64,000 nt of DNA from IMG/VR virus record IMGVR_UViG_3300025645_004731, positions 1-64,000 of that record. The stretch is one strand, 5' to 3'. The stretch comes from a virus. A model generated the notes under the pieces. That model made no database searches. It was given only the letters and a program-made list of their open reading frames with translations, and was not told the DNA's origin. How positions within the stretch are numbered: position 1 is the first letter of the stretch; every line of letters starts with the position of its first letter. Position numbers and translations under genes: made by a program. Below, piece by piece: positions 1 through 64,000 of this stretch.

Positions 1-11
1 GGAATGTTATT

Positions 12-224
12 ATGACCGTTGAAGAACTTGGATTAAAAAGTTGCTGTCTTAAAGCATTCAACCCGAAAGCATTGGCTATGATTGACGCAGAGTCAGATGA
101 TGTAATGACTGGATTCAAATGGGAACCGATTATTTTTCTATGTATTGGCGAGGGCGTTCAGCCTAAAGGCGATCACAGAGCGTACAAGCCTAAGGGAATT
201 GTTAACACTTTAAGTTTTCAATAA
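12..224 (+). CDS. Hypothetical protein, possibly truncated at the window edge
   Basis: This is a plus-strand reading frame of 70 codons from an ATG at 12. The frame stays open to the left edge, so it may be the C-terminal part of a longer gene. Alternatively the ATG overlaps a TGA at 13-15 in another frame (ATGA), which would be a coupled start. The product is small, contains two adjacent cysteines and has no domain I recognise. It converges on the SGNH-like gene and overlaps its 3' end by about 23 bases. Confidence 0.4.
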   Translation: MTVEELGLKSCCLKAFNPKALAMIDAESDDVMTGFKWEPIIFLCIGEGVQPKGDHRAYKPKGIVNTLSFQ

Positions 225-804
225 TAGAATTTGCGAAGTCCCGGTGTGCTAACATGCCGGGATGACTGCCATCGTTTGCTCGTGGATGATTTAATTTGAA
301 CTGATTGAATGTCGTGGGAAGCATTACTGTGTTATTCCATGCTGGAGCAGTTGTTGGCTCTATCTGTAGATGATATCTATTTTTACTTAGTAAAAAGCTA
401 TCAACATGATTAATGCGAGTATACATATCCATTAGCATATCATAATCACTGTGTAGATACTCGAAGAACGCCCGATCTCGTTTAGTATTACCTCGATGAT
501 CTATTTGATAATCTGTACTCTCATCTTCGAAAAAGTGATAACGATCCATAAAACTCCAATGTATGAATATCAAATCGTTATACTTAAAATCGAAATTTAA
601 TACACTGTGCCATATATGCTTATTGCTGGCACCACCCAATCCCAGATTAATACATTCCATATCTAGTTTATCTGCCACTAATTGCGGCCAGGCATACTTA
701 CTAGGTTGAGGAAATATGCTGCGATTATTTGTATAATCCCATACATCATCGAGGGCTGTGCCTCTAGTGTAACTACACCCGAATGCTATTACTCTATTTG
801 TCAT
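202..804 (-). CDS. SGNH/GDSL-like hydrolase
   Basis: The protein is about 200 residues and looks like an SGNH/GDSL esterase-type hydrolase. The N-terminal GCSYTRG motif corresponds to the block I GDS region, with Ser in place. A Gly/Asn-rich block (NLGLGGASN) fits block II-III, and a C-terminal DGSHPGMLAH segment carries the expected Asp and His. Such enzymes remove acyl groups from glycans or lipids; the substrate here is unknown. I prefer the ATG at 804, which follows AGAGGAT and places the GCSYT block near the N-terminus, over an upstream TTG at 825. It is transcribed away from the divergent SDR/radical SAM operon. Confidence 0.7.
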   Translation of the reverse strand: MTNRVIAFGCSYTRGTALDDVWDYTNNRSIFPQPSKYAWPQLVADKLDMECINLGLGGASNKHIWHSVLNFDFKYNDLIFIHWSFMDRYHFFEDESTDYQIDHRGNTKRDRAFFEYLHSDYDMLMDMYTRINHVDSFLLSKNRYHLQIEPTTAPAWNNTVMLPTTFNQFKLNHPRANDGSHPGMLAHRDFANSIIENLKC

Positions 805-822
805 GTACGATATATCCTCTGT

Positions 823-831
823 CAATAAATA
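823..831 (+). promoter_or_regulatory. Late-type promoter motif CAATAAATA
   Basis: CAATAAATA resembles the T4 late promoter TATAAATA and lies just upstream of the plus-strand operon. It ends only 3 nt before an ATG at 835 and 30 nt before the better ATG at 862, which has an AAGGA ribosome-binding site. Confidence 0.45.
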
Positions 832-861
832 GTTATGTATGTATTTAACAAGGAAACAATA

Positions 862-1416
862 ATGCTAATATCAGGCAATAAAAATAAAGGATTAGCGCAG
901 AGTATATCCGCCATATATCCAGACGCGACATTTATCAGCCGCGAATCTGGTCATGACTTGTGTGATTTTTCACAGCAAAAACAATTTGCCAGAATAGCGA
1001 TTGAGCATGATGTAATCATTATCAATAGCGCACTATATCAGTTCGAACAAACTGTGCTACTAGATACAGTATATAAATCGCTGGTGGAGCATCAGAAACA
1101 GGCACATATAGTAGTCATCGGCAGCACTACCGATCGGGTAAAGAACGGCAAAGCCTGGTTATATAATGCGGAGAAGAAAGCGTTACGTGATTATTCAAAT
1201 ACTCTTGCTATCGGTGGAGTCTGGGGAGATCATGCTCCGAAGGTAAGTTATATAAGTTTTGGCACATTAAGCAACAACCAAGAAAAGCATCCAGACAGAA
1301 AATGTCTTGACATTACTGACGCAGCGTGTTATATTAAATGGATAATAGATCAACCAAAGCATCTTAATATAAATGAAATCAGTATAGATCCGATGCAGGC
1401 TAACAAGTGGTATTAA
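862..1416 (+). CDS. Short-chain dehydrogenase-like protein (Rossmann fold, degenerate)
   Basis: A protein of about 184 residues with an SDR-like layout: a Gly-rich nucleotide loop right after the start (SGNKNKG), a strand ending IINSA in the place of the NNAG motif, and a Tyr-x3-Lys pair (YNAEK) where the catalytic Tyr/Lys would sit. It is shorter and more divergent than a typical 250-residue SDR, so activity is uncertain. The start at 862 follows AAGGAAACAATA; an ATG at 835 in the same frame is the alternative. It is the first gene of the plus-strand operon, and the radical SAM gene follows after 4 bases. A second SDR closes the operon. Confidence 0.6.
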   Translation: MLISGNKNKGLAQSISAIYPDATFISRESGHDLCDFSQQKQFARIAIEHDVIIINSALYQFEQTVLLDTVYKSLVEHQKQAHIVVIGSTTDRVKNGKAWLYNAEKKALRDYSNTLAIGGVWGDHAPKVSYISFGTLSNNQEKHPDRKCLDITDAACYIKWIIDQPKHLNINEISIDPMQANKWY

Positions 1417-1420
1417 ATAA

Positions 1421-2533
1421 ATGACCGAAGATTTGAAATGGAGCAACTATGACTTTACTAAAATACCGTTTGACGATGTCGTATCGGTTGGACAGAGAAC
1501 TCTCCTTTACAGAGATATATTTACTGTTTCTTGGCTACTGGGTCGTTTTTGCAATTATAAGTGTAGTTACTGTTGGCCCTATGCACGGTCAGATAGAAAA
1601 GACCATCGTCCTACCGAGTTATGTCTCAGCACAATAGACGAAATAAAGAGACAAGCACGTGGTAATGGTTTTAATAGTTTTCATTTTAGTTTATCTGGCG
1701 GTGAGCCTACTTTTCACCCTGGTTATTTGGACATTCTTAAACATCTTGCGAATGATGTTGATAATACTAATTATACTAGCGTTCACATGACAACAAACAT
1801 GTCACGCAATATGAAGTGGCACAAAGAATACGTAGAAGCAGTTAAGCCGTTCCACCGAGCCAGTATCACAGCTAGTCTACACACAGAACACTTAAATACA
1901 ATTGAGAAGATGCAAGACTTTGCCGATAAATTAATCTTCTGTCAGGAGCACGATGTACAGGTTACAATCAATATGGTTATGGTTCCAAACTGGTTCGAAA
2001 GAGACTGGGAAAACGCCCTGTTCTTCCACGAGCAAGGAATCAACGTCACACTCAAGCCGCAATCAGATCCTACTGCGAGCCGTGTGGTCGATGGTTACAA
2101 AGAGGAAGACTTAAAACGTTTACACAACGGTATGCCACAACGTGCGTACACAGAAAGTAAACGCAAATGGGAAGGTCGACCTAAGCCAAGTTTTCTAATA
2201 CCTACTGGGGTAAATGGAAAAAATGACGCAAGTGTGCCTTGGCATATGCAGATTGAGTTTGAGGACAAGGATGGTAAAAAATGGTACATGGACCAGGCTG
2301 AGAGATTCAATGCTTTCAACTTCAACAACTTTAAAGGCTGGAGTTGTAATTCAGGATATCAAGGAATTATTATTAGAGAGCCTGATGGAAGCATCAAGCG
2401 TAGTTACAGTTGTGCGGATGTACCGCTCGGCAACATAGAAACAGGCTTTAAGTTGTTTGACAAGCCTATGCCATGTATAAGTAATGCATGTGTAAGTAGC
2501 GCAGATAGTAAGATACCCAAACGCAAGATTTAG
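1421..2533 (+). CDS. Radical SAM enzyme with C-terminal cysteine cluster (SPASM/twitch-like)
   Basis: The protein (370 residues) has the radical SAM CX3CX2C motif (CNYKCSYC, about residues 43-50), which binds the [4Fe-4S] cluster that cleaves SAM. It is followed by the SGGEPT motif typical of the SAM-binding strand. The C-terminus has several further cysteines (WSCNSG, YSCAD before PLGNI, PCISNAC) in a SPASM/twitch-like arrangement that could hold an auxiliary cluster. Such enzymes modify peptides, sugars or nucleosides; no substrate can be read here. It lies between an SDR and a nitroreductase-like gene in a compact operon, suggesting one multistep pathway. Confidence 0.85.
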   Translation: MTEDLKWSNYDFTKIPFDDVVSVGQRTLLYRDIFTVSWLLGRFCNYKCSYCWPYARSDRKDHRPTELCLSTIDEIKRQARGNGFNSFHFSLSGGEPTFHPGYLDILKHLANDVDNTNYTSVHMTTNMSRNMKWHKEYVEAVKPFHRASITASLHTEHLNTIEKMQDFADKLIFCQEHDVQVTINMVMVPNWFERDWENALFFHEQGINVTLKPQSDPTASRVVDGYKEEDLKRLHNGMPQRAYTESKRKWEGRPKPSFLIPTGVNGKNDASVPWHMQIEFEDKDGKKWYMDQAERFNAFNFNNFKGWSCNSGYQGIIIREPDGSIKRSYSCADVPLGNIETGFKLFDKPMPCISNACVSSADSKIPKRKI

Positions 2534-2557
2534 TTTGGAACGATATGGAGAAATAAT

Positions 2558-3172
2558 ATGGTATTACCACATGAATATATTAAAACTAGCATAGATACAA
2601 GCCAACATTGTCAGCGTAATTGGGATTTGTCAAAATCTGTTACACAAGAAGATTTAGATTTGATGATCCATGCGGCAACGCAGTGTCCAAGTAAGCAAAA
2701 TTTTTCATATTATCGTGTTCATGTTATTACTAATCGCTCAATTATCGAGACTATACATGATTCTACAAGTGGATATATTACGGCAGACGATAAAATGTTA
2801 ACAAACAGCCAGTGTCTGGCAAATGTCTTATTTGCATTCGAAATTGTAGGACCTAGTGATAATAGCAAATCTCATAACAAGAGAACAGAAAATGGAAATA
2901 ATAATCTGATTAGCAGAGATTCGCTTATGGCGATAAGTATTGCTACTGGATATTTAAACTTAACAGCACATATGCTAGGATACTATACGGGATATTGTCA
3001 ATGTTTTGGTAGAGATACAGTGAGTGAAATATTAAATTCAGGCAATATAGAGATATTACTGGGCGTTGGACATAACAATCCAAATTTAGATAGAAAAATA
3101 CATCACTTAACCAGCGATGATGTGTACGCATCATTTACAAAAGAAGTTACTGATGTGATATATTATAAATGA
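2558..3172 (+). CDS. Nitroreductase-like flavoprotein
   Basis: At 204 residues it has the length and motif order of the FMN-dependent nitroreductase family. An N-terminal CQRNWD segment is followed by AATQCPSKQNFSYYR, matching the family's 'aPSs.N.QPw' FMN-binding region. A helix with DSLMAISIATGYLNLTAHMLG follows, then a C-terminal LLGVGH strand. The family uses NAD(P)H to reduce nitro groups, quinones or azolines; the substrate here is unknown. The start follows GGAGAAATAAT. The stop overlaps the next start as ATGA, indicating translational coupling. Confidence 0.7.
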   Translation: MVLPHEYIKTSIDTSQHCQRNWDLSKSVTQEDLDLMIHAATQCPSKQNFSYYRVHVITNRSIIETIHDSTSGYITADDKMLTNSQCLANVLFAFEIVGPSDNSKSHNKRTENGNNNLISRDSLMAISIATGYLNLTAHMLGYYTGYCQCFGRDTVSEILNSGNIEILLGVGHNNPNLDRKIHHLTSDDVYASFTKEVTDVIYYK

Positions 3173-3753
3173 GAAATACTACAGATTTTATTCAACTTGA
3201 TTATCCAACATATGATTTGGAGAGTGAGTTAAACTCATTGCTGAAGAGTGGTGTAATATCTTGGAATACTTATAATGGGCAGATTTGTATTAATGGCGTA
3301 GAAGATGATCCGGATAATCAATCAATTGGATGCGGTAGTTTATATTATGATTGGGACAATTCTTACTACGACGATACTGACAATCTTGTAATACCAAAAA
3401 AGAACATCGTCTATAATGAAGATGATTTTGTAGTATTGAACTCAAATTTTCGTGGTACATTGTTTGAAGATGTGCATAATATGTTAAAAGAAAAACATAA
3501 AATAGGACGGATGCGAGTGATGAAATCCAAGATGAAAACTTGTTTGACGTGGCATAACGATAGCTCTACTAGAATACACTATCCTATCAAGACACAAGAA
3601 GGATGCTTGATGATAATTGAAGATCAGGCATTTCACATGCCGGTTAACACATGGTGGCACACTGATACTACAAAGAAGCACACGGCATTAAATGGTAGTA
3701 CCATCGATAGAATTCATCTTGTTACTTGTATGATCGACGAATATAATGAATAA
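3169..3753 (+). CDS. 2OG/Fe(II)-type oxygenase, Asp/Asn hydroxylase-like
   Basis: A 194-residue protein whose second half fits the double-stranded beta-helix oxygenases that couple 2-oxoglutarate decarboxylation to hydroxylation. His129 and Asp131 (HND) form the HxD metal motif and are followed by RIHYP, as in aspartyl/asparaginyl hydroxylase-like proteins. A distal His near 171 (HTALN) and Arg181 complete a plausible metal and 2OG site. The acidic N-terminal half has no recognised domain. It overlaps both neighbours (4 and 8 bases) and so belongs to the same translational unit as the nitroreductase-like and SDR genes. Confidence 0.7.
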   Translation: MRNTTDFIQLDYPTYDLESELNSLLKSGVISWNTYNGQICINGVEDDPDNQSIGCGSLYYDWDNSYYDDTDNLVIPKKNIVYNEDDFVVLNSNFRGTLFEDVHNMLKEKHKIGRMRVMKSKMKTCLTWHNDSSTRIHYPIKTQEGCLMIIEDQAFHMPVNTWWHTDTTKKHTALNGSTIDRIHLVTCMIDEYNE

Positions 3754-4303
3754 AATTGCGTTAACAGGACATACCTCTGGCCTAGGTCTAGCTATTCACA
3801 CTCAATATCCAATGGCTGTTGGGTTCTCTCGTTCTAATAACTATGACTTACTTAATTCAGATAACATTACTAAGATGTTAGAACAAATTGATGACTGTAA
3901 TATTTTTATCAATAACGCATTCCCTGCGCTCGCCGCAGATAAAGTCGAGGGCATGAGCACACAGCTTGATATATTGTATAAAGTATATCAACTCTGGGAG
4001 CAAGAGAACGATAAGTTAATAATCAACTTAGGATCAAATACTAGTGATGGTATAAAGAAACATATTTGGCCTTATGCTGCTTCAAAAGCTGCTAGTGATA
4101 AGGCATGTGAGCAATTGTCATATATCACATCAGGACCATCGGTTTGCAATTTGCGCTTTGGGTACATTGATATGCCGCATGTCAATGCGTTTGCTCCCAA
4201 TGAAAAGAAATTACCACTAACTACTGCCCTGGCTACAATACAACATATAATTGACTCCTGGCACCAGGGCGCAACAGTGAGAGAGATTACAGTAATACCT
4301 TAA
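3746..4303 (+). CDS. Short-chain dehydrogenase/reductase
   Basis: The 185-residue protein has the classic SDR signatures: TGHTSGLG near the N-terminus (TGxxxGxG, dinucleotide binding), INNAF in the NNAG position, a Ser in LGSNTSDG, and the YAASK catalytic Tyr/Lys. It is more canonical than the SDR-like protein at the head of the operon. It lacks much of the usual C-terminal substrate region. It should reduce a carbonyl or oxidise an alcohol with NAD(P)H. It is the last gene of the plus operon and meets the minus-strand operon tail to tail with a 4-base overlap. Confidence 0.8.
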   Translation: MNKIALTGHTSGLGLAIHTQYPMAVGFSRSNNYDLLNSDNITKMLEQIDDCNIFINNAFPALAADKVEGMSTQLDILYKVYQLWEQENDKLIINLGSNTSDGIKKHIWPYAASKAASDKACEQLSYITSGPSVCNLRFGYIDMPHVNAFAPNEKKLPLTTALATIQHIIDSWHQGATVREITVIP

Positions 4304-4956
4304 TAAGATATCTTATGCTTCTGTATATTGATTTCAATATTTTCGATTGATTCAGTAAAATGTATCGTACATCCGATTTTAGGACCATTCATACGTCCTG
4401 TCGCATGTAACATATCAGCATCAAATAACAAACCTTTTCCTACGGTATACTTCCACGCATATCCTGTTAACCCGTGATATAAATCTTTTGAATACGGCAA
4501 GTATTTGAATAGTTCATCGGAAATTGGGTGGTCTGTGCATCCTTTTACTTCTGGCGAATCGCATGGTCTGCATCGTAAGGATTTGTCATAATACATATCT
4601 TTTAGTTCTTCGTCAGTTTTGTCTGAGAATATATCATGTATCCAACTCATGCCCACATCACTGTCGAGTCTTTGATCAAAAATAACAAACGTCTGATCTG
4701 GATTGTGTGATTCGATAGGGATTAATAGGATAGTCTTCTTGCCTGTCTTCATATCACTATGTACAGCAAACGGGTTAGCATGATTAAATAAGCTACCAAC
4801 AACAACGGTTGATGGGTCGATAAATTCACTGATAATATCTTTAATATCTTCTTTGTCTTCAATGACTGAAACATTTTTCATTGTGTTTTTGTTACCACTT
4901 TGTGATAGCTGTGTAAACTTATCAATGACGGATTGTGTTAAATCTATTTCAAACAT
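4300..4956 (-). CDS. 2OG/Fe(II)-type oxygenase, paralogue A
   Basis: A 218-residue protein with His66-x-Asp68 (HSD) and a distal His184 (MLHATGR) followed by a basic residue, matching the metal and 2OG binding pattern of Fe(II) dioxygenases. It is clearly paralogous to the gene immediately upstream. Both share a CRPCD/IRPCD block, a DLYHGLTG/DFYHGLSG block and the distal LH motif. Its start directly abuts the stop of that paralogue. It is the last gene of the minus-strand island operon. The substrate is unknown. Confidence 0.65.
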   Translation of the reverse strand: MFEIDLTQSVIDKFTQLSQSGNKNTMKNVSVIEDKEDIKDIISEFIDPSTVVVGSLFNHANPFAVHSDMKTGKKTILLIPIESHNPDQTFVIFDQRLDSDVGMSWIHDIFSDKTDEELKDMYYDKSLRCRPCDSPEVKGCTDHPISDELFKYLPYSKDLYHGLTGYAWKYTVGKGLLFDADMLHATGRMNGPKIGCTIHFTESIENIEINIQKHKISY

Positions 4957-5643
4957 TTATATTTCCTTTGTATTAATTGATTGCAATGATGACATAAGAA
5001 CAACACATCCAACCTTAAATTCAGATTGCATAGCAGTACAGTGTAGTTGACTGGACTTAAACATTAATGCTTTGCCCGGCTGTTGATCCCATGTAATGCC
5101 ACTCAGGCCATGATAGAAATCTTCATTGCCGTATGGTAATAATTTTCTAATATGATCCGGAATATCATGCTCGGTTAACCCACTCACATCTTTTGTATCA
5201 CATGGACGTATGCCCGTCAGTACGTCAGACGCCAAGTGATCATTATCTGAGACAGACTTCTGTACTTCATCTGGCACTGCCGGCTTGTGTCTGATATGAT
5301 CTACTCCCTCTAGGCGCCAACTTAGACCGTATTGTTCAAACTGTTGGTCGAAAACTATCAGTGATTGGTTAACGTCTTGCTTTTTATGAAGAGGAACACA
5401 CATGTTATATACACTATCTCTTTTCCACCGATCTACGTGTAATGGAATAGGCTGTGTATGTGCGTATATGTAAGCAGTTTTCATAATGGATGTGTCTAAA
5501 TAGTCACCGAATGCCCGCTCACGTAATTCCTCATCGACGTTCATGTAAAATGGATCAGGATCTGTTGTGATGTCAACATACTGTGAAACGTGATTCAGTA
5601 GAACTTGTATAGAACTGTCTTTTATGTCAATCTCAAATGCCAT
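4957..5643 (-). CDS. 2OG/Fe(II)-type oxygenase, paralogue B
   Basis: A 228-residue paralogue of the downstream gene. It carries His69-x-Asp71 (HVD) and a distal His201 (QLHCTAM). The conserved RPCD block and the DFYHGLSG block between them are family-specific and not part of the metal site. The duplication with divergence suggests two related substrates or two successive steps. It overlaps the next upstream oxygenase by 11 bases. Confidence 0.65.
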   Translation of the reverse strand: MAFEIDIKDSSIQVLLNHVSQYVDITTDPDPFYMNVDEELRERAFGDYLDTSIMKTAYIYAHTQPIPLHVDRWKRDSVYNMCVPLHKKQDVNQSLIVFDQQFEQYGLSWRLEGVDHIRHKPAVPDEVQKSVSDNDHLASDVLTGIRPCDTKDVSGLTEHDIPDHIRKLLPYGNEDFYHGLSGITWDQQPGKALMFKSSQLHCTAMQSEFKVGCVVLMSSLQSINTKEI

Positions 5644-6259
5644 CGAAAGTTAAATCTTCCTGTCCATCCAGACTAAACATTAATGCGATACGCGGAGAGT
5701 TACTATTGTTTTCGACCGAGTGAGCAAACCCTGTATTTAAAAAATATGCTTTTCCTGCTTCTAGATTATGGTCTTCTAAGTCGTCCTTGCGTTTAAAAAG
5801 ATTTCTAACTTTTGAATTAGTATAAATTGGAACAATAATTCTAGTGGCATATGTTGGATCATAATCAATATGGAAAGGAATAACTTTTCCAGGTGCTAGT
5901 TTTGTGATACGTACTCGCATTGCCGATGCGCTAAACATATTTACAATTTCTTCGAAATACGATCCCGTGTACAATTCCGTTGGTTTATTGTATCTAGTTT
6001 CCTCACGACGACGAATGCGTTCCTTGACATCGGTAGTGTACTCTAGTTCTTCGCCATTTAGTTCGGTTAAGTTAATTTGTTCAAAGTTGTCGTATACATC
6101 CTTTACGAGTTCCATGTGGTTCTTACATAGCGCTGGATTTGCTGACACAACATCGATAAAGCTAGACGCCGCGGCATCGCATTCGGATTGTAATCTTTCT
6201 AAGTCGAATGTTAAATCAAACTTATGTATACAAGGTAGTTGATGCTTTCTTCTTTTCAT
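5633..6259 (-). CDS. 2OG/Fe(II) oxygenase, aspartyl/asparaginyl beta-hydroxylase-like
   Basis: The most canonical oxygenase of the island (208 residues). It has LAPGKVIPFHID with His120 and Asp122, a strand IIVPIYT, then GKAYFLNTGFAHSV with distal His180 and Arg190 for 2OG. This order is that of the Asp/Asn beta-hydroxylase family. I start it at the ATG at 6259 because GGAG sits 6 nt upstream; a TTG at 6271 would include that site inside the gene. It overlaps the sulfotransferase gene by about 38 bases. Confidence 0.78.
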   Translation of the reverse strand: MKRRKHQLPCIHKFDLTFDLERLQSECDAAASSFIDVVSANPALCKNHMELVKDVYDNFEQINLTELNGEELEYTTDVKERIRRREETRYNKPTELYTGSYFEEIVNMFSASAMRVRITKLAPGKVIPFHIDYDPTYATRIIVPIYTNSKVRNLFKRKDDLEDHNLEAGKAYFLNTGFAHSVENNSNSPRIALMFSLDGQEDLTFDGI

Positions 6260-6863
6260 AGTATTCTCCAATTTCTGTTAGATCGATGCCAGCTTCTAGC
6301 ATCTTGTCTTCATAGTTAATTATATCTGATAGCTTGTGGAATTTTGAAAATGGAAAATCTAAATCTTCGTAGTAGATGACATTTCCTTCTACAGTATCAA
6401 GTTGGTCTTTAATATAAAAAAATTGATCTAAAGATTTTTTTAAATCAATTTTCGTGTTAATATTTATAGTCCTAGCCGCGGAGACATCCATTATGCCGGC
6501 AGTCTTCCAGTTTGCCAATTCTTGCCACATAAAACTAAGAGCCCATTTCCAGATGCCTCTGCGTTTAAGAACAAGAATCTCGTCGTTTTCGTAAAAATCC
6601 TTAAACCAGTTGTTATAGTAATCATAATCCGGAGTAATCAGATAATTGATATGGTGCTTGAACGTATAGTTAATGCCTTTTTTCTTTTCAAGATTTAAAA
6701 AGTCAATTTTTTCCGAAAGGCTAGTTTCGGGCATAATATCTGGATTTAAGAACTCTGCCTTTTGATGAGGTTTTCTAACTGATGGATCGTTTAAGTTTTC
6801 GATGTCGATATGTTCATACACATACGAACTGCCTGTTCTCGGGCCGCCTATTAATACTTTCAT
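6222..6863 (-). CDS. Sulfotransferase-like protein
   Basis: The protein (213 residues) begins MKVLIGGPRTGSSYVYE, a phosphate-binding loop typical of PAPS-dependent sulfotransferases (PRTGSS in the P-loop-like 5'-PSB site). A second segment, VLKRRGIWKWALSF, fits the 3'-phosphate binding region. The family moves sulfuryl groups from PAPS to hydroxyls or amines. An APS-kinase-like gene at 12950-13405, further upstream on the same strand, could provide PAPS. The start overlaps the stop of the GNAT gene by 4 bases (ATGA). Confidence 0.65.
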   Translation of the reverse strand: MKVLIGGPRTGSSYVYEHIDIENLNDPSVRKPHQKAEFLNPDIMPETSLSEKIDFLNLEKKKGINYTFKHHINYLITPDYDYYNNWFKDFYENDEILVLKRRGIWKWALSFMWQELANWKTAGIMDVSAARTININTKIDLKKSLDQFFYIKDQLDTVEGNVIYYEDLDFPFSKFHKLSDIINYEDKMLEAGIDLTEIGEYYEKKKASTTLYT

Positions 6864-7462
6864 GTTATTTCGTCTGAACTTATAATCAAGTCTGAGTTAG
6901 GTTTCCATATAAAATCTGGATCATTCAATCTGATACTATACACGTACTGTACAATAGGTCCAGTCTTAAATAGAAAATCTGTTTCAAGTTGGAGACTAGT
7001 GTACCACTCACTATCGGTCCACTCATTAAAACTTTTGACTGTCATTTTCTTTTTTCGTTGATATAATGCGTTGATGGCACGTTTTGTAATATCATGTGTG
7101 ATATACAGAATTTCGAAGCCTCGTTGTCTTGCCCACTTGAGTTGATGTTCGCCCATTCTTAATCCACAATGTGTGAATCTATATTCCTTGAGAATGTGAT
7201 ATCGACAAATTCGGACAGCAATATCAGGATCGTTTGTATAATGAGAAGCCTCTGCCGCGGAGATTGAAATAAGTTTATCTCCTATGAAGCACATCCAGGT
7301 TTCAATATTCTTATCATCCGGATCATATGACCGTGCGCTGTATTTTTTAAGACTGTCATTGCCTTCTTCGATACTTTTCTTTGCGAAATCCCATATTAAC
7401 TCACGATATGCGTCTGGATCTTCGCTGTATTTACAGATCGAAATGTTCGGTTGTGATTGCAT
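6860..7462 (-). CDS. GNAT-family acetyltransferase-like protein
   Basis: A 200-residue protein with a GNAT-like core. A predicted strand (MCFIGDKLISISAAE) is followed by CRYHILKEYRFTHCGLRMGEHQLKWARQRG, where the acetyl-CoA pyrophosphate loop would sit, then ILYITHDITKRAINALYQRK. The canonical R/QxxGxG/A loop is not sharp, so the acyl donor is uncertain. It overlaps the oxygenase upstream by 32 bases and the sulfotransferase downstream by 4. Confidence 0.6.
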   Translation of the reverse strand: MQSQPNISICKYSEDPDAYRELIWDFAKKSIEEGNDSLKKYSARSYDPDDKNIETWMCFIGDKLISISAAEASHYTNDPDIAVRICRYHILKEYRFTHCGLRMGEHQLKWARQRGFEILYITHDITKRAINALYQRKKKMTVKSFNEWTDSEWYTSLQLETDFLFKTGPIVQYVYSIRLNDPDFIWKPNSDLIISSDEIT

Positions 7463-8225
7463 ATTCTTTGTACCTATTCCAGCTTTTTTCTAATAATTTA
7501 TGCCATTTTGGCATATCATATACGCCATGTACGACAAGTTGAACTCTATCTCGCATATCAAATCCACGATTGACACCATGCTCATATACCGCACCGTCGT
7601 ATGCGAAAGCATTTGTTTCAGGCGGCAGCATTGGATATACTTGTGTCGCGTCACTATTTTTTGTCATATAAAAGTGCTCTTCGCGCCAGTCTGTCACCTT
7701 ACTCCATCTAAAATGTAAGTGACTGGGCGCTTGAAGTTTAAGTACTTCTGCCATACCCAACTCTTCATCATAGTGAGCAGGGATAGCAGAGGGAGCTTGG
7801 ACAAAAAACGCTTGGTGTATTGTTTCAAAAGGTAAATTCTCAATGTAGTCAACAACATGTCCAAGTTCTTCTTTGGCAAAATCAAACCAGTCGGGGTGCT
7901 CTCCTGCCATTCCACATTGGTTTGGCTTTAGAAATATAAGTGAGCCGGTATTCTTTGTTACATAAAAGTTCTTCTGAAGATCGGGATCTTCGGCCAATGT
8001 CGCTATCTGGTCCATATCTATATCCAATATAGGAAGATCAATCGGAGACCATACCATATCTCTGTATCCTGTATATTCTTCGTCGATAGACAAATATTCA
8101 TATGTGGGCCGATCAATTTTTACCGCACAGCCCGGATCATCGTTTAGATAACGACGGATGGGTATACCATCTTCATTGAATTTAATATCATTTTTCTTAA
8201 TATGATAGTTAGCTGTATTGAACAT
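7431..8225 (-). CDS. 2OG/Fe(II)-type oxygenase, Asp/Asn hydroxylase-like
   Basis: A 264-residue protein with His151-x-Asp153 (AHYDEE), distal His216 (YEHGVNRG) and Arg227 (DRVQLVVHG). These are the expected residues for Fe(II) and 2OG binding. The N-terminal 90 residues are unrelated to the catalytic core and may bind the substrate. It overlaps the methyltransferase gene by 17 bases and the GNAT gene by 32, so it is part of one translationally coupled run. Confidence 0.7.
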   Translation of the reverse strand: MFNTANYHIKKNDIKFNEDGIPIRRYLNDDPGCAVKIDRPTYEYLSIDEEYTGYRDMVWSPIDLPILDIDMDQIATLAEDPDLQKNFYVTKNTGSLIFLKPNQCGMAGEHPDWFDFAKEELGHVVDYIENLPFETIHQAFFVQAPSAIPAHYDEELGMAEVLKLQAPSHLHFRWSKVTDWREEHFYMTKNSDATQVYPMLPPETNAFAYDGAVYEHGVNRGFDMRDRVQLVVHGVYDMPKWHKLLEKSWNRYKEYAITTEHFDL

Positions 8226-8763
8226 CCAGTATAGTCCTTTTCTTACATGGTATATCTAGCGATAGATGATGTATTATATGCGTATATTTATCAGTAAAAT
8301 ATTGTAAGTTTGTGTATTCAAAGTCTTCAATGTTGTCATCGCTTACTTCGTGAATAATAGCTCTCTTGGGCTGATAAAAATAGCATATATCCTCGAACAG
8401 TTTTTTAGGATCATCTACATATATTAATACGCTACTGAATAATACAACATCTACTTTAAAGTTCGGAGTATATAAATTTTCCCATGATCTGACATCGAAC
8501 TTCTTACTAGGATATAGTTTCTTTGCTAATTCGATTGGACCAGGACTAGTATCGATCCCGTAGTAATTGTATGTATAATCTTTCAAATAATTGTTGATTG
8601 TTCCTGTACGGCATCCTATGTCAACAATACCTGTTAGCTGATGCTTGCGTATTAATGATGCCTGATAACTATATATCGGCGCAGCGCCGTCACCGTCCAG
8701 ATATGACATTTCTGATATATCATATATTTCACGTAGGTGTGATTTGCTGATAGTCACAGGCAA
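8209..8763 (-). CDS. Class I SAM-dependent methyltransferase
   Basis: The 184-residue protein has the class I Rossmann motifs in order: IVDIGCRTGTI (motif I, SAM binding), YGIDTSPGP (post-I acidic strand) and DVVLFSSVLIYVDD (motif IV region). No target-recognition domain is present, which suggests a small-molecule substrate rather than DNA. The phage also encodes a SAM synthetase (29692-30786). It overlaps the TauD-like gene by 35 bases. Confidence 0.78.
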   Translation of the reverse strand: MPVTISKSHLREIYDISEMSYLDGDGAAPIYSYQASLIRKHQLTGIVDIGCRTGTINNYLKDYTYNYYGIDTSPGPIELAKKLYPSKKFDVRSWENLYTPNFKVDVVLFSSVLIYVDDPKKLFEDICYFYQPKRAIIHEVSDDNIEDFEYTNLQYFTDKYTHIIHHLSLDIPCKKRTILDVQYS

Positions 8764-9541
8764 TTCTCCATAACAATCTATTCGGATCGGAGACCGGAGT
8801 ACGTCTATGTAGTGTCGTGAATTGATCCATCAATAACAAATCGCCTTGCTTAAATATGTGGTGGTACTGGTACTTAGATTTAAATATAATATTTTGTAAT
8901 GACTGAATCATAACTTCATGATCAATTACTTGCTTGCCTTGCCATGCTTTTGAAATGAAATGATAAGGAAAATAGAAATACTCCTGTCCAGATACTGGAT
9001 GTTCGCCGACTAACGATCTAATTGAGCCTTTATTTTTTGACATAAACTCAAGTTCTGGGTCATCTTCTTCGAGATGATACATTGTATTGTTTTTAAACTT
9101 GATACGAATCTTAATGCTACGCCAATAATCTTGTTCTTCATTACTTAATGTTTCAAATGGTATAGCAGTATTACAAACGCTTAGAGTTGTATTAATATCT
9201 TCATTTATGCAGTATAGCCCAATAAGTATCTTATCTATGTTATGTCTACTATTGCCATTGCTGTGCCATCCTAGCTCAGTATCGCCGAACATACCTATCT
9301 TATTGCCCTTATCGTCACGTTTCGCCGTTACCAGAAATATCTCTGGATAATCTGTTGGGTTCATGAAAAGGTCTGGTTTTTCGCATTCTCCGAAACGTTT
9401 CATGGTCGAAATGTAAGTTTCTTCGGACAATGATTGGTCATAGCCTACTGCAATACCAACTTTTTGTATATCAGATGCTAGTTCCTTGAGTTCCGTGTCG
9501 TTATATTCAGATATTGATTTTGATAATATTTTTGGTATCAT
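8729..9541 (-). CDS. TauD/TfdA-like 2OG dioxygenase with HxN in place of HxD
   Basis: A 270-residue member of the TauD/TfdA superfamily. The metal motif reads WHSN (His93, Asn95) where TauD proteins have WHTD. The distal His245 (LHRRTPV) and the 2OG-binding Arg259 in RLLWRI are present. An Asp-to-Asn change removes the carboxylate ligand. In 2OG halogenases this position is Ala or Gly and leaves room for halide, so altered chemistry or loss of activity are both possible. The codons at the motif read CAC AGC AAT. The gene lies between the methyltransferase and the PLP aminotransferase genes. Confidence 0.72.
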   Translation of the reverse strand: MIPKILSKSISEYNDTELKELASDIQKVGIAVGYDQSLSEETYISTMKRFGECEKPDLFMNPTDYPEIFLVTAKRDDKGNKIGMFGDTELGWHSNGNSRHNIDKILIGLYCINEDINTTLSVCNTAIPFETLSNEEQDYWRSIKIRIKFKNNTMYHLEEDDPELEFMSKNKGSIRSLVGEHPVSGQEYFYFPYHFISKAWQGKQVIDHEVMIQSLQNIIFKSKYQYHHIFKQGDLLLMDQFTTLHRRTPVSDPNRLLWRIACDYQQITPT

Positions 9542-9555
9542 TACTTACTTTCCTA

Positions 9556-10332
9556 TTATTGCTGATACATATACTTGATTATATCTGCTAGACATAATCT
9601 ATTAGTATAGTTTCGGTAGAATTTTTTATATTCTGGGTCATCGGATGTTGCTAGCCATAGTACATCAGACGGTGTCATATTTAACTGATTGCATATTTCG
9701 CCCTGGTACTTGTTTAGTGTGTTATATACTATTTCGGTGTCGAAATGTTCAATAATTGTTTCTCCTAACCTCATACTGTGATAGTTATAATATTTTGCGC
9801 TATTTTGTAATAAATCAAGACGAAAATCTGGCTCTCTTGTCCAACAGTATCCAATTCTATAATTTCTTAATCCAAATGTTTTGCTTAAACTAAAGAACAC
9901 GCGTTCCACATTATCTGGTATCATGATATTGCGCATTGGTGTACTGCCGACATATGCCAGGTCCAGTACTACTGGAATATCAACAGGTATATCAACATAA
10001 TTGCCGTCGTAGCTTGCTGGGTTACTTAGATACAACACCTCGCCATCTTCTTTGCCACTTACCCATTGATAATCATCAGTTGCCATTTTAATTGTACGTT
10101 TTTCTTGCCACATCCAGTAATTCATTGCCTCGGTAATACCATTAGTGGCATAAAGATGCTCGAATGAGGATAGATCACATATTGGAGCAATCCATTCGGT
10201 GATATCACTAGTAAACTTCTTAACTTCGTCGTGTTGAATAAGAGTATGTTTGCTGACTACATCTTGGACTGGCGCAATTGGAAATGTTCTGATTGCTAGA
10301 CTTTGATTGAGGATAATATCTTTGAAATCCAT
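9556..10332 (-). CDS. PLP-dependent aminotransferase-like protein (fold type I)
   Basis: A compact 258-residue class I/II aminotransferase-like protein. Visible are ATNGITEAMNYW (cofactor phosphate loop region), VLDLAYVG with Asp124 and Tyr127, and FSLSKTFGLRNYRIGY with the Schiff-base Lys151 and a phosphate-binding Arg. It is about 100 residues shorter than usual and seems to lack the small C-terminal domain. It probably interconverts an amine and a ketone, or a decarboxylated equivalent, in the island pathway. The desaturase gene ends one base upstream. Confidence 0.7.
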   Translation of the reverse strand: MDFKDIILNQSLAIRTFPIAPVQDVVSKHTLIQHDEVKKFTSDITEWIAPICDLSSFEHLYATNGITEAMNYWMWQEKRTIKMATDDYQWVSGKEDGEVLYLSNPASYDGNYVDIPVDIPVVLDLAYVGSTPMRNIMIPDNVERVFFSLSKTFGLRNYRIGYCWTREPDFRLDLLQNSAKYYNYHSMRLGETIIEHFDTEIVYNTLNKYQGEICNQLNMTPSDVLWLATSDDPEYKKFYRNYTNRLCLADIIKYMYQQ

Positions 10333-10992
10333 CTACGGTTTTCCCGAATTAGATTGAAAAATCCCGTATTTAATAAACTTCTCTGCGACCCAACCACCAC
10401 TATCGAATCGATGTAATCGTAGGCGTCTAAAGTTGTTATGATGATTGAGGTGATAACCTTCGCCCGCAATCAGTAAATTGAGCCACGGCTGATTACTTGG
10501 TACTGGATAATGACATACCGTGTTTAATAATCCAAATCCTACTTTTGCGTGTATGAATGGTATAAGAGCAAATGCTACAAACAGTTTTGGACTTATTAAT
10601 ATTGTAATAAGCCATACCGCAATCCATATCTTACGCCAATGTTTATGACAAAATACAAGTCTAGGATTGGCATACAGGTCCTTAGCAAACTTTGGCGAAA
10701 TCTTAGGAATGCTCCAGGTTGTAGTAAGTACCTTGAAAATCCCAGAATGGACTGGAGAATGTGGATCATGTTCCGTGTCGGAGTAAGCATGATGAATTCT
10801 GTGTGAAGATATCCAGCCAATCGGAGTACGAATTACTGCGATCATTAGCATTCCGAGACCAATTACTTCAAACCAAACTGGTGCAGAGAACTGCTTATGA
10901 CAGAAGTAACGATGTAACAGTATTGATGCTCCAAAATGAGAAATTACAGTGCTCCATAGTAATCCTAATATTATAACTAGTGTCCAACTCAT
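10333..10992 (-). CDS. Fatty acid desaturase (delta-9 acyl-CoA type), membrane protein
   Basis: The protein (219 residues) has the three histidine boxes of membrane di-iron desaturases: HRYFCH, HRIHHAYSD and HLNHH, separated by hydrophobic segments. This is the order of acyl-CoA/delta-9 desaturases, although it is shorter than cellular enzymes. It would act on membrane lipids or an acyl intermediate and needs an electron donor; the phage FNR at 42058 is a candidate partner. The start at 10992 has AAAGGAAATAAA upstream and overlaps the preceding stop by 4 bases. Confidence 0.85.
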   Translation of the reverse strand: MSWTLVIILGLLWSTVISHFGASILLHRYFCHKQFSAPVWFEVIGLGMLMIAVIRTPIGWISSHRIHHAYSDTEHDPHSPVHSGIFKVLTTTWSIPKISPKFAKDLYANPRLVFCHKHWRKIWIAVWLITILISPKLFVAFALIPFIHAKVGFGLLNTVCHYPVPSNQPWLNLLIAGEGYHLNHHNNFRRLRLHRFDSGGWVAEKFIKYGIFQSNSGKP

Positions 10993-11708
10993 TTTATTTC
11001 CTTTAGTATATCTATTGATTCTTCCCATGTTTGAGAACAACTCTCAAAATTAATATTCGCAATCACACGATGCTGAGTCCCTGTGTTGATAGCTTCATGC
11101 CATTGTTTGACATTCCATAGTACGGGCCTATCAGTTAGCGCATAACGACATGCTGCGTCATCGTCGGATAATAAGAATCTCTCGTTGTTCTTTTTATAAG
11201 TTTGCCAGTAATATTCACTATAGTATACTCCTTGTGTAGGATCTGTGGGAACATACCCATCAACATCTTCGAATTCCGGCCATGATGTGATTGTATTCTC
11301 GTCGCATCCGGCGATAGGAAAAATAAGCGATGCGACAGATGATGTATAGTGATGTCTGTGGCAGAAGAATAAGTGTTCAACCTTTTTAAATCTTGGATCT
11401 GTAGGATCAGACTGGAAAAATTTAATTGCGCTCGAAAATCCGAAATTGCTTAATGTATCACTTAATTCCTTGTATTTTGGAATATCTGACAGATAAACTA
11501 CTTGCATAAGTGGCTTATCTGGATCAAACAATCTATAATGTTTTTTAATATTGTCTTTGAAGAATTTAGTCTCTGGCTTTTGCGTGAATATATTTGGCAA
11601 ATGAGAAAACACTTCTAGGCATTGTTTATGAATCCATTGAAGACGTGGCGTCACCTCTGGCTCATAAACAAATGGACTTGATAATTTTGGGTTTGTTATT
11701 ACTGGCAT
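10989..11708 (-). CDS. 2OG-oxygenase-like/cupin-fold protein with altered metal motif
   Basis: A 239-residue protein whose C-terminal half resembles the Asp/Asn hydroxylase-like proteins of the island. A HRHH segment (His117, His119, His120) sits where HxD is expected, followed by a strand SLIFPIAG. WHEAINTGTQHRVIANI then supplies a His204 and an Arg214. The aspartate ligand is missing, so it may bind metal with three histidines, like cupins, or be inactive. No Shine-Dalgarno is visible, but a TATAAATA motif ends 5 nt before the ATG. It is the first island gene after thymidylate synthase. Confidence 0.55.
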   Translation of the reverse strand: MPVITNPKLSSPFVYEPEVTPRLQWIHKQCLEVFSHLPNIFTQKPETKFFKDNIKKHYRLFDPDKPLMQVVYLSDIPKYKELSDTLSNFGFSSAIKFFQSDPTDPRFKKVEHLFFCHRHHYTSSVASLIFPIAGCDENTITSWPEFEDVDGYVPTDPTQGVYYSEYYWQTYKKNNERFLLSDDDAACRYALTDRPVLWNVKQWHEAINTGTQHRVIANINFESCSQTWEESIDILKEIK

Positions 11709-11713
11709 GATAC

Positions 11714-11721
11714 TATTTATA
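11714..11721 (-). promoter_or_regulatory. Late-type promoter motif TATAAATA
   Basis: A perfect T4 late consensus that overlaps the thyA stop codon and ends 5 nt before the ATG of the oxygenase-like gene at 11708. If used, the transcript would be nearly leaderless. It could drive the whole minus-strand island operon late in infection. Confidence 0.4.
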
Positions 11722-12571
11722 TCGCCATATTTGCTTTAATACTGGGCATTGGATCATAGCCGTCAAGTATATAGTCAGTTGGCTTAGTAGAGATTAATTC
11801 TTTCAGTGTATTAAACGCTGGCATCTGTAATGTTGGACCAGTCATTGCTTTTCGCTCTAACTGTTGGTTAACTTGTTCCATATGATTACTATAGATGTGG
11901 CAATCGCCGCCAGTCCATATAAACTCACCTACTTCTAGGTCGCATAGTTGAGCAAACATATGTGTTAGTAGACTATAACTAGCAATGTTAAATGGTACGC
12001 CCAAAAACATATCGGCGCTGCGTTGATATAATTGGCAGCTTAGTCGACCATTAATAACCCGAAACTGTGCCATAGTGTGACACGGAGGCAATGACATGAC
12101 GGGAATATCAGGAACATTCCAGGCACTTAGGATAATACGTCTACTATCAGGATCGTTTTTGATTTGGTCTAGAATAATATCAATCTGATCAACACCGCCG
12201 AAATCGCGCCATTGTTTACCATACACTGGTCCTAAATCTTTATTGGTATCGCTATTAAAGTGACCAAGCGCCACTCCTTGAGCATCCGCGTTAGCAGTCC
12301 AGATAGTTTTCTTGCCGATTAAATTATCCTTGGTATCATCATAATGAATCTCTGCTAGGCGTCTTTCATTCATGCTGCCCTCTAAGAACCACAACAACTC
12401 ACTCACTACACTGCGCCACGCTAGTCGCTTAGTTGTGACTGCCGGAAAGCCGTCTCTAAGGTCAAAACGCATTTGGTGACCGAACACAGTCCGAGTACCG
12501 GTCCCTGTGCGATCACTTACGTCTTCGCCTGTATTCAAAATGTGTTGGAGTGATTCTAAGTATTGCTTCAT
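11717..12571 (-). CDS. thyA: Thymidylate synthase
   Basis: A full-length ThyA (284 residues) that methylates dUMP to dTMP with methylene-tetrahydrofolate. The active-site Cys is in LPPCHTMAQF. LGVPFNIASY carries the Asn that selects dUMP over dCMP, so this is not a dCMP hydroxymethylase. The folate-binding WFLEG segment and the dUMP phosphate arginines (DSRRIILSAWN) are present. It forms an overlapping cluster with DHFR, which regenerates its folate cofactor. Confidence 0.95.
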   Translation of the reverse strand: MKQYLESLQHILNTGEDVSDRTGTGTRTVFGHQMRFDLRDGFPAVTTKRLAWRSVVSELLWFLEGSMNERRLAEIHYDDTKDNLIGKKTIWTANADAQGVALGHFNSDTNKDLGPVYGKQWRDFGGVDQIDIILDQIKNDPDSRRIILSAWNVPDIPVMSLPPCHTMAQFRVINGRLSCQLYQRSADMFLGVPFNIASYSLLTHMFAQLCDLEVGEFIWTGGDCHIYSNHMEQVNQQLERKAMTGPTLQMPAFNTLKELISTKPTDYILDGYDPMPSIKANMAI

Positions 12572-12957
12572 AGTTTGCCTTCTGCTCTTAATTGTGCTCT
12601 GATTTTTGTAGCACTTATATCATGTATTGTAGCACCCATATCATGTTCTGTCAAGCTATATCCTACACCGCGGCCATAGCTGATGTCCACTATATTAGGA
12701 ACCTTGGCTACTTCATATTCTTTGTGTAAGGTATATCCATGCTCGACTAAACCCGCTACAATGTTCTTCTTTACATCATAGTAATCATATGGGTTATCAG
12801 CCTGACCTGGTCCAGCATCTTGACCCTGGACATCACGGCACATGATAATAACCTGCCCTGTTAGTTCTAATGATTTTACGAATAGAGCAGTGTGACCATC
12901 ATGCCACGGCTGCCATCTTCCCAACATTTGTACTGTGGGTGCTTTAAAATCAAACAT
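12568..12957 (-). CDS. Nucleotidyltransferase (HxGH family, NMNAT-like)
   Basis: A small 129-residue nucleotidyltransferase. GRWQPWHDGH contains the HxGH motif and resembles the GRFQPFHxGH of NMN adenylyltransferases. The C-terminal ISATKIR matches the ISxTxxR motif that holds the triphosphate. It transfers a nucleotidyl group from an NTP to a phosphorylated acceptor that cannot be named. The overlap with the APS-kinase-like gene also raises the possibility of a sulfate-related activity, but the ATP-sulfurylase QxRN motif is absent. Confidence 0.7.
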   Translation of the reverse strand: MFDFKAPTVQMLGRWQPWHDGHTALFVKSLELTGQVIIMCRDVQGQDAGPGQADNPYDYYDVKKNIVAGLVEHGYTLHKEYEVAKVPNIVDISYGRGVGYSLTEHDMGATIHDISATKIRAQLRAEGKL

Positions 12958-13405
12958 TTATACATGAGCCATTTGAGGTAATACCTGATTTAACAGCAGC
13001 ATATCGTTGCACTACCTGATGTAAAACCTCATGCGTATCCGTAAACCATTCACTGACATGATAATCATAATGATCTGGCGTAATGTACATTTTGTTGGTA
13101 TCTGCGTAGCGACTTTCCGAAATAGTATCCATCAATACTGTAAAATCAGCATTGAATAGTTCTCGTGTTTCGTGAGTAGGACACACAAAATCACATACAG
13201 CAATCTTATCAGCCATCACTACACCATCGGCTAACATACTCATGCGCATTGATTGTCGTGCTCTGCCGAATATACTAAAATCCCAATCGTCGTATCGTGT
13301 GCGAACATCATCAGCATTAATCCAAACACCGCCTAGTAATTTAGCCAATGGTCTAGCAAGAGTGCTTTTGCCACTGCCCGGCAATCCCATAATCAATATC
13401 TTCAT
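12950..13405 (-). CDS. APS kinase-like P-loop kinase
   Basis: A 151-residue P-loop kinase. GLPGSGKSTLA is the Walker A loop, WINADDVR resembles the substrate-binding segment of CysC-type adenylylsulfate kinases, and FVCPTHETRELF occupies the position of the 'SPyr..R' motif. CysC makes PAPS, the sulfate donor of sulfotransferases. The assignment to APS rather than another small substrate is by similarity only. The ATG at 13405 follows GGAG and gives a clean 4-base overlap with DHFR. Confidence 0.65.
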   Translation of the reverse strand: MKILIMGLPGSGKSTLARPLAKLLGGVWINADDVRTRYDDWDFSIFGRARQSMRMSMLADGVVMADKIAVCDFVCPTHETRELFNADFTVLMDTISESRYADTNKMYITPDHYDYHVSEWFTDTHEVLHQVVQRYAAVKSGITSNGSCINV

Positions 13406-13884
13406 CGTTTGCTCCATACATCTACATACACATCCCCGCGTATGCCGCTATCGGTTAAGGTAAATTTTTCTTCTATCAATGTACGTGGTAAGAAAGTATC
13501 ACAGTCGTATGAGCCGCGTATTTGACTTAGATGAATTTCGTCAATGATTGAAAGCAATCCTTCAACTAGTTTTGCTCCACCAATAATCCAAACATCTTGT
13601 AGTTTGTTCATGTTAGTAAGGTCAGTCTTGGCATTATCAAATTTAATATAATGATATCCGCCCTTATCTTTATCTTGTGCACTACTAGTGATAACGATGT
13701 TATTACGATTAGGTAGTGGCTTACGTGGTAAACTATCCCACGTAGATTTTCCCATTGCTACTACGCCACCAGTAGTACATTCTTTGAACCATTTCAGATC
13801 CGCTGGGTTGTGAGGCCAAGGAAGGGTACCGGCTTTACCGATACCCCAATCTGCGTCACACGCTAGTATTGCCTTTATCATCAT
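13402..13884 (-). CDS. Dihydrofolate reductase
   Basis: A 160-residue DHFR with the family order: ILACDADWGIGKAGTLPWP (substrate loop), AMGKSTWDSLPRKPLPNRNNIVIT (NADPH-binding Arg/Ser-Thr region) and VWIIGGAKLVEGLL (second Gly pair). It regenerates tetrahydrofolate used by the phage thymidylate synthase in the same operon. The start follows AAGGACGTAG. It overlaps the upstream unknown gene by 29 bases. Confidence 0.93.
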   Translation of the reverse strand: MMIKAILACDADWGIGKAGTLPWPHNPADLKWFKECTTGGVVAMGKSTWDSLPRKPLPNRNNIVITSSAQDKDKGGYHYIKFDNAKTDLTNMNKLQDVWIIGGAKLVEGLLSIIDEIHLSQIRGSYDCDTFLPRTLIEEKFTLTDSGIRGDVYVDVWSKR

Positions 13885-14191
13885 CTACGTCCTTGTTTAG
13901 AATTTTGCTGGTCATTGTTCTAACTTGTTTTTCAAGTTCTTTATAATCAATGACAACTTGTAGATCGGTTACCGGTGAACCATAGTCTTCGGAAAGTTCA
14001 TGAACTGCGCTCATAAGAAACGAAAAAATATTATCTTCTTCAATCTCGGCAAGATCAGCACCTTCGAACACAATGGAATCACCGTTCTCTAGGATCAAAC
14101 TCATACTATGGATGAATTCTGCTGGAATATTATCTATGTCCACCTGGTCAACAATTTTTTGAAAGCTGCGATCCCTTTTATGTATTGGCAT
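13856..14191 (-). CDS. Hypothetical protein
   Basis: An acidic 111-residue protein of unknown function. It has a basic N-terminal stretch (PIHKRDRSFQK), then a compact segment with SLILENGDSIVFEGADL, and a C-terminal lysine-rich helix. It overlaps the histone-tail protein upstream by 14 bases and DHFR downstream by 29, so it is clearly translated as part of the operon. No motif gives a function. Confidence 0.7.
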   Translation of the reverse strand: MPIHKRDRSFQKIVDQVDIDNIPAEFIHSMSLILENGDSIVFEGADLAEIEEDNIFSFLMSAVHELSEDYGSPVTDLQVVIDYKELEKQVRTMTSKILNKDVDDDKGNTSV

Positions 14192-14876
14192 TTGATGCTG
14201 ACTTTTTTGTCGATGCTGCCTTTTTTGCTGGCTTTTTTGCTGGAGCTTTTTTTGCCGCTGCTACCTTCTTCTTCAGGGCCGGCGCAATTGCGTAGGCTTC
14301 ATCTTGTAGACGTTTTGCTTCGGCAAGAAACGTGTCAGCCTGGGCAATCAAATTCTGAGCAATCGCGGTATCATCAAGCACTGCTTCGGCAGTATCAATC
14401 GCCTGGTCAATAGTTTGTGTACTATCAAACGATGTCTGTGTACGAGGTGCACTATCAGTATCATCTACCATTGTGTTTTTGATTTCAGATTCATTCATGC
14501 CAGATTCTTGCTTGCGAATGATCTCGTTTACTTCACTCAACTTAATCATTGACTGACCATTTGGTGTCAGGACAATTTGGTTAGTTGGGTATTTACGAAG
14601 CCGTCCACGCTGGTGTAGAGCTACCAACATATTGGTACCGTCACCGAATTTATTACGATGTGCTACTTCATAAAACTGGGCAGCATCTTGACCTTGTACA
14701 CTTTCGACAACACGAATAACCTCATCGTGTTCTGCGTCCGGTAGTCGTTCTGTTTCAACGACCAGACAGTGATCAGGATCAACCACTTTACCTTTGTCGT
14801 CATAGAGTTGCCTAAACACTACTACGCATTTAACGTCCGTGTTTTCAACTCTGCCTATATGTTTAATATTTCGCAT
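14178..14876 (-). CDS. Unknown protein with histone H1-like C-terminal tail
   Basis: A 232-residue protein with a folded N-terminal part (about residues 1-125) and a helical middle part. The last 30 or so residues are almost only Lys, Ala, Pro and Ser, with KKAPAKKPAKKAA-like repeats. Such tails in histone H1-like and bacterial nucleoid proteins bind DNA through charge. The ribosome-binding site is AAGGAG. It could be a DNA-associated or packaged virion protein; the N-terminal part matches no domain I recognise. Confidence 0.75.
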   Translation of the reverse strand: MRNIKHIGRVENTDVKCVVVFRQLYDDKGKVVDPDHCLVVETERLPDAEHDEVIRVVESVQGQDAAQFYEVAHRNKFGDGTNMLVALHQRGRLRKYPTNQIVLTPNGQSMIKLSEVNEIIRKQESGMNESEIKNTMVDDTDSAPRTQTSFDSTQTIDQAIDTAEAVLDDTAIAQNLIAQADTFLAEAKRLQDEAYAIAPALKKKVAAAKKAPAKKPAKKAASTKKSASNANT

Positions 14877-14888
14877 TATGAATACTCC

Positions 14889-15125
14889 TTATTCTGTTGC
14901 GGTGTCGGCATCGTCCGATTCTGCTGCTTGTTCTGCTTGTGCTGCCTGTTGAGCAGCGATAACTCCAATGAACGCAGCAAGTTTATTGTATACTGCGCCA
15001 ACTTGTTCAGCTTCGTTGCCTTTAAAGGCGCCACGCTGTACAGCAAGATCAATGATTTGTGCTGCGTTTTGCAGATCTGTTACTTCGAGATTTACTTCTG
15101 GTGTTGGTTGTGTTTCTTCGCTCAT
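14889..15125 (-). CDS. Small acidic protein, marine T4-like phage family
   Basis: A 78-residue acidic protein with a helical core (LQNAAQIIDLAVQRGAF...VGAVYNKLAAFI) and an Ala/Gln/Asp-rich tail. I recall similar small proteins of unknown role in marine T4-like phages. The start follows AGGAGAAAATT. A late-type promoter lies 40 bp upstream, which suggests abundant late expression and possibly a virion role. Confidence 0.7.
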   Translation of the reverse strand: MSEETQPTPEVNLEVTDLQNAAQIIDLAVQRGAFKGNEAEQVGAVYNKLAAFIGVIAAQQAAQAEQAAESDDADTATE

Positions 15126-15164
15126 AATTTTCTCCTATGTTAAATTAGTTATATGCGTACTTAT

Positions 15165-15518
15165 TTATTTATCGTGGGTATATGTCAGCTTCTGGGCGAT
15201 TAGTTCATTTCTGAAATATTCATAATCCATTCGATCCTCGAACCAGATTCTTATTATTTGACTGTCATTTACATCTTCCACATAATGAAACTTGGTAGTA
15301 TTCATTAATTCTAATATCTTGATACTATCGGATAGGCATGTATGCCACCTGTCCGCGGCTGTTACGGCCTGTCGAGGCTGATTGTCTGACAAAGAAGTGG
15401 CACTTATTGTAATTCTGTTCCTCATCATTTCGATCAATAGGTCAGTTCCCGCTAGCATTGCGATATCATTATCACTTAGTGATAAGCCAATGTCTGGTAT
15501 AATGTATATATCACTCAT
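15165..15518 (-). CDS. Hypothetical protein
   Basis: A 117-residue protein with no recognised motif. The N-terminal half has short hydrophobic strands; the C-terminal half is mixed, with an aromatic-rich end (WFEDRMDYEYF). It begins right after the stop of the VWA/metalloprotease-like gene, so it is probably co-transcribed with it. Confidence 0.65.
   Translation of the reverse strand: MSDIYIIPDIGLSLSDNDIAMLAGTDLLIEMMRNRITISATSLSDNQPRQAVTAADRWHTCLSDSIKILELMNTTKFHYVEDVNDSQIIRIWFEDRMDYEYFRNELIAQKLTYTHDK
15166..15174 (-). promoter_or_regulatory. Late-type promoter motif CGATAAATA
   Basis: CGATAAATA on the minus strand overlaps the stop codon of the gene at 15165-15518 and lies 40 bp upstream of the 78-residue protein. 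A second overlapping AATAAATA follows. Confidence 0.5.
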
Positions 15519-16733
15519 TTATGCTGCTTCCGCGATTGTTGATTTACTATCGAAGTATACGGATTGACCCCACGGAGCAACAGGCTTGCGATAATCATTC
15601 TTGATAAGAAACAGTGTATCGCAATATTCTTCGATTCCCCATTTACCCCAAGGCTCACCGTCTGTGAACATAATGAATTGATCAGGCTCAATTTCGTTCT
15701 CTACCATGTAGTTCCAGTTACACATAAAGTCAGTGCCACCGCCGCCAGTCATAGCAAATTCAGTAATTGAACGACCATCGTCGCTTGTAAATTCATCATA
15801 GCCAGTAACCCTAGTATCAAAGCACCATACACGAATGCGATAGCAGTCGAATTGATCCATGATACCCTGAACTTCACTTAGAAAGACACGAGAATCTGCT
15901 TCGCCAATTGATCCACTAACATCAAGAGCAATACAGATATCAATCTGGTCATCCTTGATGGGACCTGGCAAACATACATTGGTAAACTGGCTCTTACGAT
16001 TTGGACGCATAAATGATACATCACTTGATATATTGCTTTCAAGCGATACTTGGATCATTTCACGCCAGTCCATTTTAGCTTCGGTAAGATTGCTGATCAT
16101 GCGCTTAACATCACCGGGTACATTACCTGCGCCCGCGGCTTGTGCTGCCTGGATAACTGCGTTTTTCAGTTCATCACTTAGTGCCTTAGCATCTTCCTCG
16201 CTAATAGTCGGTCGACCTTTGCCGTCTTTGTTATCACCTTCGCCGTCACCACTGCCGCCCATTTCGAGGTGAACATCAAGAGTATCTTCTGGTGTTGCGC
16301 CATTTTCAATCAGATCATCATACACGCTTTCTGTGTGCCAATCGTCAGACGCATATTTTTTATCATATAATACTTTTACTTTATCAATAAGACGACCGAT
16401 GTTTTCACGAACCAGCATCCCGTTGATTTTATAATCGCCAGCCATATTCCAGATTTGAGGATCACGGTCTTTACGGCGTAGGAAATGCTCATACACACAG
16501 TGACCGACTTCGTGACCAACCAGGAACACGGTCTCGTCCATGTCAAGTTTCATTACAAAATCTGAGTTATAATAGAAATTACGACCATCTACTGCCGCGG
16601 TGTTACACCAACCTTGGTCAGTAGCATCCACTAGCTTCAAACGACAGGCAATATTGCCAAAGAACGGCTGCTTAAACAGCATTTTTATACGGGCAGAAAC
16701 TAGCTTGTCGTGTGCGTTTTTATACTTTTGCAT
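15519..16733 (-). CDS. VWA-domain protein with HExxH metallopeptidase-like N-terminus
   Basis: A 404-residue protein of two parts. The N-terminal part holds GHEVGHCVYEH, an HExxH zinc-protease motif seen in VWA-associated metallopeptidase-like domains. The C-terminal part (about residues 255-400) is a von Willebrand A domain with the MIDAS motif DVSGS and a later TDGEPWG. A low-complexity GSGDGEGDN linker separates them. Together with the MoxR ATPase upstream it forms a MoxR-VWA pair of the CobS/CobT or RavA/ViaA kind, which act as chaperone or metal-insertion machines. It has its own sigma70-type promoter. Confidence 0.85.
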   Translation of the reverse strand: MQKYKNAHDKLVSARIKMLFKQPFFGNIACRLKLVDATDQGWCNTAAVDGRNFYYNSDFVMKLDMDETVFLVGHEVGHCVYEHFLRRKDRDPQIWNMAGDYKINGMLVRENIGRLIDKVKVLYDKKYASDDWHTESVYDDLIENGATPEDTLDVHLEMGGSGDGEGDNKDGKGRPTISEEDAKALSDELKNAVIQAAQAAGAGNVPGDVKRMISNLTEAKMDWREMIQVSLESNISSDVSFMRPNRKSQFTNVCLPGPIKDDQIDICIALDVSGSIGEADSRVFLSEVQGIMDQFDCYRIRVWCFDTRVTGYDEFTSDDGRSITEFAMTGGGGTDFMCNWNYMVENEIEPDQFIMFTDGEPWGKWGIEEYCDTLFLIKNDYRKPVAPWGQSVYFDSKSTIAEAA

Positions 16734-16764
16734 CTGATGATCTCCTGATTCATATTATATATCT

Positions 16765-16793
16765 ATCATACACCATTATGTTGGCAATGTCAA
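16765..16793 (-). promoter_or_regulatory. Sigma70-type early promoter
   Basis: TTGACA, 17-bp spacer and TATGAT on the minus strand, upstream of the VWA gene. The -35 complement is at 16788-16793 and the -10 complement at 16765-16770. Confidence 0.7.
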
Positions 16794-16806
16794 GCATTAT
16801 TATACG

Positions 16807-16832
16807 AATATAGGGCCCGAAAGCCCTATATT
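16807..16832 (-). terminator. Terminator-like hairpin after the MoxR gene
   Basis: A perfect 10-bp stem (AATATAGGGC with its complement) around a 6-base UUUCGG loop, between the MoxR stop and the next promoter. There is no clear U-tract on the minus side, so it may terminate weakly or in both directions. Confidence 0.5.
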
Positions 16833-16848
16833 TTAACATATATTATTT

Positions 16849-17961
16849 TTATGCCTCTTCGATTAGAGCACCGTATGTTTTGATAAACTCTTTCCAGTTG
16901 GTCAAATCACTGAACTTGACACGGATTTTGTATTTACCAAGAGCGATAGACGCAGCCATAACAACCATCTCGGTTTCGAAGTTATCCATTGTAAAGCGCA
17001 TAAAGTTATCAAACATGGAGTTAAGGTTCTTATCCTCATTCAGATATGCTTCTTTGAGTTCATAGCACAGCGCGGTAGACAGTGAATACTTAGCACTGAT
17101 ATTGTCTGTTTTCAACTGAGTGACTTTACCGCTAAGGATATCGCTTGGGTTAGGCAATGTGCCAGCAATTTGGCGATGCGCTTTGAATTTTAGCGCTTTG
17201 CCTTCGCCGATACCAGCAGCAACCATGTCGGTCACTTCTTCCTCGTTAAAGCCATCAACATCGCGGATGGTGTCAGAAACAAACACCCATGAACGTGGAG
17301 TAGCAAACGACCGCTCGGCAGAAGATGCGTCGAAATCATATAGATCCTCTTTGAATGTAGTCAGATAGCCAACAACATCAGGATGTACATTGTTATTCAC
17401 AGCCCAGTCAAACCAGGTGTTGAAATCAGAACGCACCTCATAGTGAAGAAAACGGTTAGCAAGTGGCTTAGGCATACGATAGCTAACGCCCTTGTCGCTA
17501 TCACGGTTACCAGCAGCAGCGATTACTACATTATCAGGCAAACGATATGTGCCGATAGCGCGGTTATGGATCAACTGATATGCGGCGGCTTGTGTAGCTG
17601 GCGCGGCACCATTCAACTCGTCAAGGAACAAGATGATGATATCATAATCTGCTGCCTCTTTCGCATCTGGAAATTCTTCAGGAGGACTAAAGCGCATTTT
17701 ATTCGCATCGGCATCGTAGTACGGAAAGCCTTTGATGTCGGTAGTATCCCATAGTGACAAACGACAGTCAATCAATTTTGCTGTTTTGCCATCGACGATA
17801 TATGAATTTTTAATACCTTCCATGGTATCACTTTTGCCGATGCCAGGAGGACCCCATACGAAGAAAGGACGCTTTGTACGAAAGTGATGCTTAGCGTACT
17901 TGGTCAATTCATTGAGGGTAATGGAACGAGCTTCTGATGGCGAATCGCTTTTGCGTGTCAT
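16849..17961 (-). CDS. MoxR/CobS-like AAA+ ATPase
   Basis: A 370-residue AAA+ protein of the MoxR/CobS type. Walker A is GPPGIGKSD, Walker B is ILFLDELNGA, and sensor 1 is in AAGNRDSDKG. Length and spacing fit the MoxR family. CobS-like genes are known in marine T4-like cyanophages. Its partner is probably the VWA protein encoded just downstream. The start follows GGAGAATACACT, and a sigma70-type promoter precedes it. Confidence 0.88.
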   Translation of the reverse strand: MTRKSDSPSEARSITLNELTKYAKHHFRTKRPFFVWGPPGIGKSDTMEGIKNSYIVDGKTAKLIDCRLSLWDTTDIKGFPYYDADANKMRFSPPEEFPDAKEAADYDIIILFLDELNGAAPATQAAAYQLIHNRAIGTYRLPDNVVIAAAGNRDSDKGVSYRMPKPLANRFLHYEVRSDFNTWFDWAVNNNVHPDVVGYLTTFKEDLYDFDASSAERSFATPRSWVFVSDTIRDVDGFNEEEVTDMVAAGIGEGKALKFKAHRQIAGTLPNPSDILSGKVTQLKTDNISAKYSLSTALCYELKEAYLNEDKNLNSMFDNFMRFTMDNFETEMVVMAASIALGKYKIRVKFSDLTNWKEFIKTYGALIEEA

Positions 17962-17996
17962 AGTGTATTCTCCTGGTATATTTTGATTACTCTGCT

Positions 17997-18025
17997 ATGA
18001 TAGCAGGAAGATATTTCATTGTCAA
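17997..18025 (-). promoter_or_regulatory. Sigma70-type early promoter
   Basis: TTGACA, 17-bp spacer and TATCAT on the minus strand, upstream of the MoxR-like gene. Confidence 0.7.
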
Positions 18026-18040
18026 GCTTTATTTTAACTT

Positions 18041-18223
18041 TTATGCGCCGTCGTCCATTTCACAGATGTCATCATAATAAGATGACTCCTCGTATAATGA
18101 ATCAAACAGACTTTCCGGAATTACTCCTAATCCGACAACCCGACGAGTTTCGCAGTAATGTGTGTAGTCGTCACAATCCTGAACTTCGGGAAGATATGCG
18201 TGTGATTTGATAACTGTTGCCAT
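18041..18223 (-). CDS. Small acidic hypothetical protein
   Basis: A 60-residue acidic protein with several Tyr and Cys residues and no recognised domain. The ATG at 18223 follows AAGAGAATCACT and is preferred over an upstream start at 18253, which would lie in the promoter leader. It has its own sigma70-type promoter and so is probably an early product, perhaps a host-takeover protein; that role is inferred from position and size only. Confidence 0.6.
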   Translation of the reverse strand: MATVIKSHAYLPEVQDCDDYTHYCETRRVVGLGVIPESLFDSLYEESSYYDDICEMDDGA

Positions 18224-18255
18224 AGTGATTCTCTTTTCTCTGTTACTATACATAT

Positions 18256-18284
18256 AATATACAATAAGATATCACGATTGTCAA
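18256..18284 (-). promoter_or_regulatory. Sigma70-type early promoter
   Basis: TTGACA, 17-bp spacer and TATATT on the minus strand, about 30 bp before the small gene at 18223. Confidence 0.7.
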
Positions 18285-18285
18285 G

Positions 18286-18315
18286 AAAAAAGCGCAACAA
18301 TAAATGCTGCGCTTT
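18286..18315 (-). terminator. Rho-independent terminator after the fibre gene
   Basis: On the minus strand AAAGCGCA pairs with TGCGCTTT across a loop of about 11 bases, and the stem is followed by a run of T. It lies 27 bp after the stop of the fibre gene. Confidence 0.8.
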
Positions 18316-18341
18316 CAATAGTTTATAAAATAATTCAGTTA

Positions 18342-21300
18342 TTAATCGTAATAGACAAATTCGCCTGTTGTTGGATTGTATGCTACTTGCTTAAATCCTG
18401 CTGGCAGACCGCCGCCCAATACACTTCTAACTGGTTTAACTACAAAGGTATCAGCTACGATGTTTTCTAACGCGGTGCCACTTGCGTTTAATATAATCGA
18501 ATTTGCTGCTTGCGGATTTAATCCGCCTGAAAGCGCACCAATTGCTATAGAGTTTGTGCCTTGTCCATCTGTTGCAGCAGTTACCCCAATCGCTATTGCG
18601 TTGTCACCTTGAGTTGTTTCACCAGCGCCGCCGCCAATTGCTATTGCGAAGTCACCCTGATCGATGCTGCCTGCTGTCTCGCCAAGTGCTACTGCGCTTA
18701 TGCCTTGAGTTGTTCTGCCTGCTTTATTACCAATTGCTACTGACTCATTACCTTGACCAAAACCGCCTGCTAGATTACCAATTGCTACCGAGTCAACACC
18801 TTGATCAAGAGTGCCTGATTGTACTCCAATTGCTATTGATCTTTCTTGCTGCGGCGCTTTACCGTTTGTAAATGTCAGTTCAGTACCGATTGGTACTGAA
18901 AAGTCAGGGCCGCTAGACATAAATATTATCCCTGTATTCAACACTGTGTTGACCGTCTGACCACTGAGGTAACCTGCACTAGTTACTACCGCTCCTGGAT
19001 AGATTCCTGCTGTGGAGTCAACAATAATATTAGTAGTACCGATATCAATACGTGTTATCGTCGTTGCAGTAGTCACAGCGGCTAAGCCATTACCGGCAAA
19101 TCTGCCGATGGCAATAGATTCTGTGCTTTGCATGACTTCGCCCGCCTGACTACCAAGTGCTACTGCGTATGTGCCTTGGGTATCATTGCCAGCCATGCCT
19201 CCGATTGCGACAGACATAAATCCTTGGTCCGTCTTTCCTGATTTACTTCCTATAGCAACACCAGCCGAGCCCTGCTTATTGCGGCCCGCCTGGCTGCCTA
19301 ATGCGACTGTTGATGACCCTTGATCTAACCAGCCTGCTTGATTGCCAACTGCTATTGCAAGTGTGCTTTGCGTTGTTTCGCCAGCCTCAAAACCAATTGC
19401 TACTGCCTTGTCCTTTTGAGTTGTTTTGCCTGCTTTATTACCAATTGCTACTGAGCTAACACCTTGTCCATTGAAAAAAGAGTGATTGTCACCCTGAACT
19501 GGGGCAATGTCCGCGCCCGCGGACATTACAACATCGTGAGTTGTTATATTAGTAAATGTAATTTCTCCAAATGGCTCGGGAGCAGAGGGGGCAGACAATG
19601 TTACTGAGGTAGCACTGTCCACCCTAATAACAGTCGAACCGCCACCATCGACAAACCCCGGACCGGTGACGGTCGCGCCTACTTCAATTCCTGCTGTGGA
19701 TACTACATTCATCTGATTATCAAAAGTTCTATTGACGAAATCTGTAACCACAATCGTTCCGAGGTTGCGTGTGGAAGATATAACATATTGACCACTAGTG
19801 AATGCCGGCGAAATGATTATCATTCCGGGAATAATATTTGCATCGCGACTGCCGGTGTAAGTTATCGCGGCATTCAATCCGCCGGACTCGAATTCTAAGA
19901 TGAGTGAAGTCCCCACATACCCGGCTTGGAAGCCAAGTGATATTGCGTACTCCGATTGTCTATAAAATCCAGCCACATATCCAATCGCTATTGCAGATGT
20001 CTCTTGCGAAGTTCCTCCAGCGATAGCACCTATTGCTATTGCCCTGTCGCCTTGGTACTGTACGCCGGCTGAGTTACCAATTGCTATTGCTGATAAGCCT
20101 TGTGTGTCATTACCTGCCAGCTGCCCAATTGCTGTCGCGTCGGCGCCTTGATTTACACTGCCCGCGTTTTTTCCAACGGCGATGTTTACTGGACCGTTAG
20201 CATTATTAATGTCCGTGATTTCTGCCCAAGTGACACCGCCCGCACCGCCATCTGCTCCATCTGCACCATCATTGCCCGCTGGTCCTTGAATAGATCCGCC
20301 ATCAACCCAAATAGCGCCATCCCATACATGAAGACTATCGTCTAGTTGTACAATATAAGCATCGCCTTTGGTGTTGGGTCCTGCTGGCAAATTGCCAGCA
20401 ATATCTACATTACCCTTGAGTGTGATACTTGATCCGTCTGTGCCGTCAGTTCCATCCACGCCTGATTCGCCTTGAATGCCCTGAATGCCCTGTGTGCCAT
20501 TGGTTCCGTTAGTGCCATTGGTTCCGTCTGTTCCTGCTGCGCCTGTTTCGCCTTGAATGCCTTGAATGCCTTGCGCGCCATTGGTTCCGTTAGTGCCATT
20601 GGTTCCATCTACGCCATCTACGCCATCTACGCCGTTAGTGCCATTGGTTCCACTACCACCGACTGGACCCTGTACGCCCTGTACTCCCGTAATGCCCTGT
20701 GGTCCTTGAATAGGACCTCCACTTACCCAAGCATTGCCATCCCATACATTAAGACTATCATCTTCTTGTACTAGATACGCATCGCCCTGTACCAGGGTCC
20801 CTGGCGGAAGTGCTTCAAGTTCCACAAAAGTAGGCATTTCGCCGAGGAATGTAATACCTAATCCAGCTGCGCCCTGGATGCCCTGGATGCCCTGGATGCC
20901 CTGTGTGCCAGTATCGCCATCTACGCCATCTACGCCATTAGTGCCATCTACGCCATCTGTGCCGTTAGTGCCATTGATTCCATTAGTTCCATCTGCGCCT
21001 GCTGCGCCAGTATCGCCATTAGTTCCGTTAGTGCCATCTATGCCATCTACACCATCTACGCCTGCTGCGCCTGTTTCGCCCTGAATGCCCTGAATGCCTT
21101 GTGCGCCATTAGTGCCATTTACGCCATCTACGCCATCTACGCCATTAGTGCCATCTACGCCATCTATGCCATTGGTTCCGTTAGTGCCGTCAGTGCCATC
21201 TGCGCCTGCTGGGCCTGTTTCGCCATTGGTTCCGTCTGTGCCATCTGCGCCTGTTTCGCCTTGGATGCCCTGTCTGCCTTGTGCGCCTGTTTCTCCCTGA

Positions 21301-22592
21301 ATGCCTTGAATTCCCTGTGCGCCTGTTTCGCCCTGAATGCCTGTTTCGCCCTGGATGCCTTGTGTGCCATCTATGCCATCGGTTCCGTCTGCGCCTGTTT
21401 CGCCCTGGATGCCCTGAATGCCCTGAATGCCTTGTGCGCCATTAGTGCCATCTACACCATCTACGCCTGCTGGGCCTGTTTCGCCCTGAATGCCTTGTGC
21501 GCCATTAGTGCCATTTACGCCATCTACGCCATCTACGCCATTAGTGCCATCTACGCCATCTATGCCATTGGTTCCATTAGTGCCATTATCGCCAACAGGA
21601 CCCGGTACGCCCTGTACTCCCGTAATGCCCTGTGGACCCTGAATAGGACCTCCACTTACCCAAGCAGCACCGTCCCATACATTAAGACTATCATCTTCTT
21701 GTACTAGATACGCATCGCCCTGTACCAGTGTTCCTGTCGGAAGTGCTTCTAGTGCCACAAAAGTAGCTATTTCGCCGTAGAATGTAATACCTAATCCGGC
21801 TGCGCCCTGGATGCCCTGGATGCCCTGGATGCCTTGTGGTCCAGTATCGCCATCTACGCCATCTATGCCATTAGTGCCATCTACGCCATCTGCGCCGTTA
21901 GTTCCATTAGTGCCGTTGAGTCCATTAGTTCCGTCTGCGCCAGGAAGACCAGCAGCGCCATTAGCGCCATCTACGCCATTGGTTCCATCTACGCCTGCTG
22001 GGCCTGTTTCGCCCTGAATGCCTTGAATGCCCTGAATGCCTTGAATGCCATTTACGCCATCTATGCCATTGGTTCCGTTAGTGCCAGGAAGACCAGCATC
22101 GCCATTGGCGCCATCTATGCCATCTACGCCATCTGTGCCTGGCACGCCTTGAATGCCTTGAATGCCCTGAATGCCTTGAATGCCCTGAATTCCATCTGCG
22201 CCATCTGTGCCATCTTCGCCTGCTGGTCCTTGAATAGGACCGCCATCAACCCATTCAGTTCCTGACCAGATATGTAAACTATCATCTGCTTGTACAATAT
22301 AAGCATCGCCTTGAGTATTGTCTGCCACTGGCAAATCACCAACTTCGGCTACGTTGCCTACCAGAATAATGCCAAATCCAGCTGGTCCCTGTGGACCCGG
22401 TTCGCCTTGTGGACCCTGTTCGCCAGCACCGCCGCCACCGCCGCCTGTTATTATTTCTGCGCCGCCCGCAGTTACTCCGTCACTTACTTTGAGTGTGTTT
22501 GTGACCGTATCGATCCAGACTTCGCCGTCTCTGCCGATGTATTGGTCACTTGCTACGTTTATATATTTGCTTACTAACTGTCTGGTGCTCAT
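18342..22592 (-). CDS. Collagen-like tail fibre/adhesin with YadA-like ladder
   Basis: A 1416-residue virion adhesin. The first 50 residues contain a short RDGEVWIDT domain typical of phage fibre N-termini. From about 55 to 760 it is mostly collagen-like Gly-X-Y triplets (GIQGIQ, GTNGTNG, GVDG), interrupted by repeats of one globular module whose core is QGDAYLVQEDDSLNVWDG. From about 790 on there are many copies of a GxxAIAIG ladder, as in YadA/trimeric autotransporter heads, broken by two beta-rich insertions. It ends with a short TTGEFVYYD tip. Such proteins form trimeric host-binding fibres. It has a perfect late promoter, a good ribosome-binding site (AGGAG) and a terminator. Confidence 0.9.
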   Translation of the reverse strand: MSTRQLVSKYINVASDQYIGRDGEVWIDTVTNTLKVSDGVTAGGAEIITGGGGGGAGEQGPQGEPGPQGPAGFGIILVGNVAEVGDLPVADNTQGDAYIVQADDSLHIWSGTEWVDGGPIQGPAGEDGTDGADGIQGIQGIQGIQGIQGVPGTDGVDGIDGANGDAGLPGTNGTNGIDGVNGIQGIQGIQGIQGETGPAGVDGTNGVDGANGAAGLPGADGTNGLNGTNGTNGADGVDGTNGIDGVDGDTGPQGIQGIQGIQGAAGLGITFYGEIATFVALEALPTGTLVQGDAYLVQEDDSLNVWDGAAWVSGGPIQGPQGITGVQGVPGPVGDNGTNGTNGIDGVDGTNGVDGVDGVNGTNGAQGIQGETGPAGVDGVDGTNGAQGIQGIQGIQGETGADGTDGIDGTQGIQGETGIQGETGAQGIQGIQGETGAQGRQGIQGETGADGTDGTNGETGPAGADGTDGTNGTNGIDGVDGTNGVDGVDGVNGTNGAQGIQGIQGETGAAGVDGVDGIDGTNGTNGDTGAAGADGTNGINGTNGTDGVDGTNGVDGVDGDTGTQGIQGIQGIQGAAGLGITFLGEMPTFVELEALPPGTLVQGDAYLVQEDDSLNVWDGNAWVSGGPIQGPQGITGVQGVQGPVGGSGTNGTNGVDGVDGVDGTNGTNGTNGAQGIQGIQGETGAAGTDGTNGTNGTNGTQGIQGIQGESGVDGTDGTDGSSITLKGNVDIAGNLPAGPNTKGDAYIVQLDDSLHVWDGAIWVDGGSIQGPAGNDGADGADGGAGGVTWAEITDINNANGPVNIAVGKNAGSVNQGADATAIGQLAGNDTQGLSAIAIGNSAGVQYQGDRAIAIGAIAGGTSQETSAIAIGYVAGFYRQSEYAISLGFQAGYVGTSLILEFESGGLNAAITYTGSRDANIIPGMIIISPAFTSGQYVISSTRNLGTIVVTDFVNRTFDNQMNVVSTAGIEVGATVTGPGFVDGGGSTVIRVDSATSVTLSAPSAPEPFGEITFTNITTHDVVMSAGADIAPVQGDNHSFFNGQGVSSVAIGNKAGKTTQKDKAVAIGFEAGETTQSTLAIAVGNQAGWLDQGSSTVALGSQAGRNKQGSAGVAIGSKSGKTDQGFMSVAIGGMAGNDTQGTYAVALGSQAGEVMQSTESIAIGRFAGNGLAAVTTATTITRIDIGTTNIIVDSTAGIYPGAVVTSAGYLSGQTVNTVLNTGIIFMSSGPDFSVPIGTELTFTNGKAPQQERSIAIGVQSGTLDQGVDSVAIGNLAGGFGQGNESVAIGNKAGRTTQGISAVALGETAGSIDQGDFAIAIGGGAGETTQGDNAIAIGVTAATDGQGTNSIAIGALSGGLNPQAANSIILNASGTALENIVADTFVVKPVRSVLGGGLPAGFKQVAYNPTTGEFVYYD

Positions 22593-22622
22593 TGTTATTT
22601 CTCCTACGAAACTATCTGATTG

Positions 22623-22630
22623 TATTTATA
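22623..22630 (-). promoter_or_regulatory. Late promoter TATAAATA of the fibre gene
   Basis: A perfect T4 late consensus 30 bp upstream of the fibre start codon. Confidence 0.75.
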
Positions 22631-22654
22631 TATTCTGCTTATAAAATTATTGTG

Positions 22655-23014
22655 TTATAGATTAGATTCCATGTGATCTATCCATATATCAACATCACTA
22701 CCGTAAAGCTTGAACAATACACGATCTTCCTGTCCGAATAGCACAAGTTTCGTTTTGTCTATATAGTATGGATATTTGTTATATTTGTCCATTAGAATTC
22801 TGAGCTTGGGTGTAAATTTTATAGTATCTTTATCAAACATATAAATGTCGCATTCAAAGTCCATAAGATGCATAGCAGAAAGGCCCAACTTAGATAAGTT
22901 GAGCCCTTTACCATTACGGTAGTTTTTGAATAGATCCCGTACCTTTACATTCCGATAGTGTAGGTTTTCTTGCGCAAATTTCTGTATTTCAAGATAAAAG
23001 GCTGGTATCGTCAT
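22655..23014 (-). CDS. Hypothetical protein
   Basis: A 119-residue basic and aromatic protein without recognised motifs. It has a helical N-terminus and a strand-rich C-terminus (KLVLFGQEDRVLFKLYG). It overlaps the preceding gene by 26 bases and forms a two-gene unit with it, just upstream of the fibre promoter. Confidence 0.6.
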   Translation of the reverse strand: MTIPAFYLEIQKFAQENLHYRNVKVRDLFKNYRNGKGLNLSKLGLSAMHLMDFECDIYMFDKDTIKFTPKLRILMDKYNKYPYYIDKTKLVLFGQEDRVLFKLYGSDVDIWIDHMESNL

Positions 23015-23303
23015 CGTCTTCTTTTACTATTTCGCCCTGTGTTAGTTTCACTACCTCAAACTTGTTTGTCTTAAACATTTTGTTTAATCGCTGTGCTAAA
23101 TTAAAAGCGTGACCGCTATTACTAAAACTAACCTTCTTATATTTCGGACCAGGATAGTTTACCAGACTGTTCAGACTGCGCAAGTTAATTGGCGCTCCAT
23201 CATGAAACACCGCATAAATCGCACCTGCCTTTAGTATCTGCTCACTACGATAACTCTTAGGATCAGTGAATTCCATTAATATTTTTGGTTTGGGTCTGGA
23301 CAT
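22989..23303 (-). CDS. Hypothetical protein
   Basis: A 104-residue protein with a basic N-terminus (SRPKPKI) and an acidic C-terminal run (EDDDD). No domain is recognised. AGAGAA lies upstream of the ATG. It is divergent from the plus-strand gene at 23375, and the short intergenic region holds the late motifs for that gene. Confidence 0.6.
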   Translation of the reverse strand: MSRPKPKILMEFTDPKSYRSEQILKAGAIYAVFHDGAPINLRSLNSLVNYPGPKYKKVSFSNSGHAFNLAQRLNKMFKTNKFEVVKLTQGEIVKEDDDDTSLLS

Positions 23304-23351
23304 ATTATATAATTCTCTACTACTTTAACTCTATTGTATTTAGTCAAAATA

Positions 23352-23369
23352 GCATAAATAGTATAAATA
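23352..23369 (+). promoter_or_regulatory. Tandem late-type motifs GCATAAATA and TATAAATA
   Basis: Two late-type motifs lie directly before the ATG at 23375; the second ends only 5 nt before it. No Shine-Dalgarno is present in between. Confidence 0.55.
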
Positions 23370-23374
23370 ATATT

Positions 23375-23821
23375 ATGGCAAGATCATTTACAAAAATGGG
23401 CAGAGACATTATGATATCTCATGCGGCATTGGTCCACAATGTGGTAATACCAGTTGAGACTAAATATCGACAGATATTAATCCAAGTCATAAAGATGCGT
23501 CCAGTCTTCGATGACAATGACCAAAGTAAATGGGTTGGCAACCATACGATTAAATACACGGATATTAATCATATTGGTAGGGATCTCCAGGTCGACGCCG
23601 TCGATAGTTATTTGTGGTCTATGAACGCATATAAGCCAGAAAAGCAAGGCCAAATCAGCAAATGGTTAACGATAAATTGTCCGCAACTGTTTCCTGACCA
23701 TTGCTTTAGTCATGGACCAGATGAATCTAACAGAGAATACTGGCTCACAGTATCTGGTGAGAAAGTTAATGTCCAATGGGTAATGTTCGCTCCAGAACGG
23801 GACGAAGGACCAACAAAATGA
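23375..23821 (+). CDS. Hypothetical protein
   Basis: A 148-residue protein of unknown function. It starts MARSFTKMGRD and has a central strand-rich part, several Trp residues, and a PDHCFSHGPDESN segment. I start it at 23375 because the upstream part of the frame is hydrophobic, low-quality coding sequence that includes the promoter. It converges on the minus-strand WYL_2-like gene with no gap. Late promoter motifs suggest late expression. Confidence 0.6.
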   Translation: MARSFTKMGRDIMISHAALVHNVVIPVETKYRQILIQVIKMRPVFDDNDQSKWVGNHTIKYTDINHIGRDLQVDAVDSYLWSMNAYKPEKQGQISKWLTINCPQLFPDHCFSHGPDESNREYWLTVSGEKVNVQWVMFAPERDEGPTK

Positions 23822-24076
23822 TTAAACAATCTCGACTGTGGTCACATTCTCCACACGAAAACTGCGCCATCCCTGTGCTTTGGTATCCCACACACTAACT
23901 ACTTCTTCGTTGATCTCTCGAACCTTCTTTTCACTCACCTGGTCATCTTCTTTGACCTGAGGTAAGTGTGATTCATTTAGTGTACAGTCCATAATTCGTA
24001 CATCGCCGTTGATTTTGGTAAATGTTACTTGCGCGACATTTTCCTTTAGTACTGTTATGATTTCTTCTCTGGTCAT
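23822..24076 (-). CDS. Small SH3-like (WYL_2/DUF2693-type) protein
   Basis: An 84-residue protein with a beta-barrel-like pattern: VTFTKINGDVRIMDCTL in the first half and VSVWDTKAQGWRSFRVENV in the second. This matches my memory of the small WYL_2/Sm-like phage family. Its role is unknown, possibly nucleic-acid binding. The ATG at 24076 follows AGGAATTAAA. It ends the exonuclease transcription unit. Confidence 0.6.
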   Translation of the reverse strand: MTREEIITVLKENVAQVTFTKINGDVRIMDCTLNESHLPQVKEDDQVSEKKVREINEEVVSVWDTKAQGWRSFRVENVTTVEIV

Positions 24077-24077
24077 T

Positions 24078-25070
24078 TTAATTCCTATTTCCATAAGTTG
24101 CGTTTAGATATTGTGCGTGTGTTTCGGCGTTAGTGCTGATACGGGCTAGATCATGCTTGCCACAGAAGCGCAGAAAGTGTACGCCTACACTAGATGTTGG
24201 CTCTTTCTGTACCTGTGTAGTGATACTTTCATCAAGCGCCGTCTTGATATCATCTGGCTGTAGTGTAAGATCGATAAGTGTTTTATTACGATTGTAATCA
24301 TCTAGTACACGATGCTCAACACCTTCGTGATCAGTCCACCGCTGTAGCATAAAGTTATTCCAATCAAAGCCTTTACTATCTTTGTCAGCATATGCCTCAA
24401 GTAAGCCTACTTTACTCTTGGAGCCTTTCTTACGAACACCTGGATAAGCACTGAATACATTATCGGCACTATCACCACGAACACATTTCTCAAACAATAC
24501 CCAGTTAGGATCACCGATATGCTTTTGGATCTTAGTCTTCTTATCAATGACGGGCTTGCCCTTATCATTGAATGTGCCATTAACCGTGTGATGTTCGTTA
24601 CTAATGCCGTTGTATTGTGATACAGTAGGGCTTAGTAGCTGATAAAAGTCACTGTCGCTGCTGATAATAACATGATTATCATTGGGATGATTCTGGATCC
24701 AACGACCAATAAAGTCATCGGCTTCACAGTTCTTATGCTGTAGCGTTGTACAGTTGGTACGCTTTTCAATAAAGGTACGCAGTTCATCAAAGGCAGCAAA
24801 GTACTGCTGATCTTCTTCTTTGTCTTTGGGACTAAGAGCCGCGCGCTTTTCTGTGCGATTTGCTTTATACGGTGTATAAAAGTCCTTGCGCCACGAACGA
24901 CCTTCAAAGCAAAACACTACATGAGCGCCATCAAAGTCACGCCATGCTTTGTTAATGGCGCCAAACATAATCGAATATGCCATGCCAATTTTGGTTTCAA
25001 TGTCATCACCACGTACCACGTGTCGAGCACGATAAAACATGTTGAGAGTGTCTACTAGAATATAAGTCAT
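24078..25070 (-). CDS. 5'-3' exonuclease (T4 RNase H-like, PIN/FLAP family)
   Basis: A 330-residue 5'-3' exonuclease of the FLAP/PIN family, similar in length to T4 RNase H. Metal-binding acidic motifs are seen in order: ILVDTLNMFYRA at the N-terminus, CEADDFIG, IISSDSDFYQLL and RGDSADNV. It probably removes RNA primers from Okazaki fragments during phage replication. A sigma70-type promoter lies directly upstream, in line with early expression. Confidence 0.85.
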   Translation of the reverse strand: MTYILVDTLNMFYRARHVVRGDDIETKIGMAYSIMFGAINKAWRDFDGAHVVFCFEGRSWRKDFYTPYKANRTEKRAALSPKDKEEDQQYFAAFDELRTFIEKRTNCTTLQHKNCEADDFIGRWIQNHPNDNHVIISSDSDFYQLLSPTVSQYNGISNEHHTVNGTFNDKGKPVIDKKTKIQKHIGDPNWVLFEKCVRGDSADNVFSAYPGVRKKGSKSKVGLLEAYADKDSKGFDWNNFMLQRWTDHEGVEHRVLDDYNRNKTLIDLTLQPDDIKTALDESITTQVQKEPTSSVGVHFLRFCGKHDLARISTNAETHAQYLNATYGNRN

Positions 25071-25101
25071 TAAGTGTCCTTGTGTTATTGTTCTGTATAT
25101 A

Positions 25102-25130
25102 ATTCTAGCACATCCCTGAGGCTATGTCAA
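25102..25130 (-). promoter_or_regulatory. Sigma70-type early promoter
   Basis: TTGACA, 17-bp spacer and TAGAAT on the minus strand, 30 bp upstream of the exonuclease start. Confidence 0.7.
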
Positions 25131-25152
25131 GAGTTATTTTTGATTTATAGGG

Positions 25153-25214
25153 GATAAATAAAGATGAATGTAGTTCGCGGTGCGTCAACACCCAACTACT
25201 CTAATGCTTACTAA
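25153..25214 (+). promoter_or_regulatory. Late-type motif plus 16-codon leader ORF
   Basis: GATAAATA at 25153-25160 is followed after 3 nt by an ATG that opens a 16-codon frame ending at 25214. The next gene's ribosome-binding site, AAGGAG, starts right at this stop. It may be a coupling leader for the endonuclease gene or a chance frame. Confidence 0.3.
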
Positions 25215-25227
25215 AGGAGCAATCAGC

Positions 25228-25872
25228 ATGAATATTTATCCCTCTTATACCTATCATATTTCCTGGACAGAACAGGACAAACACTATTATGGTGTTCGTG
25301 TAGCGAATCAATGTCAGCCAGAAAAGGACTTATGGATAGAGTATCATACTTCCTCCAATATTGTCAAGTCATTTCGTGAAGAATACGGCGAGCCAGATAT
25401 CATACGTATAGACAAGACGTTCGACACTCGTGAGGCAGCAGGCGAATATGAGATTCGATTCCTGACAGAGAATGGGTGTGTTATGTCATCGAAATGGCTG
25501 AATATGGCAGCCTGGCCGCTGATTGATAGTCGCGGTAAAAATAACGGCATGTATGGAAAAACTCATTCCGAAGAAGCCAAAAGAAAACAGGCCGAGGCTA
25601 GTAAGGGAGAAAATCATCCTATGTATGGAAAAACTCGTTCCGAAGAAACCAGAAAAAAACATTCTGAGTCGATAAAGGGAGAAAATAACGGCATGTATGG
25701 AAAAACTCATTCCGAAGAAGCCAAAAGAAAAATATCTGAGTCGAAGAAGGGCAAACCACAAGAAAAAGTTACATGCCCCCACTGTAAGAAGGTAGGTGGT
25801 ATTACCGTTATGAAAAGATGGCACTTCGATAACTGTAAGAAAAAGTCAATCATTATTACACGAATTATGTAG
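25228..25872 (+). CDS. Homing endonuclease-like protein, GIY-YIG-like with NUMOD3 repeats (copy 1)
   Basis: A 214-residue protein with an N-terminal domain that looks like a divergent GIY-YIG nuclease ([14 protein letters not shown], a Glu in AAGEYE). It is followed by three NUMOD3-type DNA-binding repeats ([18 protein letters not shown]) and a C-terminal CPHC...HFDNC zinc-binding motif. It is nearly identical over its first 100 residues to the copy at 58862. It is inserted between the exonuclease promoter and the aminopeptidase gene, on the opposite strand, as expected of a free-standing mobile endonuclease gene. RBS is AAGGAG. Confidence 0.78.
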   Translation: MNIYPSYTYHISWTEQDKHYYGVRVANQCQPEKDLWIEYHTSSNIVKSFREEYGEPDIIRIDKTFDTREAAGEYEIRFLTENGCVMSSKWLNMAAWPLIDSRGKNNGMYGKTHSEEAKRKQAEASKGENHPMYGKTRSEETRKKHSESIKGENNGMYGKTHSEEAKRKISESKKGKPQEKVTCPHCKKVGGITVMKRWHFDNCKKKSIIITRIM

Positions 25873-25876
25873 TTTG

Positions 25877-27232
25877 TCAATAGTCCATATTCTTGTCTAC
25901 TGAGAAGACTTTAATGTCAGCCCGCGCCGCAACAAACTGATACAGCGTTCTTACACCAAATCCTGTCGCACCTTTTGGACATGTTGATTTACTACCTTCT
26001 TCCCATGCCATACCGGCGATATCAAGGTGGGCCCATGCTGTATTACTATCTACGAACCGATACAGAAATTCTGCTGCGGTCGTTGATCCGCCATACGGTC
26101 CACCGATATTCTGCATATCAGCGATATCTGAATCAATCATTTTATTCCAGACTGGACCCATTGGCATACGGAAGTAACCTTCGCCACTTTCTTTGCCTGA
26201 TGCTTCGATTGCCTGTTGCAGAGGTGTAGAGTTAGTAAACAAACCAGCCATTTCGTGACCGAGTGTTCCGACAATTGCGCCGGTTAATGTGGCTAGGTCA
26301 ATAATGGTATCTGGATTATATTGATTCTGGACTAGTGTGAGAATGTCCGCTAATACCAATCTACCTTCAGCATCGGTGTTGAGATTTTCAACAGTCTTGC
26401 CACTTAATGAGGTAACAACATCGCCTGGTTTAATTGATTTACCATCTGGCATATTCTCTACTAAGCCTACAATGCCCACGACATTCTGTTTAATTTGTTG
26501 TGATGCGATAGCATGTAACGCGCCGACAACCGCCGCACTACCACCCATGTCGAATTTCATATCACCCATGCCACGAGATGGCTTGATACTAATACCACCA
26601 GTATCAAATGTAACACCTTTGCCAACTAAGGCAACAGGACGATCATTGGGTTTACCATTCATGTATTCCATTACGACAACATAACTGTCGCATTCTGAAC
26701 CTTGACCTACACTTAGTAGTAGATTAAGTCCCATCTCACGGAGTTGTGTTTCATGATATACTTTTACATTTACTCCAAGACCGGCTAGTTTTCGAGAAAT
26801 ACGAGCAGCGTATGTTGTAGGATACAATACATTACCTGGCTCACTTACTAAATCACGAGCAAAAGCAATACTAGAAGCAATGCCAGCATCTTTGCCTACT
26901 TGTAGTTTAGAAATCTTGCCATCTGTTTTGTATTTGTCAAATGTATATGACGCCATAGCGGCGCCTTCATTTACTTCCGTGATGTGACCTAGGTCTTCGT
27001 CGAATTCAATCGATACTGCCCTGTCTTTGTATTTGGTATACATATCACCGCCGAGATCACGAGCCTCCTGAGATGTTTTTGGCTTGTCTTTAACTACCGT
27101 GATGTAATCATAATCTTTGTGTGCGAACGCAAGGTCTACACTTTTTTCCATATCTGTACTAGCACGGACAACCGCTGGTCCTAGTTTCTTTGCTTGCTTA
27201 GAATCGGCAAGCACGATGATTGATTTATTCAT
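25877..27232 (-). CDS. pepA: Leucyl aminopeptidase (M17 family)
   Basis: A 451-residue M17 metallopeptidase. The di-zinc site is visible in GKGVTFDTGGISIKPS, MKFDMGGSAAV and the signature NTDAEGRLVLADIL. The C-terminal catalytic domain is complete; the N-terminal domain is more divergent. The enzyme removes N-terminal residues from peptides. E. coli PepA also binds DNA in recombination and gene control, so either role is possible. It may recycle amino acids from host protein. A weak sigma70-type promoter lies in the upstream gene, and the start overlaps that gene by 8 bases. Confidence 0.92.
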   Translation of the reverse strand: MNKSIIVLADSKQAKKLGPAVVRASTDMEKSVDLAFAHKDYDYITVVKDKPKTSQEARDLGGDMYTKYKDRAVSIEFDEDLGHITEVNEGAAMASYTFDKYKTDGKISKLQVGKDAGIASSIAFARDLVSEPGNVLYPTTYAARISRKLAGLGVNVKVYHETQLREMGLNLLLSVGQGSECDSYVVVMEYMNGKPNDRPVALVGKGVTFDTGGISIKPSRGMGDMKFDMGGSAAVVGALHAIASQQIKQNVVGIVGLVENMPDGKSIKPGDVVTSLSGKTVENLNTDAEGRLVLADILTLVQNQYNPDTIIDLATLTGAIVGTLGHEMAGLFTNSTPLQQAIEASGKESGEGYFRMPMGPVWNKMIDSDIADMQNIGGPYGGSTTAAEFLYRFVDSNTAWAHLDIAGMAWEEGSKSTCPKGATGFGVRTLYQFVAARADIKVFSVDKNMDY

Positions 27233-27503
27233 TGATTAAATTGCTCCATGTTTTTAGTTTGTTTCTCTTTATATTCACTCTAGCGCCCAGTTCGTCATTT
27301 GTCAAGAGATTATGTTCTACCATTAGCTCAATCATACACAGGACATCGCCTGCTTCCTCGACTAGTTTATTATGCCACTTGTCGTCAATTTGATCTGAGG
27401 CATCGAACTTTCGTAAATGCTTCATACACACTTGTGTCAGTTCTCCGCATTCTTCTGCTGCAATAGCGACGAGTTGTTGGTATGTATTAATAGGACTGGT
27501 CAT
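27225..27503 (-). CDS. MazG-like nucleotide pyrophosphohydrolase
   Basis: A 92-residue all-alpha NTP pyrophosphatase. AAEECGELTQVCMKH and KLVEEAGDVLCMIEL give the two metal-binding helices, the EExxE-like and ExxD motifs. MazG-like enzymes hydrolyse (d)NTPs or ppGpp and are common in marine phages, where they may tune host metabolism during infection. It lies between the HNH protein and the aminopeptidase genes. Confidence 0.8.
   Translation of the reverse strand: MTSPINTYQQLVAIAAEECGELTQVCMKHLRKFDASDQIDDKWHNKLVEEAGDVLCMIELMVEHNLLTNDELGARVNIKRNKLKTWSNLINE
27277..27305 (-). promoter_or_regulatory. Possible sigma70 promoter inside the MazG-like gene
   Basis: TTGACA, 17-bp spacer and TAGAGT on the minus strand, about 45 bp before the pepA start. 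The -10 is weak. Confidence 0.35.
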
Positions 27504-27506
27504 TTT

Positions 27507-27797
27507 TTATCTCCCATGGTATTGCCACATTACCGCGTTACATTTAGCATGAACAGCGCCCTCTGTCATATCGGTATCATGATTGTGCTGTAAATGTACT
27601 GAATTTCTAAGAAATCCTGGCGGAAATAGTTTTAAATTAATCTTTAATTTTTGAATATCATCGCGAGGTTTGTCGGCAAGTGGTTCGTGACACCAATAAC
27701 ATAGACCATGTTGCTCGGTGGTATATTGTTCTCTTACTTTTCTGCGCTGAGCAGATGTTATCTTACTGTAAGGCACTGGCAGAATATATTCTGTCAT
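27507..27797 (-). CDS. HNH endonuclease-like zinc-binding protein
   Basis: A 96-residue protein with CYWC near residue 33 and, later, LQHNHDTDMTEGAVHAKCN, a pattern like the Cys-Cys/His-Asn-His core of HNH or endonuclease VII-type nucleases. It is small and contains little besides this core. It could be a nicking or homing-type nuclease, or a phage repair or packaging factor. It overlaps the upstream gene by 4 bases and so is operonic rather than freely inserted. Confidence 0.65.
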   Translation of the reverse strand: MTEYILPVPYSKITSAQRRKVREQYTTEQHGLCYWCHEPLADKPRDDIQKLKINLKLFPPGFLRNSVHLQHNHDTDMTEGAVHAKCNAVMWQYHGR

Positions 27798-28018
27798 TTT
27801 TTACCATCACTGATACTAGATCCAATTTGTTTCTTACTGCCACAGCTTTTACAGTATGCGATTCTCACAGTGAAATCGAATTCTCCCGAACTCACAATAA
27901 AGAAATCATTCTCTAATTTGAAATTCATGCAACAGTGCATAATACTCATTTTTGTATCCTCTTCGGCATATCTGCGGCGTATGTACGCATCGTATGGCTC
28001 CTGTGTTTCGATACTCAC
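27794..28018 (-). CDS. Small cysteine-containing hypothetical protein
   Basis: A 74-residue protein with HCC near residue 28 and CKSCGSKK near residue 57, which could form a zinc site. The function is unknown. It has 4-base overlaps on both sides, with the HNH-like and coiled-coil genes. Confidence 0.6.
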   Translation of the reverse strand: MSIETQEPYDAYIRRRYAEEDTKMSIMHCCMNFKLENDFFIVSSGEFDFTVRIAYCKSCGSKKQIGSSISDGKK

Positions 28019-28245
28019 AATAAGCTTCGTTTCTCATTGATTGCTTCTTGTAAATCAATAATTTGCTCATTTTCAATTAATCGGATAATAGTATTAGTAA
28101 CACCGATCTCTTGCTGTACCATTCCCAAGCGAAACATTAGTTTTTCTAGTTCTGCTTGGTAAAATTCTAATTCTTTTTCTTTAACAGCACGTTGCGCGTA
28201 TATATCGCTGATATCTATGATAAGTTTTGTACTATTTTCATTCAT
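28015..28245 (-). CDS. Small coiled-coil hypothetical protein
   Basis: A 76-residue protein that is almost entirely helical with heptad-like hydrophobic spacing (KEKELEFYQAELEKLMFRLGMVQQEI). It probably dimerises. No family is recognised. It sits in the operon that starts at the MetK promoter. Confidence 0.6.
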   Translation of the reverse strand: MNENSTKLIIDISDIYAQRAVKEKELEFYQAELEKLMFRLGMVQQEIGVTNTIIRLIENEQIIDLQEAINEKRSLL

Positions 28246-28248
28246 AAT

Positions 28249-28779
28249 TTAATCCCATAAGTTCTCAAAATAAGTTCCAAACAGTTTAAATCCGTTTGTC
28301 ATTCGTTCTTGGTGTGCTTTTCGTCCTGCATGGTCCTTACACACAAGTTTTGATCCGCCAAAGAAACCGTCGTAATTTTTTTCATCTGGACTTAGTACAT
28401 GATGTTCGTAGTAATCACTTTCCCAATCATCACGACACTTTTGTTCAAACGCCCAAACCATTTCGTCTAGAATCCAATCCCAACGTTCGAAGTGCTTGGG
28501 ATCAACATCGCCATTCTTGCCGTATGCGTCTAACTGCTTTTTAGTAGCACGTAGTTCTCGTGGAACATCTTTCATGTCTACCATAGGAGCACCGTGTTTA
28601 GTTTCTTTCAACTGTACAAGCATAGGCAAGATAATAGGAGCAAGAGTATCGTCCATGCTCCATGTATCGTATTTGTGTATCTTTATACTTGTTCGTTGCT
28701 GTTGACTATAACCAAACCAGTTATACAACCAGTTGTGATAGAACCTATGAGTAGGATATTTTCCAATCTTTACTCGCAT
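28249..28779 (-). CDS. Conserved phage protein of unknown function
   Basis: A 176-residue protein with a strongly conserved-looking start (RVKIGKYPTHRFYHNW) and a DTWSMDDTLAPIILPMLVQLK segment that I recall from marine T4-like phages. The rest is rich in Trp, Asp and His. No catalytic motif is assigned. It overlaps the 56-residue gene upstream by 10 bases. Confidence 0.75.
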   Translation of the reverse strand: MRVKIGKYPTHRFYHNWLYNWFGYSQQQRTSIKIHKYDTWSMDDTLAPIILPMLVQLKETKHGAPMVDMKDVPRELRATKKQLDAYGKNGDVDPKHFERWDWILDEMVWAFEQKCRDDWESDYYEHHVLSPDEKNYDGFFGGSKLVCKDHAGRKAHQERMTNGFKLFGTYFENLWD

Positions 28780-28940
28780 TCGCTGTATCCAAAAATTGTT
28801 TCATCTATTATTTCAACACTAAATGGATCTACTTCTTTACAGACAATATCATCACATGCCCACACTGCTGGTGAGCCATCTTCTAACTCTACAAAATAAA
28901 CTTTTTTTGTAAGTTCAACAGTTTCTACTCTAACTTTCAT
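28770..28940 (-). CDS. Small hypothetical protein (56 residues)
   Basis: An ATG at 28940 opens a 56-codon frame ending at 28770. It forms a TAATG overlap with the stop of the upstream gene and overlaps the next start by 10 bases. The protein begins MKVRVETVELTKKVYFVE and is a small acidic beta-rich protein. The tight coupling on both sides supports it as a real gene despite its size. Confidence 0.65.
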   Translation of the reverse strand: MKVRVETVELTKKVYFVELEDGSPAVWACDDIVCKEVDPFSVEIIDETIFGYSECE

Positions 28941-29200
28941 TATTCTGCCAACGTTTCTGAGGCAACACTACGGCAAAGATCATTAAACCATAGGTCTACG
29001 ATTTCCTCGTCATTCTCGCCAGCATACCCTGCTTCACCAAGAAGTCCAACAAAGTCAGCATTCCAGTCTAGTTCAAAGTATCCACGTGTCGGATCATCCT
29101 TGTCAAAATGTACCTCGACAACAGTGACCCACGGACCCTTTGCTGTTTCTTTAGTTAATTTTTTACTACTCTTAAAAATATTCTTTAGTTTATCAAGCAT
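28940..29200 (-). CDS. Conserved small phage protein
   Basis: An 86-residue protein: a basic N-terminal helix (MLDKLKNIFKSSKKLTKET) followed by an acidic domain, GPWVTVVEVHFDKDDPTRGYFELDWN. I recall proteins of this layout in marine T4-like phages, without known function. It overlaps the upstream gene by 8 bases. Confidence 0.7.
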   Translation of the reverse strand: MLDKLKNIFKSSKKLTKETAKGPWVTVVEVHFDKDDPTRGYFELDWNADFVGLLGEAGYAGENDEEIVDLWFNDLCRSVASETLAE

Positions 29201-29399
29201 CCGGATTCTCCTTCAAATATTTCACACGTTGCGTAATTTCAGTTACTTCAACGTACTTAGGTTCAGTGTATGAGGTAGTGCCTTTAACTGCCGCATTAAT
29301 ATACACATCATGTTTATGTAACGCTGCCCAAGTTTTATTAATGGCAGCTACATCTTTATTGAACTGTTTTACAAGTTCTGTTACTTTAGGATCTTTCAT
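29193..29399 (-). CDS. Small hypothetical protein
   Basis: A 68-residue, mainly helical protein (MKDPKVTELVKQFNKDVAAINKTW). The ATG at 29399 makes a TAATG overlap with the stop of the DUF59 gene and is preferred over the ATG at 29408. The function is unknown. Confidence 0.65.
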   Translation of the reverse strand: MKDPKVTELVKQFNKDVAAINKTWAALHKHDVYINAAVKGTTSYTEPKYVEVTEITQRVKYLKENPDA

Positions 29400-29698
29400 T
29401 AATACCATCCCATCATCATACGAGTGTCTTCTGGAACCATTTCGATACTAAACGGAGGATCAAAAACTAGTTCTCTGTTTACAGTTTCGACACCCTCAAG
29501 TGCGCCAACTGCTGTTTCAATACCTTCACAAATCTCGTCTGCGAAAGGACACATCATGCTAGTCAGTGTATGCTTGATGTGTACCTCTGTATCTTTACAA
29601 TTTACTTCGTAAATTAGTCCAAGCTCTTCTACGCTTAAACTGATTTCAGGATCATACACTTCTTTAAGTGCTTCCCTTACAATCTCTTCAGTTACCAT
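29399..29698 (-). CDS. MIP18/DUF59 family Fe-S assembly-like protein
   Basis: A 99-residue member of the MIP18/PaaD/SufT family, recognised from VREALKEVYDPEISLSVEELGLIYEV and the later strand-helix pattern with Cys in MMCPFADEICEGI. Relatives help insert Fe-S clusters into target proteins. The phage has at least two radical SAM proteins that need such clusters. The ATG at 29698 follows GGGAGAAATTAGG and overlaps the metK stop by 7 bases, so expression is tied to MetK. Confidence 0.78.
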   Translation of the reverse strand: MVTEEIVREALKEVYDPEISLSVEELGLIYEVNCKDTEVHIKHTLTSMMCPFADEICEGIETAVGALEGVETVNRELVFDPPFSIEMVPEDTRMMMGWY

Positions 29699-30786
29699 CC
29701 TAATTTCTCCCAAGGTACATCTTTGTCACCAAAGTGTCCATATACGCAATTCGTACTATAATTAGTATAACTGAATAAATCGAATCTGTCAATGATTCCT
29801 TTTGGTGATAAGTCAATTTCATTACGAATAAAACGCTCAATGCTGCGATTGTGTCCGTTACTGTCTACAAGAATACTAGTAGGTTGCTTAACACCAATAG
29901 CATAGCTCAACTGAATGTTGCACCAATCTGCCATTTCATCTGCTACTACGTTCTTTGCTAACCAACGTGCCATGTAAGCAGCGGACCGATCAACCTTTGT
30001 TGGATCTTTGCCACTAAAAGCGCCACCACCGTGAGGAGCAAAACCCCCATAGGTATCAACAATAATCTTACGCCCAGTAACACCAGCGTCACCATCGGGC
30101 CCACCGATAACAAAGTTGCCAGTAGGATTAAGATGCCAGACAGTATTTTCATCAATTAAATCTCCCAGAGCATGGTGTGCTGCTTGTTTTGCAAGCACTC
30201 TCGCTGTTTCAATTTCGCCATCAGCATGTTGTGTGCTGATAACAATTTGGTCAATGCGCTTAACGATGCCTTCGCGCCTAGCACCTTCGTACTCCACACT
30301 CACTTGTGATTTAGCATCAGGACCTAATACGCTGTCTAGTTTACGCAGTTCTTTTAGTTCTTTTAGAATTTCGTGACTGTAGTGAATAGGCGCTGGCATC
30401 ATACTGTCTGTATGATTACACGCATAGCCAAACATAATACCCTGATCACCAGCACCAAAGTCATCAGTGCCCAGCGCAATGTCAGCACTTTGTGAATGGA
30501 TCTCGTTATAGATGTTTAGTTTATCCCAGTGAAATCCATCTTGCTCGTAACCAATGTCACGAACTTTGTTACGCACGATTTCTTTAACTTCGTCTCTGCT
30601 TACGTTAAAGTTTTTAACTTCGCCTGCTAACGTAACATGGTTAGTAGTTACAAGTGTTTCGACTGCTACTCGTGTTGTAGAGTCGCCAGCCTTTAATCCA
30701 GCATCTACCAGCGCATCACTAATCTGATCCGCTACTTTATCTGGATGTCCGTCACTAACACTTTCGCTAGTAAAAATATAGTTCAT
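29692..30786 (-). CDS. metK: S-adenosylmethionine synthetase
   Basis: A 364-residue MetK, close to the cellular length. Signature segments are TSESVSDGHPDKVADQISDA (N-terminal ATP/Met site), GAGDQGIMFGYA and GGGAFSGKDPTKVDRSA. It joins methionine and ATP to give SAM. A phage copy could support DNA methylation, the island methyltransferase and the radical SAM enzymes while host metabolism is failing. It overlaps a membrane protein gene by 4 bases, behind a sigma70-type promoter. Confidence 0.95.
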   Translation of the reverse strand: MNYIFTSESVSDGHPDKVADQISDALVDAGLKAGDSTTRVAVETLVTTNHVTLAGEVKNFNVSRDEVKEIVRNKVRDIGYEQDGFHWDKLNIYNEIHSQSADIALGTDDFGAGDQGIMFGYACNHTDSMMPAPIHYSHEILKELKELRKLDSVLGPDAKSQVSVEYEGARREGIVKRIDQIVISTQHADGEIETARVLAKQAAHHALGDLIDENTVWHLNPTGNFVIGGPDGDAGVTGRKIIVDTYGGFAPHGGGAFSGKDPTKVDRSAAYMARWLAKNVVADEMADWCNIQLSYAIGVKQPTSILVDSNGHNRSIERFIRNEIDLSPKGIIDRFDLFSYTNYSTNCVYGHFGDKDVPWEKLGW

Positions 30787-31271
30787 AAATGTTTCCTTAA
30801 TTTGTCGTCTAGGTTTTTAATCGGAGCCTTCATGGCCCGCTCGTGTTGTTCATTTTTATATCCAAGTTCTTTACGTATTTCCGCAGAGTGAAATGTGTAG
30901 TCTCCTGCCAACTCGTCATCCTTTTTCCATACTGTCATTAGTCTCTTGGTGAACGACACGATTACACTTTTCATTGCTTTCGTCCACTTAGACGAGATAT
31001 ATTGGATACTCAGCCCGGGAATTCCCATATTGCCGAACAGTTCGCCTACTCGCCGGATCGACGTGACCAATAGTGGTAGCAGAGTTGAAATGAAGATCGC
31101 CATCATCAACAAGAAAATACTTATGAGTAACGCCAGACTCAATAACATCATTTCGACTTTCGTCCGAAATAAAGAGATATCGGCGTCAACTCTGTGCGAT
31201 TGTAATTCTGATATCGTATGTTTGATTATCAAAGAAACCGTTGTGTGAATATTTTTCAGTATTGTTTTCAT
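30783..31271 (-). CDS. Membrane-anchored hypothetical protein
   Basis: A 162-residue protein with one long hydrophobic segment (about residues 42-70, MMLLSLALLISIFLLMMAIF), enough for one or two membrane passes. A cytoplasmic-type basic C-terminal region follows, containing a KKDDE stretch. It is the first gene of the MetK operon. The function is unknown. Confidence 0.6.
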   Translation of the reverse strand: MKTILKNIHTTVSLIIKHTISELQSHRVDADISLFRTKVEMMLLSLALLISIFLLMMAIFISTLLPLLVTSIRRVGELFGNMGIPGLSIQYISSKWTKAMKSVIVSFTKRLMTVWKKDDELAGDYTFHSAEIRKELGYKNEQHERAMKAPIKNLDDKLRKHL

Positions 31272-31277
31272 ATTACA

Positions 31278-31306
31278 ACTATACTACTTATCTGTGCCTT
31301 TGTCAA
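31278..31306 (-). promoter_or_regulatory. Sigma70-type early promoter of the MetK operon
   Basis: TTGACA, 17-bp spacer and TATAGT on the minus strand, immediately upstream of the membrane protein gene. Confidence 0.65.
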
Positions 31307-31328
31307 CCATTAAATAAGCATATCTTCA

Positions 31329-31399
31329 CTAAATACTACAGCATGAGCGAGATTATTAACACAACACACCACACGGAGAATCAGCCATGGCATGGATAA
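31329..31399 (+). promoter_or_regulatory. Late-like motif plus 18-codon leader ORF overlapping the lipase start
   Basis: CTAAATA at 31329-31335 precedes an ATG at 31343 that opens an 18-codon frame. It ends at 31399, 13 bases inside the lipase gene, and contains the lipase ribosome-binding site. It may be a translational coupling leader or chance. Confidence 0.25.
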
Positions 31400-32358
31400 T
31401 AAGATATACAATCAAGTGGATAGTCCAGGGATGGATTATTGAAAAATTAGCAAAACGTTTAATAAATTGGATGATAGAGAAATATTCATTAGGAGAAAAC
31501 TTCATACAAAGTTTCACAAAGCCACACGAGGTTGATTGGAATAGTATACGATGGTTCGCAGTGTTTGCTAGAATGGCATATAAGAAAGATAACGATGTAA
31601 TAAGAGCACATTACAAGGACTATGATGTTTACATTAATGAAATAAATGAAGTGAAATACATCGTCATTAGTGATTCGATAAAAAAAGAGCAATACATTTC
31701 TGTTCGTGGAACAAGTAACTCGCACAACGCATTACAAGACATCAACTTTCTTCGTAGCAAGAGCCGTAGACTTGGCATTTCTTTACACAGTGGATTTCAC
31801 AGAACCGCCGAGTTAATTGCTGATGATTTAATACCTAGACTAGATACAACATGGACCACATGGGTCACTGGACATTCACTTGGCGCAGCCGATGCGCTGA
31901 TTGTTGGATGGTACCTTGACCACGCTGGGCACAGTGTAGCAGAGTGTATAAATTTCGGTCAACCTAAAGTAACAGACAGTCGCGGTATTCACAAGATGCG
32001 TGATAAAATAAAAATTACTCGTGTTGTTAATGAAACAGATATAGTACCGTTAGTGCCGCCAAGTGGTACTCATGTACACAGATATGCCCATAATGGCGAG
32101 TTACTCAAGTTATTAGATAATGGCAAATATTGCTTCTTGGAAGAACCTGATAGCCTAAATTATGGCGTAAATAGTTTTTGGTTGTTTGCTGCCAGAGAAA
32201 GTTTCTCATTCTACGAGATTGGCAAAGAATTGCCTGACCACTTTATGGACAACTATATTGACAATATAGATGCCATCATAGCTGAAACAGAAGAAGTTAA
32301 TTGGAAAGATAGACTAGGATATCTGGATAACTCCGGTATAGCAGGCGAATGGATCTAA
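31387..32358 (+). CDS. Class 3 lipase-like alpha/beta hydrolase
   Basis: A 323-residue protein of the fungal-type class 3 lipase fold. The nucleophile elbow is GHSLGAA, followed by CINFGQPKVTD, a DIVPLVPP strand with the expected Asp, and a His in HVHRYAHNG. The N-terminal 35 residues form a hydrophobic, amphipathic helix that may attach to membrane. The likely substrate is a glycerolipid or phospholipid, so it could act in lysis or membrane remodelling. It is one of few plus-strand genes. RBS is CGGAG. Confidence 0.8.
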   Translation: MAWIIRYTIKWIVQGWIIEKLAKRLINWMIEKYSLGENFIQSFTKPHEVDWNSIRWFAVFARMAYKKDNDVIRAHYKDYDVYINEINEVKYIVISDSIKKEQYISVRGTSNSHNALQDINFLRSKSRRLGISLHSGFHRTAELIADDLIPRLDTTWTTWVTGHSLGAADALIVGWYLDHAGHSVAECINFGQPKVTDSRGIHKMRDKIKITRVVNETDIVPLVPPSGTHVHRYAHNGELLKLLDNGKYCFLEEPDSLNYGVNSFWLFAARESFSFYEIGKELPDHFMDNYIDNIDAIIAETEEVNWKDRLGYLDNSGIAGEWI

Positions 32359-32522
32359 TCTTTCTTGATTGATAGCGTAAATGAACCATTTTCGTTGTCG
32401 GTCCACACTATTGTGTCACCTTCTTTCCAATTCATCGTTTCTAACATATCGTCAGGAAATTCAAGAAACAACTCTCCGTTGTCGCTGTCTTCTTGTACGG
32501 TCAATGTGTTATTCTGGTCCAT
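32355..32522 (-). CDS. Small AbrB/SpoVT-like protein (55 residues)
   Basis: An ATG at 32522, preceded by the strong site AAAGGAGTTACC, opens a 55-codon frame ending at 32355. The sequence GELFLEFPDDMLETMNWKEGD fits the swapped-hairpin AbrB/SpoVT pattern of a beta strand, a 'lP.e.l..lgw..GD' turn and a second strand. AbrB folds bind DNA. It converges with the lipase gene, overlapping its stop codon. Confidence 0.65.
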   Translation of the reverse strand: MDQNNTLTVQEDSDNGELFLEFPDDMLETMNWKEGDTIVWTDNENGSFTLSIKKD

Positions 32523-32532
32523 GGTAACTCCT

Positions 32533-33456
32533 TTAGCATTTCCAAATATATATCTTGTCTTGTTTCTTTTTGCCTGTTTGTTGGCCTAGTTGTTGCTTCA
32601 GGTCCTCTTCATCGTCACATACTGGTAGTCCGTGCGCGACGGCATCATCATACATCTTAGGACTGATGTTAAAACACACATGCCCTCCTGCTTGTATATT
32701 ATCAACACACTTTTGCCAAAGAGGAATAAAAAAGCCTTTATAAAATGCTTCGTCACTGTTCCACACTTCCATATGTTCATATATTTCTAAGTTAACATAA
32801 GGAGGGCTAGTTAGCACAAAATCATAATCCAGTTTACTGAAATCAACGTCCAACGCACTTTGCCAAATCATTTGTAATTTACCAGACTGCTTTTCTTCTA
32901 TTAGTGGATTATTGAATTCACTATAGTTACCAAGATACTCCATCATACTGTCATATGCCGGCTTCATGTTGGTGTTTGTGTCAATGCCTGTGTAGCTGAT
33001 ATCCAACGCCCACGCACCCAACATACGTCCGCCCCAACCTGCTGTAGGATCCAATACACTTTTAACTGAATACTTCTTATACAGATACTTAGCTGTTGTG
33101 CTTTTGAACATTACGATACTGCCGAGATTAATTCTAAAGCATTCAAACACATTGCCAGCAGCAGTACGTCCGCCTCTGTTACGCTTACGTGCGCTATCTA
33201 TAAGTTTACTCCACGCTGATTTATCAGCATAAAGTTCATAGATAGTTTTGCCCTTCTCACGTTTACAGTTAAGCAGATTCTTAAACTGGAAATGATATAG
33301 GAAAGGATTGCCATAAAAGTTATTGCGATTCTCAGTAGCATCAAAGTTCTTTAAGTTTTTAAGATCCCTATTCAAATCATCATTACTAATCAGCTTGTGA
33401 TCTTCCACATCTGTTATTGTAACGCTGTCTAGATTTTCATTAACTGGTTTAAGCAT
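32533..33456 (-). CDS. DNA methyltransferase (TSPPY type)
   Basis: A 307-residue protein with SAM motif I (DPTAGWGGRMLGA, about residue 137) before the catalytic motif IV TSPPY (about 216). The S/T-PPY form is typical of N4-cytosine and some N6-adenine enzymes. The N-terminal 130 residues may recognise the target. It lies directly downstream of a PD-(D/E)XK nuclease gene, sharing one base, so the two look like a phage-borne restriction-modification unit. Confidence 0.78.
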   Translation of the reverse strand: MLKPVNENLDSVTITDVEDHKLISNDDLNRDLKNLKNFDATENRNNFYGNPFLYHFQFKNLLNCKREKGKTIYELYADKSAWSKLIDSARKRNRGGRTAAGNVFECFRINLGSIVMFKSTTAKYLYKKYSVKSVLDPTAGWGGRMLGAWALDISYTGIDTNTNMKPAYDSMMEYLGNYSEFNNPLIEEKQSGKLQMIWQSALDVDFSKLDYDFVLTSPPYVNLEIYEHMEVWNSDEAFYKGFFIPLWQKCVDNIQAGGHVCFNISPKMYDDAVAHGLPVCDDEEDLKQQLGQQTGKKKQDKIYIWKC

Positions 33457-34136
33457 TATTGTCCTAGTAAATTTAATACATTGCCTTCACGTCGATCTCT
33501 CGCCACATGTGTAAAGTAGTTAGTCTTGATACCGCCGCCAGCTTGAAAGAATTGCTTACGACAAGTAACAATAAACCCACTCATAAACTCATCTGCGTCT
33601 TTAGCTAGATCGTTAAACGTAGCAGCAATCGCATTCATTTGTCCCACTGCGTCATTAAAGTGTGAAATTGTTTCTTTTGTGATTACGTCTTCGCCCATAA
33701 ACATAGTAGTCGCATTTGCTTTAGCACTGCTCATAATATAAACGGCGCCTAGTTTAGGTGTGCTATCATTCCACATAGGATGCGTACCCTTAGCACTTTT
33801 ACATTCAACAGCAACAATCTTGCCGTCAAAATCTTTTACTAAAATGTCTGGGAAACTTTGTGAACCGCCTGGTTGTAGAATATAACTACCGCACGGCATA
33901 TCAGACAGTATGTCGTCTAGTTGATTGCCAAATTCATTGTCCCACCACTCTTTTAGATGCTTGCGCTGTAATTGCGGGAAGTCTGGTTGAACAAAGCCTT
34001 GAAAGCCACATTCTGATAGCACTACTGCCACAGCATCTTCATGCCCTGGATTGTAATCACCACTACGGGCATTATCATTCTTATAATAACCCATCTGTAA
34101 GATAAGTTCACCTGCTGCTTTAAGTTGTGTTGACAT
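33456..34136 (-). CDS. PD-(D/E)XK nuclease, type II restriction endonuclease-like
   Basis: A 226-residue protein with a PD-(D/E)XK core: SFPDILVKDFDGKIVAVECKSAKG, in which the Asp after Pro and the Glu-x-Lys are the metal and catalytic residues. This is the layout of many type II restriction enzymes. It has a sigma70-type promoter and is followed with no gap by the methyltransferase. It could cleave unmodified host or rival phage DNA while phage DNA is protected. The recognition site is unknown. Confidence 0.65.
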   Translation of the reverse strand: MSTQLKAAGELILQMGYYKNDNARSGDYNPGHEDAVAVVLSECGFQGFVQPDFPQLQRKHLKEWWDNEFGNQLDDILSDMPCGSYILQPGGSQSFPDILVKDFDGKIVAVECKSAKGTHPMWNDSTPKLGAVYIMSSAKANATTMFMGEDVITKETISHFNDAVGQMNAIAATFNDLAKDADEFMSGFIVTCRKQFFQAGGGIKTNYFTHVARDRREGNVLNLLGQ

Positions 34137-34169
34137 AGTATACTCCTGTACGTTTTTGTCTATAGAATA

Positions 34170-34198
34170 ATACTAACACAAGAGAATACCATTGTCAA
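34170..34198 (-). promoter_or_regulatory. Sigma70-type early promoter
   Basis: TTGACA, 17-bp spacer and TAGTAT on the minus strand, about 34 bp before the nuclease start. Confidence 0.7.
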
Positions 34199-34201
34199 CT
34201 G

Positions 34202-35350
34202 TTATTTTATTATAAGTTCTGGTATCCAAGGACAAATATCTTTTGTTTTTAGTCCTGGATTCATATCCCATACTTTAACGAAATCTGTCAGATATTCTCG
34301 TTCTGTATCGGTTATATTACGTTCCAGATTACATCCTTCGTTGAAAAATTTACGATAAGCTGGCTGATCTTTTTCTGGCAACCAAGATATATCCATTGAC
34401 TGGACAATATCAATAAATTCTTGTCTATATTTGATTGGTACTAATTTGTATTCTAAGAACGATGAATCCTTTAATACATTACATCCGATACTGATATCGT
34501 CGAATTGTTTAAGCCATTCTAGAAATTTAGGCATACCTAGTAAGTTCAACTGCGTAATACATGGCAATACACGTATACCAATATTGTCGTTATCTGTTGA
34601 CAGTTTATGTAACGCACGGAAGTTCTTTTCAATCGTTGACCATTTTGCGGGATATCGTTGAAACTCTAATGTCTCTTCTATTCCATCTATACTACATATG
34701 AAATAAACATGCTTGAACTTTTTTAGTTTTTCCATTAACTTTGGCTTAACACTGGTGACATTTGTGATGAAATATATAGTTACATTTGTCTTGTCTCTGG
34801 TTATCAATTCATCAATAAACCATTCTACTTCAGGCATAACAAACGGCTCACCGCCCGCGAACTGAATAATTTCTAAATCATTCAATGTTAGAACTAATTC
34901 TAAAATCTTATTTTTATTTTTGAAATCGACATACAATTCATGCTGTAGAGTAAAGTGATTACTGATGCCCTGATCTTTTAACTTAGTAACTACATTTTTT
35001 ATTTGATCACTGCTATTGACATCACACATTTTACATTGGAGATTACACTTATTGCTAAATCTAACTTCTATCTTTTTAATAGCAATTTCATCATCTACTG
35101 GATCTTTTCTTGCACTTTGTAATCCATTATTTTCTAAATTCCAGCATCTCTTACAGTGATCATTCTGAATGCCATTAGCCAAATCATTTCTTATAGCATT
35201 GAATGGCTCAAATGTTTTATGCCATTCCGCAAGATCGGTAATATCGTTCCAGTCAGGAGCCTCCCAGCCTCTTCCTTGCATACAGCACTGAGCAATATTA
35301 TTTTCTGTTCCTAAGAACAATTCCGTGTTTGCTATTTTACAACTAAGCAT
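34202..35350 (-). CDS. Twitch-domain-type radical SAM protein
   Basis: A 382-residue radical SAM protein. The CX3CX2C motif is CNLQCKMC (about residues 102-109), and FAGGEPF is the following SAM motif. A separate Cys cluster precedes the core (CCMQ near 22 and HCKRCW near 65), and single Cys-rich ends follow (GCNLE, ICPW). I recall this type as 'twitch domain-containing radical SAM protein' in marine T4-like phages, with unknown substrate. It is the last gene of the polymerase-clamp region unit. Confidence 0.82.
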   Translation of the reverse strand: MLSCKIANTELFLGTENNIAQCCMQGRGWEAPDWNDITDLAEWHKTFEPFNAIRNDLANGIQNDHCKRCWNLENNGLQSARKDPVDDEIAIKKIEVRFSNKCNLQCKMCDVNSSDQIKNVVTKLKDQGISNHFTLQHELYVDFKNKNKILELVLTLNDLEIIQFAGGEPFVMPEVEWFIDELITRDKTNVTIYFITNVTSVKPKLMEKLKKFKHVYFICSIDGIEETLEFQRYPAKWSTIEKNFRALHKLSTDNDNIGIRVLPCITQLNLLGMPKFLEWLKQFDDISIGCNVLKDSSFLEYKLVPIKYRQEFIDIVQSMDISWLPEKDQPAYRKFFNEGCNLERNITDTEREYLTDFVKVWDMNPGLKTKDICPWIPELIIK

Positions 35351-35353
35351 GAG

Positions 35354-35923
35354 TTAGGAGATATTTTCGTGGATACGGCCCATTTTCTTCCGAGTGTATT
35401 CCCATGGATACACAACTGTCTTTCCTTCATCCGTGAGCAGATGAGCAGTATACGTGTCTTCGACAAACTCATTAGCATCATTATCGGTCAGCACGGCAAA
35501 TCGTACATTATTGCCCCAGACTGTAGACCAACTATCTTGATTAGGGAAACATCCACTTTCCCAATCTTTTTTGATCCAGTTAAAGATATTGCCAGTATTA
35601 TTAATGTTATCCACAATAAGAATGTTCTTACGCAGTCCAATATCCCATCGTGCGCCAGTAATGCCAGTCTCTTCAGGATTGTTTACTCCAAACGCTTCCT
35701 CTGCCATCCAAAGATTGCTTTCGCAACTGCTGTCATCTGGTAAATTTACGCTTAGTGATTCGCATCGAACATTTATAATATTACTAATGATAGTAGCAGG
35801 AATACTGCCACTGCCTGTAATGCCAACAATATAATCAGGCTTCCAATCGTCCTGGTACATTTGCGTGACAATATTCATGCTCATGTCTTCGACTTCTTTC
35901 CAACTGTAATAGTGATTTTTCAT
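35354..35923 (-). CDS. Phosphoribosyltransferase-like protein
   Basis: A 189-residue type I PRTase. YIVGITGSGSIPATIIS gives the PPi loop and ILIVDNINNTGNIF the PRPP-binding strand, with VDNINNTG in place of the cellular VDDIxDTG. A VYPWEYTRK segment near the C-terminus is typical of the hypoxanthine/xanthine group. It probably salvages a purine base. It overlaps the upstream small gene by 4 bases. Confidence 0.78.
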   Translation of the reverse strand: MKNHYYSWKEVEDMSMNIVTQMYQDDWKPDYIVGITGSGSIPATIISNIINVRCESLSVNLPDDSSCESNLWMAEEAFGVNNPEETGITGARWDIGLRKNILIVDNINNTGNIFNWIKKDWESGCFPNQDSWSTVWGNNVRFAVLTDNDANEFVEDTYTAHLLTDEGKTVVYPWEYTRKKMGRIHENIS

Positions 35924-36105
35924 TTGGCGTCCTTACTCTTTTTTTCATCTTTTGTAAGTTTTTGGTTCCATTGGTTATTACTAATGCCAAGTTCACTTGC
36001 CATTTTTTTAGTTTTGCCTTTGGTAATTTTGCCGCCTTTTTTAAGAAACTGTGCCACCAAATCTTCAGTGTCGTTATCTTTTTTAGGGCTATGATTCATC
36101 GCCAT
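35920..36105 (-). CDS. Small basic hypothetical protein
   Basis: A 61-residue lysine-rich protein with a possible helix-turn-helix-like centre (KMASELGISNNQWNQKL). The start follows GGAGAACAAT. It may bind nucleic acid; this is inferred from charge and the short helical motif only. Confidence 0.6.
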   Translation of the reverse strand: MAMNHSPKKDNDTEDLVAQFLKKGGKITKGKTKKMASELGISNNQWNQKLTKDEKKSKDAK

Positions 36106-36508
36106 ATTGTTCTCCTGTTTTCTCTAATCTATCGGCAACTCTGATCCCACGATATACTTCCATGTATGTATCGTATGCTTCTTTAAGTTCTGGATAATTT
36201 TCTTCTAGGTTTATATTACGTGAAGGCAACATCAATGCTTCACGTAGTTCGTCAATTTCGGCCATAACATCTCGTTCGTTAACCGTTAAATCGCCAGTTA
36301 CATGAGTATTTCTTATGCTGTTGATTGATATGATGTCATCAGCACCTAATATATCGTGTGCTGCTTGAAGTGGTGTCGTGTTGAGCTGTACCGATCCGGG
36401 CAATAATTCTGTTGTTGATGCCCAAGTATTATCTATATTTATGGTGTCACCGTTGTAGGTAATAACGCCGATAGGCAAATCGTCATAGTTATTGCTATAA
36501 TCATTCAT
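36089..36508 (-). CDS. Hypothetical protein
   Basis: A 139-residue acidic protein. A strand-rich N-terminal half (IGVITYNGDTINIDNTW) is followed by a helical C-terminal half (ELREALMLPSRN...YPELKEAYDTYMEVYRG). There is no known domain. The ATG at 36508 follows GAGAAGAAG and overlaps the cytidylyltransferase-cupin gene end by 8 bases. Confidence 0.65.
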   Translation of the reverse strand: MNDYSNNYDDLPIGVITYNGDTINIDNTWASTTELLPGSVQLNTTPLQAAHDILGADDIISINSIRNTHVTGDLTVNERDVMAEIDELREALMLPSRNINLEENYPELKEAYDTYMEVYRGIRVADRLEKTGEQYGDES

Positions 36509-37277
36509 CTTCTTCTCTTTCAATATCATCTTCGTGTAGTTCCGCGCCCATCCATACCTCGATTACCTTGGCTGAATGATTGCCTACATTAGTAGCACGA
36601 TGCCATGTACATACTGGAATATCTATACTTTCACCAGGTCCGTATGTCTTTGATAGTTTATCGCCATTTGGATAAATCAGATCCAGTCGCGCCAATCCAG
36701 AAACTATACACCAATGTTCGCTGCGTATAAAGTGTCTCTGATTACTTAGTGATTTGCCAATATCAATACTAAGCTCCTTGACTTGCCATAACTCTTGGCT
36801 GTCAAGAATGGTATAATTTCCCCAGTGTCTGGACACATTTGGCTTTTGCCATTCTTTAAGTATCCAACTACTACTATTCTTTTTATCTTCGCCGCCTACT
36901 CCAAACACAAATTCTACGTCCTTGGAATCGCCGTACATATTATATTCGGGAGTATTGATGTTTGTTCTGTCACCACCATTAGCAAATACTACTTTAGTAT
37001 TGTTGCCGTTGGTTGATAATATTCGCATGATAGCACCACACGCACTGTTGTCACTGTCATTAAATCCAATAATACTATCTACACATGACAGTTCTTGTAT
37101 AATAGCAGACCGTTCTTTGAACGTCATGAATGGTCGTCCCTTCTTTCGGGATAACCATTCATCACTATTCAGACCCACGACGAGTTCATCTCCTAGTCGT
37201 CTCGCTTCTTTGAAGTATGCAATATGACCACTATGTAACGGATCAAATCCGCCAGTGACTATTACAATTTTCTTCAT
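36501..37277 (-). CDS. Cytidylyltransferase-cupin fusion (HldE-like plus type II mannose isomerase-like cupin)
   Basis: A 258-residue fusion. Residues 1-130 form an RfaE/HldE-like nucleotidyltransferase (GGFDPLHSGH, the HxGH motif, and a GLNSDEWL segment). Residues 145-258 form a cupin with RHWGNYTILD, SNQRHFIRSEHWCIVSG, IPVCTWHRATN and a closing EDDIERE. This is the pattern of the mannose-6-phosphate isomerase type II domain normally joined to GDP-mannose pyrophosphorylase. The likely substrate is a sugar phosphate, and the likely role is making an activated sugar or polyol. It overlaps both neighbours. Confidence 0.85.
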   Translation of the reverse strand: MKKIVIVTGGFDPLHSGHIAYFKEARRLGDELVVGLNSDEWLSRKKGRPFMTFKERSAIIQELSCVDSIIGFNDSDNSACGAIMRILSTNGNNTKVVFANGGDRTNINTPEYNMYGDSKDVEFVFGVGGEDKKNSSSWILKEWQKPNVSRHWGNYTILDSQELWQVKELSIDIGKSLSNQRHFIRSEHWCIVSGLARLDLIYPNGDKLSKTYGPGESIDIPVCTWHRATNVGNHSAKVIEVWMGAELHEDDIEREEDE

Positions 37278-37594
37278 TTCTTGCGTGAGCCGTTGTATAC
37301 GCCAACGTGAATTTTCAATTTCTTCACGCTGCGATCTTCACTCATCTTCACTGCGATGTCATAGGTGATAGCAGTATCACGAATCATGCTAGTGATGTTG
37401 TAATCACTAACCAGATTAGCATATTTTAGGTCACTAAGATAGGACCAAAACAACCGCTTTACGGTACGTTCACTGCCGTCGGTTGATGCTAGGACACCAT
37501 CATACGGATCGATAATCTTAATCAAGTCCCATTTGATGTCATTGATACTCACTCGTCCTTGACGAAGAGCGCGGATATTAGTTTGTTCAGCCAT
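37274..37594 (-). CDS. Hypothetical protein
   Basis: A 106-residue basic protein with ALRQGRVSINDIKWDLIKI at its N-terminus and a strand-forming C-terminus (KKLKIHVGVYNG). No domain is recognised. It is coupled to the cytidylyltransferase-cupin gene by a 4-base overlap. An inverted repeat lies about 20 bp upstream of its start. Confidence 0.65.
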   Translation of the reverse strand: MAEQTNIRALRQGRVSINDIKWDLIKIIDPYDGVLASTDGSERTVKRLFWSYLSDLKYANLVSDYNITSMIRDTAITYDIAVKMSEDRSVKKLKIHVGVYNGSRKK

Positions 37595-37614
37595 TGTTAT
37601 GTAGCTCCATGTTT

Positions 37615-37629
37615 GTCTGATTATCAGAC
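37615..37629. repeat. Short palindrome GTCTGAT-T-ATCAGAC
   Basis: A 7-bp perfect inverted repeat with a 1-base centre, between two genes of one operon. It may be an operator or a small mRNA hairpin before the gene at 37594. Confidence 0.35.
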
Positions 37630-37650
37630 GTTACGATTGATTGTGTAGAT

Positions 37651-37827
37651 TTAGTCTTCTGATTCTACGATAGAGAGTCTTTTTTCCATGCGTTGCATAG
37701 TTTGTAGAATTTCCCATAGTTTCCAGTCCATGGATTTCATCATTTCAAATCCTTGGCGTTTCATGTCATCTTCTGTCAATACGACAGATGTATCGACTTC
37801 TTCCAATACTCTAATTTTCTTTACCAT
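37651..37827 (-). CDS. Small hypothetical protein (58 residues)
   Basis: A 58-codon frame from an ATG at 37827 to a TAA at 37651, with AGGAAACATAAGAA upstream. The product is charged and helical, rich in Met and Lys (DMKRQGFEMMKSMDWKLWEIL). It fills what would otherwise be an empty stretch in a dense operon. The function is unknown. Confidence 0.6.
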   Translation of the reverse strand: MVKKIRVLEEVDTSVVLTEDDMKRQGFEMMKSMDWKLWEILQTMQRMEKRLSIVESED

Positions 37828-37839
37828 TTCTTATGTTTC

Positions 37840-37944
37840 CTATAATGTCTCGTGATTAATTTCATCTACGAGACTTGATTTTTGTTTAAGGCCATTAATG
37901 CTATGCTTGTACTTATACAGCACTTTGTGCCCGGTGTCAGGCAT
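37840..37944 (-). CDS. Possible very small protein (34 residues)
   Basis: A 34-codon frame (MPDTGHKVLYKYKHSINGLKQK...) from an ATG at 37944. It fits the gap between the cytidylyltransferase and the 58-residue gene. The ribosome-binding site is weak (GGGCATATT), so it may be chance. Confidence 0.3.
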   Translation of the reverse strand: MPDTGHKVLYKYKHSINGLKQKSSLVDEINHETL

Positions 37945-37970
37945 AATATGCCCGTGTTTTGAAAGTTAGT

Positions 37971-38396
37971 TTACCCATTACTTTTCTCTGTGGCACACAC
38001 TCGGTGGCGTAAATCACTTGTACTAAATCTGTGATCACGTTTATTGAAGTGTAGATGAATACCGCGTTTGCGACACACATCTTTACCACTAAACTCTTTT
38101 TCCCGATACTCTTCACCTAGAAAACGTATATCAATTTGAAATAGTTCTAGAATGTCGAGTAGATCGGCTTCTGTCTGATATGGAATAATCTCGTCAACAA
38201 ATTTTAGTGCGTTCAGTTGAGCATAACGCTCAACCAAACTTTGTACGGGTTTATTCTTCTCAGCTTTTCTATCTATGGTTGGATCAGTCTGTAATCCAAC
38301 TATAAGATAATCGCAATGCTCTCTGGCTTCACGCAACATCATGACATGACCGGCGTGGAGTAAATCAAAGGCACTACAGGTGAAACCCACTTCCAT
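37971..38396 (-). CDS. Glycerol-3-phosphate cytidylyltransferase-like protein
   Basis: A 141-residue cytidylyltransferase of the TagD type. TCSAFDLLHAGHVMMLREA gives the HxGH motif, and RFSTSDLRHRV at the C-terminus takes the place of the RTxGISTT motif. The family makes CDP-glycerol or similar CDP-polyols. Together with the cytidylyltransferase-cupin at 36501 and the glycosyltransferase-like gene at 51597, it points to phage-directed sugar or polyol chemistry. Confidence 0.8.
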   Translation of the reverse strand: MEVGFTCSAFDLLHAGHVMMLREAREHCDYLIVGLQTDPTIDRKAEKNKPVQSLVERYAQLNALKFVDEIIPYQTEADLLDILELFQIDIRFLGEEYREKEFSGKDVCRKRGIHLHFNKRDHRFSTSDLRHRVCATEKSNG

Positions 38397-38399
38397 GAG

Positions 38400-39122
38400 T
38401 TAGACCGCTTGAGCAGGGAAAATGTATTCGTATACAGCCATGCCGTTGTCTACATCAATTTGTAGAGCACCCATGTCACTGAATTTCATTTTCTTATCGC
38501 CATTGAGATTAAGTACAGATTGTACTTCCGCAATAGGATACTTCCAGCTTTGCTTTAGTTCGCCACCAACGTCTGCTTGGAATACAAAGTTACCTGTGTG
38601 ACCACTATCGTCACCAAAGTAGAACTTCAGATTGCCTGCTTCTGTTTTAGCAATAAAGACAGTTTCTTCATTGTTAGCTTGGCTTTGGAACTTAAACCGT
38701 GTTTTGCTGGCATCATGTGGTTCGATTTCCACATTCCATGTCGCGCCTTTGAAACGTACTTCTGGAATACGCTGAGTGACCAGGTCACGCGGCATTAAGC
38801 GATAATCGTTTTTGAAGTCGCCCGCAGCATTTTCAAAATGCATACTGAATGGCAATTCTTCGCCGTTGCGTTCACGCTTTTCAATAGCGATGTTAGCGTT
38901 AGTAGCATACTCTGGAATATTCAGAATAATATTGAGTTTGTCAAGATTGGGAAGTCCCAATACGCCAGACAACTCACCAATGGCACTTTTATATGTTGCC
39001 TTTACGATGACTTTGTTATCGTCATCCTTTGCTTCGACAGTTGTGCCGTTTGTGACTTTAACTGCGTCAATATTTCCGACACCTCGTGTATGTTTAACGA
39101 TGTCGAGTAGATATTCTCTCAT
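38400..39122 (-). CDS. 45: DNA polymerase sliding clamp (T4 gp45-like)
   Basis: A 240-residue protein matching T4-type clamps in length and layout. An N-terminal region with IKxTNGTTVEAKDDDNKVIVKATY-like strands leads to IGELSGVLGLPNLDKLNIILNIPEY, which resembles the first domain of gp45. The clamp ring tethers the polymerase and in T4 also activates late transcription. It is preceded by a sigma70-type promoter within the Smr gene and lies two genes after the polymerase. Confidence 0.82.
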   Translation of the reverse strand: MREYLLDIVKHTRGVGNIDAVKVTNGTTVEAKDDDNKVIVKATYKSAIGELSGVLGLPNLDKLNIILNIPEYATNANIAIEKRERNGEELPFSMHFENAAGDFKNDYRLMPRDLVTQRIPEVRFKGATWNVEIEPHDASKTRFKFQSQANNEETVFIAKTEAGNLKFYFGDDSGHTGNFVFQADVGGELKQSWKYPIAEVQSVLNLNGDKKMKFSDMGALQIDVDNGMAVYEYIFPAQAV

Positions 39123-39355
39123 GTGATCTTCCTTTTGATAAATTTAATTATGTAACTGCCTTGAGTACGACTTAATCTATATTCTCGTACCTTGGCATTT
39201 GAATGTAACCATATTTCTATTTCTTGTTTAATCAGGCCTTGTCCGCAAATGATTTCACAAGATTTATACTTACTATAATAGCATGTATTCAGGAAGATGT
39301 CAACCTTTTTCCACGCATTATGTAAAGTTAAACCATGTAAATCGAGTTTTTGCAT
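39119..39355 (-). CDS. Smr-domain protein
   Basis: A 78-residue protein that is essentially one Smr domain. LDLHGLTLHNAWKKVDIFL is the family LDLHG motif. CEIICGQGL replaces the usual THGKG-type loop, and a C-terminal strand follows. Smr domains are nucleases acting on nucleic acids, and stand-alone ones occur in phages. The start at 39355 is 1 nt past the polymerase stop. The 3' end overlaps the clamp start by 4 bases. Confidence 0.75.
   Translation of the reverse strand: MQKLDLHGLTLHNAWKKVDIFLNTCYYSKYKSCEIICGQGLIKQEIEIWLHSNAKVREYRLSRTQGSYIIKFIKRKIT
39275..39303 (-). promoter_or_regulatory. Sigma70-type promoter inside the Smr gene, serving the clamp
   Basis: TTGACA, 17-bp spacer and TATTAT on the minus strand, about 150 bp before the clamp gene. 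Confidence 0.6.
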
Positions 39356-39356
39356 A

Positions 39357-42056
39357 TTAGTTACCAAAGTCAAACAAGCTGGCAAAAGTGGTTTTGTCTT
39401 CTGCCGCACCAAGATCCCAATTCATAACTCCTAGTAAGTTTTCAATCTTCTTGGTGATAATACTTTCTTCCATCAGATCAGTGTCGAATGGAAGTTCTTT
39501 GAACCACGTGGGAATTCTTGTCACATCAGTTGGAATACCGATACTCGTAAATCCCATTGGGTTTTGTTTTAGCTTACACACGATAGTTTTCATGCCATCA
39601 GTAATGTCCATGCTATACATGTCATTGTTGATTTGCTTGAGTCTATTGTAGTTGATAGCTGCTCGGACATGTCCTGGCATATTTGCTTTGCCTTTATAGG
39701 ACGATTTGCCACTCTTCTTATCCTTGTCCCATTCTAGGCTGCCGTAATGTGTTAGCTTATTAACACGCTTTGGGCTTCCCATAGACCAAGGGTCCATACT
39801 TCTGAACTCACTTCTGAATTCAATGATACGATCAATAATCTCACGCTCTTTGCTGCCTGTCAGTGTTTTAAGCAGTATTTCTCCGAGAAAGTCTTGCATA
39901 TATGCTGGCGTATCACTGCGTTTTAGGTCAAGACCCATGGCTTTTACTTTGCCTGGCTTGCCATCAGTATCGGTGCGATAACCTTCGATATCGTATGTGA
40001 GAATTGCGTACTTTTTCTTCTTAACAAAGATACCAGTGAGGGCGCAGATTTCTCTACCCGCGGCAATAATCTCTCCCTGTACAGGATCAAGCACATTGTG
40101 CGCTTCTGCCATGTAAGTTGGAAAAGTTACGTTTGCTTGTTCACATACTTCATCGTAAATCGCTGTAACAGAATCTTTGTCCCATACGATTTCTCCAGAG
40201 TCAATTTGTTCCTTGAAAGCGCCAAACCCACTAAAGTATACGGAGTCAGTATCGCCGTATATGATAGAATCACCCTTGTAATCGTATTTGCCAGTGAATA
40301 GTTCGTTGACCTTGGCAGACATATGACGAGCAATACAGCGACCCGTAAGAGTTGTACTTTGGCCCATGCGCGGATCATTAAATCTACTGCCTGGGTTAAG
40401 TAACGCACCATACAAACTGTTCAAGTTAATCTTTTTAACAAGTTGTAGTTTATCCCAATACGCAAATTTATCTGCGTCAACACCCTGTAACTCTTTGGCT
40501 TGCTTTTGCATAACCTTGCGTTCAGCATACCATCGTTCTAACAATCCAGGAATAATGCCTTTTTTGTTTTGATTAACAATCGTGCCGTTGGCTGTTAATA
40601 CCCATGGCTGGTCACTATTGAAGATGATGTTATAGATTTCTTCTCCGTTAGCCATAAGTTCTTCGCCATTTTCGAAGTCAATCCACAAATCAATATGGGT
40701 ATCTTTTTCTAACACTAGTTCGTATTCTGGACAGGCAAACTTGCCATCCCACGCCTTTGCTGCTTCCCACTTAAAGTCATCTAACATAGGCACGGTTAAT
40801 GTATGACGAATCTGTCCAACAATCGTTTCCGTGCTTAGATTTAGACTTCGCAGAATACTTGGATAAAGACTGTTCAAATCCATTGAGCCAATCCACTCAT
40901 GTCTGCCTTTCTTGGGTGTAGCAACATATGCGCCAGCGGCAGATACAGGCTGTGGATAATACTTTTGTAATTTATCGTGCTGTTTGTCAGGAACAATCAA
41001 TCCGCGACTATGCGCTTCATTAATAATCGCCTGATCAGTAACAGCAACCGCGCCCATTGTTGTCTGAATTAGCACCGTATTATCATGCGCAATAACATTC
41101 GCTAGATCGATAAACTGTAACTTTGCGTCTAGTCTTACTAGAAGATCAACATCCTGGATAGAATAGTCGATAAACTTTTCAAAGTCTTCGTTGTACAGTT
41201 TATCAAGTGAGCCTTCATACTCTACCTTGCGTTCACCAAGTTCATATTCAGAGATAGCATCAAGACTATAGCTGTGCATCTCGTGATATGTGTACTTTTG
41301 ATAAAGCAACATCAAGTCCATATGAAGCCGCCCGATTGTATCAAACGTCTCCTGCTCTTTGCCGAATTTCTCGAATGACCGTTTCTTTGGATACTTGCCC
41401 CATAGACAGAACTTTCGAGTATAATCTTTGCCTAGCACTCGGCCAATACGATTAACCATGTATGGAATATCAAAGCCTTCGCTGTTCCATCCGCTTAGTA
41501 CATCGGCATCGTCAATCAATTCCAGAAATAACTCCAGCATTTCTTCTTCGGTGTCTAGTAGTATAGCGTTTGGAAATCTTCCAGCGATTGTTAGGGCATC
41601 TTCTTTGCCAATGGTATCAGGCTTGATCACTAGACAAATTGTTTTATCTAGCGAGGCAAGATTTATTGAAATTGCTGTTACTTTATTGAACGGATCTTCT
41701 GGAGGAGCAAAGCCTAGCGCCTTGTCATAGTCGACCTCAATATCGAAAAACGCAATGTTTAGTTTTGGTGTTGTTACGCCAAGATAGTTATCAGCCAGGC
41801 ACCGAAATACTGGGTTAATATCACTCTCGAACAATTTCTTGTCTCTGCGCATTTTCTTTTCACGAGCAAAATTCTTGCTGCTGGTACATACAATCTGATC
41901 CAACTTATCGCCAAAAATACTTTCGTATTTCCCACGTGGGTCAGGATAATATAACAGATAACGAGCAGGATAGTCTTTGAAAACTCTCTTGCCGTTAACA
42001 CGTTCTACCACGTGGATAATGTCTTTGTCTTTATCGAGGATTGCATCTACATACAT
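39357..42056 (-). CDS. 43: DNA polymerase, family B (T4 gp43-like)
   Basis: A replicative polymerase of 899 residues, essentially the same length as T4 gp43. The proofreading domain shows FFDIEVDYD, DVLSGWNSEGFDIPY and YSIQDVDLL. The polymerase domain shows SMDLNSLYPSILRSL (motif A), KKINLNSLYGALLN (motif B) and YGDTDSVYFS (motif C). The C-terminal ASLFDFGN resembles the clamp-binding tail of T4-group polymerases. I use the ATG at 42056, just after the FNR stop, because it aligns with the gp43 N-terminus; an ATG at 42116 would overlap FNR by 59 bases. An internal promoter in FNR serves it. Confidence 0.95.
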   Translation of the reverse strand: MYVDAILDKDKDIIHVVERVNGKRVFKDYPARYLLYYPDPRGKYESIFGDKLDQIVCTSSKNFAREKKMRRDKKLFESDINPVFRCLADNYLGVTTPKLNIAFFDIEVDYDKALGFAPPEDPFNKVTAISINLASLDKTICLVIKPDTIGKEDALTIAGRFPNAILLDTEEEMLELFLELIDDADVLSGWNSEGFDIPYMVNRIGRVLGKDYTRKFCLWGKYPKKRSFEKFGKEQETFDTIGRLHMDLMLLYQKYTYHEMHSYSLDAISEYELGERKVEYEGSLDKLYNEDFEKFIDYSIQDVDLLVRLDAKLQFIDLANVIAHDNTVLIQTTMGAVAVTDQAIINEAHSRGLIVPDKQHDKLQKYYPQPVSAAGAYVATPKKGRHEWIGSMDLNSLYPSILRSLNLSTETIVGQIRHTLTVPMLDDFKWEAAKAWDGKFACPEYELVLEKDTHIDLWIDFENGEELMANGEEIYNIIFNSDQPWVLTANGTIVNQNKKGIIPGLLERWYAERKVMQKQAKELQGVDADKFAYWDKLQLVKKINLNSLYGALLNPGSRFNDPRMGQSTTLTGRCIARHMSAKVNELFTGKYDYKGDSIIYGDTDSVYFSGFGAFKEQIDSGEIVWDKDSVTAIYDEVCEQANVTFPTYMAEAHNVLDPVQGEIIAAGREICALTGIFVKKKKYAILTYDIEGYRTDTDGKPGKVKAMGLDLKRSDTPAYMQDFLGEILLKTLTGSKEREIIDRIIEFRSEFRSMDPWSMGSPKRVNKLTHYGSLEWDKDKKSGKSSYKGKANMPGHVRAAINYNRLKQINNDMYSMDITDGMKTIVCKLKQNPMGFTSIGIPTDVTRIPTWFKELPFDTDLMEESIITKKIENLLGVMNWDLGAAEDKTTFASLFDFGN

Positions 42057-42057
42057 A

Positions 42058-42756
42058 TTAGCTAACAAACGCCCTTTCTTGTACAAACGTACCTTGTGTT
42101 TTCTTATTGCCTTCATTAAATCCTAAGGCATTAAAGTGATCTCGTAGATCATTGTTAAATGATATACTTCCACATAACATTATACGCTGATTGACAGAAT
42201 TGTCAATACTTATTGTGCCGTCTGTCATAAACTGCTGAATACGTCCGTGTAGTTCTGCTGGTTCTTGTGTTACAGTACTAACGTATTCAACGGGCATCTC
42301 ATTTAAGAAATCCCTATAACAATCCTGTTCAGCATGGAGCCTAGTTGTCCACGTAACAGTGACTTTTTCAAACAAGTCGTATACTTCTGGATCTCGCAGT
42401 AAACTAATAAATGGTGTGATACCAGTGCCGCTAGCCATCATTACCAAGTGTCCACCTAGTTCTAGATTAGCAAGTATAAGTGTGCCAGTTGGCTTTTCCC
42501 CTACACGGATAGTCTCTCCAACTTTGACATGTTGTAGTTTACTTGTGAGTGGACCGTCTTGTACTTTGATACTATAAAATTCCAAGTAGTCATCATATGG
42601 ACCACTGGCAATACTGTATGCTCGGTTGGGCGCATCTTCTAGACCAATCATAACAAACTCCCCCGCAGTAAATCTATAACTGCGAGGTCGTTCTGTTCTA
42701 ATTCGAAATAATTTGTCAGTGTAATGCTGGACCTCTATAACTTTTAAGTCTAGCAT
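42058..42756 (-). CDS. Ferredoxin/flavodoxin-NADP reductase
   Basis: A 232-residue FNR. RAYSIAS binds FAD, GTGITPFISLL binds the NADP pyrophosphate, MLCGS lies in the nicotinamide half, and the C-terminus FVQERAFVS is like bacterial Fpr enzymes. It passes electrons between NADPH and ferredoxin or flavodoxin. Phage radical SAM enzymes, the desaturase or ribonucleotide reduction could use them. It is placed directly before the polymerase. Confidence 0.9.
   Translation of the reverse strand: MLDLKVIEVQHYTDKLFRIRTERPRSYRFTAGEFVMIGLEDAPNRAYSIASGPYDDYLEFYSIKVQDGPLTSKLQHVKVGETIRVGEKPTGTLILANLELGGHLVMMASGTGITPFISLLRDPEVYDLFEKVTVTWTTRLHAEQDCYRDFLNEMPVEYVSTVTQEPAELHGRIQQFMTDGTISIDNSVNQRIMLCGSISFNNDLRDHFNALGFNEGNKKTQGTFVQERAFVS
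42179..42206 (-). promoter_or_regulatory. Sigma70-type promoter inside FNR, serving DNA polymerase
   Basis: TTGACA, 16-bp spacer and TATAAT on the minus strand, about 120 bp before the polymerase start. Confidence 0.6.
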
Positions 42757-43014
42757 TCAATGATCTTTGCCAATCGCAGCAAGCACACTCTCAACTTCGT
42801 CAAAGCCCTCTTGTACTTTGGCAAATTCGTTTTTATAAGCAATACGGATGGCCTTGTTAATCGTTGCAGGCTTCATATCAAGTTCTTCGGCAATTGCCTT
42901 TACTGTGTCAGATAAGCCGCCTTTGAGTGTTTCTAGCTCACCAGTGATTGAAATTCCTTCATTGATGATTTGCTTTAATTTTGTGATTTCGCTGTCGCTG
43001 AATCCTCGTGACAT
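42757..43014 (-). CDS. dsbA: DsbA-like double-stranded DNA-binding protein (T4 type)
   Basis: An 85-residue protein matching the T4-group DsbA. A GFSDSEITKLKQIINEG helix is followed by LKGGLSDTVKAIAEELDMKPATINKAIRIAYK. In T4, DsbA binds DNA near late promoters and aids late transcription. This is the phage protein, not the periplasmic disulfide enzyme. It has a sigma70-type promoter and abuts FNR. Confidence 0.8.
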   Translation of the reverse strand: MSRGFSDSEITKLKQIINEGISITGELETLKGGLSDTVKAIAEELDMKPATINKAIRIAYKNEFAKVQEGFDEVESVLAAIGKDH

Positions 43015-43049
43015 ATTGTGTAACTCCTATTTGTGTTAATGATACATTC

Positions 43050-43078
43050 ATACTACATTAGTTTAGTTAGTTTGTCAA
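43050..43078 (-). promoter_or_regulatory. Sigma70-type early promoter
   Basis: TTGACA, 17-bp spacer and TAGTAT on the minus strand, upstream of the DsbA-FNR-polymerase unit. Confidence 0.7.
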
Positions 43079-43086
43079 GATAAAAA

Positions 43087-43947
43087 TTAAGAAATCCCCA
43101 TTTTAGCTAATGTAGCGGGTCCAACAATACCGTCAGCAATCAGTCCATTTTCAGCCTGCCAATGCTTCACAGCTCGTTCAGTACCAGGACCAAAATCACC
43201 ATCAGCATCCAGACCTAGAACTTCTTGCATCTTCTTGACGAGACTGCCTTTACTGCCTTTTTTAAGAAGAGTGGTGCCACTTGGAGCAGAATGCCTTGCT
43301 GTTCCTGCTGGCTTCTTTCCAGTGAACAATTCCATAGCGTGTTCCCAGTGTTCCACACGATCTTCCAGTCCGATAGTTCCGCCATTCACTCTTTTGGAAA
43401 GCCTGACAATATCGTTTCTATCGCAGTATTTGTTTAGGTCGTTAGTTTTCCAAAACCAACATGCACTTTCTAGGGCGCCTTCTGGGGTGCGAACATAATC
43501 AGTTGCCTGTTCTGCTCTCATCCTAACAGACTGGCCGAATTGAGTATAATTGTATCTGCCTGTAAGTTGTAGAATACCACCGCCGCGGAATCTCCAACCA
43601 TCTCCGGAATCGGTATCGCCATTGTCCATTCTGCCTGCGTAAATAACATTAGCAATTTTTTCAGGCTGTCTATGATAATCATTAGCATCTCTGCCTGCTC
43701 TGGCAAAGTATTTTGAAAATAAGCTATTAAGCGCCTTAGCACTATAGTTTAGATTTTCAGTCAATACTCGGTAACCATTAGATTCGTGACCAGTCTGAGC
43801 AATAAACCCTGCTACTCTTTCTGGTGTATTAATATCGTATTTTGGAAGAATTTCTACCATGGCATTATGCCATTCGATAGCCATATCTTTCTTCATGTCC
43901 AGAATTTCTGATACCTGTCTTGCCTTAAATTCAAATGTAAAACTCAT
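43087..43947 (-). CDS. Endolysin: GH19 chitinase-like domain plus peptidoglycan-binding domain
   Basis: A 286-residue lysis enzyme. Residues 1-205 are a GH19-type glycosidase with IAQTGHESNGYR, holding the catalytic Glu, then a second Glu in TENLNYS and the FRGGGILQLTGRYNY substrate groove. After a linker, residues 225-286 form a PG_binding_1 domain (KGSKGSLVKKMQEVLG, DGDFGPGTERAVKHWQ, GIVGPATLAKMG). It lacks a signal peptide, so it likely needs a holin, which I cannot identify. A late promoter lies 30 bp upstream. Confidence 0.9.
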   Translation of the reverse strand: MSFTFEFKARQVSEILDMKKDMAIEWHNAMVEILPKYDINTPERVAGFIAQTGHESNGYRVLTENLNYSAKALNSLFSKYFARAGRDANDYHRQPEKIANVIYAGRMDNGDTDSGDGWRFRGGGILQLTGRYNYTQFGQSVRMRAEQATDYVRTPEGALESACWFWKTNDLNKYCDRNDIVRLSKRVNGGTIGLEDRVEHWEHAMELFTGKKPAGTARHSAPSGTTLLKKGSKGSLVKKMQEVLGLDADGDFGPGTERAVKHWQAENGLIADGIVGPATLAKMGIS

Positions 43948-43976
43948 TTTATACTATTCCTTATGTTAGTTGATGT

Positions 43977-43985
43977 TATTTATTG
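43977..43985 (-). promoter_or_regulatory. Late promoter motif CAATAAATA of the endolysin
   Basis: A late-type motif 30 bp before the endolysin start, directly past the stop of the upstream gene. Confidence 0.6.
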
Positions 43986-43988
43986 TGT

Positions 43989-44591
43989 TTATTTGACGAA
44001 TGCGCCAATTCTGCCGTGTATGTCAGGATAATCCCTGTAAGTGTATCCGTCTGGTGGAGTAGTATCATCACCTTCCCATACTGGAATAAAATGATTAATA
44101 CCGCCGATAAAATCCATGTTAGGGCGAAAGTGTATCTCTACTAGTTTATCTACTATATATTCGCAGTTAACCCATGGATAACGACTAGTTGCTACTATAT
44201 CTAGTAGTATTTTGGGAAGAGGTATACTATGCTGTATTCTTCGCCATTCGTCCCATTTGACAAAGGTATCGGTAGTTTTAATACCTTGAACACATAATCG
44301 CTGTATACTCAGATTATAATCTACGCTATAATGTTCGCCTTCGAATACTTCACATCAAAAATGCCCAGTTGGCAAATGGTCGGTATTGTCTTCGATATAG
44401 ATTTTCTGTGTGTCTAATCCTAATCCTAATCCAAGAGCATTGATACATGGTCGAACAATATAATAATCAGGAGCAGGCACAGATGTACCAACTGGTCCAC
44501 AAATATATCCCATTTTACGACTGACAATAAGTTTATCCATTGCCCAAATATCATCAGGGTGTATAGATTTCCATACTTGTTCTTCAGTCAT
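43989..44591 (-). pseudogene. Full-length phage gene with internal TGA (nonsense, readthrough or error)
   Basis: The reading frame runs from 44591 to the TAA at 43989-43991 with one internal stop, TGA at 44355-44357. After it the frame continues for 121 residues of clearly protein-like sequence (CEVFEGEHYSVDY, VKWDEWRRIQ, FIPVWEGDD) with no internal start to restart translation. From memory, marine T4-like phages encode a similar protein with Trp at this place (a FWCE-like motif), so TGA for TGG is the simplest reading. TGA works as a normal stop elsewhere in the window (many ATGA overlaps). The function is unknown. Confidence 0.6.
44355..44591 (-). CDS. N-terminal part of a gene interrupted by in-frame TGA
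   Basis: The 78 codons from the ATG at 44591, coupled by TAATG to the metallothionein-like gene, end at a TGA. The product would be the first part of a conserved-looking phage protein (PDDIWAMDKLIVSRKMGY, YIVRPCINALGLGLG) that continues in the same frame after the stop. Unless the TGA is read through, only this truncated protein is made. Confidence 0.6.
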   Translation of the reverse strand: MTEEQVWKSIHPDDIWAMDKLIVSRKMGYICGPVGTSVPAPDYYIVRPCINALGLGLGLDTQKIYIEDNTDHLPTGHF

Positions 44592-44755
44592 TAAAGGCCC
44601 TGTTCGCAGCCACTATCTTGCCACACCCAAGTATCATCATTGGTACTGTTACAATGTTCACATTTACAGTTAACGCATACATCATTACTACATTTGCTAC
44701 ATTCACTGTCACAATGACAGTCACATTTACAATTTTCACATTTACAGTTTGTCAT
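44591..44755 (-). CDS. Metallothionein-like cysteine-rich mini-protein (54 residues)
   Basis: A 54-residue protein with 13 cysteines, twelve of them within residues 4-35, in CxC and CxxC spacing (starts MTNCKCENCKCDCHCD). It also has two His in the cluster and an acidic C-terminus with two Trp. The spacing is that of metallothioneins, which bind Zn, Cd or Cu through thiolates. The start has AAGGACATAAT upstream. The stop overlaps the next gene as TAATG. It sits in a late virion operon, so it may buffer metal late in infection or be a zinc-structured virion part. Confidence 0.75.
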   Translation of the reverse strand: MTNCKCENCKCDCHCDSECSKCSNDVCVNCKCEHCNSTNDDTWVWQDSGCEQGL

Positions 44756-44767
44756 ATTATGTCCTTT

Positions 44768-46255
44768 TTATGTTTTGGTATTGGAGTCTTTGTCACCTTC
44801 GAAGAATGTCGAATCGGTATCTAGTGCGTTTGGAGCAACGCCCTTGCGTCGAACCATGTTATTTTTGTCAACTGGCTTCGCAACACTAGCGATAGAACCA
44901 GAACTAGTTGAACCAGCGCTTGATGTTTCTTCTAGTGGCTTATCATTATTATCTGTGCTGGAATAAAGAGAACTGTATGATTTTCTTATATCATAATCCG
45001 CCACTTTATTAAGCGCCGCGCCTATACCGGCAGCAGCGCCTCTTCCGATTCTGCCTGGGGTTGCTTTAATACTTGCCTTACCAGCCGATACTTTATTCGC
45101 TACCGCAGATTTCGCTCTACTACCAAGACTGGGCTTTTCTGGCTGAGTGGCACTAGGAGGTGTACTAACTTTAACTTTAGTAGGTGTTGTTTTTGTGGAT
45201 GCTTTATTGAGGTCCGCGCCAAGCTCTTTATTGACACTGCCTGTGCTTCCACGTGAGCCATCACTTTTAATAGGCGCCCACATAGCACCCTGGTATTCAT
45301 ACTTTTGACCATTCTTGGTGACTGTCGCGCCTTTTGCTGGTTTGCCTTCGTCTAAATTGCTGTCATCTTTATCGGCAACATCATCATCTTCAACGCCACG
45401 CTTGGCTTTACTGTCATCGATAGCTCTACTCATAATTGAACGCAATCTTTGTTGTGCTCTCATATTGTGACCTGGTTTTGTTTTGGCTTCATCAACCGAA
45501 TCATCTTCTGGCAATTCTGGCAATCTTGAGAATCCACGAGTACTTCCAGTTTTCTGGCCATTTGGTGCGGTTTCAATACTGCCTATATTACTGGATGGTC
45601 TTGCTTTTGGGCGAAGACTTGTCGCAGGAGCACTTGAACCCATTGCTTGACCAACCGCATTGTTAATTGCGTCTTTGTCAACAGCATATTCGTTCACCAC
45701 ACTAGTGACTAACTGAGTAGTACTCATAGTTGGTGCTTCCATAATAGTCAACATACGAACACGAGATTCGTCTTGTTTAATAAGAACTGGATATGCTTCC
45801 ATAACTCTCTTCCAAGTTTTCAATCGTGCCACATCATGAAGATCACGTTCATTCAGATTACGATTAAAGTATTGGTTACTATGCTCTTGCGCAACACTTT
45901 CGCTGATTTGTTTTTTGACAACAATATTGCTTATCATTTTTTGTTCACTAATAACTCTGTATTCGTCTAGTGGAGATTTCCATTCACGTAACACACGCTC
46001 ATATTCTTCGAAAGCACGAGACTTCTCTTGGAGATAAAGAGATTTATCATCAGCATAAAGTCCTGCGTATTCGGTTAGACTGCGATGATACATTGTTTGT
46101 ACTTGATCCCATCCAATAATACCGTGAGCATAGCATTCAAATATGCTGTACATATGTGCCTGAATCATATCGAATTTAGTGTTAGTAATTTCGTAATGTT
46201 CTCTTAGTTTTCTGCTTGCGCTTACTATCTCGTATGCTACTTGAATTGGTGTCAT
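44768..46255 (-). CDS. Probable virion protein with long disordered C-terminal region
   Basis: A 495-residue protein. Residues 1-175 are helical (SASRKLREHYEITNTKFDMIQ, KSRAFEEYERVLREW). The rest is disordered and rich in Ser, Thr, Lys, Pro and Ala. Near residue 320 it contains NGQKYEYQGAMWAPIKSDGS, a module also found in the 1600-residue protein encoded just upstream. It overlaps that gene by 4 bases and is in the same late operon, so a virion or assembly role is likely. Confidence 0.7.
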   Translation of the reverse strand: MTPIQVAYEIVSASRKLREHYEITNTKFDMIQAHMYSIFECYAHGIIGWDQVQTMYHRSLTEYAGLYADDKSLYLQEKSRAFEEYERVLREWKSPLDEYRVISEQKMISNIVVKKQISESVAQEHSNQYFNRNLNERDLHDVARLKTWKRVMEAYPVLIKQDESRVRMLTIMEAPTMSTTQLVTSVVNEYAVDKDAINNAVGQAMGSSAPATSLRPKARPSSNIGSIETAPNGQKTGSTRGFSRLPELPEDDSVDEAKTKPGHNMRAQQRLRSIMSRAIDDSKAKRGVEDDDVADKDDSNLDEGKPAKGATVTKNGQKYEYQGAMWAPIKSDGSRGSTGSVNKELGADLNKASTKTTPTKVKVSTPPSATQPEKPSLGSRAKSAVANKVSAGKASIKATPGRIGRGAAAGIGAALNKVADYDIRKSYSSLYSSTDNNDKPLEETSSAGSTSSGSIASVAKPVDKNNMVRRKGVAPNALDTDSTFFEGDKDSNTKT

Positions 46256-49200
46256 TTCTTTCCTCCAGGAATGTATTGTTGTGATCTTTTTAGTTGTAGT
46301 GGGTCGTATACTTGTATTGCCTTAAAGTCTAAATTCTTTTTGGCTGCAGAGCCAATTCCAGCAAGTGCTCCCATACCAATCGCTTTTGCGATATTCTTCG
46401 TAGTGTTGCTTTTCGTATCGGTTTTCGTATCTGGCGTTATTTGTACCCGGGACTGAGTAGTAGCAACAGGAGCAGTTTGTGTAACTGTTTTACTTATGTC
46501 ATTTAATGCAGTAGTGTCTGTCTGGCTAGGAGGAATAACAGGCTGAGACATTGCCGTATCTTCCGCATCTAACTCTTTTTGTAACTCTGCTTGAGCCTGA
46601 GCATCTGCTTTAGCTTTTGCTGTATCTGATACCGTTTTAGCTTTTCTGGCAGCTACTTCCGCATTACCATCCGCATTACCACGACCTTGTGTGGACACTG
46701 CTGGAGTAGAAATCGCGGTATCAATCGATGGCGCCGATACATCTAACTCTGGCGCACCTAACTTTGATGGAGATGTGATATTAATGTTAGGATCTATCTC
46801 GGAGGTTGATGGTGTACTAGCATCTGTTGGCAGTTCTGGTGTCTGTAGCTCGGGCGATTTAGTATCAATATCGGTCCGAGTGCCTACATCTGGCGCGGTA
46901 AATTCTGTATCTGTCTTTGGAACAGATAGTTGTTCAGGTCCATCAGTAGTATTCGTGGTGTCGTTGAATGGATTAAATGACTGCCCCGATGTGTCGTCAG
47001 CTTCTGGAGCTGTCGGCTCTTCTATGCGTGTTGTTGTTTCTGGCTCTGGTGCTGTTCGTGTGATACTATCAGAAGGTTCGCCTTCTATTTCGATCTTCTG
47101 TGGACCATCAGGAGTCTTAATCGTAACAACACCATCCTCGAATCCGTTATACTCGCCATCCAATGTAATACCAGTGGTGGCATCTGTGTATGTGATTTTT
47201 GCTCCGTCTTCGAGGTCAGACATAACAACAGGACCTTTTTCGAGCGGCGCAGGCTCAGGAGTAAACTCTTGCTCTGGATCTAGGTCTACTTGCGGTCCAT
47301 CAGCAGGAGTTTTATCAATTTCGCTGTCGACCTCACTACCAGTTACATCAGAAGTTTCGTCGTCTGCTGATGGTTCAGTCAGTGTAGGAGTCCCTCCATC
47401 AAACTCTGGCGGTCTGCCGTCTGGGCTGTCAAATTCTGTATCTAATTCTGGTGCTACTAATTCTGGACCAGTGGCACTGGCTGTGGTATCGGCGAAGGGT
47501 CCATCTTTCATGCCAGATGTGTCGTCGACCTCAGGAGTTGTTGGCTGAGATGTACTCGCCTGCGCTTCTGTATCTTCGGGAGACGTTATCTCAATACTGT
47601 CAGATGGATCACCCTCTACTTCGATTGTCTGTAGACCATCTGGAGTTTCAATAGTAAGAACACCGTCCTCGAATCCGCTGTATTCGCCATCTAATGCAAT
47701 ACCAGTAGTCGGATCTGTGTATGTGATTTTTGCTCCGTCTTCGAGGTCAGACATAACATCAGGACCTTTTTCTAGAGGACCGGGTTCTGGAGTAAACTCT
47801 TGTTCTGGATCTAGGTCTACTTGCGGTCCATCAGCAGAAGTTTTATCAATTTCGCCGTCAACCTCACTACCAGTTACACCAGAAGTTTCATCGTCAACCG
47901 CTGGACTGACTGGTTGGTCTGTGTCTGTAGATACTGTAGGAGACTCATCGCCGGGCGGAGTATTCGCTGCTGGAGGTGTCCAGTCGCCGGTATCGGTATC
48001 TGTATTATCGCCATCATCTACGCTTCCGTCTGGCATTGGCACGACAGGAGCTAATGTTCTCTCTTTAGTTGTGCCATCCTTATTCGGAGTGACTAAAGTT
48101 CCCTGTGAGGTTGGATCAATATTCTCATCTTGCCACTGTGACGTTAGGGCATCATGATTTTGATGTCCTGTACTACCAAGGGATCCATCTTCTTTAACCG
48201 GCGCCCACATTTGTCCCTGAAATTTGTACTCTTGACCATTAAAAGTAGTAGTGGAATCTTTAGGTGGTTTGCCGCTTAGGACAGGTGACGGAACTACGAT
48301 ATCTTCTTGTTGTAAGTCTGCTTCTACTTCTGATAAATTATCGTCATTGATATTTTCAACACCATTTGGTAGAATTTCACTAATAATGCCATCATACTGA
48401 GCATTTAGATTTTTCAGATATGCTTCTGCTTCACGAGCAGACATAGTGCCACTAGCGATTAGCTGTTTTGATAGCGCAACGGCACTATCTTTATTTGGTA
48501 CTACCGGCGGAGTGACGGTTTTGACTGTATCTCTATCTCTGGCATCTAGTTCAATATTACCATCGCCTCTGCCACTGCCAACAACTGGCTGAGTGATCTT
48601 AGCAACACCACTCTTGTTATGAGTGTCGCCGTACTCATGTTCCCAGAACGCTTGATCACCAATTAGATTATCTTTTAATATCTGCTGTTCTCTTGTCTGA
48701 GCACTAACTGCCGCCCTTGCTCCTGTAAAGTTATACGGATCACCGGGGGTATCTTCGCTTGGTCTTGCTCCGTTGGCACCATCTATGCTATCATCAGGTC
48801 CCAGTGGCTGTCCATCTGGATCTTTAGGACTACCATCTGGATTATGCGTGTCGCTGAACTTCGCATCCCATGATTTTTGGTCAGTCTCAAGCTGGTTTCT
48901 GGCTTGAGTCATTCCCATGCTGAAGTCTATTTGCTGTTGTAGCATTGCTAATTCTTGAGTAGTGCCGGTATTATCCGCAGTCGGAAACGCATCTGTGTTA
49001 TCTACGAGATTTGCGATATTGTCCGGAATACTGTCATTGTTTTGTCTGCTGCTAAAAAGTACTTGATCTCTGGACCACGTCTGGTTTCCTCTATCAGCGT
49101 CATTAATGAATTTAATTTGTCCTGTGCTGATATACTCTTGCTGCTGTCTTGCGTTGAGATCAGTCCATACCGGAGCTTCTAAATTGCTTTTGCCCGTAAT

Positions 49201-51054
49201 ACGAGCATCGAATTTTCTAACATCTTCTAGACTTGCCATGACATCATTAAGATCGCCCTCGCTATCAAGTCCTAGAAGAGCCGCTGTTTCTCTCAAATCT
49301 TCTTCATTTTCGAAGTTAACGATAGCCATGTTTTCGTTGGTATCAATACTAACATCGTCCATCAATTCGAGTAATCTTATTGATCTGCTATTTTTTTCTA
49401 AATCCTCTAGTGTGTATCTTACGCCATCAATCTCGACATCATCTTGTCTATAAAACCCAACTGTACTATTCATTCTTGCAAGTACTTCTGGATCAACATC
49501 GGCTGTTGTCTTTAGTCCGCGTTCTTTTACCAACTCGGCTAATCTCAGCTTTCCATTTTCGTCCACCGCATATTGTCTTAGAGTGTTTGGATCCATTTCT
49601 AGGATGTTAATCAAAGACTGTACATCTGTTTCGCCGCCCATAAAGAACTGTCGGTACATTGCTCTACCGGCTTTTTGTGCCTTATCGCCAGTGCCAATTG
49701 TATCGGCAATCATACTAGTAGCAACAGCGGCATTGCCAGCTATAATTCCGTTATACGCCGCATTGAATACACCTTCGCCCGCTGTTGTTATTTCTCCAGC
49801 TGCGTTCATAACTCCTAAGTTGGTAAGTAACTGTTCCACCCCTTCACTCACACCTTCAGCAGCAAGACCGGTTAACTTTTTTCCTGTGTATGTGACTGGC
49901 GATATTACGGCTTTTAATAATGCCGCGCCAAGATTTCTCGGCCTGATAGGACTTTTGCCATATAGTATCTTATTCTGGACAGTATCCAGAACGCCACCTG
50001 ACGCAGCCACCATGTAGAATGCGTTGCTTATTGCGCTGTGTGTGATTTGTTCTCTTGCTAAATTCTCTGCTGCGCTTTCTAAATCTTCTGCGCTACCGGT
50101 AAACCCATCACCATCATTAGTCAACTGTGTTCGTGCTGCTTCTAGGGCAATTGCCCATTGTGGCTGCTGTTGTAGCCTTCCATCATCATACGCAGAATCA
50201 ATACTTTTTTGAATTTCCGCGGCTGCTGCGCCGCCTGCTTCCATACCATTTAGCGCAGTACTAGCTGCTGCTCCGGCAATTGGAGATAGCATTGTCATAA
50301 GTGCGACATCTACGATTTCACTGGGCAGTTCTTCGGCCATTATGCCAAAGACGCCTTCCCAATTAGCACCGCTCATGCCTGTCATTAATAATGCCAGATC
50401 ACCTAAATTATTCACTGCTCCAGCTGTTGAGTCTACGCTATCTCGGAATTTTTGATCTGTTCTATCTTTTAAGAAACTTTCGAAGTCATCCATCCACATG
50501 TCATCGTACACACGCTTGCCAGTTTCTGGATCAATACTGCTTGATGCTAATGTTGCTGGTAGAAAAATAGGCTCAACTGCGCCATTGGTGACAAAACCCA
50601 GAACATCATCTGCTACCTTGGCTGTGCCTTTGGTAACAGCGCTTGCCTGCTGAACTATACCACCAGCAGCGGTCCATGCTAAATTTTCTAATGCGCCATT
50701 TGTATCATATGGCTTGACTTCTCCATTTTCGTCTAGGAGTAACCCTGGCATACGACCGCCATCAATCCACTTTTGTTGTGCTGCTGCCGTAGCCGCTGGA
50801 ACCTGACCTTCGCCTTCTCCTATCTCCATCACTCTTGGCTCAAACCATCCTTCTGGCTGAGTAAGTCTGTCTCCTGGCCCTTCTACCTGAGGGAATGGCT
50901 GACCAATCATCAGATATACATCGGCAGGAGACATAGTGATAGTTCTCGGAGCAACCGATGACTCGTTATCCGCAGAAGGCTCAGCTTCGAAAACCAATTC
51001 TGTTTCGAAGTCTTTACTTTCAGTAAGTTGATTTATAAAATCAGTAAATTTCAC
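46252..51054 (-). CDS. Giant virion/ejection-type protein with capsid-targeting-like N-terminus
   Basis: About 1600 residues. I use a GTG start at 51054 with GAGGATACTACTG upstream, overlapping the previous stop; it yields the N-terminus MKFTDFINQLTES, like other proteins of this region. Residues 70-600 are helical and Ala/Gly-rich with hydrophobic stretches, as in ejection proteins. The C-terminal half is disordered and acidic. It holds a NGQEYKFQGQMWAPVKEDGS module and a tandem duplicate of about 105 residues (DLEDGAKITYTD...DGEYxGFEDG). No enzyme motif is visible. Confidence 0.78.
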   Translation of the reverse strand: MKFTDFINQLTESKDFETELVFEAEPSADNESSVAPRTITMSPADVYLMIGQPFPQVEGPGDRLTQPEGWFEPRVMEIGEGEGQVPAATAAAQQKWIDGGRMPGLLLDENGEVKPYDTNGALENLAWTAAGGIVQQASAVTKGTAKVADDVLGFVTNGAVEPIFLPATLASSSIDPETGKRVYDDMWMDDFESFLKDRTDQKFRDSVDSTAGAVNNLGDLALLMTGMSGANWEGVFGIMAEELPSEIVDVALMTMLSPIAGAAASTALNGMEAGGAAAAEIQKSIDSAYDDGRLQQQPQWAIALEAARTQLTNDGDGFTGSAEDLESAAENLAREQITHSAISNAFYMVAASGGVLDTVQNKILYGKSPIRPRNLGAALLKAVISPVTYTGKKLTGLAAEGVSEGVEQLLTNLGVMNAAGEITTAGEGVFNAAYNGIIAGNAAVATSMIADTIGTGDKAQKAGRAMYRQFFMGGETDVQSLINILEMDPNTLRQYAVDENGKLRLAELVKERGLKTTADVDPEVLARMNSTVGFYRQDDVEIDGVRYTLEDLEKNSRSIRLLELMDDVSIDTNENMAIVNFENEEDLRETAALLGLDSEGDLNDVMASLEDVRKFDARITGKSNLEAPVWTDLNARQQQEYISTGQIKFINDADRGNQTWSRDQVLFSSRQNNDSIPDNIANLVDNTDAFPTADNTGTTQELAMLQQQIDFSMGMTQARNQLETDQKSWDAKFSDTHNPDGSPKDPDGQPLGPDDSIDGANGARPSEDTPGDPYNFTGARAAVSAQTREQQILKDNLIGDQAFWEHEYGDTHNKSGVAKITQPVVGSGRGDGNIELDARDRDTVKTVTPPVVPNKDSAVALSKQLIASGTMSAREAEAYLKNLNAQYDGIISEILPNGVENINDDNLSEVEADLQQEDIVVPSPVLSGKPPKDSTTTFNGQEYKFQGQMWAPVKEDGSLGSTGHQNHDALTSQWQDENIDPTSQGTLVTPNKDGTTKERTLAPVVPMPDGSVDDGDNTDTDTGDWTPPAANTPPGDESPTVSTDTDQPVSPAVDDETSGVTGSEVDGEIDKTSADGPQVDLDPEQEFTPEPGPLEKGPDVMSDLEDGAKITYTDPTTGIALDGEYSGFEDGVLTIETPDGLQTIEVEGDPSDSIEITSPEDTEAQASTSQPTTPEVDDTSGMKDGPFADTTASATGPELVAPELDTEFDSPDGRPPEFDGGTPTLTEPSADDETSDVTGSEVDSEIDKTPADGPQVDLDPEQEFTPEPAPLEKGPVVMSDLEDGAKITYTDATTGITLDGEYNGFEDGVVTIKTPDGPQKIEIEGEPSDSITRTAPEPETTTRIEEPTAPEADDTSGQSFNPFNDTTNTTDGPEQLSVPKTDTEFTAPDVGTRTDIDTKSPELQTPELPTDASTPSTSEIDPNINITSPSKLGAPELDVSAPSIDTAISTPAVSTQGRGNADGNAEVAARKAKTVSDTAKAKADAQAQAELQKELDAEDTAMSQPVIPPSQTDTTALNDISKTVTQTAPVATTQSRVQITPDTKTDTKSNTTKNIAKAIGMGALAGIGSAAKKNLDFKAIQVYDPLQLKRSQQYIPGGKK
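47065..47903 (-). repeat. Tandem intragenic duplication (47065-47370 and 47593-47903)
   Basis: Two diverged copies of the same module lie inside the giant virion gene, each coding for a SEVDxEIDKT, PEQEFTPEP, SDLEDGAKITYTD and EGxPSDSI series. They are separated by a variable acidic linker. Confidence 0.75.
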
Positions 51055-51532
51055 CAGTAGTATCCTCGCCTGGTAATGCCATTGGCAGGTCATCAACTAC
51101 GACGGTTTCTTCGCCATCAATACCGTGTGGGTTAACATCTAGGTATTCCATATAATGCTTTACGCTACCGATATAATCGCTTGCTTTTGTGATTTTACTT
51201 TGAACCCATGGCTCTAAGCTATCATTGTCACTGATCATACCGTGAAGAGCAATAGCATACTTCGCAAGTTTATACAACTCACTCTTTGCCATCCATCCAT
51301 CATCGTCGGTATCATCTAGAACACCTTCCATGATTTCACTTGTATAAACCACTGGTGTTTTGCCTTCTTTAAGTTCAGGCAGATGACGCTTGAGATAGCT
51401 TTTTGCTACATCAATATCTTCGAAAACCTTTACTTGTACTTTGTTAACATCACATACTACATAACCTTCAGCAATTTTCACAACTGATGGTCTAGTGATT
51501 TCTTTTTTAGTTTCAATTTTGTCTAATCTCAT
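51041..51532 (-). CDS. Conserved virion-associated protein
   Basis: A 163-residue protein with a C-terminal helical module, MAKSELYKLAKYAIALHGMI...SKITKASDYIGSVKHYMEY, which I recall as a recurring short domain in marine phage structural proteins. The N-terminus is strand-rich. RBS is CGGAGAACTCCC. The late promoter CGATAAATA lies 30 bp upstream. It heads the operon for the giant protein. Confidence 0.7.
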   Translation of the reverse strand: MRLDKIETKKEITRPSVVKIAEGYVVCDVNKVQVKVFEDIDVAKSYLKRHLPELKEGKTPVVYTSEIMEGVLDDTDDDGWMAKSELYKLAKYAIALHGMISDNDSLEPWVQSKITKASDYIGSVKHYMEYLDVNPHGIDGEETVVVDDLPMALPGEDTTGEIY

Positions 51533-51561
51533 GGGAGTTCTCCGGGTATGTTATATATACT

Positions 51562-51570
51562 TATTTATCG
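51562..51570 (-). promoter_or_regulatory. Late promoter motif CGATAAATA
   Basis: A late-type motif 30 bp before the start of the 163-residue virion-associated gene. Confidence 0.65.
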
Positions 51571-51596
51571 TTCAATTTAAGATTTGTTATTAGCGA

Positions 51597-52463
51597 TTAT
51601 TGTTCTCGGCGGCGTTGCTCTTCGTGGAACAATCCTTCGATATATTTGTAATCTTTGTCGTATAATTCAACATCTTTCCTTAGCAGAGTACACCCAAATG
51701 CCGTGGGCCACACCACGCTTATTGATAGCCAATCAGTTTTACTATACACACTGTATCGACTCCATAACCAATGCTCAAATGGAATTTCTGGATTTACTAG
51801 AAAATCACTTAATAGATGCTTGTCGGTAGATGATAACTTTATTAATTCATTATCCATATTCTTTAAGAAATTATGCATCAGGTCTGGTTTTCCAATAAAA
51901 CAAAAATCTCCGAAAAACGGCAGACCATTTTTAATTTTCAACCAAGGAGTAAAGATATTATCGCTAAACACTGAGTTTTTATACATATTATTAAACAACT
52001 GTAGCCATTGTCGTTCTGGGATATTATTAAATATGTTGTCTGTTCTTGTCTTGATAACAATGTCATATTCACTGAGTGGACCAGCCATTCTGGCGCCTCT
52101 TGCGCTAGCTAGATACATACCTGGAAAATTATACGCATAGTTATCGTAATTTTCTCCTTGATAGCATACCAGATGCCGAATGTTCTCGGATGTTAGATCC
52201 CAGTCTGTGGCATCAGCGTTTGCCTGCCTAACTTGATGTCTATGACTATGAAACGCCTCGTCGTAGTTGCCAATTTCAAACTTTACTGGATCATATGCGT
52301 TAACAATTCGGTCGGCAAGATCATCTGACCCATCGTCCCACAAATAAACATAATAATCTACTTTTAGATTACCACAGGTTTTCGGAAAAACCTTTTCTCT
52401 ATTCCAGAATCCTGACTGCTGTACGTGCCTAGCTTGTCCCGTAATTAGTACAGCTATTCTCAT
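51597..52463 (-). CDS. Glycosyltransferase-like protein (WavE-like)
   Basis: A 288-residue protein starting IAVLITGQARHVQQ. It has YDIVIKTRTDN (a DxD-like RTD where metal and nucleotide-sugar bind) and GDFCFIGKPDLM, typical of WavE-like glycosyltransferase-related proteins. The donor and acceptor are unknown. It might glycosylate phage parts or host surface. It is the last gene of the late run that begins at 58690. Confidence 0.6.
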   Translation of the reverse strand: MRIAVLITGQARHVQQSGFWNREKVFPKTCGNLKVDYYVYLWDDGSDDLADRIVNAYDPVKFEIGNYDEAFHSHRHQVRQANADATDWDLTSENIRHLVCYQGENYDNYAYNFPGMYLASARGARMAGPLSEYDIVIKTRTDNIFNNIPERQWLQLFNNMYKNSVFSDNIFTPWLKIKNGLPFFGDFCFIGKPDLMHNFLKNMDNELIKLSSTDKHLLSDFLVNPEIPFEHWLWSRYSVYSKTDWLSISVVWPTAFGCTLLRKDVELYDKDYKYIEGLFHEEQRRREQ

Positions 52464-52476
52464 TTGTGCGTGCCTT

Positions 52477-53115
52477 TTATCCTATAGGTAGTTCAGTGTC
52501 TGGCGTATGAAAGTTTTTCTTACGCATTACTGTTTTTGCAACCAAGTCCAATTCTTTATTATTATTGTCCCAGTTTAACACAAACGGTACATTAACGTCA
52601 CTGCGCATGTCTTTGATAACAGCCTCGGCATCTGGACCCATCTGTGCGATTTGCTTTCCATACTTAGTATAAGCGTCTTTGAACAAAATAGCAAGCTCTT
52701 TTAACGTGATTTGTTGTTTATTTCGTGTATCATTCGCTCTGTCCAAGAAGTGCCTGGTGAACTCAACGTCCATGCCAAGATTCTTAAACAACGCATCAAG
52801 ATACTCTTCTAACTTGTTTAGCATAATCTGTGTGATTTCTTTAGCATTTGCTTCATCTTCTGTGACTGAGAATTCATCACGATACATTTTCTCTAATTCT
52901 TTTGGGTTAAATCCAAACTCACGAGAAATTTGAAATGCGTAGCCGCCAATGCCCTGTCGATTACCGTCCGAACTCACTAGATCATGTAATGATTGTAACA
53001 TACTGTTAATAAATCGCTGTTTTTGCGCAGCATTTAATTTATTAATCAGTTCATCTTTACTGATGGCTTCTGATAGTTCTGGAATATTATTTTCGATAAG
53101 TTCTGATAGTTTCAT
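52477..53115 (-). CDS. Putative internal virion protein with capsid-targeting-like N-terminus
   Basis: A 212-residue mostly helical protein. Its N-terminus MKLSELIEN has the L-I-E pattern of a T4 gp21-type cleavage site and resembles the N-termini of neighbouring genes. The remainder (REFGFNPKELEKMYRDEF, KLEEYLDALFKNLGMDVEFTRHFLDRANDTR) has no known domain. The ATG at 53115 follows AAGGACAATGACT. Confidence 0.65.
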   Translation of the reverse strand: MKLSELIENNIPELSEAISKDELINKLNAAQKQRFINSMLQSLHDLVSSDGNRQGIGGYAFQISREFGFNPKELEKMYRDEFSVTEDEANAKEITQIMLNKLEEYLDALFKNLGMDVEFTRHFLDRANDTRNKQQITLKELAILFKDAYTKYGKQIAQMGPDAEAVIKDMRSDVNVPFVLNWDNNNKELDLVAKTVMRKKNFHTPDTELPIG

Positions 53116-53126
53116 AGTCATTGTCC

Positions 53127-53276
53127 TTAGCCGTGTTCAAATCTTGCTGCTGATTGTGGTACATTATTGATGTTCTCACAATACTGTTTCCAGTAAGCAT
53201 TTCTTTCGTTAGTACTCGCTCTGCGGTCCTCGTGCTCTTTACATTTCTTTATATAATGTACCCTATCTATTGTCAT
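53127..53276 (-). CDS. Small hypothetical protein (49 residues)
   Basis: A 49-codon frame from an ATG at 53276 with GGAG at the right distance, overlapping the previous gene by 14 bases. The product (MTIDRVHYIKKCKEHEDRRAST...) is charged and helical, of unknown function. Confidence 0.6.
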   Translation of the reverse strand: MTIDRVHYIKKCKEHEDRRASTNERNAYWKQYCENINNVPQSAARFEHG

Positions 53277-53475
53277 TATTTAACTCCAATATTTTGGCAA
53301 GTTCTCTGATCTTGTCACTTGCGTATGTTTCAAAGTAACGAGGAGCAAACATGTGAACAAGTATCGCTAGTTCTGCTTTTTTAAGTTCGACTAGGAACCC
53401 AAAGGCAAACTTAAAATGTTGCCACCGTGACATATTTACATCTTCCAGATGTGATTTGCATTTCTTACTGAACAT
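53263..53475 (-). CDS. DUF6356-like small membrane protein
   Basis: A 70-residue protein with an N-terminal HLEDVNMSRWQHFKFAFGF segment, a hydrophobic helix (LAILVHMFAPRYF), and an end with SDKIRELAKIL. This is the layout of DUF6356-type small membrane proteins I recall from phages and bacteria. It is coupled to the upstream gene by TAATG. Its role is unknown. Confidence 0.65.
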   Translation of the reverse strand: MFSKKCKSHLEDVNMSRWQHFKFAFGFLVELKKAELAILVHMFAPRYFETYASDKIRELAKILELNNDNR

Positions 53476-55634
53476 TATAATTCCTTCATCAACTTACTAA
53501 GACGTGGTTTGAATAATTTCTGATCGCCTTTGGTAGTCTTCAATACTGGTTGATTATGGTCATCTTTGCTAAAGCCTTTGACTTCTGCTTTACGGTTCTT
53601 AAACTTACCAACCATCACTTCGTCGCCCACACTAATCTTTGGTAGCGTTAGTGTGTCTTCTGCTTCTGCTACTGTTGATTCAGACTTGGATGCGTCAGAG
53701 TAATCAACGACCTTCTTGCCATTATTATCCCATGCGCTCATTTTCATGACTTGTTCTTTGGCATACCATTTAGGACTATATGTCTCGTGCCATTCCCAAT
53801 TTTCACTTTGTGGATCCCATTCAAACACTAACCATGCGCCTTTGTGACCGATGTCGCCAGTTTTCATATTCGTATCATAAAACTTTTCAATACGAAATTT
53901 ACGAGTAGGAAAGGCAATCTCCATCTCTCCGTCATTGCCAACTCTTTTCCATCTCGGCATTGCGTTGGTTGTTGCTTCCGCTACACTTTCATTATACTCC
54001 GCAGGTATCTCACCATTTGGTCCTAGTTTGCCGTCGTCTAGTGCGTCAAAATAACCAGCTGGGCGCTCTACTGGTTTAGGATTTACCAAGTTAAAGAATT
54101 CGGTAGTGTCGTTGCCTGTACTACTTTGCTGTAAACTCCAGCCTAGCTGACTAGCAAGTTTTTTAGCAAATCTCGAATACAGTCTTGCTCTGCCGTCACT
54201 AGCATGTTCTTCTTTATTAGCAGCAAAATCAAAAGCTTCTACATGTTCAATGCCTACTACACTGATCCACTTATTCATCATTGCAACTACAGTAGCAAAT
54301 ACTCTAAACTGGTCGCCAGCATCTGTTTTGCCCATTTCATTTCCAATTGCAAAATCAATACTAAAGTCATCATATCCACCATCAAACTCCATAACTAACT
54401 CGCCGTTTGGTGTTTGCGCTTTTGCAAAATAGGTGTTGTCCGTATTTGGGCCACTTAATTTGAATGGATAGGGATTGTCCAATGCTTCTGTAACTGTTGC
54501 TTCTTGTACTTTTTTGACCAGTGTAAAGTCATCTCTGTTGCCAGCATCTTGTACATCAACTGTATATCCTAAACCACCTGCAAAACGCTGTACTATTTTT
54601 TGATACAAGTTTGTTCTACTGTTGCCAGCATCTTTAGCGGCATCAAAGTAAATCTCTTTTGGTGAGTGATCTTGGATAAACTTCTTTAGCATTGCAAGCA
54701 CTGTAGTCATTGTGCGTTGTCCGTCGCCTTTGCCTGTTAAGTCGTATGTGGTGTTATTGGGAGTGTCTGCATTTGCTGTTTTAAAATCTATACCCCAGCC
54801 AGTGTCAACATTTGTTGCTAGGAAAGAAATAATTATGTTATTATCTGTTACTGCTTGCGCTTGCCATCTGTTATTATTGTTTTCAGTGACTTTAAACTTA
54901 TATGGATTGTCAAATGCTTCGTTAAATGCTGTAGTTGCTGCGGCGTTAGCACTTGCGCCCTTGGGGTGTTTTGGATTAATGCCAACAACTTCACCATTCA
55001 TTAGTTCACTGATATTAGCACTCTTGCTAATCTTATCTAGTAACTTATGTAGCTTGTCATCTGCGTCATATCCGTTAGTTTCGTATCCTGCTTTGCCACG
55101 AACCTCAGTACGTTTGCCAGTTACTGTATCAGTAATGTTTAACACCATCATATCAGTGTCACGCTCTAACTGTAGCTTATAACCTTCGTTGATGCCTTCG
55201 TTCGTTTGTGGGTAGCGGATCATTGTTTCTCTAAAGCGGAAGTCTTTGTTGCGACCTTTGTTTGGTACAAAACCAAAACGCTTGTAAAACTTGATTAATC
55301 TATTCTTGTTTCCACCGAATGCGTCATCTGGTGTTAGCGCAATAACTGCGCCTTCCCTATCCATTCTATCAACAATGTCTTGCATTGCTTGAGTACCCTG
55401 ACCAGCATTACGCTCATCGCCTGATACTTCAATCTTAGATAGTGTATAGCCTTTTTCAGCATCGCCATATAGTGATACTTCTACTTCTTCATTTAATGAT
55501 TCTTTCAAGTATGGTAAACTAAACCACAACTTAAACCATTCAGGAGTACCAGGCTCGACATTCTTTTCACGTTCAATATCATGAATGCGCTTGCTTGTGT
55601 AGCTGATATTTTCTGCTATTTCGTTAATCTTCAT
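53475..55634 (-). CDS. Multidomain protein: capsid-targeting-like N-terminus, GNAT-like domain, duplicated module
   Basis: A 719-residue protein. It starts MKINEIAEN, like other genes here. A GNAT-like domain follows (about residues 50-145: RNAGQGTQAMQDIVDRM as the acetyl-CoA loop, then IKFYKRFGFVPNKG). Two copies of a 150-residue module, beginning NPYKFKVTEN and NPYPFKLSGP, lie in the middle. The C-terminus has a WLVFEWDPQ domain and a KOW/SH3-like tail (ISVGDEVMVGKFKNRKAEVKG). It may be an injected effector. The ATG at 55634 follows GGGAGAACAAGCT. Confidence 0.72.
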   Translation of the reverse strand: MKINEIAENISYTSKRIHDIEREKNVEPGTPEWFKLWFSLPYLKESLNEEVEVSLYGDAEKGYTLSKIEVSGDERNAGQGTQAMQDIVDRMDREGAVIALTPDDAFGGNKNRLIKFYKRFGFVPNKGRNKDFRFRETMIRYPQTNEGINEGYKLQLERDTDMMVLNITDTVTGKRTEVRGKAGYETNGYDADDKLHKLLDKISKSANISELMNGEVVGINPKHPKGASANAAATTAFNEAFDNPYKFKVTENNNNRWQAQAVTDNNIIISFLATNVDTGWGIDFKTANADTPNNTTYDLTGKGDGQRTMTTVLAMLKKFIQDHSPKEIYFDAAKDAGNSRTNLYQKIVQRFAGGLGYTVDVQDAGNRDDFTLVKKVQEATVTEALDNPYPFKLSGPNTDNTYFAKAQTPNGELVMEFDGGYDDFSIDFAIGNEMGKTDAGDQFRVFATVVAMMNKWISVVGIEHVEAFDFAANKEEHASDGRARLYSRFAKKLASQLGWSLQQSSTGNDTTEFFNLVNPKPVERPAGYFDALDDGKLGPNGEIPAEYNESVAEATTNAMPRWKRVGNDGEMEIAFPTRKFRIEKFYDTNMKTGDIGHKGAWLVFEWDPQSENWEWHETYSPKWYAKEQVMKMSAWDNNGKKVVDYSDASKSESTVAEAEDTLTLPKISVGDEVMVGKFKNRKAEVKGFSKDDHNQPVLKTTKGDQKLFKPRLSKLMKEL

Positions 55635-56251
55635 AGCTTGTTCTCCCATAATGGTCCGTTAACTACCACGTCATCCTGGCTAATCAGATGCTTCTTTATA
55701 AACGATTCTATCTCGGGTGTCAAGTGTCTCGCACGATTAACACTGTTGCTATTGAAAAATAAATGTACTTCAACCGACTCATCACCGAATGCTTTCATAA
55801 TAGCCAACATACGATTGCGTCCTTCATGTCCAGTAACTTGTGCTGGTTCATCTGTTCCATCAACTTTAATAGATAGAAACGGACTAGCAATAGATCCACC
55901 ATTTTTAATATAGTCAATCATTTCGTCTTTTGGTTCTCTGCCTAGTTTAGATGCCAACGCAATAAATGTACTGGGCTTCATCTTAACACGCATACCAAAG
56001 TAGTCTACCTGGGCGTTATTAGGTGTTGCGCCTCTGCCGTCTTTGTTATCAATGTTAACACTTTCATTCGTCATGCCTAGATTAAATGCCGTATTTGGAC
56101 TAGCACCGGGAACACCAAGTGGCTTGGGTTTGCCATTGCCACCAAAGAACTTTTTGGCTTGACGTTCTGTTTCGCCAGGCTTAACATCTACCGTGGTGTT
56201 AACGCCTTTTACAATACGCCCATCTTCATTTATGATATCAGTTATCTTCAT
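55631..56251 (-). CDS. Putative packaged protein with ParB-like GHEGRNR motif
   Basis: A 206-residue protein. The N-terminus MKITDIINED fits the capsid-targeting pattern (I-N-E). A C-terminal segment QVTGHEGRNRMLAIMKAFG resembles the G(H)EGRxR motif of ParB/sulfiredoxin-like folds found in phage structural proteins. Between them is a Gly/Pro-rich linker. The ATG is 5 nt past a GCATAAATA motif and has no close ribosome-binding site. Confidence 0.6.
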   Translation of the reverse strand: MKITDIINEDGRIVKGVNTTVDVKPGETERQAKKFFGGNGKPKPLGVPGASPNTAFNLGMTNESVNIDNKDGRGATPNNAQVDYFGMRVKMKPSTFIALASKLGREPKDEMIDYIKNGGSIASPFLSIKVDGTDEPAQVTGHEGRNRMLAIMKAFGDESVEVHLFFNSNSVNRARHLTPEIESFIKKHLISQDDVVVNGPLWENKL

Positions 56252-56256
56252 AGTGA

Positions 56257-56265
56257 TATTTATGC
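56257..56265 (-). promoter_or_regulatory. Late-type motif GCATAAATA next to a start codon
   Basis: It ends 5 nt before the ATG at 56251 and overlaps the stop of the lysozyme gene. Confidence 0.45.
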
Positions 56266-57876
56266 CTTCTTCGTCACTGATGGCAACGCGGCGATAAGAT
56301 TTGGTTTATCTTTTGGCGTTGCTCTCGCTAAAGTAGGCGATGGCGCTGGAGAAGATAATGCCGGATCATTCAATACTGGACCCATTGGAGCAGATGCCGG
56401 AGGAGTAACCGGAGTAACTGGCTGTGGTGCTGCTACTGGTGCTGCCGGAGTAACTGGTTTTGGTGCTGCCGGAGTAACTGGTTTTGGTGCTGCCGGAGTA
56501 ACTGGTTTTGGTGCTGCCGGAGTAACTGGTTTTGGTTTTGGTGCTGCTACTGGCGGAGTAACTGGTTTTGGTGCTGCTACTGGCGGAGTAGTCGGAGTAG
56601 ATACGGGCGGAGTAGTCATGGGTGTTGCTCCTTTAGTATCAAATCTTTTCGTGGGTATTGTCGGAGGAGTAGACGCTAATGCACCAGCCTTTGGGGCGAT
56701 TGTCGCTGGCGCTGTGCCGCCTGTTGCTACAGATGACCCTGGTCCACTGTATGATGGAGGAGTAGATGCCAATGCGCCTGCTTTTGCTATTGTCGGCGAT
56801 GTCGTGACACTTGGAGTATCTAACGCACCTGCTGTCGGGGTACTCGGCGTGGCAGGAGTAACTGGCGTTGTTGTCGCCTGGGACGTAAAGATATTCTTCA
56901 TCGCTCCGATTGTTTGATTGCCTGCTATCGCATCCTGCTGTAATCCAAAGTCGCTCTGAAATTGTTTTACTGCTGCTGCGGTATTTTTACCATATCTGCC
57001 ATCGGCTCCTGTACTACCAATATCATAGCCCAGCGATGTCAGCCCCTGTTGTAAATTTGTTACATTTGGGCCACTGGAGCCTTGTTTCATATTGAAATTA
57101 CTTGTGCCTACTTTTCCCAATGTTCCGATACTAGCGGTACTGCGGTCAATCGCGGTAGTAGGAGCAGTGAATAATGGAGGCTTGGTGATTGGTGCGACGG
57201 TTGGTGACGGAGTAAAGGATGCTGGCTTAGGATCTAACGCGCCAGCCTGTGTACTAAAATCGGTCATTGTGTTGCTTGGTCCAGTGAGACTAGCATACTG
57301 TGTGTTGTTCGGCATTGGTGAACCAGATGGGTCGAATGGCTCCGCCTTTAGTGATGTATCAAGAATATTGGCAAAGTCGCTTCTGTTTTTTAATCCGGCG
57401 GATCTGTATTGTGGATCATTTAGTCTCCATCTGATATAGTCGTTGCCCAATACATTAGTGGCAGTAGCATCATCAATATTAGGATTATTCAAGAATTCAT
57501 TCTTTGTGTCGGCATATGACGGATTATTTTCAATTTCGCTGCGAACAAATCCAGCCTGTGCGTCTAGTGTTGCCTGCCCTGGTATCATATTACCAGTATC
57601 GTCTAATACGCCAGCGTTTCCTAAAAAGTTCATAAGCTCGGGTTTGCGATCCCCCTGCCAACTAATCATTCCCACATTTTGTGCGTTATTTGCTGGATCA
57701 CTGTGTGTGCCATAAATTAAATCAGCGTTCATTGAATTTTCTCTGCCTACCTCAGCAGTAAATGCTCTAGCTTGAGCATCGCTAAATCCATTATTTCTGA
57801 ATGCGTTGTATATACCACGAGCCATAGATTGCTGCCGCGCTGTTCCTGCTTCACTGAGTAATTCGTGTAGTCTCAT
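56260..57876 (-). CDS. Virion lysozyme-like protein with PG-binding domain and Pro-rich tail
   Basis: A 538-residue protein. The N-terminus MRLHELLSEAG fits the capsid-targeting pattern (L-S-E). Residues 15-175 resemble the phage tail lysozyme family (ARGIYNAFRNNGFSDAQARAFTAEVGRENS with a likely catalytic Glu, and NVGMISWQGDR). Residues 255-320 are a PG_binding_1 domain (KQGSSGPNVTNLQQGLTSLGY, DGRYGKNTAAAVKQF). The rest is disordered, with PKPVTPAA repeats. It probably opens peptidoglycan during DNA entry. Confidence 0.8.
   Translation of the reverse strand: MRLHELLSEAGTARQQSMARGIYNAFRNNGFSDAQARAFTAEVGRENSMNADLIYGTHSDPANNAQNVGMISWQGDRKPELMNFLGNAGVLDDTGNMIPGQATLDAQAGFVRSEIENNPSYADTKNEFLNNPNIDDATATNVLGNDYIRWRLNDPQYRSAGLKNRSDFANILDTSLKAEPFDPSGSPMPNNTQYASLTGPSNTMTDFSTQAGALDPKPASFTPSPTVAPITKPPLFTAPTTAIDRSTASIGTLGKVGTSNFNMKQGSSGPNVTNLQQGLTSLGYDIGSTGADGRYGKNTAAAVKQFQSDFGLQQDAIAGNQTIGAMKNIFTSQATTTPVTPATPSTPTAGALDTPSVTTSPTIAKAGALASTPPSYSGPGSSVATGGTAPATIAPKAGALASTPPTIPTKRFDTKGATPMTTPPVSTPTTPPVAAPKPVTPPVAAPKPKPVTPAAPKPVTPAAPKPVTPAAPKPVTPAAPVAAPQPVTPVTPPASAPMGPVLNDPALSSPAPSPTLARATPKDKPNLIAALPSVTKKA
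56440..56600 (-). repeat. Proline-rich short tandem repeats in the lysozyme gene
   Basis: Tandem copies of about 24 bases code for KPVTPAAP and KPVTPPVA units in the disordered C-terminal region. Confidence 0.75.
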
Positions 57877-57877
57877 A

Positions 57878-58690
57878 TTATCTTCCTTGAGTTAACATTG
57901 TCATTAGCTGTAATAGGACATGTGGCGATAGTGTTTTTCTAGCAGCGCCCAATGATGATATCGCATTGCGAATCTGGTCAGCATATTCTGGAGTAAATTG
58001 TTGCTTGCTTTCCATGTCGTTAACAAAATTTAATATTGCGTTAGCGTCTATTGGCATTATCTCTTCTTGTGGTTGAGGAGCTTGTGCCATTGGTTGTTCT
58101 TCAGCTTCAGTATGTACTTCTGGATGTAACGCCTGTCCACTAATATCTTTGAATGGCACATTTGCTCTTGTCAATATCGCTGTTAGCTTGTCAACTTCTT
58201 CCTGATTGGAAAGTGTTATCATCATGTCACTTTCGCTCTGTCCAAATTCCTCTGGCGGTTGTTGATTTAATGTAGGAAAATGCTGACCGATCTTACTCCA
58301 ATCTAATTCTCCAGGCGTATCAATAACAAGAGTGAATTGTGGATTCGACAACAGAGTTTGCTGACCCGAGAAATCAGTGTCGCTGACATCACTGGCATCT
58401 TCACCCATAACTTTATCTGATAAAGCAACTCCAGCCCTCTTGGCTATTTTTCTAAGAGAATTAATACCTTTGCCAGTTTTGACCGCTGCTTTAATCATTG
58501 CCATCATAACTGGCGCAGCAAGTCCGGCAACTGCCGCCATTGCGGCAATATCAGATAAGCCCGCAACATCTTCGCTGACATCACTAGCATCTTCTTCGAT
58601 GGGAGTTGGCTCAAATCTAGCCTTTTTGGCGAATGAGAGACCGAAGTTCTCCTCGGATAAAGCTGAAGTGAACTCGTTAATCTTGACCAT
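57878..58690 (-). CDS. Putative packaged virion protein with capsid-targeting-like N-terminus
   Basis: A 270-residue protein. The N-terminus MVKINEFTSALSEEN has L-S-E as a possible gp21-type site. An Ala/Met-rich hydrophobic helix (AAMAAVAGLAAPVMMAMIKAA) suggests membrane interaction. A middle domain with NPQFTLVIDTPGELDWSKIG may be an ACT/ferredoxin-like fold, followed by a Gln/Pro linker and a helical end. It is the first gene of a long late operon, 1 nt before the lysozyme gene, with its own late promoter. Confidence 0.68.
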   Translation of the reverse strand: MVKINEFTSALSEENFGLSFAKKARFEPTPIEEDASDVSEDVAGLSDIAAMAAVAGLAAPVMMAMIKAAVKTGKGINSLRKIAKRAGVALSDKVMGEDASDVSDTDFSGQQTLLSNPQFTLVIDTPGELDWSKIGQHFPTLNQQPPEEFGQSESDMMITLSNQEEVDKLTAILTRANVPFKDISGQALHPEVHTEAEEQPMAQAPQPQEEIMPIDANAILNFVNDMESKQQFTPEYADQIRNAISSLGAARKTLSPHVLLQLMTMLTQGR

Positions 58691-58721
58691 GATGAAATCC
58701 TTATCTTATATTATATACTAA

Positions 58722-58730
58722 TATTTATGC
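58722..58730 (-). promoter_or_regulatory. Late promoter motif GCATAAATA
   Basis: It lies 31 bp before the virion gene at 58690, with the same spacing as the other late promoters. Confidence 0.6.
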
Positions 58731-58738
58731 GATATTAC

Positions 58739-58767
58739 TTGACACGTGGGTTCTCTTGTGATATACT
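58739..58767 (+). promoter_or_regulatory. Sigma70-type promoter, plus strand (distal)
   Basis: TTGACA, 17-bp spacer and TATACT. It is the first of two tandem promoters before endonuclease copy 2. Confidence 0.6.
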
Positions 58768-58801
58768 ATAATAGTAAGGTGCTTTGGATGACAAATAATG
58801 C

Positions 58802-58830
58802 TTGACAAGCAAGGCGCCATGGTGTATAAT
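58802..58830 (+). promoter_or_regulatory. Sigma70-type promoter, plus strand (proximal)
   Basis: Perfect consensus TTGACA, 17-bp spacer and TATAAT, 31 bp before the endonuclease start codon. Confidence 0.75.
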
Positions 58831-58861
58831 ATATGTACAGCAACAAAGAAAACGAATCAGC

Positions 58862-59518
58862 ATGAATATCTATCCCTCTTATACCTATCATATTTCCTGG
58901 ACAAAGCAGGACAAACACTATTATGGTGTTCGTGTAGCGAATCAATGTCAGCCAGAAGAAGACTTATGGATAGAGTATCATACTTCCTCCAATATTGTCA
59001 AGTCATTTCGTGAAGAATACGGCGAACCAGATATTATTCGTATAGACCAGACATTTGACACCCGTGAGGCAGCAGGCGAATATGAGATTCAATTCCTAAC
59101 CGAGAATGAGTGTGTGTTCTCACCGAAATGGCTGAATATGGCAGCCTGGCCGATGGTTGACAATCGCGGTGAAAATCATTACCTGTATGGAAAAACTCGT
59201 TCCAAAGAAACCAAAAGAAAAATGTCTGAGGCGAAGAAGGGAAAAAATCATCCCATGTATGGAAAAACTCATTCCGAAGAAGCCAAAAGAAAACAGTCCG
59301 AGGCGAAGAAGGGAAAAACTCCTTCCGAAGAACACAGAAGAAAATTATCTGAGGCGAGCAAGGGTAAACCACAATCCGAAGAACACTCAAGAAAAATATC
59401 TGAGGGGCTGATGGGAAAACCACAAGAAAAAGTTACATGCCCCCACTGTAAGAAGACAGGTGGTGTTTCCGGTATGACAAGATATCATAACGATAACTGT
59501 AAGAAAAAAGTCAAGTAG
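58862..59518 (+). CDS. Homing endonuclease-like protein, GIY-YIG-like with NUMOD3 repeats (copy 2)
   Basis: A 218-residue paralogue of the protein at 25228, nearly identical over the first 100 residues (the GIY-YIG-like domain). It has NUMOD3-type repeats of slightly different number and sequence and the same CPHC...HNDNC zinc motif. I use the ATG at 58862, which matches the start of copy 1; the frame extends upstream into the promoter. It is inserted on the opposite strand between two late virion operons and has two strong promoters of its own. It is probably mobile within phage genomes. Confidence 0.78.
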
Positions 59519-59536
59519 AGAAAGATTCTACTTGAC
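59502..59536 (-). terminator. Rho-independent terminator
   Basis: A perfect 10-bp stem (GTCAAGTAGA at 59510-59519, its complement at 59527-59536) with a 7-base loop. On the minus strand it is followed by TTTTTTC, so it ends the operon at 60517-59554. It also overlaps the endonuclease stop region. Confidence 0.78.
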
Positions 59537-59553
59537 AATTAGGCATTAGTGTG

Positions 59554-60042
59554 TTACCACTTCTTACATGACCAATAACGCGCGGCTGTTTTGGGTCCTG
59601 GGTTCTCGCAGTTGTGTCTGGCTCGAAAACTTTTCCGAGCAGCAGGATTATCTTTGCGGATTCTCATAGTCTTTTCATTACCCTTGCCCTGATGTCCAAA
59701 TCTGACCATCTTGACCTTGTCACCATCTTTGACATATACTTTGAATTTCTTCGATTCGTCTTTTCCGGTGGAAATAGGCTTATTTAATTTTACAGTGCGT
59801 CCGCGATATTCCGCTTCAAATAAATCATTTTCATCTTCGCTGTAGCCCAAATATCCAAACTCCTCGTGGAAGCATTGGTCGTCTTCTAGTACAATCTCTT
59901 CTTCAGCGACACAGTTATTAACACGAGTGTCGCCCTTACTGTTCATTTTGGTTTTCGGCTCTCCGATTTTATATCCGTCTTGACAGCTAGGATCCAGCCT
60001 TGTTTTGGTCTTCTTTGCTTCGATTACTTCATTAATTTTCAT
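59554..60042 (-). CDS. Conserved phage structural-type protein with capsid-targeting-like N-terminus
   Basis: A 162-residue protein starting MKINEVIEAKK. The C-terminal half (KFKVYVKDGDKVKMVRFGHQGKG, KDNPAARKSFRARHNCENPG, YWSCKKW) is a conserved module I recall from many phages as a DUF5872-type domain. The two Cys and His at the end could hold a metal. The middle is acidic and variable. The ATG at 60042 follows GGGAATATAACA. Late expression is likely from the promoter at 60557. Confidence 0.72.
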   Translation of the reverse strand: MKINEVIEAKKTKTRLDPSCQDGYKIGEPKTKMNSKGDTRVNNCVAEEEIVLEDDQCFHEEFGYLGYSEDENDLFEAEYRGRTVKLNKPISTGKDESKKFKVYVKDGDKVKMVRFGHQGKGNEKTMRIRKDNPAARKSFRARHNCENPGPKTAARYWSCKKW

Positions 60043-60517
60043 TGTTATATTCCCATACATCTTGTGCTGTCTGTTCTAACCACGGGAATTTATTAAAGAA
60101 TTCCTTATTAGTGACTTTATATATTGTAAGTGGTAAATTCTTTTGGTCTACATATTGCTTGATGGCATTCATTACTTTAGAACCAGTGCCACCACCACGC
60201 TCGGAGGTAGATATTTGTGACATTAGGATTTTATTTGGACGATAGCTTGCTGCCGCATCTAATAGTATATGTCCAAAGTCACCCTTTAGCATATATGTGC
60301 CGCCACCACCTATCATTTCTGTACCTGACCACGGAACGCCTACTTTGCCCCAACTGGTCCAGCTAGTGGCGCCAATGGCATTGCCTACATGCTTAATGAG
60401 AGGATAATCATCATCCAATGGCCACCATTTCTTATCAAACTCGATATCAACGTATCCATTTTGGATAGCATCGAATTCTTCTTTTGAAACTTCTGATATA
60501 ATTTCTTCGATTAGCAT
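60032..60517 (-). CDS. GNAT-like protein with capsid-targeting-like N-terminus
   Basis: A 161-residue protein starting MLIEEIISEVSKEE, with I-S-E as a possible cleavage site. The C-terminal half shows a GNAT-like pattern: ILMSQISTSERGGGTGSKVMNAIKQYVDQKNLPLTIYKV, with the acetyl-CoA loop around ERGGGTG, and NKEFFNKFPWLE. It resembles the GNAT domain of the 719-residue protein in organisation. The ATG at 60517 is preferred over a TTG at 60523. Confidence 0.62.
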   Translation of the reverse strand: MLIEEIISEVSKEEFDAIQNGYVDIEFDKKWWPLDDDYPLIKHVGNAIGATSWTSWGKVGVPWSGTEMIGGGGTYMLKGDFGHILLDAAASYRPNKILMSQISTSERGGGTGSKVMNAIKQYVDQKNLPLTIYKVTNKEFFNKFPWLEQTAQDVWEYNNEN

Positions 60518-60556
60518 CCACAAAAAATCCCTGATAAAACTCTATAATATTATTAA

Positions 60557-60564
60557 TATTTATA
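60557..60564 (-). promoter_or_regulatory. Late promoter TATAAATA
   Basis: A perfect late consensus 40 bp before the GNAT-like gene. Confidence 0.7.
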
Positions 60565-60604
60565 CGTTTACCAGGGATGAAGTTTGTTGTATTGTCGTTT
60601 CTTA

Positions 60605-61222
60605 TTATAGTTCGCCGCCCGGCACTTCCTGCATGCCATTGCCGACTAGGACAGTTCCTGCTAGACGTACAGTACCTGTGCCTACTACGATTGCGTTCTT
60701 CATAACAAATGTATCTCCGACTGAATACGGACTGTTGTCGCCGCTCAGATCATAAAATTTCCACTCAGTATCTCCTAGTGATACAATTTCGTATTCACGC
60801 GCGGGTAATGCATCTATTAAGCCAATTTCTGCGCCGCCCGCTTCTTCAGTCTGGGCCGCACCGTCAAAATTACTTGCCTCGAATGTCCAAGGATACATTT
60901 CACCGTCGTCGGCTCGTACTTTATGAGCTGAAATCTTTTCAACTTGTACAGCGTTTTGCGCATCGGTGAGAATTGTTATTGTCATTTCGCCTATCGCAGC
61001 ATCTTCTGGTGCGTTTGGATGCGAAGCGGCAACTGCGCCGTCTTTGTTTGACAACATGCATTCAAACTCATTTGTGCCGTCTGTACAGAGGAATTTTTTA
61101 CTGCCTGTTTGCTTTATAATCCAGCCTTGTACACTAGCGAAGCCGTTCCAGAATGTTACTCTAATCTCGTTTCCAGCATCCGTTGGTGGGCCGAAATATC
61201 TTTTGTTTAATGGTCTACCCAT
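60605..61222 (-). CDS. Probable virion structural protein
   Basis: A 205-residue beta-rich protein starting MGRPLNKRYFGPP, an N-terminus I recall from marine T4-like virion proteins. It continues with FASVQGWIIKQTGSKKFLCTDG. The C-terminal third (YEIVSLGDTEWKFYDLSG, GDTFVMKNAIVVGTGTVRLAG) looks like a beta-solenoid or fibre-type domain. RBS is AAGGAG. The long leader contains three hairpins and is served by a late promoter. Confidence 0.7.
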   Translation of the reverse strand: MGRPLNKRYFGPPTDAGNEIRVTFWNGFASVQGWIIKQTGSKKFLCTDGTNEFECMLSNKDGAVAASHPNAPEDAAIGEMTITILTDAQNAVQVEKISAHKVRADDGEMYPWTFEASNFDGAAQTEEAGGAEIGLIDALPAREYEIVSLGDTEWKFYDLSGDNSPYSVGDTFVMKNAIVVGTGTVRLAGTVLVGNGMQEVPGGEL

Positions 61223-61232
61223 TTGTTTTCTC

Positions 61233-61282
61233 CTTCAAGAAGTCCTATGCGGGTTCAAGCCGCTACGGGGTGGTGTCCCCAT
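61233..61282 (-). promoter_or_regulatory. Structured 5' leader with three hairpins
   Basis: Three short inverted repeats lie in the leader: 61267-61280 (GGGG/CCCC), 61249-61263 (GCGG/CCGC, 7-base loop) and 61233-61242 (CTTC/GAAG). The last borders the Shine-Dalgarno site. They may stabilise the mRNA or gate translation. Confidence 0.4.
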
Positions 61283-61303
61283 AAACTCTATTGAGCATAA
61301 CAG

Positions 61304-61312
61304 TATTTATCA
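61304..61312 (-). promoter_or_regulatory. Late promoter motif TGATAAATA
   Basis: A late-type motif 82 bp before the structural gene at 61222 and directly after the stop of the gene at 61313. Confidence 0.55.
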
Positions 61313-62125
61313 CTATTCAAGGAAGAAATTCTTGACATGTAGATGAGAACTCTCGCCGATGATGTTTATCCCCATCTTGGATTTAACAACATTAATTTCT
61401 ACACCTTCATTAATCATTCGGGAAAACTGTTGTAGAAACGGACTATGTTTTCGTTCGACTGTTATCTGGACGGCTCCTATTTCGCTACTACAAATAAAGC
61501 AATGTACCAGTTTATGTGAATAACTGAATTCATTTTTCACAACAATTTTTCTATTTGCGTAATGACTTGAATCAAATCTGGTAGTATAATCTGCCATATT
61601 GTTATCGTCTAATGAATGATTTGGCTTAACATCTTTGCCAAGATCCATCACAGAGTTATTAAAATAACTAACGTAGTTGTTATAAGGAAGAATCCCCAAC
61701 AAATGGTCTGCTTTTCGTTCCATCTCTCGTGGTGTCATATCCCCATTAATGCGTTGAACACTGGTATCCACCCGATACATCAATTCGAGATATCTAGACA
61801 GTTTAATGCCCTCAATAATAGTTCTTTTAGTATGAGATACATCGCCGCCTATAAATTCACTAAGACTTGTCCTGAATGGCGTCAGCATTGTTTTTGCTAA
61901 TTTTGCCTGAATAAAGAGTTGCCGATAATACTGCCAGATTACATTACACTGTCCAGCTGTTAGTTCAGGATTACATAAACAAAATATTTCAAAGCTGGAA
62001 GTATATTTTGGAGCACACTCGAATTTTCTATCGTTACTCTTATCGAAAACGAATTCGCGTGACAATTCGCCAGTAGTTGGGTCTACAATATCAGAGTCAA
62101 AGTCATAGTCATGCGGGGTTCTCAT
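61313..62125 (-). CDS. Hypothetical protein
   Basis: A 270-residue protein without recognised motifs. It has a Cys pair (FCLCNPE) near residue 50, a helical middle (SRYLELMYRVDTSVQRI), and a C-terminal strand-rich part with another Cys pair (HCFICSSE). It overlaps the next upstream gene by 4 bases, so it is in the UvsE operon. Confidence 0.65.
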   Translation of the reverse strand: MRTPHDYDFDSDIVDPTTGELSREFVFDKSNDRKFECAPKYTSSFEIFCLCNPELTAGQCNVIWQYYRQLFIQAKLAKTMLTPFRTSLSEFIGGDVSHTKRTIIEGIKLSRYLELMYRVDTSVQRINGDMTPREMERKADHLLGILPYNNYVSYFNNSVMDLGKDVKPNHSLDDNNMADYTTRFDSSHYANRKIVVKNEFSYSHKLVHCFICSSEIGAVQITVERKHSPFLQQFSRMINEGVEINVVKSKMGINIIGESSHLHVKNFFLE

Positions 62126-62559
62126 CGGGTGTCTTCTACAAACTCACCATCAACGATTTTCATAACCTTACAGGGAACACTCAAGTCTCCAGCACGTTTG
62201 AAGTATGATCTACCACCATCTACTGCGCAATCGCCAACGTGTCGATAGTCATGTCTATGCTGTGAATACTCCCAACCATTAGGACCTTCAAGCATACCAA
62301 ACTCAAGTGTTTCAATCATATCCGCATCGGTGATCATAATACCACCACGAACGCCACCATAGTTGTTTGCATTATACAATCCAAAGTAGCGATTGCCAAA
62401 CTCGGGATGCGGTGTCTCACGATAGAAGATGTCTGCCGCATAATCAGCATGTTCATTCGGTGCAGAAGTGCAGACATACTTTACTGACACTCCATCCTTT
62501 TCACTGTAGAGTTTTTCTGCTCTTGCTGTGTCAAAAATTGGGTGGTGTTTAATGTTCAT
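62122..62559 (-). CDS. Hypothetical protein
   Basis: A 145-residue protein rich in Tyr, His and Gly, with FGNRYFGLYNANNYGGVRGG and a YSQHRHDYRHVGDC segment. No domain is recognised. It is coupled by 4-base overlaps to the UV-damage endonuclease upstream and the unknown gene downstream. Confidence 0.65.
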   Translation of the reverse strand: MNIKHHPIFDTARAEKLYSEKDGVSVKYVCTSAPNEHADYAADIFYRETPHPEFGNRYFGLYNANNYGGVRGGIMITDADMIETLEFGMLEGPNGWEYSQHRHDYRHVGDCAVDGGRSYFKRAGDLSVPCKVMKIVDGEFVEDTR

Positions 62560-63584
62560 TGTGTTTCCTCTTCGAATGGAATACTTGCTAGATTTTTACA
62601 TTTTGATTCGCACATTATGTCCGCGATTTCACGAAAACTGCCTGCCCATTCATTTACTGCTTTATTCCACATATAGTCACTGTGTGCTCGTAGCTTGCCT
62701 TTTTTGTATCCATTTTCATAAAGATGTTTGAAGTCTGGAGCTGTGTTAGGGTCTTGATCTGGCAAATGCTCTTCTCTGCTCTGACTATAGTGTATAGCTG
62801 GTCGAACACCACGCCAACTGTCAATCACACGCTTAACACGGTCATCATCTGGCATAATATATTCGGCTTCGCGGCAAACATGGTGATGAATATCTAGCAC
62901 AAGCGCCACGTCTTTAGCCAACTCGAGGCTGTCACTAATTCCCCACTTGTTTTCGTCGTTTTCAATAGTGATACAGTTTCGTGCTTCTGGTGACAATCGT
63001 TGAAGCGCTGCTTTGATACCGGCTGGACCTTGTCGGCCCGAGATGTGGACGTTACACTTGAAGTCTTGCCACTTCTTACCGTAACCCATGTACCTGATGA
63101 TATCCGTGTGATATTCAAACTCCTCAATGCTACTTTCTACGATGGATGGTGTATCACTTGCTAGGACGACAAACTGACCTGGGTGCATAGATAGCCGAAC
63201 ATCTAGTTGTCTTGCTTTCTCGCCAACCTTTGCTAGTTCTCGTTCACAGTAATCAACCACATGAGACTGGCGCCAAAAGTCACGCCAATCAGGGTGAGTA
63301 TAGACTGGAAAAACTTCGCTGCCCAATCGGACCATGCGAAGTTGTGGTGCTAAGCTGCCAACATAACCAATCAGATTGCCAAGACTAGAGATATTATGTA
63401 CCATAATATCCCACAGGCGTTCTTCGGCAACAGCACGATCCTGGCGATTAAGCCATTGTACCGTGGTAGATCGACCGTTGAATGGACGTTGGATTTCTTC
63501 TAGTAATTTTTTCTTGAGTGATTGGTCATTGTGCATATACTTACATGCGAAGCCCACTCGACGGATATCATTATCAAACATCAT
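62556..63584 (-). CDS. uvsE: UV-damage endonuclease (UvsE/UVDE family)
   Basis: A 342-residue TIM-barrel nuclease of the UvsE/UVDE family. Metal and active-site segments are visible in order: VGFACKYMHN, RLSMHPGQFVVLASD, YHTDIIRYMGYGKK, CITIENDENKWG, ALVLDIHHHVCR and PAIHYSQSREE. It nicks DNA 5' of UV photoproducts. This would let the phage repair sunlight damage, as T4 does with the unrelated DenV. The ATG at 63584 gives an ATGA overlap with the upstream gene. Confidence 0.88.
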   Translation of the reverse strand: MMFDNDIRRVGFACKYMHNDQSLKKKLLEEIQRPFNGRSTTVQWLNRQDRAVAEERLWDIMVHNISSLGNLIGYVGSLAPQLRMVRLGSEVFPVYTHPDWRDFWRQSHVVDYCERELAKVGEKARQLDVRLSMHPGQFVVLASDTPSIVESSIEEFEYHTDIIRYMGYGKKWQDFKCNVHISGRQGPAGIKAALQRLSPEARNCITIENDENKWGISDSLELAKDVALVLDIHHHVCREAEYIMPDDDRVKRVIDSWRGVRPAIHYSQSREEHLPDQDPNTAPDFKHLYENGYKKGKLRAHSDYMWNKAVNEWAGSFREIADIMCESKCKNLASIPFEEETQ

Positions 63585-63826
63585 GTCATTTCTTCTACTT
63601 CGCAACCTTCTGCGAACAACATCAACTCTGCTGCCAAGTTACGAGCCTGCTCTTTAGTCAACTGTAGGCTATCGAAGAAACGGGCAGATGTGGACAACGG
63701 TTTGTCGCTGTCACGCTTTTGTGTTATCTGTATACAGGACAAACGATCCTTGCCACCCCAGAAACGTGTCTGAGTCAATTGATTCTGTGCCTCACAGTTT
63801 GGAACATTACGCAGTTGAGTTGACAT
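63581..63826 (-). CDS. Small conserved phage protein
   Basis: An 81-residue protein with QLTQTRFWGGKDRLSCIQIT and a C-terminal helix (QLTKEQARNLAAELMLFAEG). I recall this layout in small marine phage proteins of unknown function. It is the first gene after a strong sigma70-type promoter, hence early. Confidence 0.65.
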   Translation of the reverse strand: MSTQLRNVPNCEAQNQLTQTRFWGGKDRLSCIQITQKRDSDKPLSTSARFFDSLQLTKEQARNLAAELMLFAEGCEVEEMT

Positions 63827-63857
63827 ATTGATTCGCTTTCTTTGTTGCTATACGTAT

Positions 63858-63886
63858 AATATACACCAAGGCATCTTGGTTGTCAA
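63858..63886 (-). promoter_or_regulatory. Sigma70-type early promoter of the UvsE operon
   Basis: TTGACA, 17-bp spacer and TATATT on the minus strand, about 30 bp before the 81-residue gene. Confidence 0.7.
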
Positions 63887-63898
63887 GTGTTAATTTAC

Positions 63899-64000
63899 CT
63901 AAAACCCAGAGTTTTCGGGTTGGTCATCAAAACACGCGGTGATATCTGCTACTTCTATCATCTGCTTCATGTGTATTTCGGTGACCAAGCTGCCAACGGA
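63899..64000 (-). CDS. Partial gene, C-terminal 33 residues
   Basis: A frame open from the right window edge to a TAG at 63899. The visible end (EIHMKQMIEVADITACFDD) is too short to assign. The spacing to the next promoter fits the 3' end of a real gene. Confidence 0.4.
   Translation of the reverse strand, partial: SVGSLVTEIHMKQMIEVADITACFDDQPENSGF

Follow-up and report, generated by a model that had tools for sequence, protein, structure and literature searches.

An enzyme island around a conserved radical SAM gene in a large uncultured phage, and a possible viral tailoring pathway

An uncultured large phage (IMG/VR record IMGVR_UViG_3300025645_004731) carries 16 tightly packed enzyme genes between positions 835 and 11708 of the 64,000-nucleotide stretch that we analysed (positions 1 to 64,000 of the record, hereafter the window). 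We propose, with a probability of about 45%, that this island is a conserved viral biosynthetic or tailoring cluster, whose enzymes would successively transform one small amine-bearing building block into a product located at a surface. Auxiliary genes of phages usually contribute isolated reactions that supplement host metabolism. In this case, viruses maintain as one unit a 10-kb block of enzymes for oxidative, radical and transfer chemistry, arranged around a radical SAM (rSAM) enzyme. The same genes, in the same order, occur in dozens of aquatic viruses and in one cultured ocean phage, which suggests a small biosynthetic pathway. The core operon is present in this cultured phage, Mosig, whose host is Ca. 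Pelagibacter ubique HTCC1062, so that the product of such enzyme islands is directly testable.

Five plus-strand genes (835-4303) and the minus-strand genes converge at 4300, where they overlap by 4 bases, and the majority of the island junctions were overlapping or abutting, confirming the convergent layout described in the first-pass annotation. The island is flanked by ThyA, a kinase and DHFR. Taking the rSAM gene as a hub, we kept 80 loci from 593 matching IMG/VR stretches. The features are listed below, with family counts among 66 dereplicated hub loci and amino acid identities to proteins of Mosig and of two related viral loci, L131 and L102.

835-1416, plus strand: SDR1, SDR-fold protein (family in 19 of 66 loci)
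1421-2533, plus strand: rSAM hub, with C-terminal twitch/SPASM-like cysteines
2558-3172, plus strand: nitroreductase-family flavoprotein (PF00881, 2e-07; 33 of 66 loci)
3169-3753, plus strand: AspH1, Fe(II)/2OG hydroxylase (Asp_Arg_Hydrox)
3746-4303, plus strand: SDR2, SDR-like protein (13 of 66 loci)
4300-4956, minus strand: OG4300, 2OG-type oxygenase
4957-5643, minus strand: OG4957, 2OG-type oxygenase
5633-6271, minus strand: AspH2, Fe(II)/2OG hydroxylase (Mosig_00072, 56%)
6222-6863, minus strand: sulfotransferase-like P-loop protein (L131, 64%; L102, 51%)
6860-7462, minus strand: GNAT-like protein (Mosig_00073, 63%)
7431-8225, minus strand: OG7431, probable 2OG-type oxygenase
8209-8763, minus strand: SAM-dependent methyltransferase (MT; Mosig_00074, 40%)
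8729-9541, minus strand: TauD/TfdA-type 2OG dioxygenase (Mosig_00075, 69%)
9556-10332, minus strand: fold-type-I PLP enzyme, aminotransferase-like (Mosig_00079, 51%)
10333-11040, minus strand: membrane fatty-acid-desaturase-like di-iron enzyme (DES), three His boxes (Mosig_00080, 64%)
10989-11708, minus strand: OG10989, conserved protein, 2OG assignment unproven (L131, 74%; L102, 63%)
11717-12571, minus strand: thymidylate synthase (ThyA), canonical type, conserved island flank
29399-29713, minus strand: DUF59/PaaD-type Fe-S assembly protein, adjoining metK (PF01883, 9.8e-19)
29692-30786, minus strand: S-adenosylmethionine synthetase (MetK), possible SAM supply
34202-35350, minus strand: second rSAM, N_Twi_rSAM (NF033640), outside the island
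42058-42756, minus strand: ferredoxin/flavodoxin-reductase-like flavoprotein, possible electron source

The rSAM, nitroreductase, methyltransferase and desaturase identities initially proposed all passed Pfam cut-offs. The PLP enzyme was also supported, by an invariant SxSK motif and weak aminotransferase matches. The two SDRs fared less well: the YxxxK motif was seen in SDR1, but both Pfam matches (adh_short for SDR1) fell below the cut-off. The GNAT assignment comes from a weak match, and that of the sulfotransferase, which had no Pfam match, from a PRxGSS motif. Six of the seven 2OG-type proteins claimed are credible, three of them by curated models. AspH1 (33 bits) and AspH2 (34.3 bits) exceeded the PF05118 cut-off of 22.6 and thus belong to the Asp_Arg_Hydrox family, the HxD...H triad being invariant in the AspH1 alignment, and the TauD protein passed the curated PF02668 cut-off. 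OG4300 and OG4957 had no Pfam match; they are paralogues sharing an invariant HxD...H (H69, D71, H201). Foldseek matches of the OG4957 model (pLDDT 86) were 2OG oxygenases, and the predicted double-stranded beta-helix together with the motif supports both proteins as 2OG oxygenases. Relatives of OG7431 keep HxD...H. For OG10989, no HxD was visible in two sequences and database searches gave no match. The best solved relative of AspH1 was Cpz10 (7V4F), which its profile matched over nearly the full length (E=2.4e-31). Cpz10 hydroxylates a nucleoside-antibiotic intermediate in caprazamycin biosynthesis (PMC9814697); it comes from a bacterial cluster, however, and a substrate shared with the phage enzyme is not implied. 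The AspH1 alignment contained no stretch conserved enough for scanning viral contigs.

The hub is a slowly evolving viral gene. Its product was 82-90% identical in nearly all 80 kept loci, the alignment contained more than 100 invariant columns, and the sampled viral hubs formed a single group; no close match was found among 50,697 cultured-phage records. The protein scored 57.3 bits against the PF04055 cut-off of 29.5, with C44, C48 and C51 invariant. Four C-terminal cysteines (C309, C331, C352 and C357) were also invariant, and the best fold matches, EpeE and anSME, point to a putative SPASM/twitch domain, although no one solved structure resembled the model closely (TM-score at most 0.50). 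Two more specific assignments were rejected: N_Twi_rSAM (NF033640), at 44.8 bits against a curated cut-off of 170, and prokaryotic viperin, the viperin-type antiviral rSAM, at 40.3 bits against 180 and with a weak PADLOC pVip match. The second rSAM of the window does reach the NF033640 cut-off (209.8 bits). Single hub records contained as many as 20 rSAM domains.

The first-pass annotation had suggested searching other phages for conserved co-occurrence of these genes, and the neighbourhood proved to be conserved across viruses. In other viral records, 24 of 29 AspH-domain genes and 22 of 23 nitroreductases were located no more than 10 kb from the hub, where 14% would be expected for each, and the same enzyme families were repeatedly present in the hub flanks. 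The island genes are therefore not single, scattered AMGs, the outcome that the first-pass annotation had named as refuting its reading. The minus-strand genes form a second module, whose order was identical in L131 and L102 at 44-77% identity. All genes tested against L131 were under purifying selection, third codon positions being 40-54% identical and second positions 73-89%. A shorter operon, DES-PLP-TauD-MT-GNAT-AspH2, recurred in dozens of contigs and one isolate; among 54 non-identical contigs, TauD was directly upstream of MT in 38 of the 39 holding both. Only some of the core-operon contigs, many of which are short, showed a hub. A search of 398 Pseudomonadota genomes, run without a positive control, did not find the GNAT-like protein.

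The isolate is Pelagibacter phage Mosig EXVC030M (MT647606), whose genome announcement does not discuss the operon (PMC7892664). Six of its genes are homologous to genes of the window operon and follow one another in unchanged order, directly before the tail-fibre genes and between VrlC and the neck protein. Mosig differs from the window in having FMN reductase, peroxiredoxin and OG76 in place of OG7431, the sulfotransferase and OG4957, and it gave no hub rSAM match at E<=1e-5. The window thus joins two separable modules, and since the hub is also seen in only some core-operon contigs, the two do not necessarily belong to a common pathway. The idea of a single pathway is nevertheless better supported than before, because the neighbourhood is conserved.

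We suggest that the first module comprises the nearly invariant hub with its nitroreductase, AspH-type hydroxylase and SDR partners, and the second the co-linear operon of desaturase, PLP enzyme, TauD, methyltransferase, further 2OG oxygenase(s), GNAT, optional sulfotransferase and AspH2. The building block could resemble an amino acid, a nucleoside or an amino sugar. Radical SAM chemistry would come first, followed by transamination, methylation, acylation, hydroxylation and optional sulfation. Since relatives have tail-fibre genes right next to the operon, the product probably ends up at a surface, either the host envelope or a virion adhesin, judging by gene position. Families, conservation, gene order, co-localisation and purifying selection are read from the sequences themselves; the single pathway, the scaffold, the reaction order and the surface destination are inferred. 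SAM (MetK) and Fe-S assembly (DUF59) may be provided by the phage itself, as may electrons. Heavy SAM use would agree with the presence of both these genes in the window and with the PNP_UDP_1 nucleosidase-like genes adjoining some hubs. MetK was rejected as a specific marker of rSAM-rich viruses: it was present in only 8 of 23 hub records, and also in one record (G029) without an rSAM match.

The product could instead be a sugar made or decorated on the host envelope, the LPS or O-chain being remodelled so as to alter receptors and block co-infection, a role proposed for the host recognition clusters of pelagimyophages. An ArnB-like aminotransferase, a carbamoyltransferase and an epimerase are annotated near the Mosig operon, along with the tail fibres, and sulfotransferase and epimerase domains were recurrent around the hub. 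The Mosig copy, in a hypervariable region running from VrlC to gp14 with tail fibres, also falls within the host recognition cluster (HRC) of pelagimyophages as defined by Zaragoza-Solas et al., which holds glycosyltransferases and radical SAM cassettes and for which O-chain modification is argued (PMC7029224). However, the window island has no recognised glycosyltransferase, and none was among the 25 commonest entries, which ranked ahead of 49 others, in a Pfam census of 150 hub-neighbour families led by rSAM, AspH, TauD, B12-binding and methyltransferase domains. Glycan remodelling is somewhat unlikely.

Modification of a DNA base against restriction appears improbable. Post-replicative tailoring is known in phage hypermodification, for example in Synechococcus phage S-B43 (PMC12783734), and ThyA, the kinase and DHFR lie at the island borders. 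Yet the window ThyA aligned as a canonical dTMP synthase retaining FNIASY, not as an hmdU/hmC hydroxymethylase type; Tet_JBP was not matched in 24 records (a search without positive control), and a membrane desaturase is ill-suited to a DNA substrate. SAR11 genomes, moreover, are nearly devoid of restriction systems, according to PMC7029224.

The operon's position beside tail-fibre genes in Mosig and relatives could also mean that the hydroxylases and other enzymes modify tail-fibre residues of a virion adhesin. AspH-family enzymes can hydroxylate Asp/Asn, and one window protein, fibre-like and 1416 aa in length, has long collagen-like Gly-X-Y runs that are rich in Asp/Asn. The retrieved loci, including that of Mosig, contained no collagen-like run of at least 15 repeats, so that this fibre was rejected as a general substrate. 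The PLP enzyme, methyltransferase, desaturase and rSAM are hard to fit in, and Cpz10, the best solved relative of AspH1, has a small-molecule substrate. This reading is very doubtful. Equally doubtful is a set of unconnected auxiliary genes that accumulated in a hypervariable hotspot and stay together only through local tolerance of insertions. The loci differed greatly in their genes around the hub, and Mosig has single 2OG oxygenases scattered elsewhere in its genome, but core-operon genes keep a strict order in diverged viruses, and this, the strong purifying selection and the tight spacing all speak against it. A RiPP cluster, less supported like DNA and tail-fibre modification, was rejected, as there was no precursor peptide by the hub and the conserved small ORFs were a membrane-type protein and other phage proteins.

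Returning to the tailoring cluster, the view that such an island is not a standard phage module needs qualifying, as islands of this type recur in marine T4-type phages (PMC7029224, PMC5332604). The HRC is one example, a hypervariable island with tail fibres and radical SAM cassettes; PMC7029224, as searched here, puts the emphasis on glycosyltransferases, and the co-linear desaturase-PLP-TauD-MT-GNAT-AspH operon is absent from its account. In the window, the island lies beside thyA, and the contig is truncated next to the hub. One environmental T4-like genome, with paaD and 12 rSAM genes that were treated as Fe-S users, is similarly dense to the hub records; the passages of that source consulted here (PMC5332604) do not describe the 82-90% conserved hub with its partner enzymes. 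Islands of this type and T4-like marine phages rich in rSAM are already published, whereas the conserved hub and the co-linear operon were not described in the text searched. It is possible, as a tentative extension, that large aquatic phages share a widespread, virus-owned pathway resembling secondary metabolism, with an old, near-invariant rSAM and exchangeable tailoring operons, making a molecule unknown in cells.

The rSAM-thyA block was inverted between the window and L131. Phase-variable inversion was rejected; an evolutionary inversion is the simpler reading, because no convincing inverted repeats flank the block in the window. Bdellovibrionota also have hub homologues (L084-L093, L095), 58-67% identical to the viral rSAM, and 17 of 291 genomes from this phylum carried them; unlike the viral hubs they are cellular and form a separate clade, and extra rSAM proteins adjoined them in several loci. 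In one relative, the hub rSAM gene was interrupted by a group I intron inside the Fe-S motif.

The IMG/VR virus record is 90,615 bases long, and its initial 64 kb make up the window. This record begins 1.4 kb upstream of the radical SAM (rSAM) gene and lacks the side that bears further rSAM genes in relatives. The record is probably a piece of a larger genome, since the phages with the nearest DNA polymerases, Sinorhizobium phage Phosso (49%) and Agrobacterium phage Atu_ph07 (46%), are very large ones. All ORFs named in the first-pass annotation were found in the window. Plus-strand genes start at 835, 1421, 2558, 3169 and 3746 and are faced at 4300, with a 4-base overlap, by the minus-strand genes; nearly all genes of the island overlap or abut.

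The rSAM protein (2.8e-15), nitroreductase, AspH1, AspH2, TauD, methyltransferase (MT) and desaturase (DES) scored above Pfam cut-offs. The sulfotransferase (SULT), GNAT and SDR assignments were based on motifs or sub-threshold matches, and the PLP enzyme (PLP) combined an invariant SxSK with weak class I/II aminotransferase matches. Proteins 4300 and 4957 gave no match against Pfam. They have in common an invariant HxD...H, another island family is related to them (hhalign E=2e-18), and an AlphaFold2 model of 4957 (pLDDT 86) retrieved the 2OG oxygenases SnoN, FIH, TYW5 and EctD. Relatives of 7431 also keep the HxD...H. Six of the seven proteins initially proposed to be of 2OG type are thus credible; the seventh, 10989, is conserved, with no HxD visible, and its 2OG assignment is unproven.

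Relatives of the rSAM protein, hereafter the hub, were encoded in at least 593 candidate IMG/VR stretches, of which 80 were kept. Identity was 82-90% in nearly all of these; one near-copy of the window and a sequence at 81% fell outside this range. Among 50,697 cultured phage records, the sole match at E<=1e-5 was Campylobacter phage CP21 (26%). Cellular relatives (58-67%) came almost only from Bdellovibrionota MAGs, 17 of the 291 genomes of this phylum carrying one, and a 36-sequence tree placed the viral hubs in one group. The alignment has over 100 invariant columns, among them the cysteines of CxxxCxxC and four C-terminal ones. The hub model (pLDDT 80) resembled EpeE, anSME, viperin and BlsE, no TM-score exceeding 0.50, and the fold therefore gives no readable function. 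In the related viral locus L102, a group I intron (18865-19134, minus strand; RF00028, Rfam E=3.1e-26) splits the hub gene inside the CxxxCxxC motif. In the Bdellovibrionota loci (L084-L095), the hub adjoins several further rSAM proteins as well as members of a conserved, possibly glycosyltransferase-like family of FISYDE type.

Hub neighbours were counted over 66 loci, dereplicated after clustering. N_Twi-type rSAM genes were present near 57/66 and another rSAM family near 43/66, followed by nitroreductase (33/66), PP-loop protein (32/66) and AspH1 (29/66). Whole hub records contained up to 20 rSAM domains (median 15). Within 10 kb of the hub lay 24 of 29 AspH-domain genes and 22 of 23 nitroreductases, where about 14% would be expected. 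A Pfam census of 150 hub-neighbour families was dominated by rSAM, AspH, TauD, B12-binding and methyltransferase domains; the 25 commonest included no glycosyltransferase.

The minus-strand operon was recovered elsewhere by scans with OG4300/4957, GNAT and TauD. The order OG10989-DES-PLP-TauD-MT-OG7431-GNAT-SULT-AspH2-OG4957 is identical in L102 and in a second related viral locus, L131 (protein identity 44-77%), and every gene compared is under purifying selection. Operon and hub are co-directional in both loci. Relative to L131, the window carries the AspH1-to-OG10989 block in reverse orientation, and L131:4146-14558 corresponds to the window's island with the whole rSAM-thyA block inverted; no repeats flanking this block were found in the window. 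In 54 non-identical contigs (from TauD- and GNAT-baited scans, supplemented by a few hub loci, and hence informative on order, not prevalence), TauD was immediately upstream of MT in 38 of the 39 having both, DES preceded PLP in 13/14 and GNAT preceded AspH2 in 29/34.

The cultured Pelagibacter phage Mosig EXVC030M carries AspH-DES-PLP-FMN reductase-peroxiredoxin-OG76-TauD-MT-GNAT-AspH2, then tail-fibre genes, between VrlC and the neck protein. The paper announcing its genome contains no discussion of this operon (PMC7892664). The hub is absent from Mosig; hub and operon are thus separable modules, joined in the window.

The viral enzyme cluster is real and conserved. Islands of this type and rSAM-rich T4-like phages are already known, but no description of either the invariant hub or the co-linear operon seems to exist in the literature searched, which was mostly open-access journal papers. 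The best solved relative of AspH1 is Cpz10, a hydroxylase of a nucleoside-antibiotic intermediate (E=2.4e-31), and the TauD profile matches are to herbicide- and small-molecule-type dioxygenases. Taken with the PLP enzyme, the methyltransferase, the GNAT and the sulfotransferase, these matches look like small-molecule tailoring. MetK, a DUF59 Fe-S assembly protein and an FNR-like flavoprotein are also phage-encoded; MetK is supportive only, as it occurs in 8/23 hub records and also in one record lacking the hub. Remodelling of host glycans stays plausible in view of the operon's location and of the published interpretation; the VrlC-neck protein interval in Mosig is the published host recognition cluster (PMC7029224). 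Modification of tail fibres is suggested by a collagen-like fibre encoded in the window, although such a fibre is no general feature. The canonical ThyA makes DNA hypermodification less likely; a Tet_JBP search, run without positive control, was empty. A RiPP product was not supported.

Other features of the window, including this fibre, are as follows.
12568-13417, minus strand: adjacent kinase and nucleotidyltransferase-like genes, jointly matching one PHROG kinase family
18041-18253, minus strand (also record positions 64187, 78837, 82407 and 90184): repeated upstream module, near-identical across several genes
18342-22592, minus strand: fibre-like protein of 1416 aa, in which long Gly-X-Y runs of collagen type, rich in Asn/Asp/Thr/Gln, occur alongside head repeats of AIAIG type
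25180-25872 and 58802-59518, plus strand: two genes with near-identical N-terminal stretches
61220-61302, minus strand: freshwater-2 cis-regulatory RNA (RF02980, E=2.9e-08)

The two plus-strand genes are possibly copies of a mobile gene, and the kinase and nucleotidyltransferase-like genes appear as if they were split halves of a fused gene. The repeated upstream module reads TTGACA...TGTATATTAT, then ATGTATAGYAACAGAGAAAAGAGAATCAYYATG, and is a sigma-70-like promoter with a leader.
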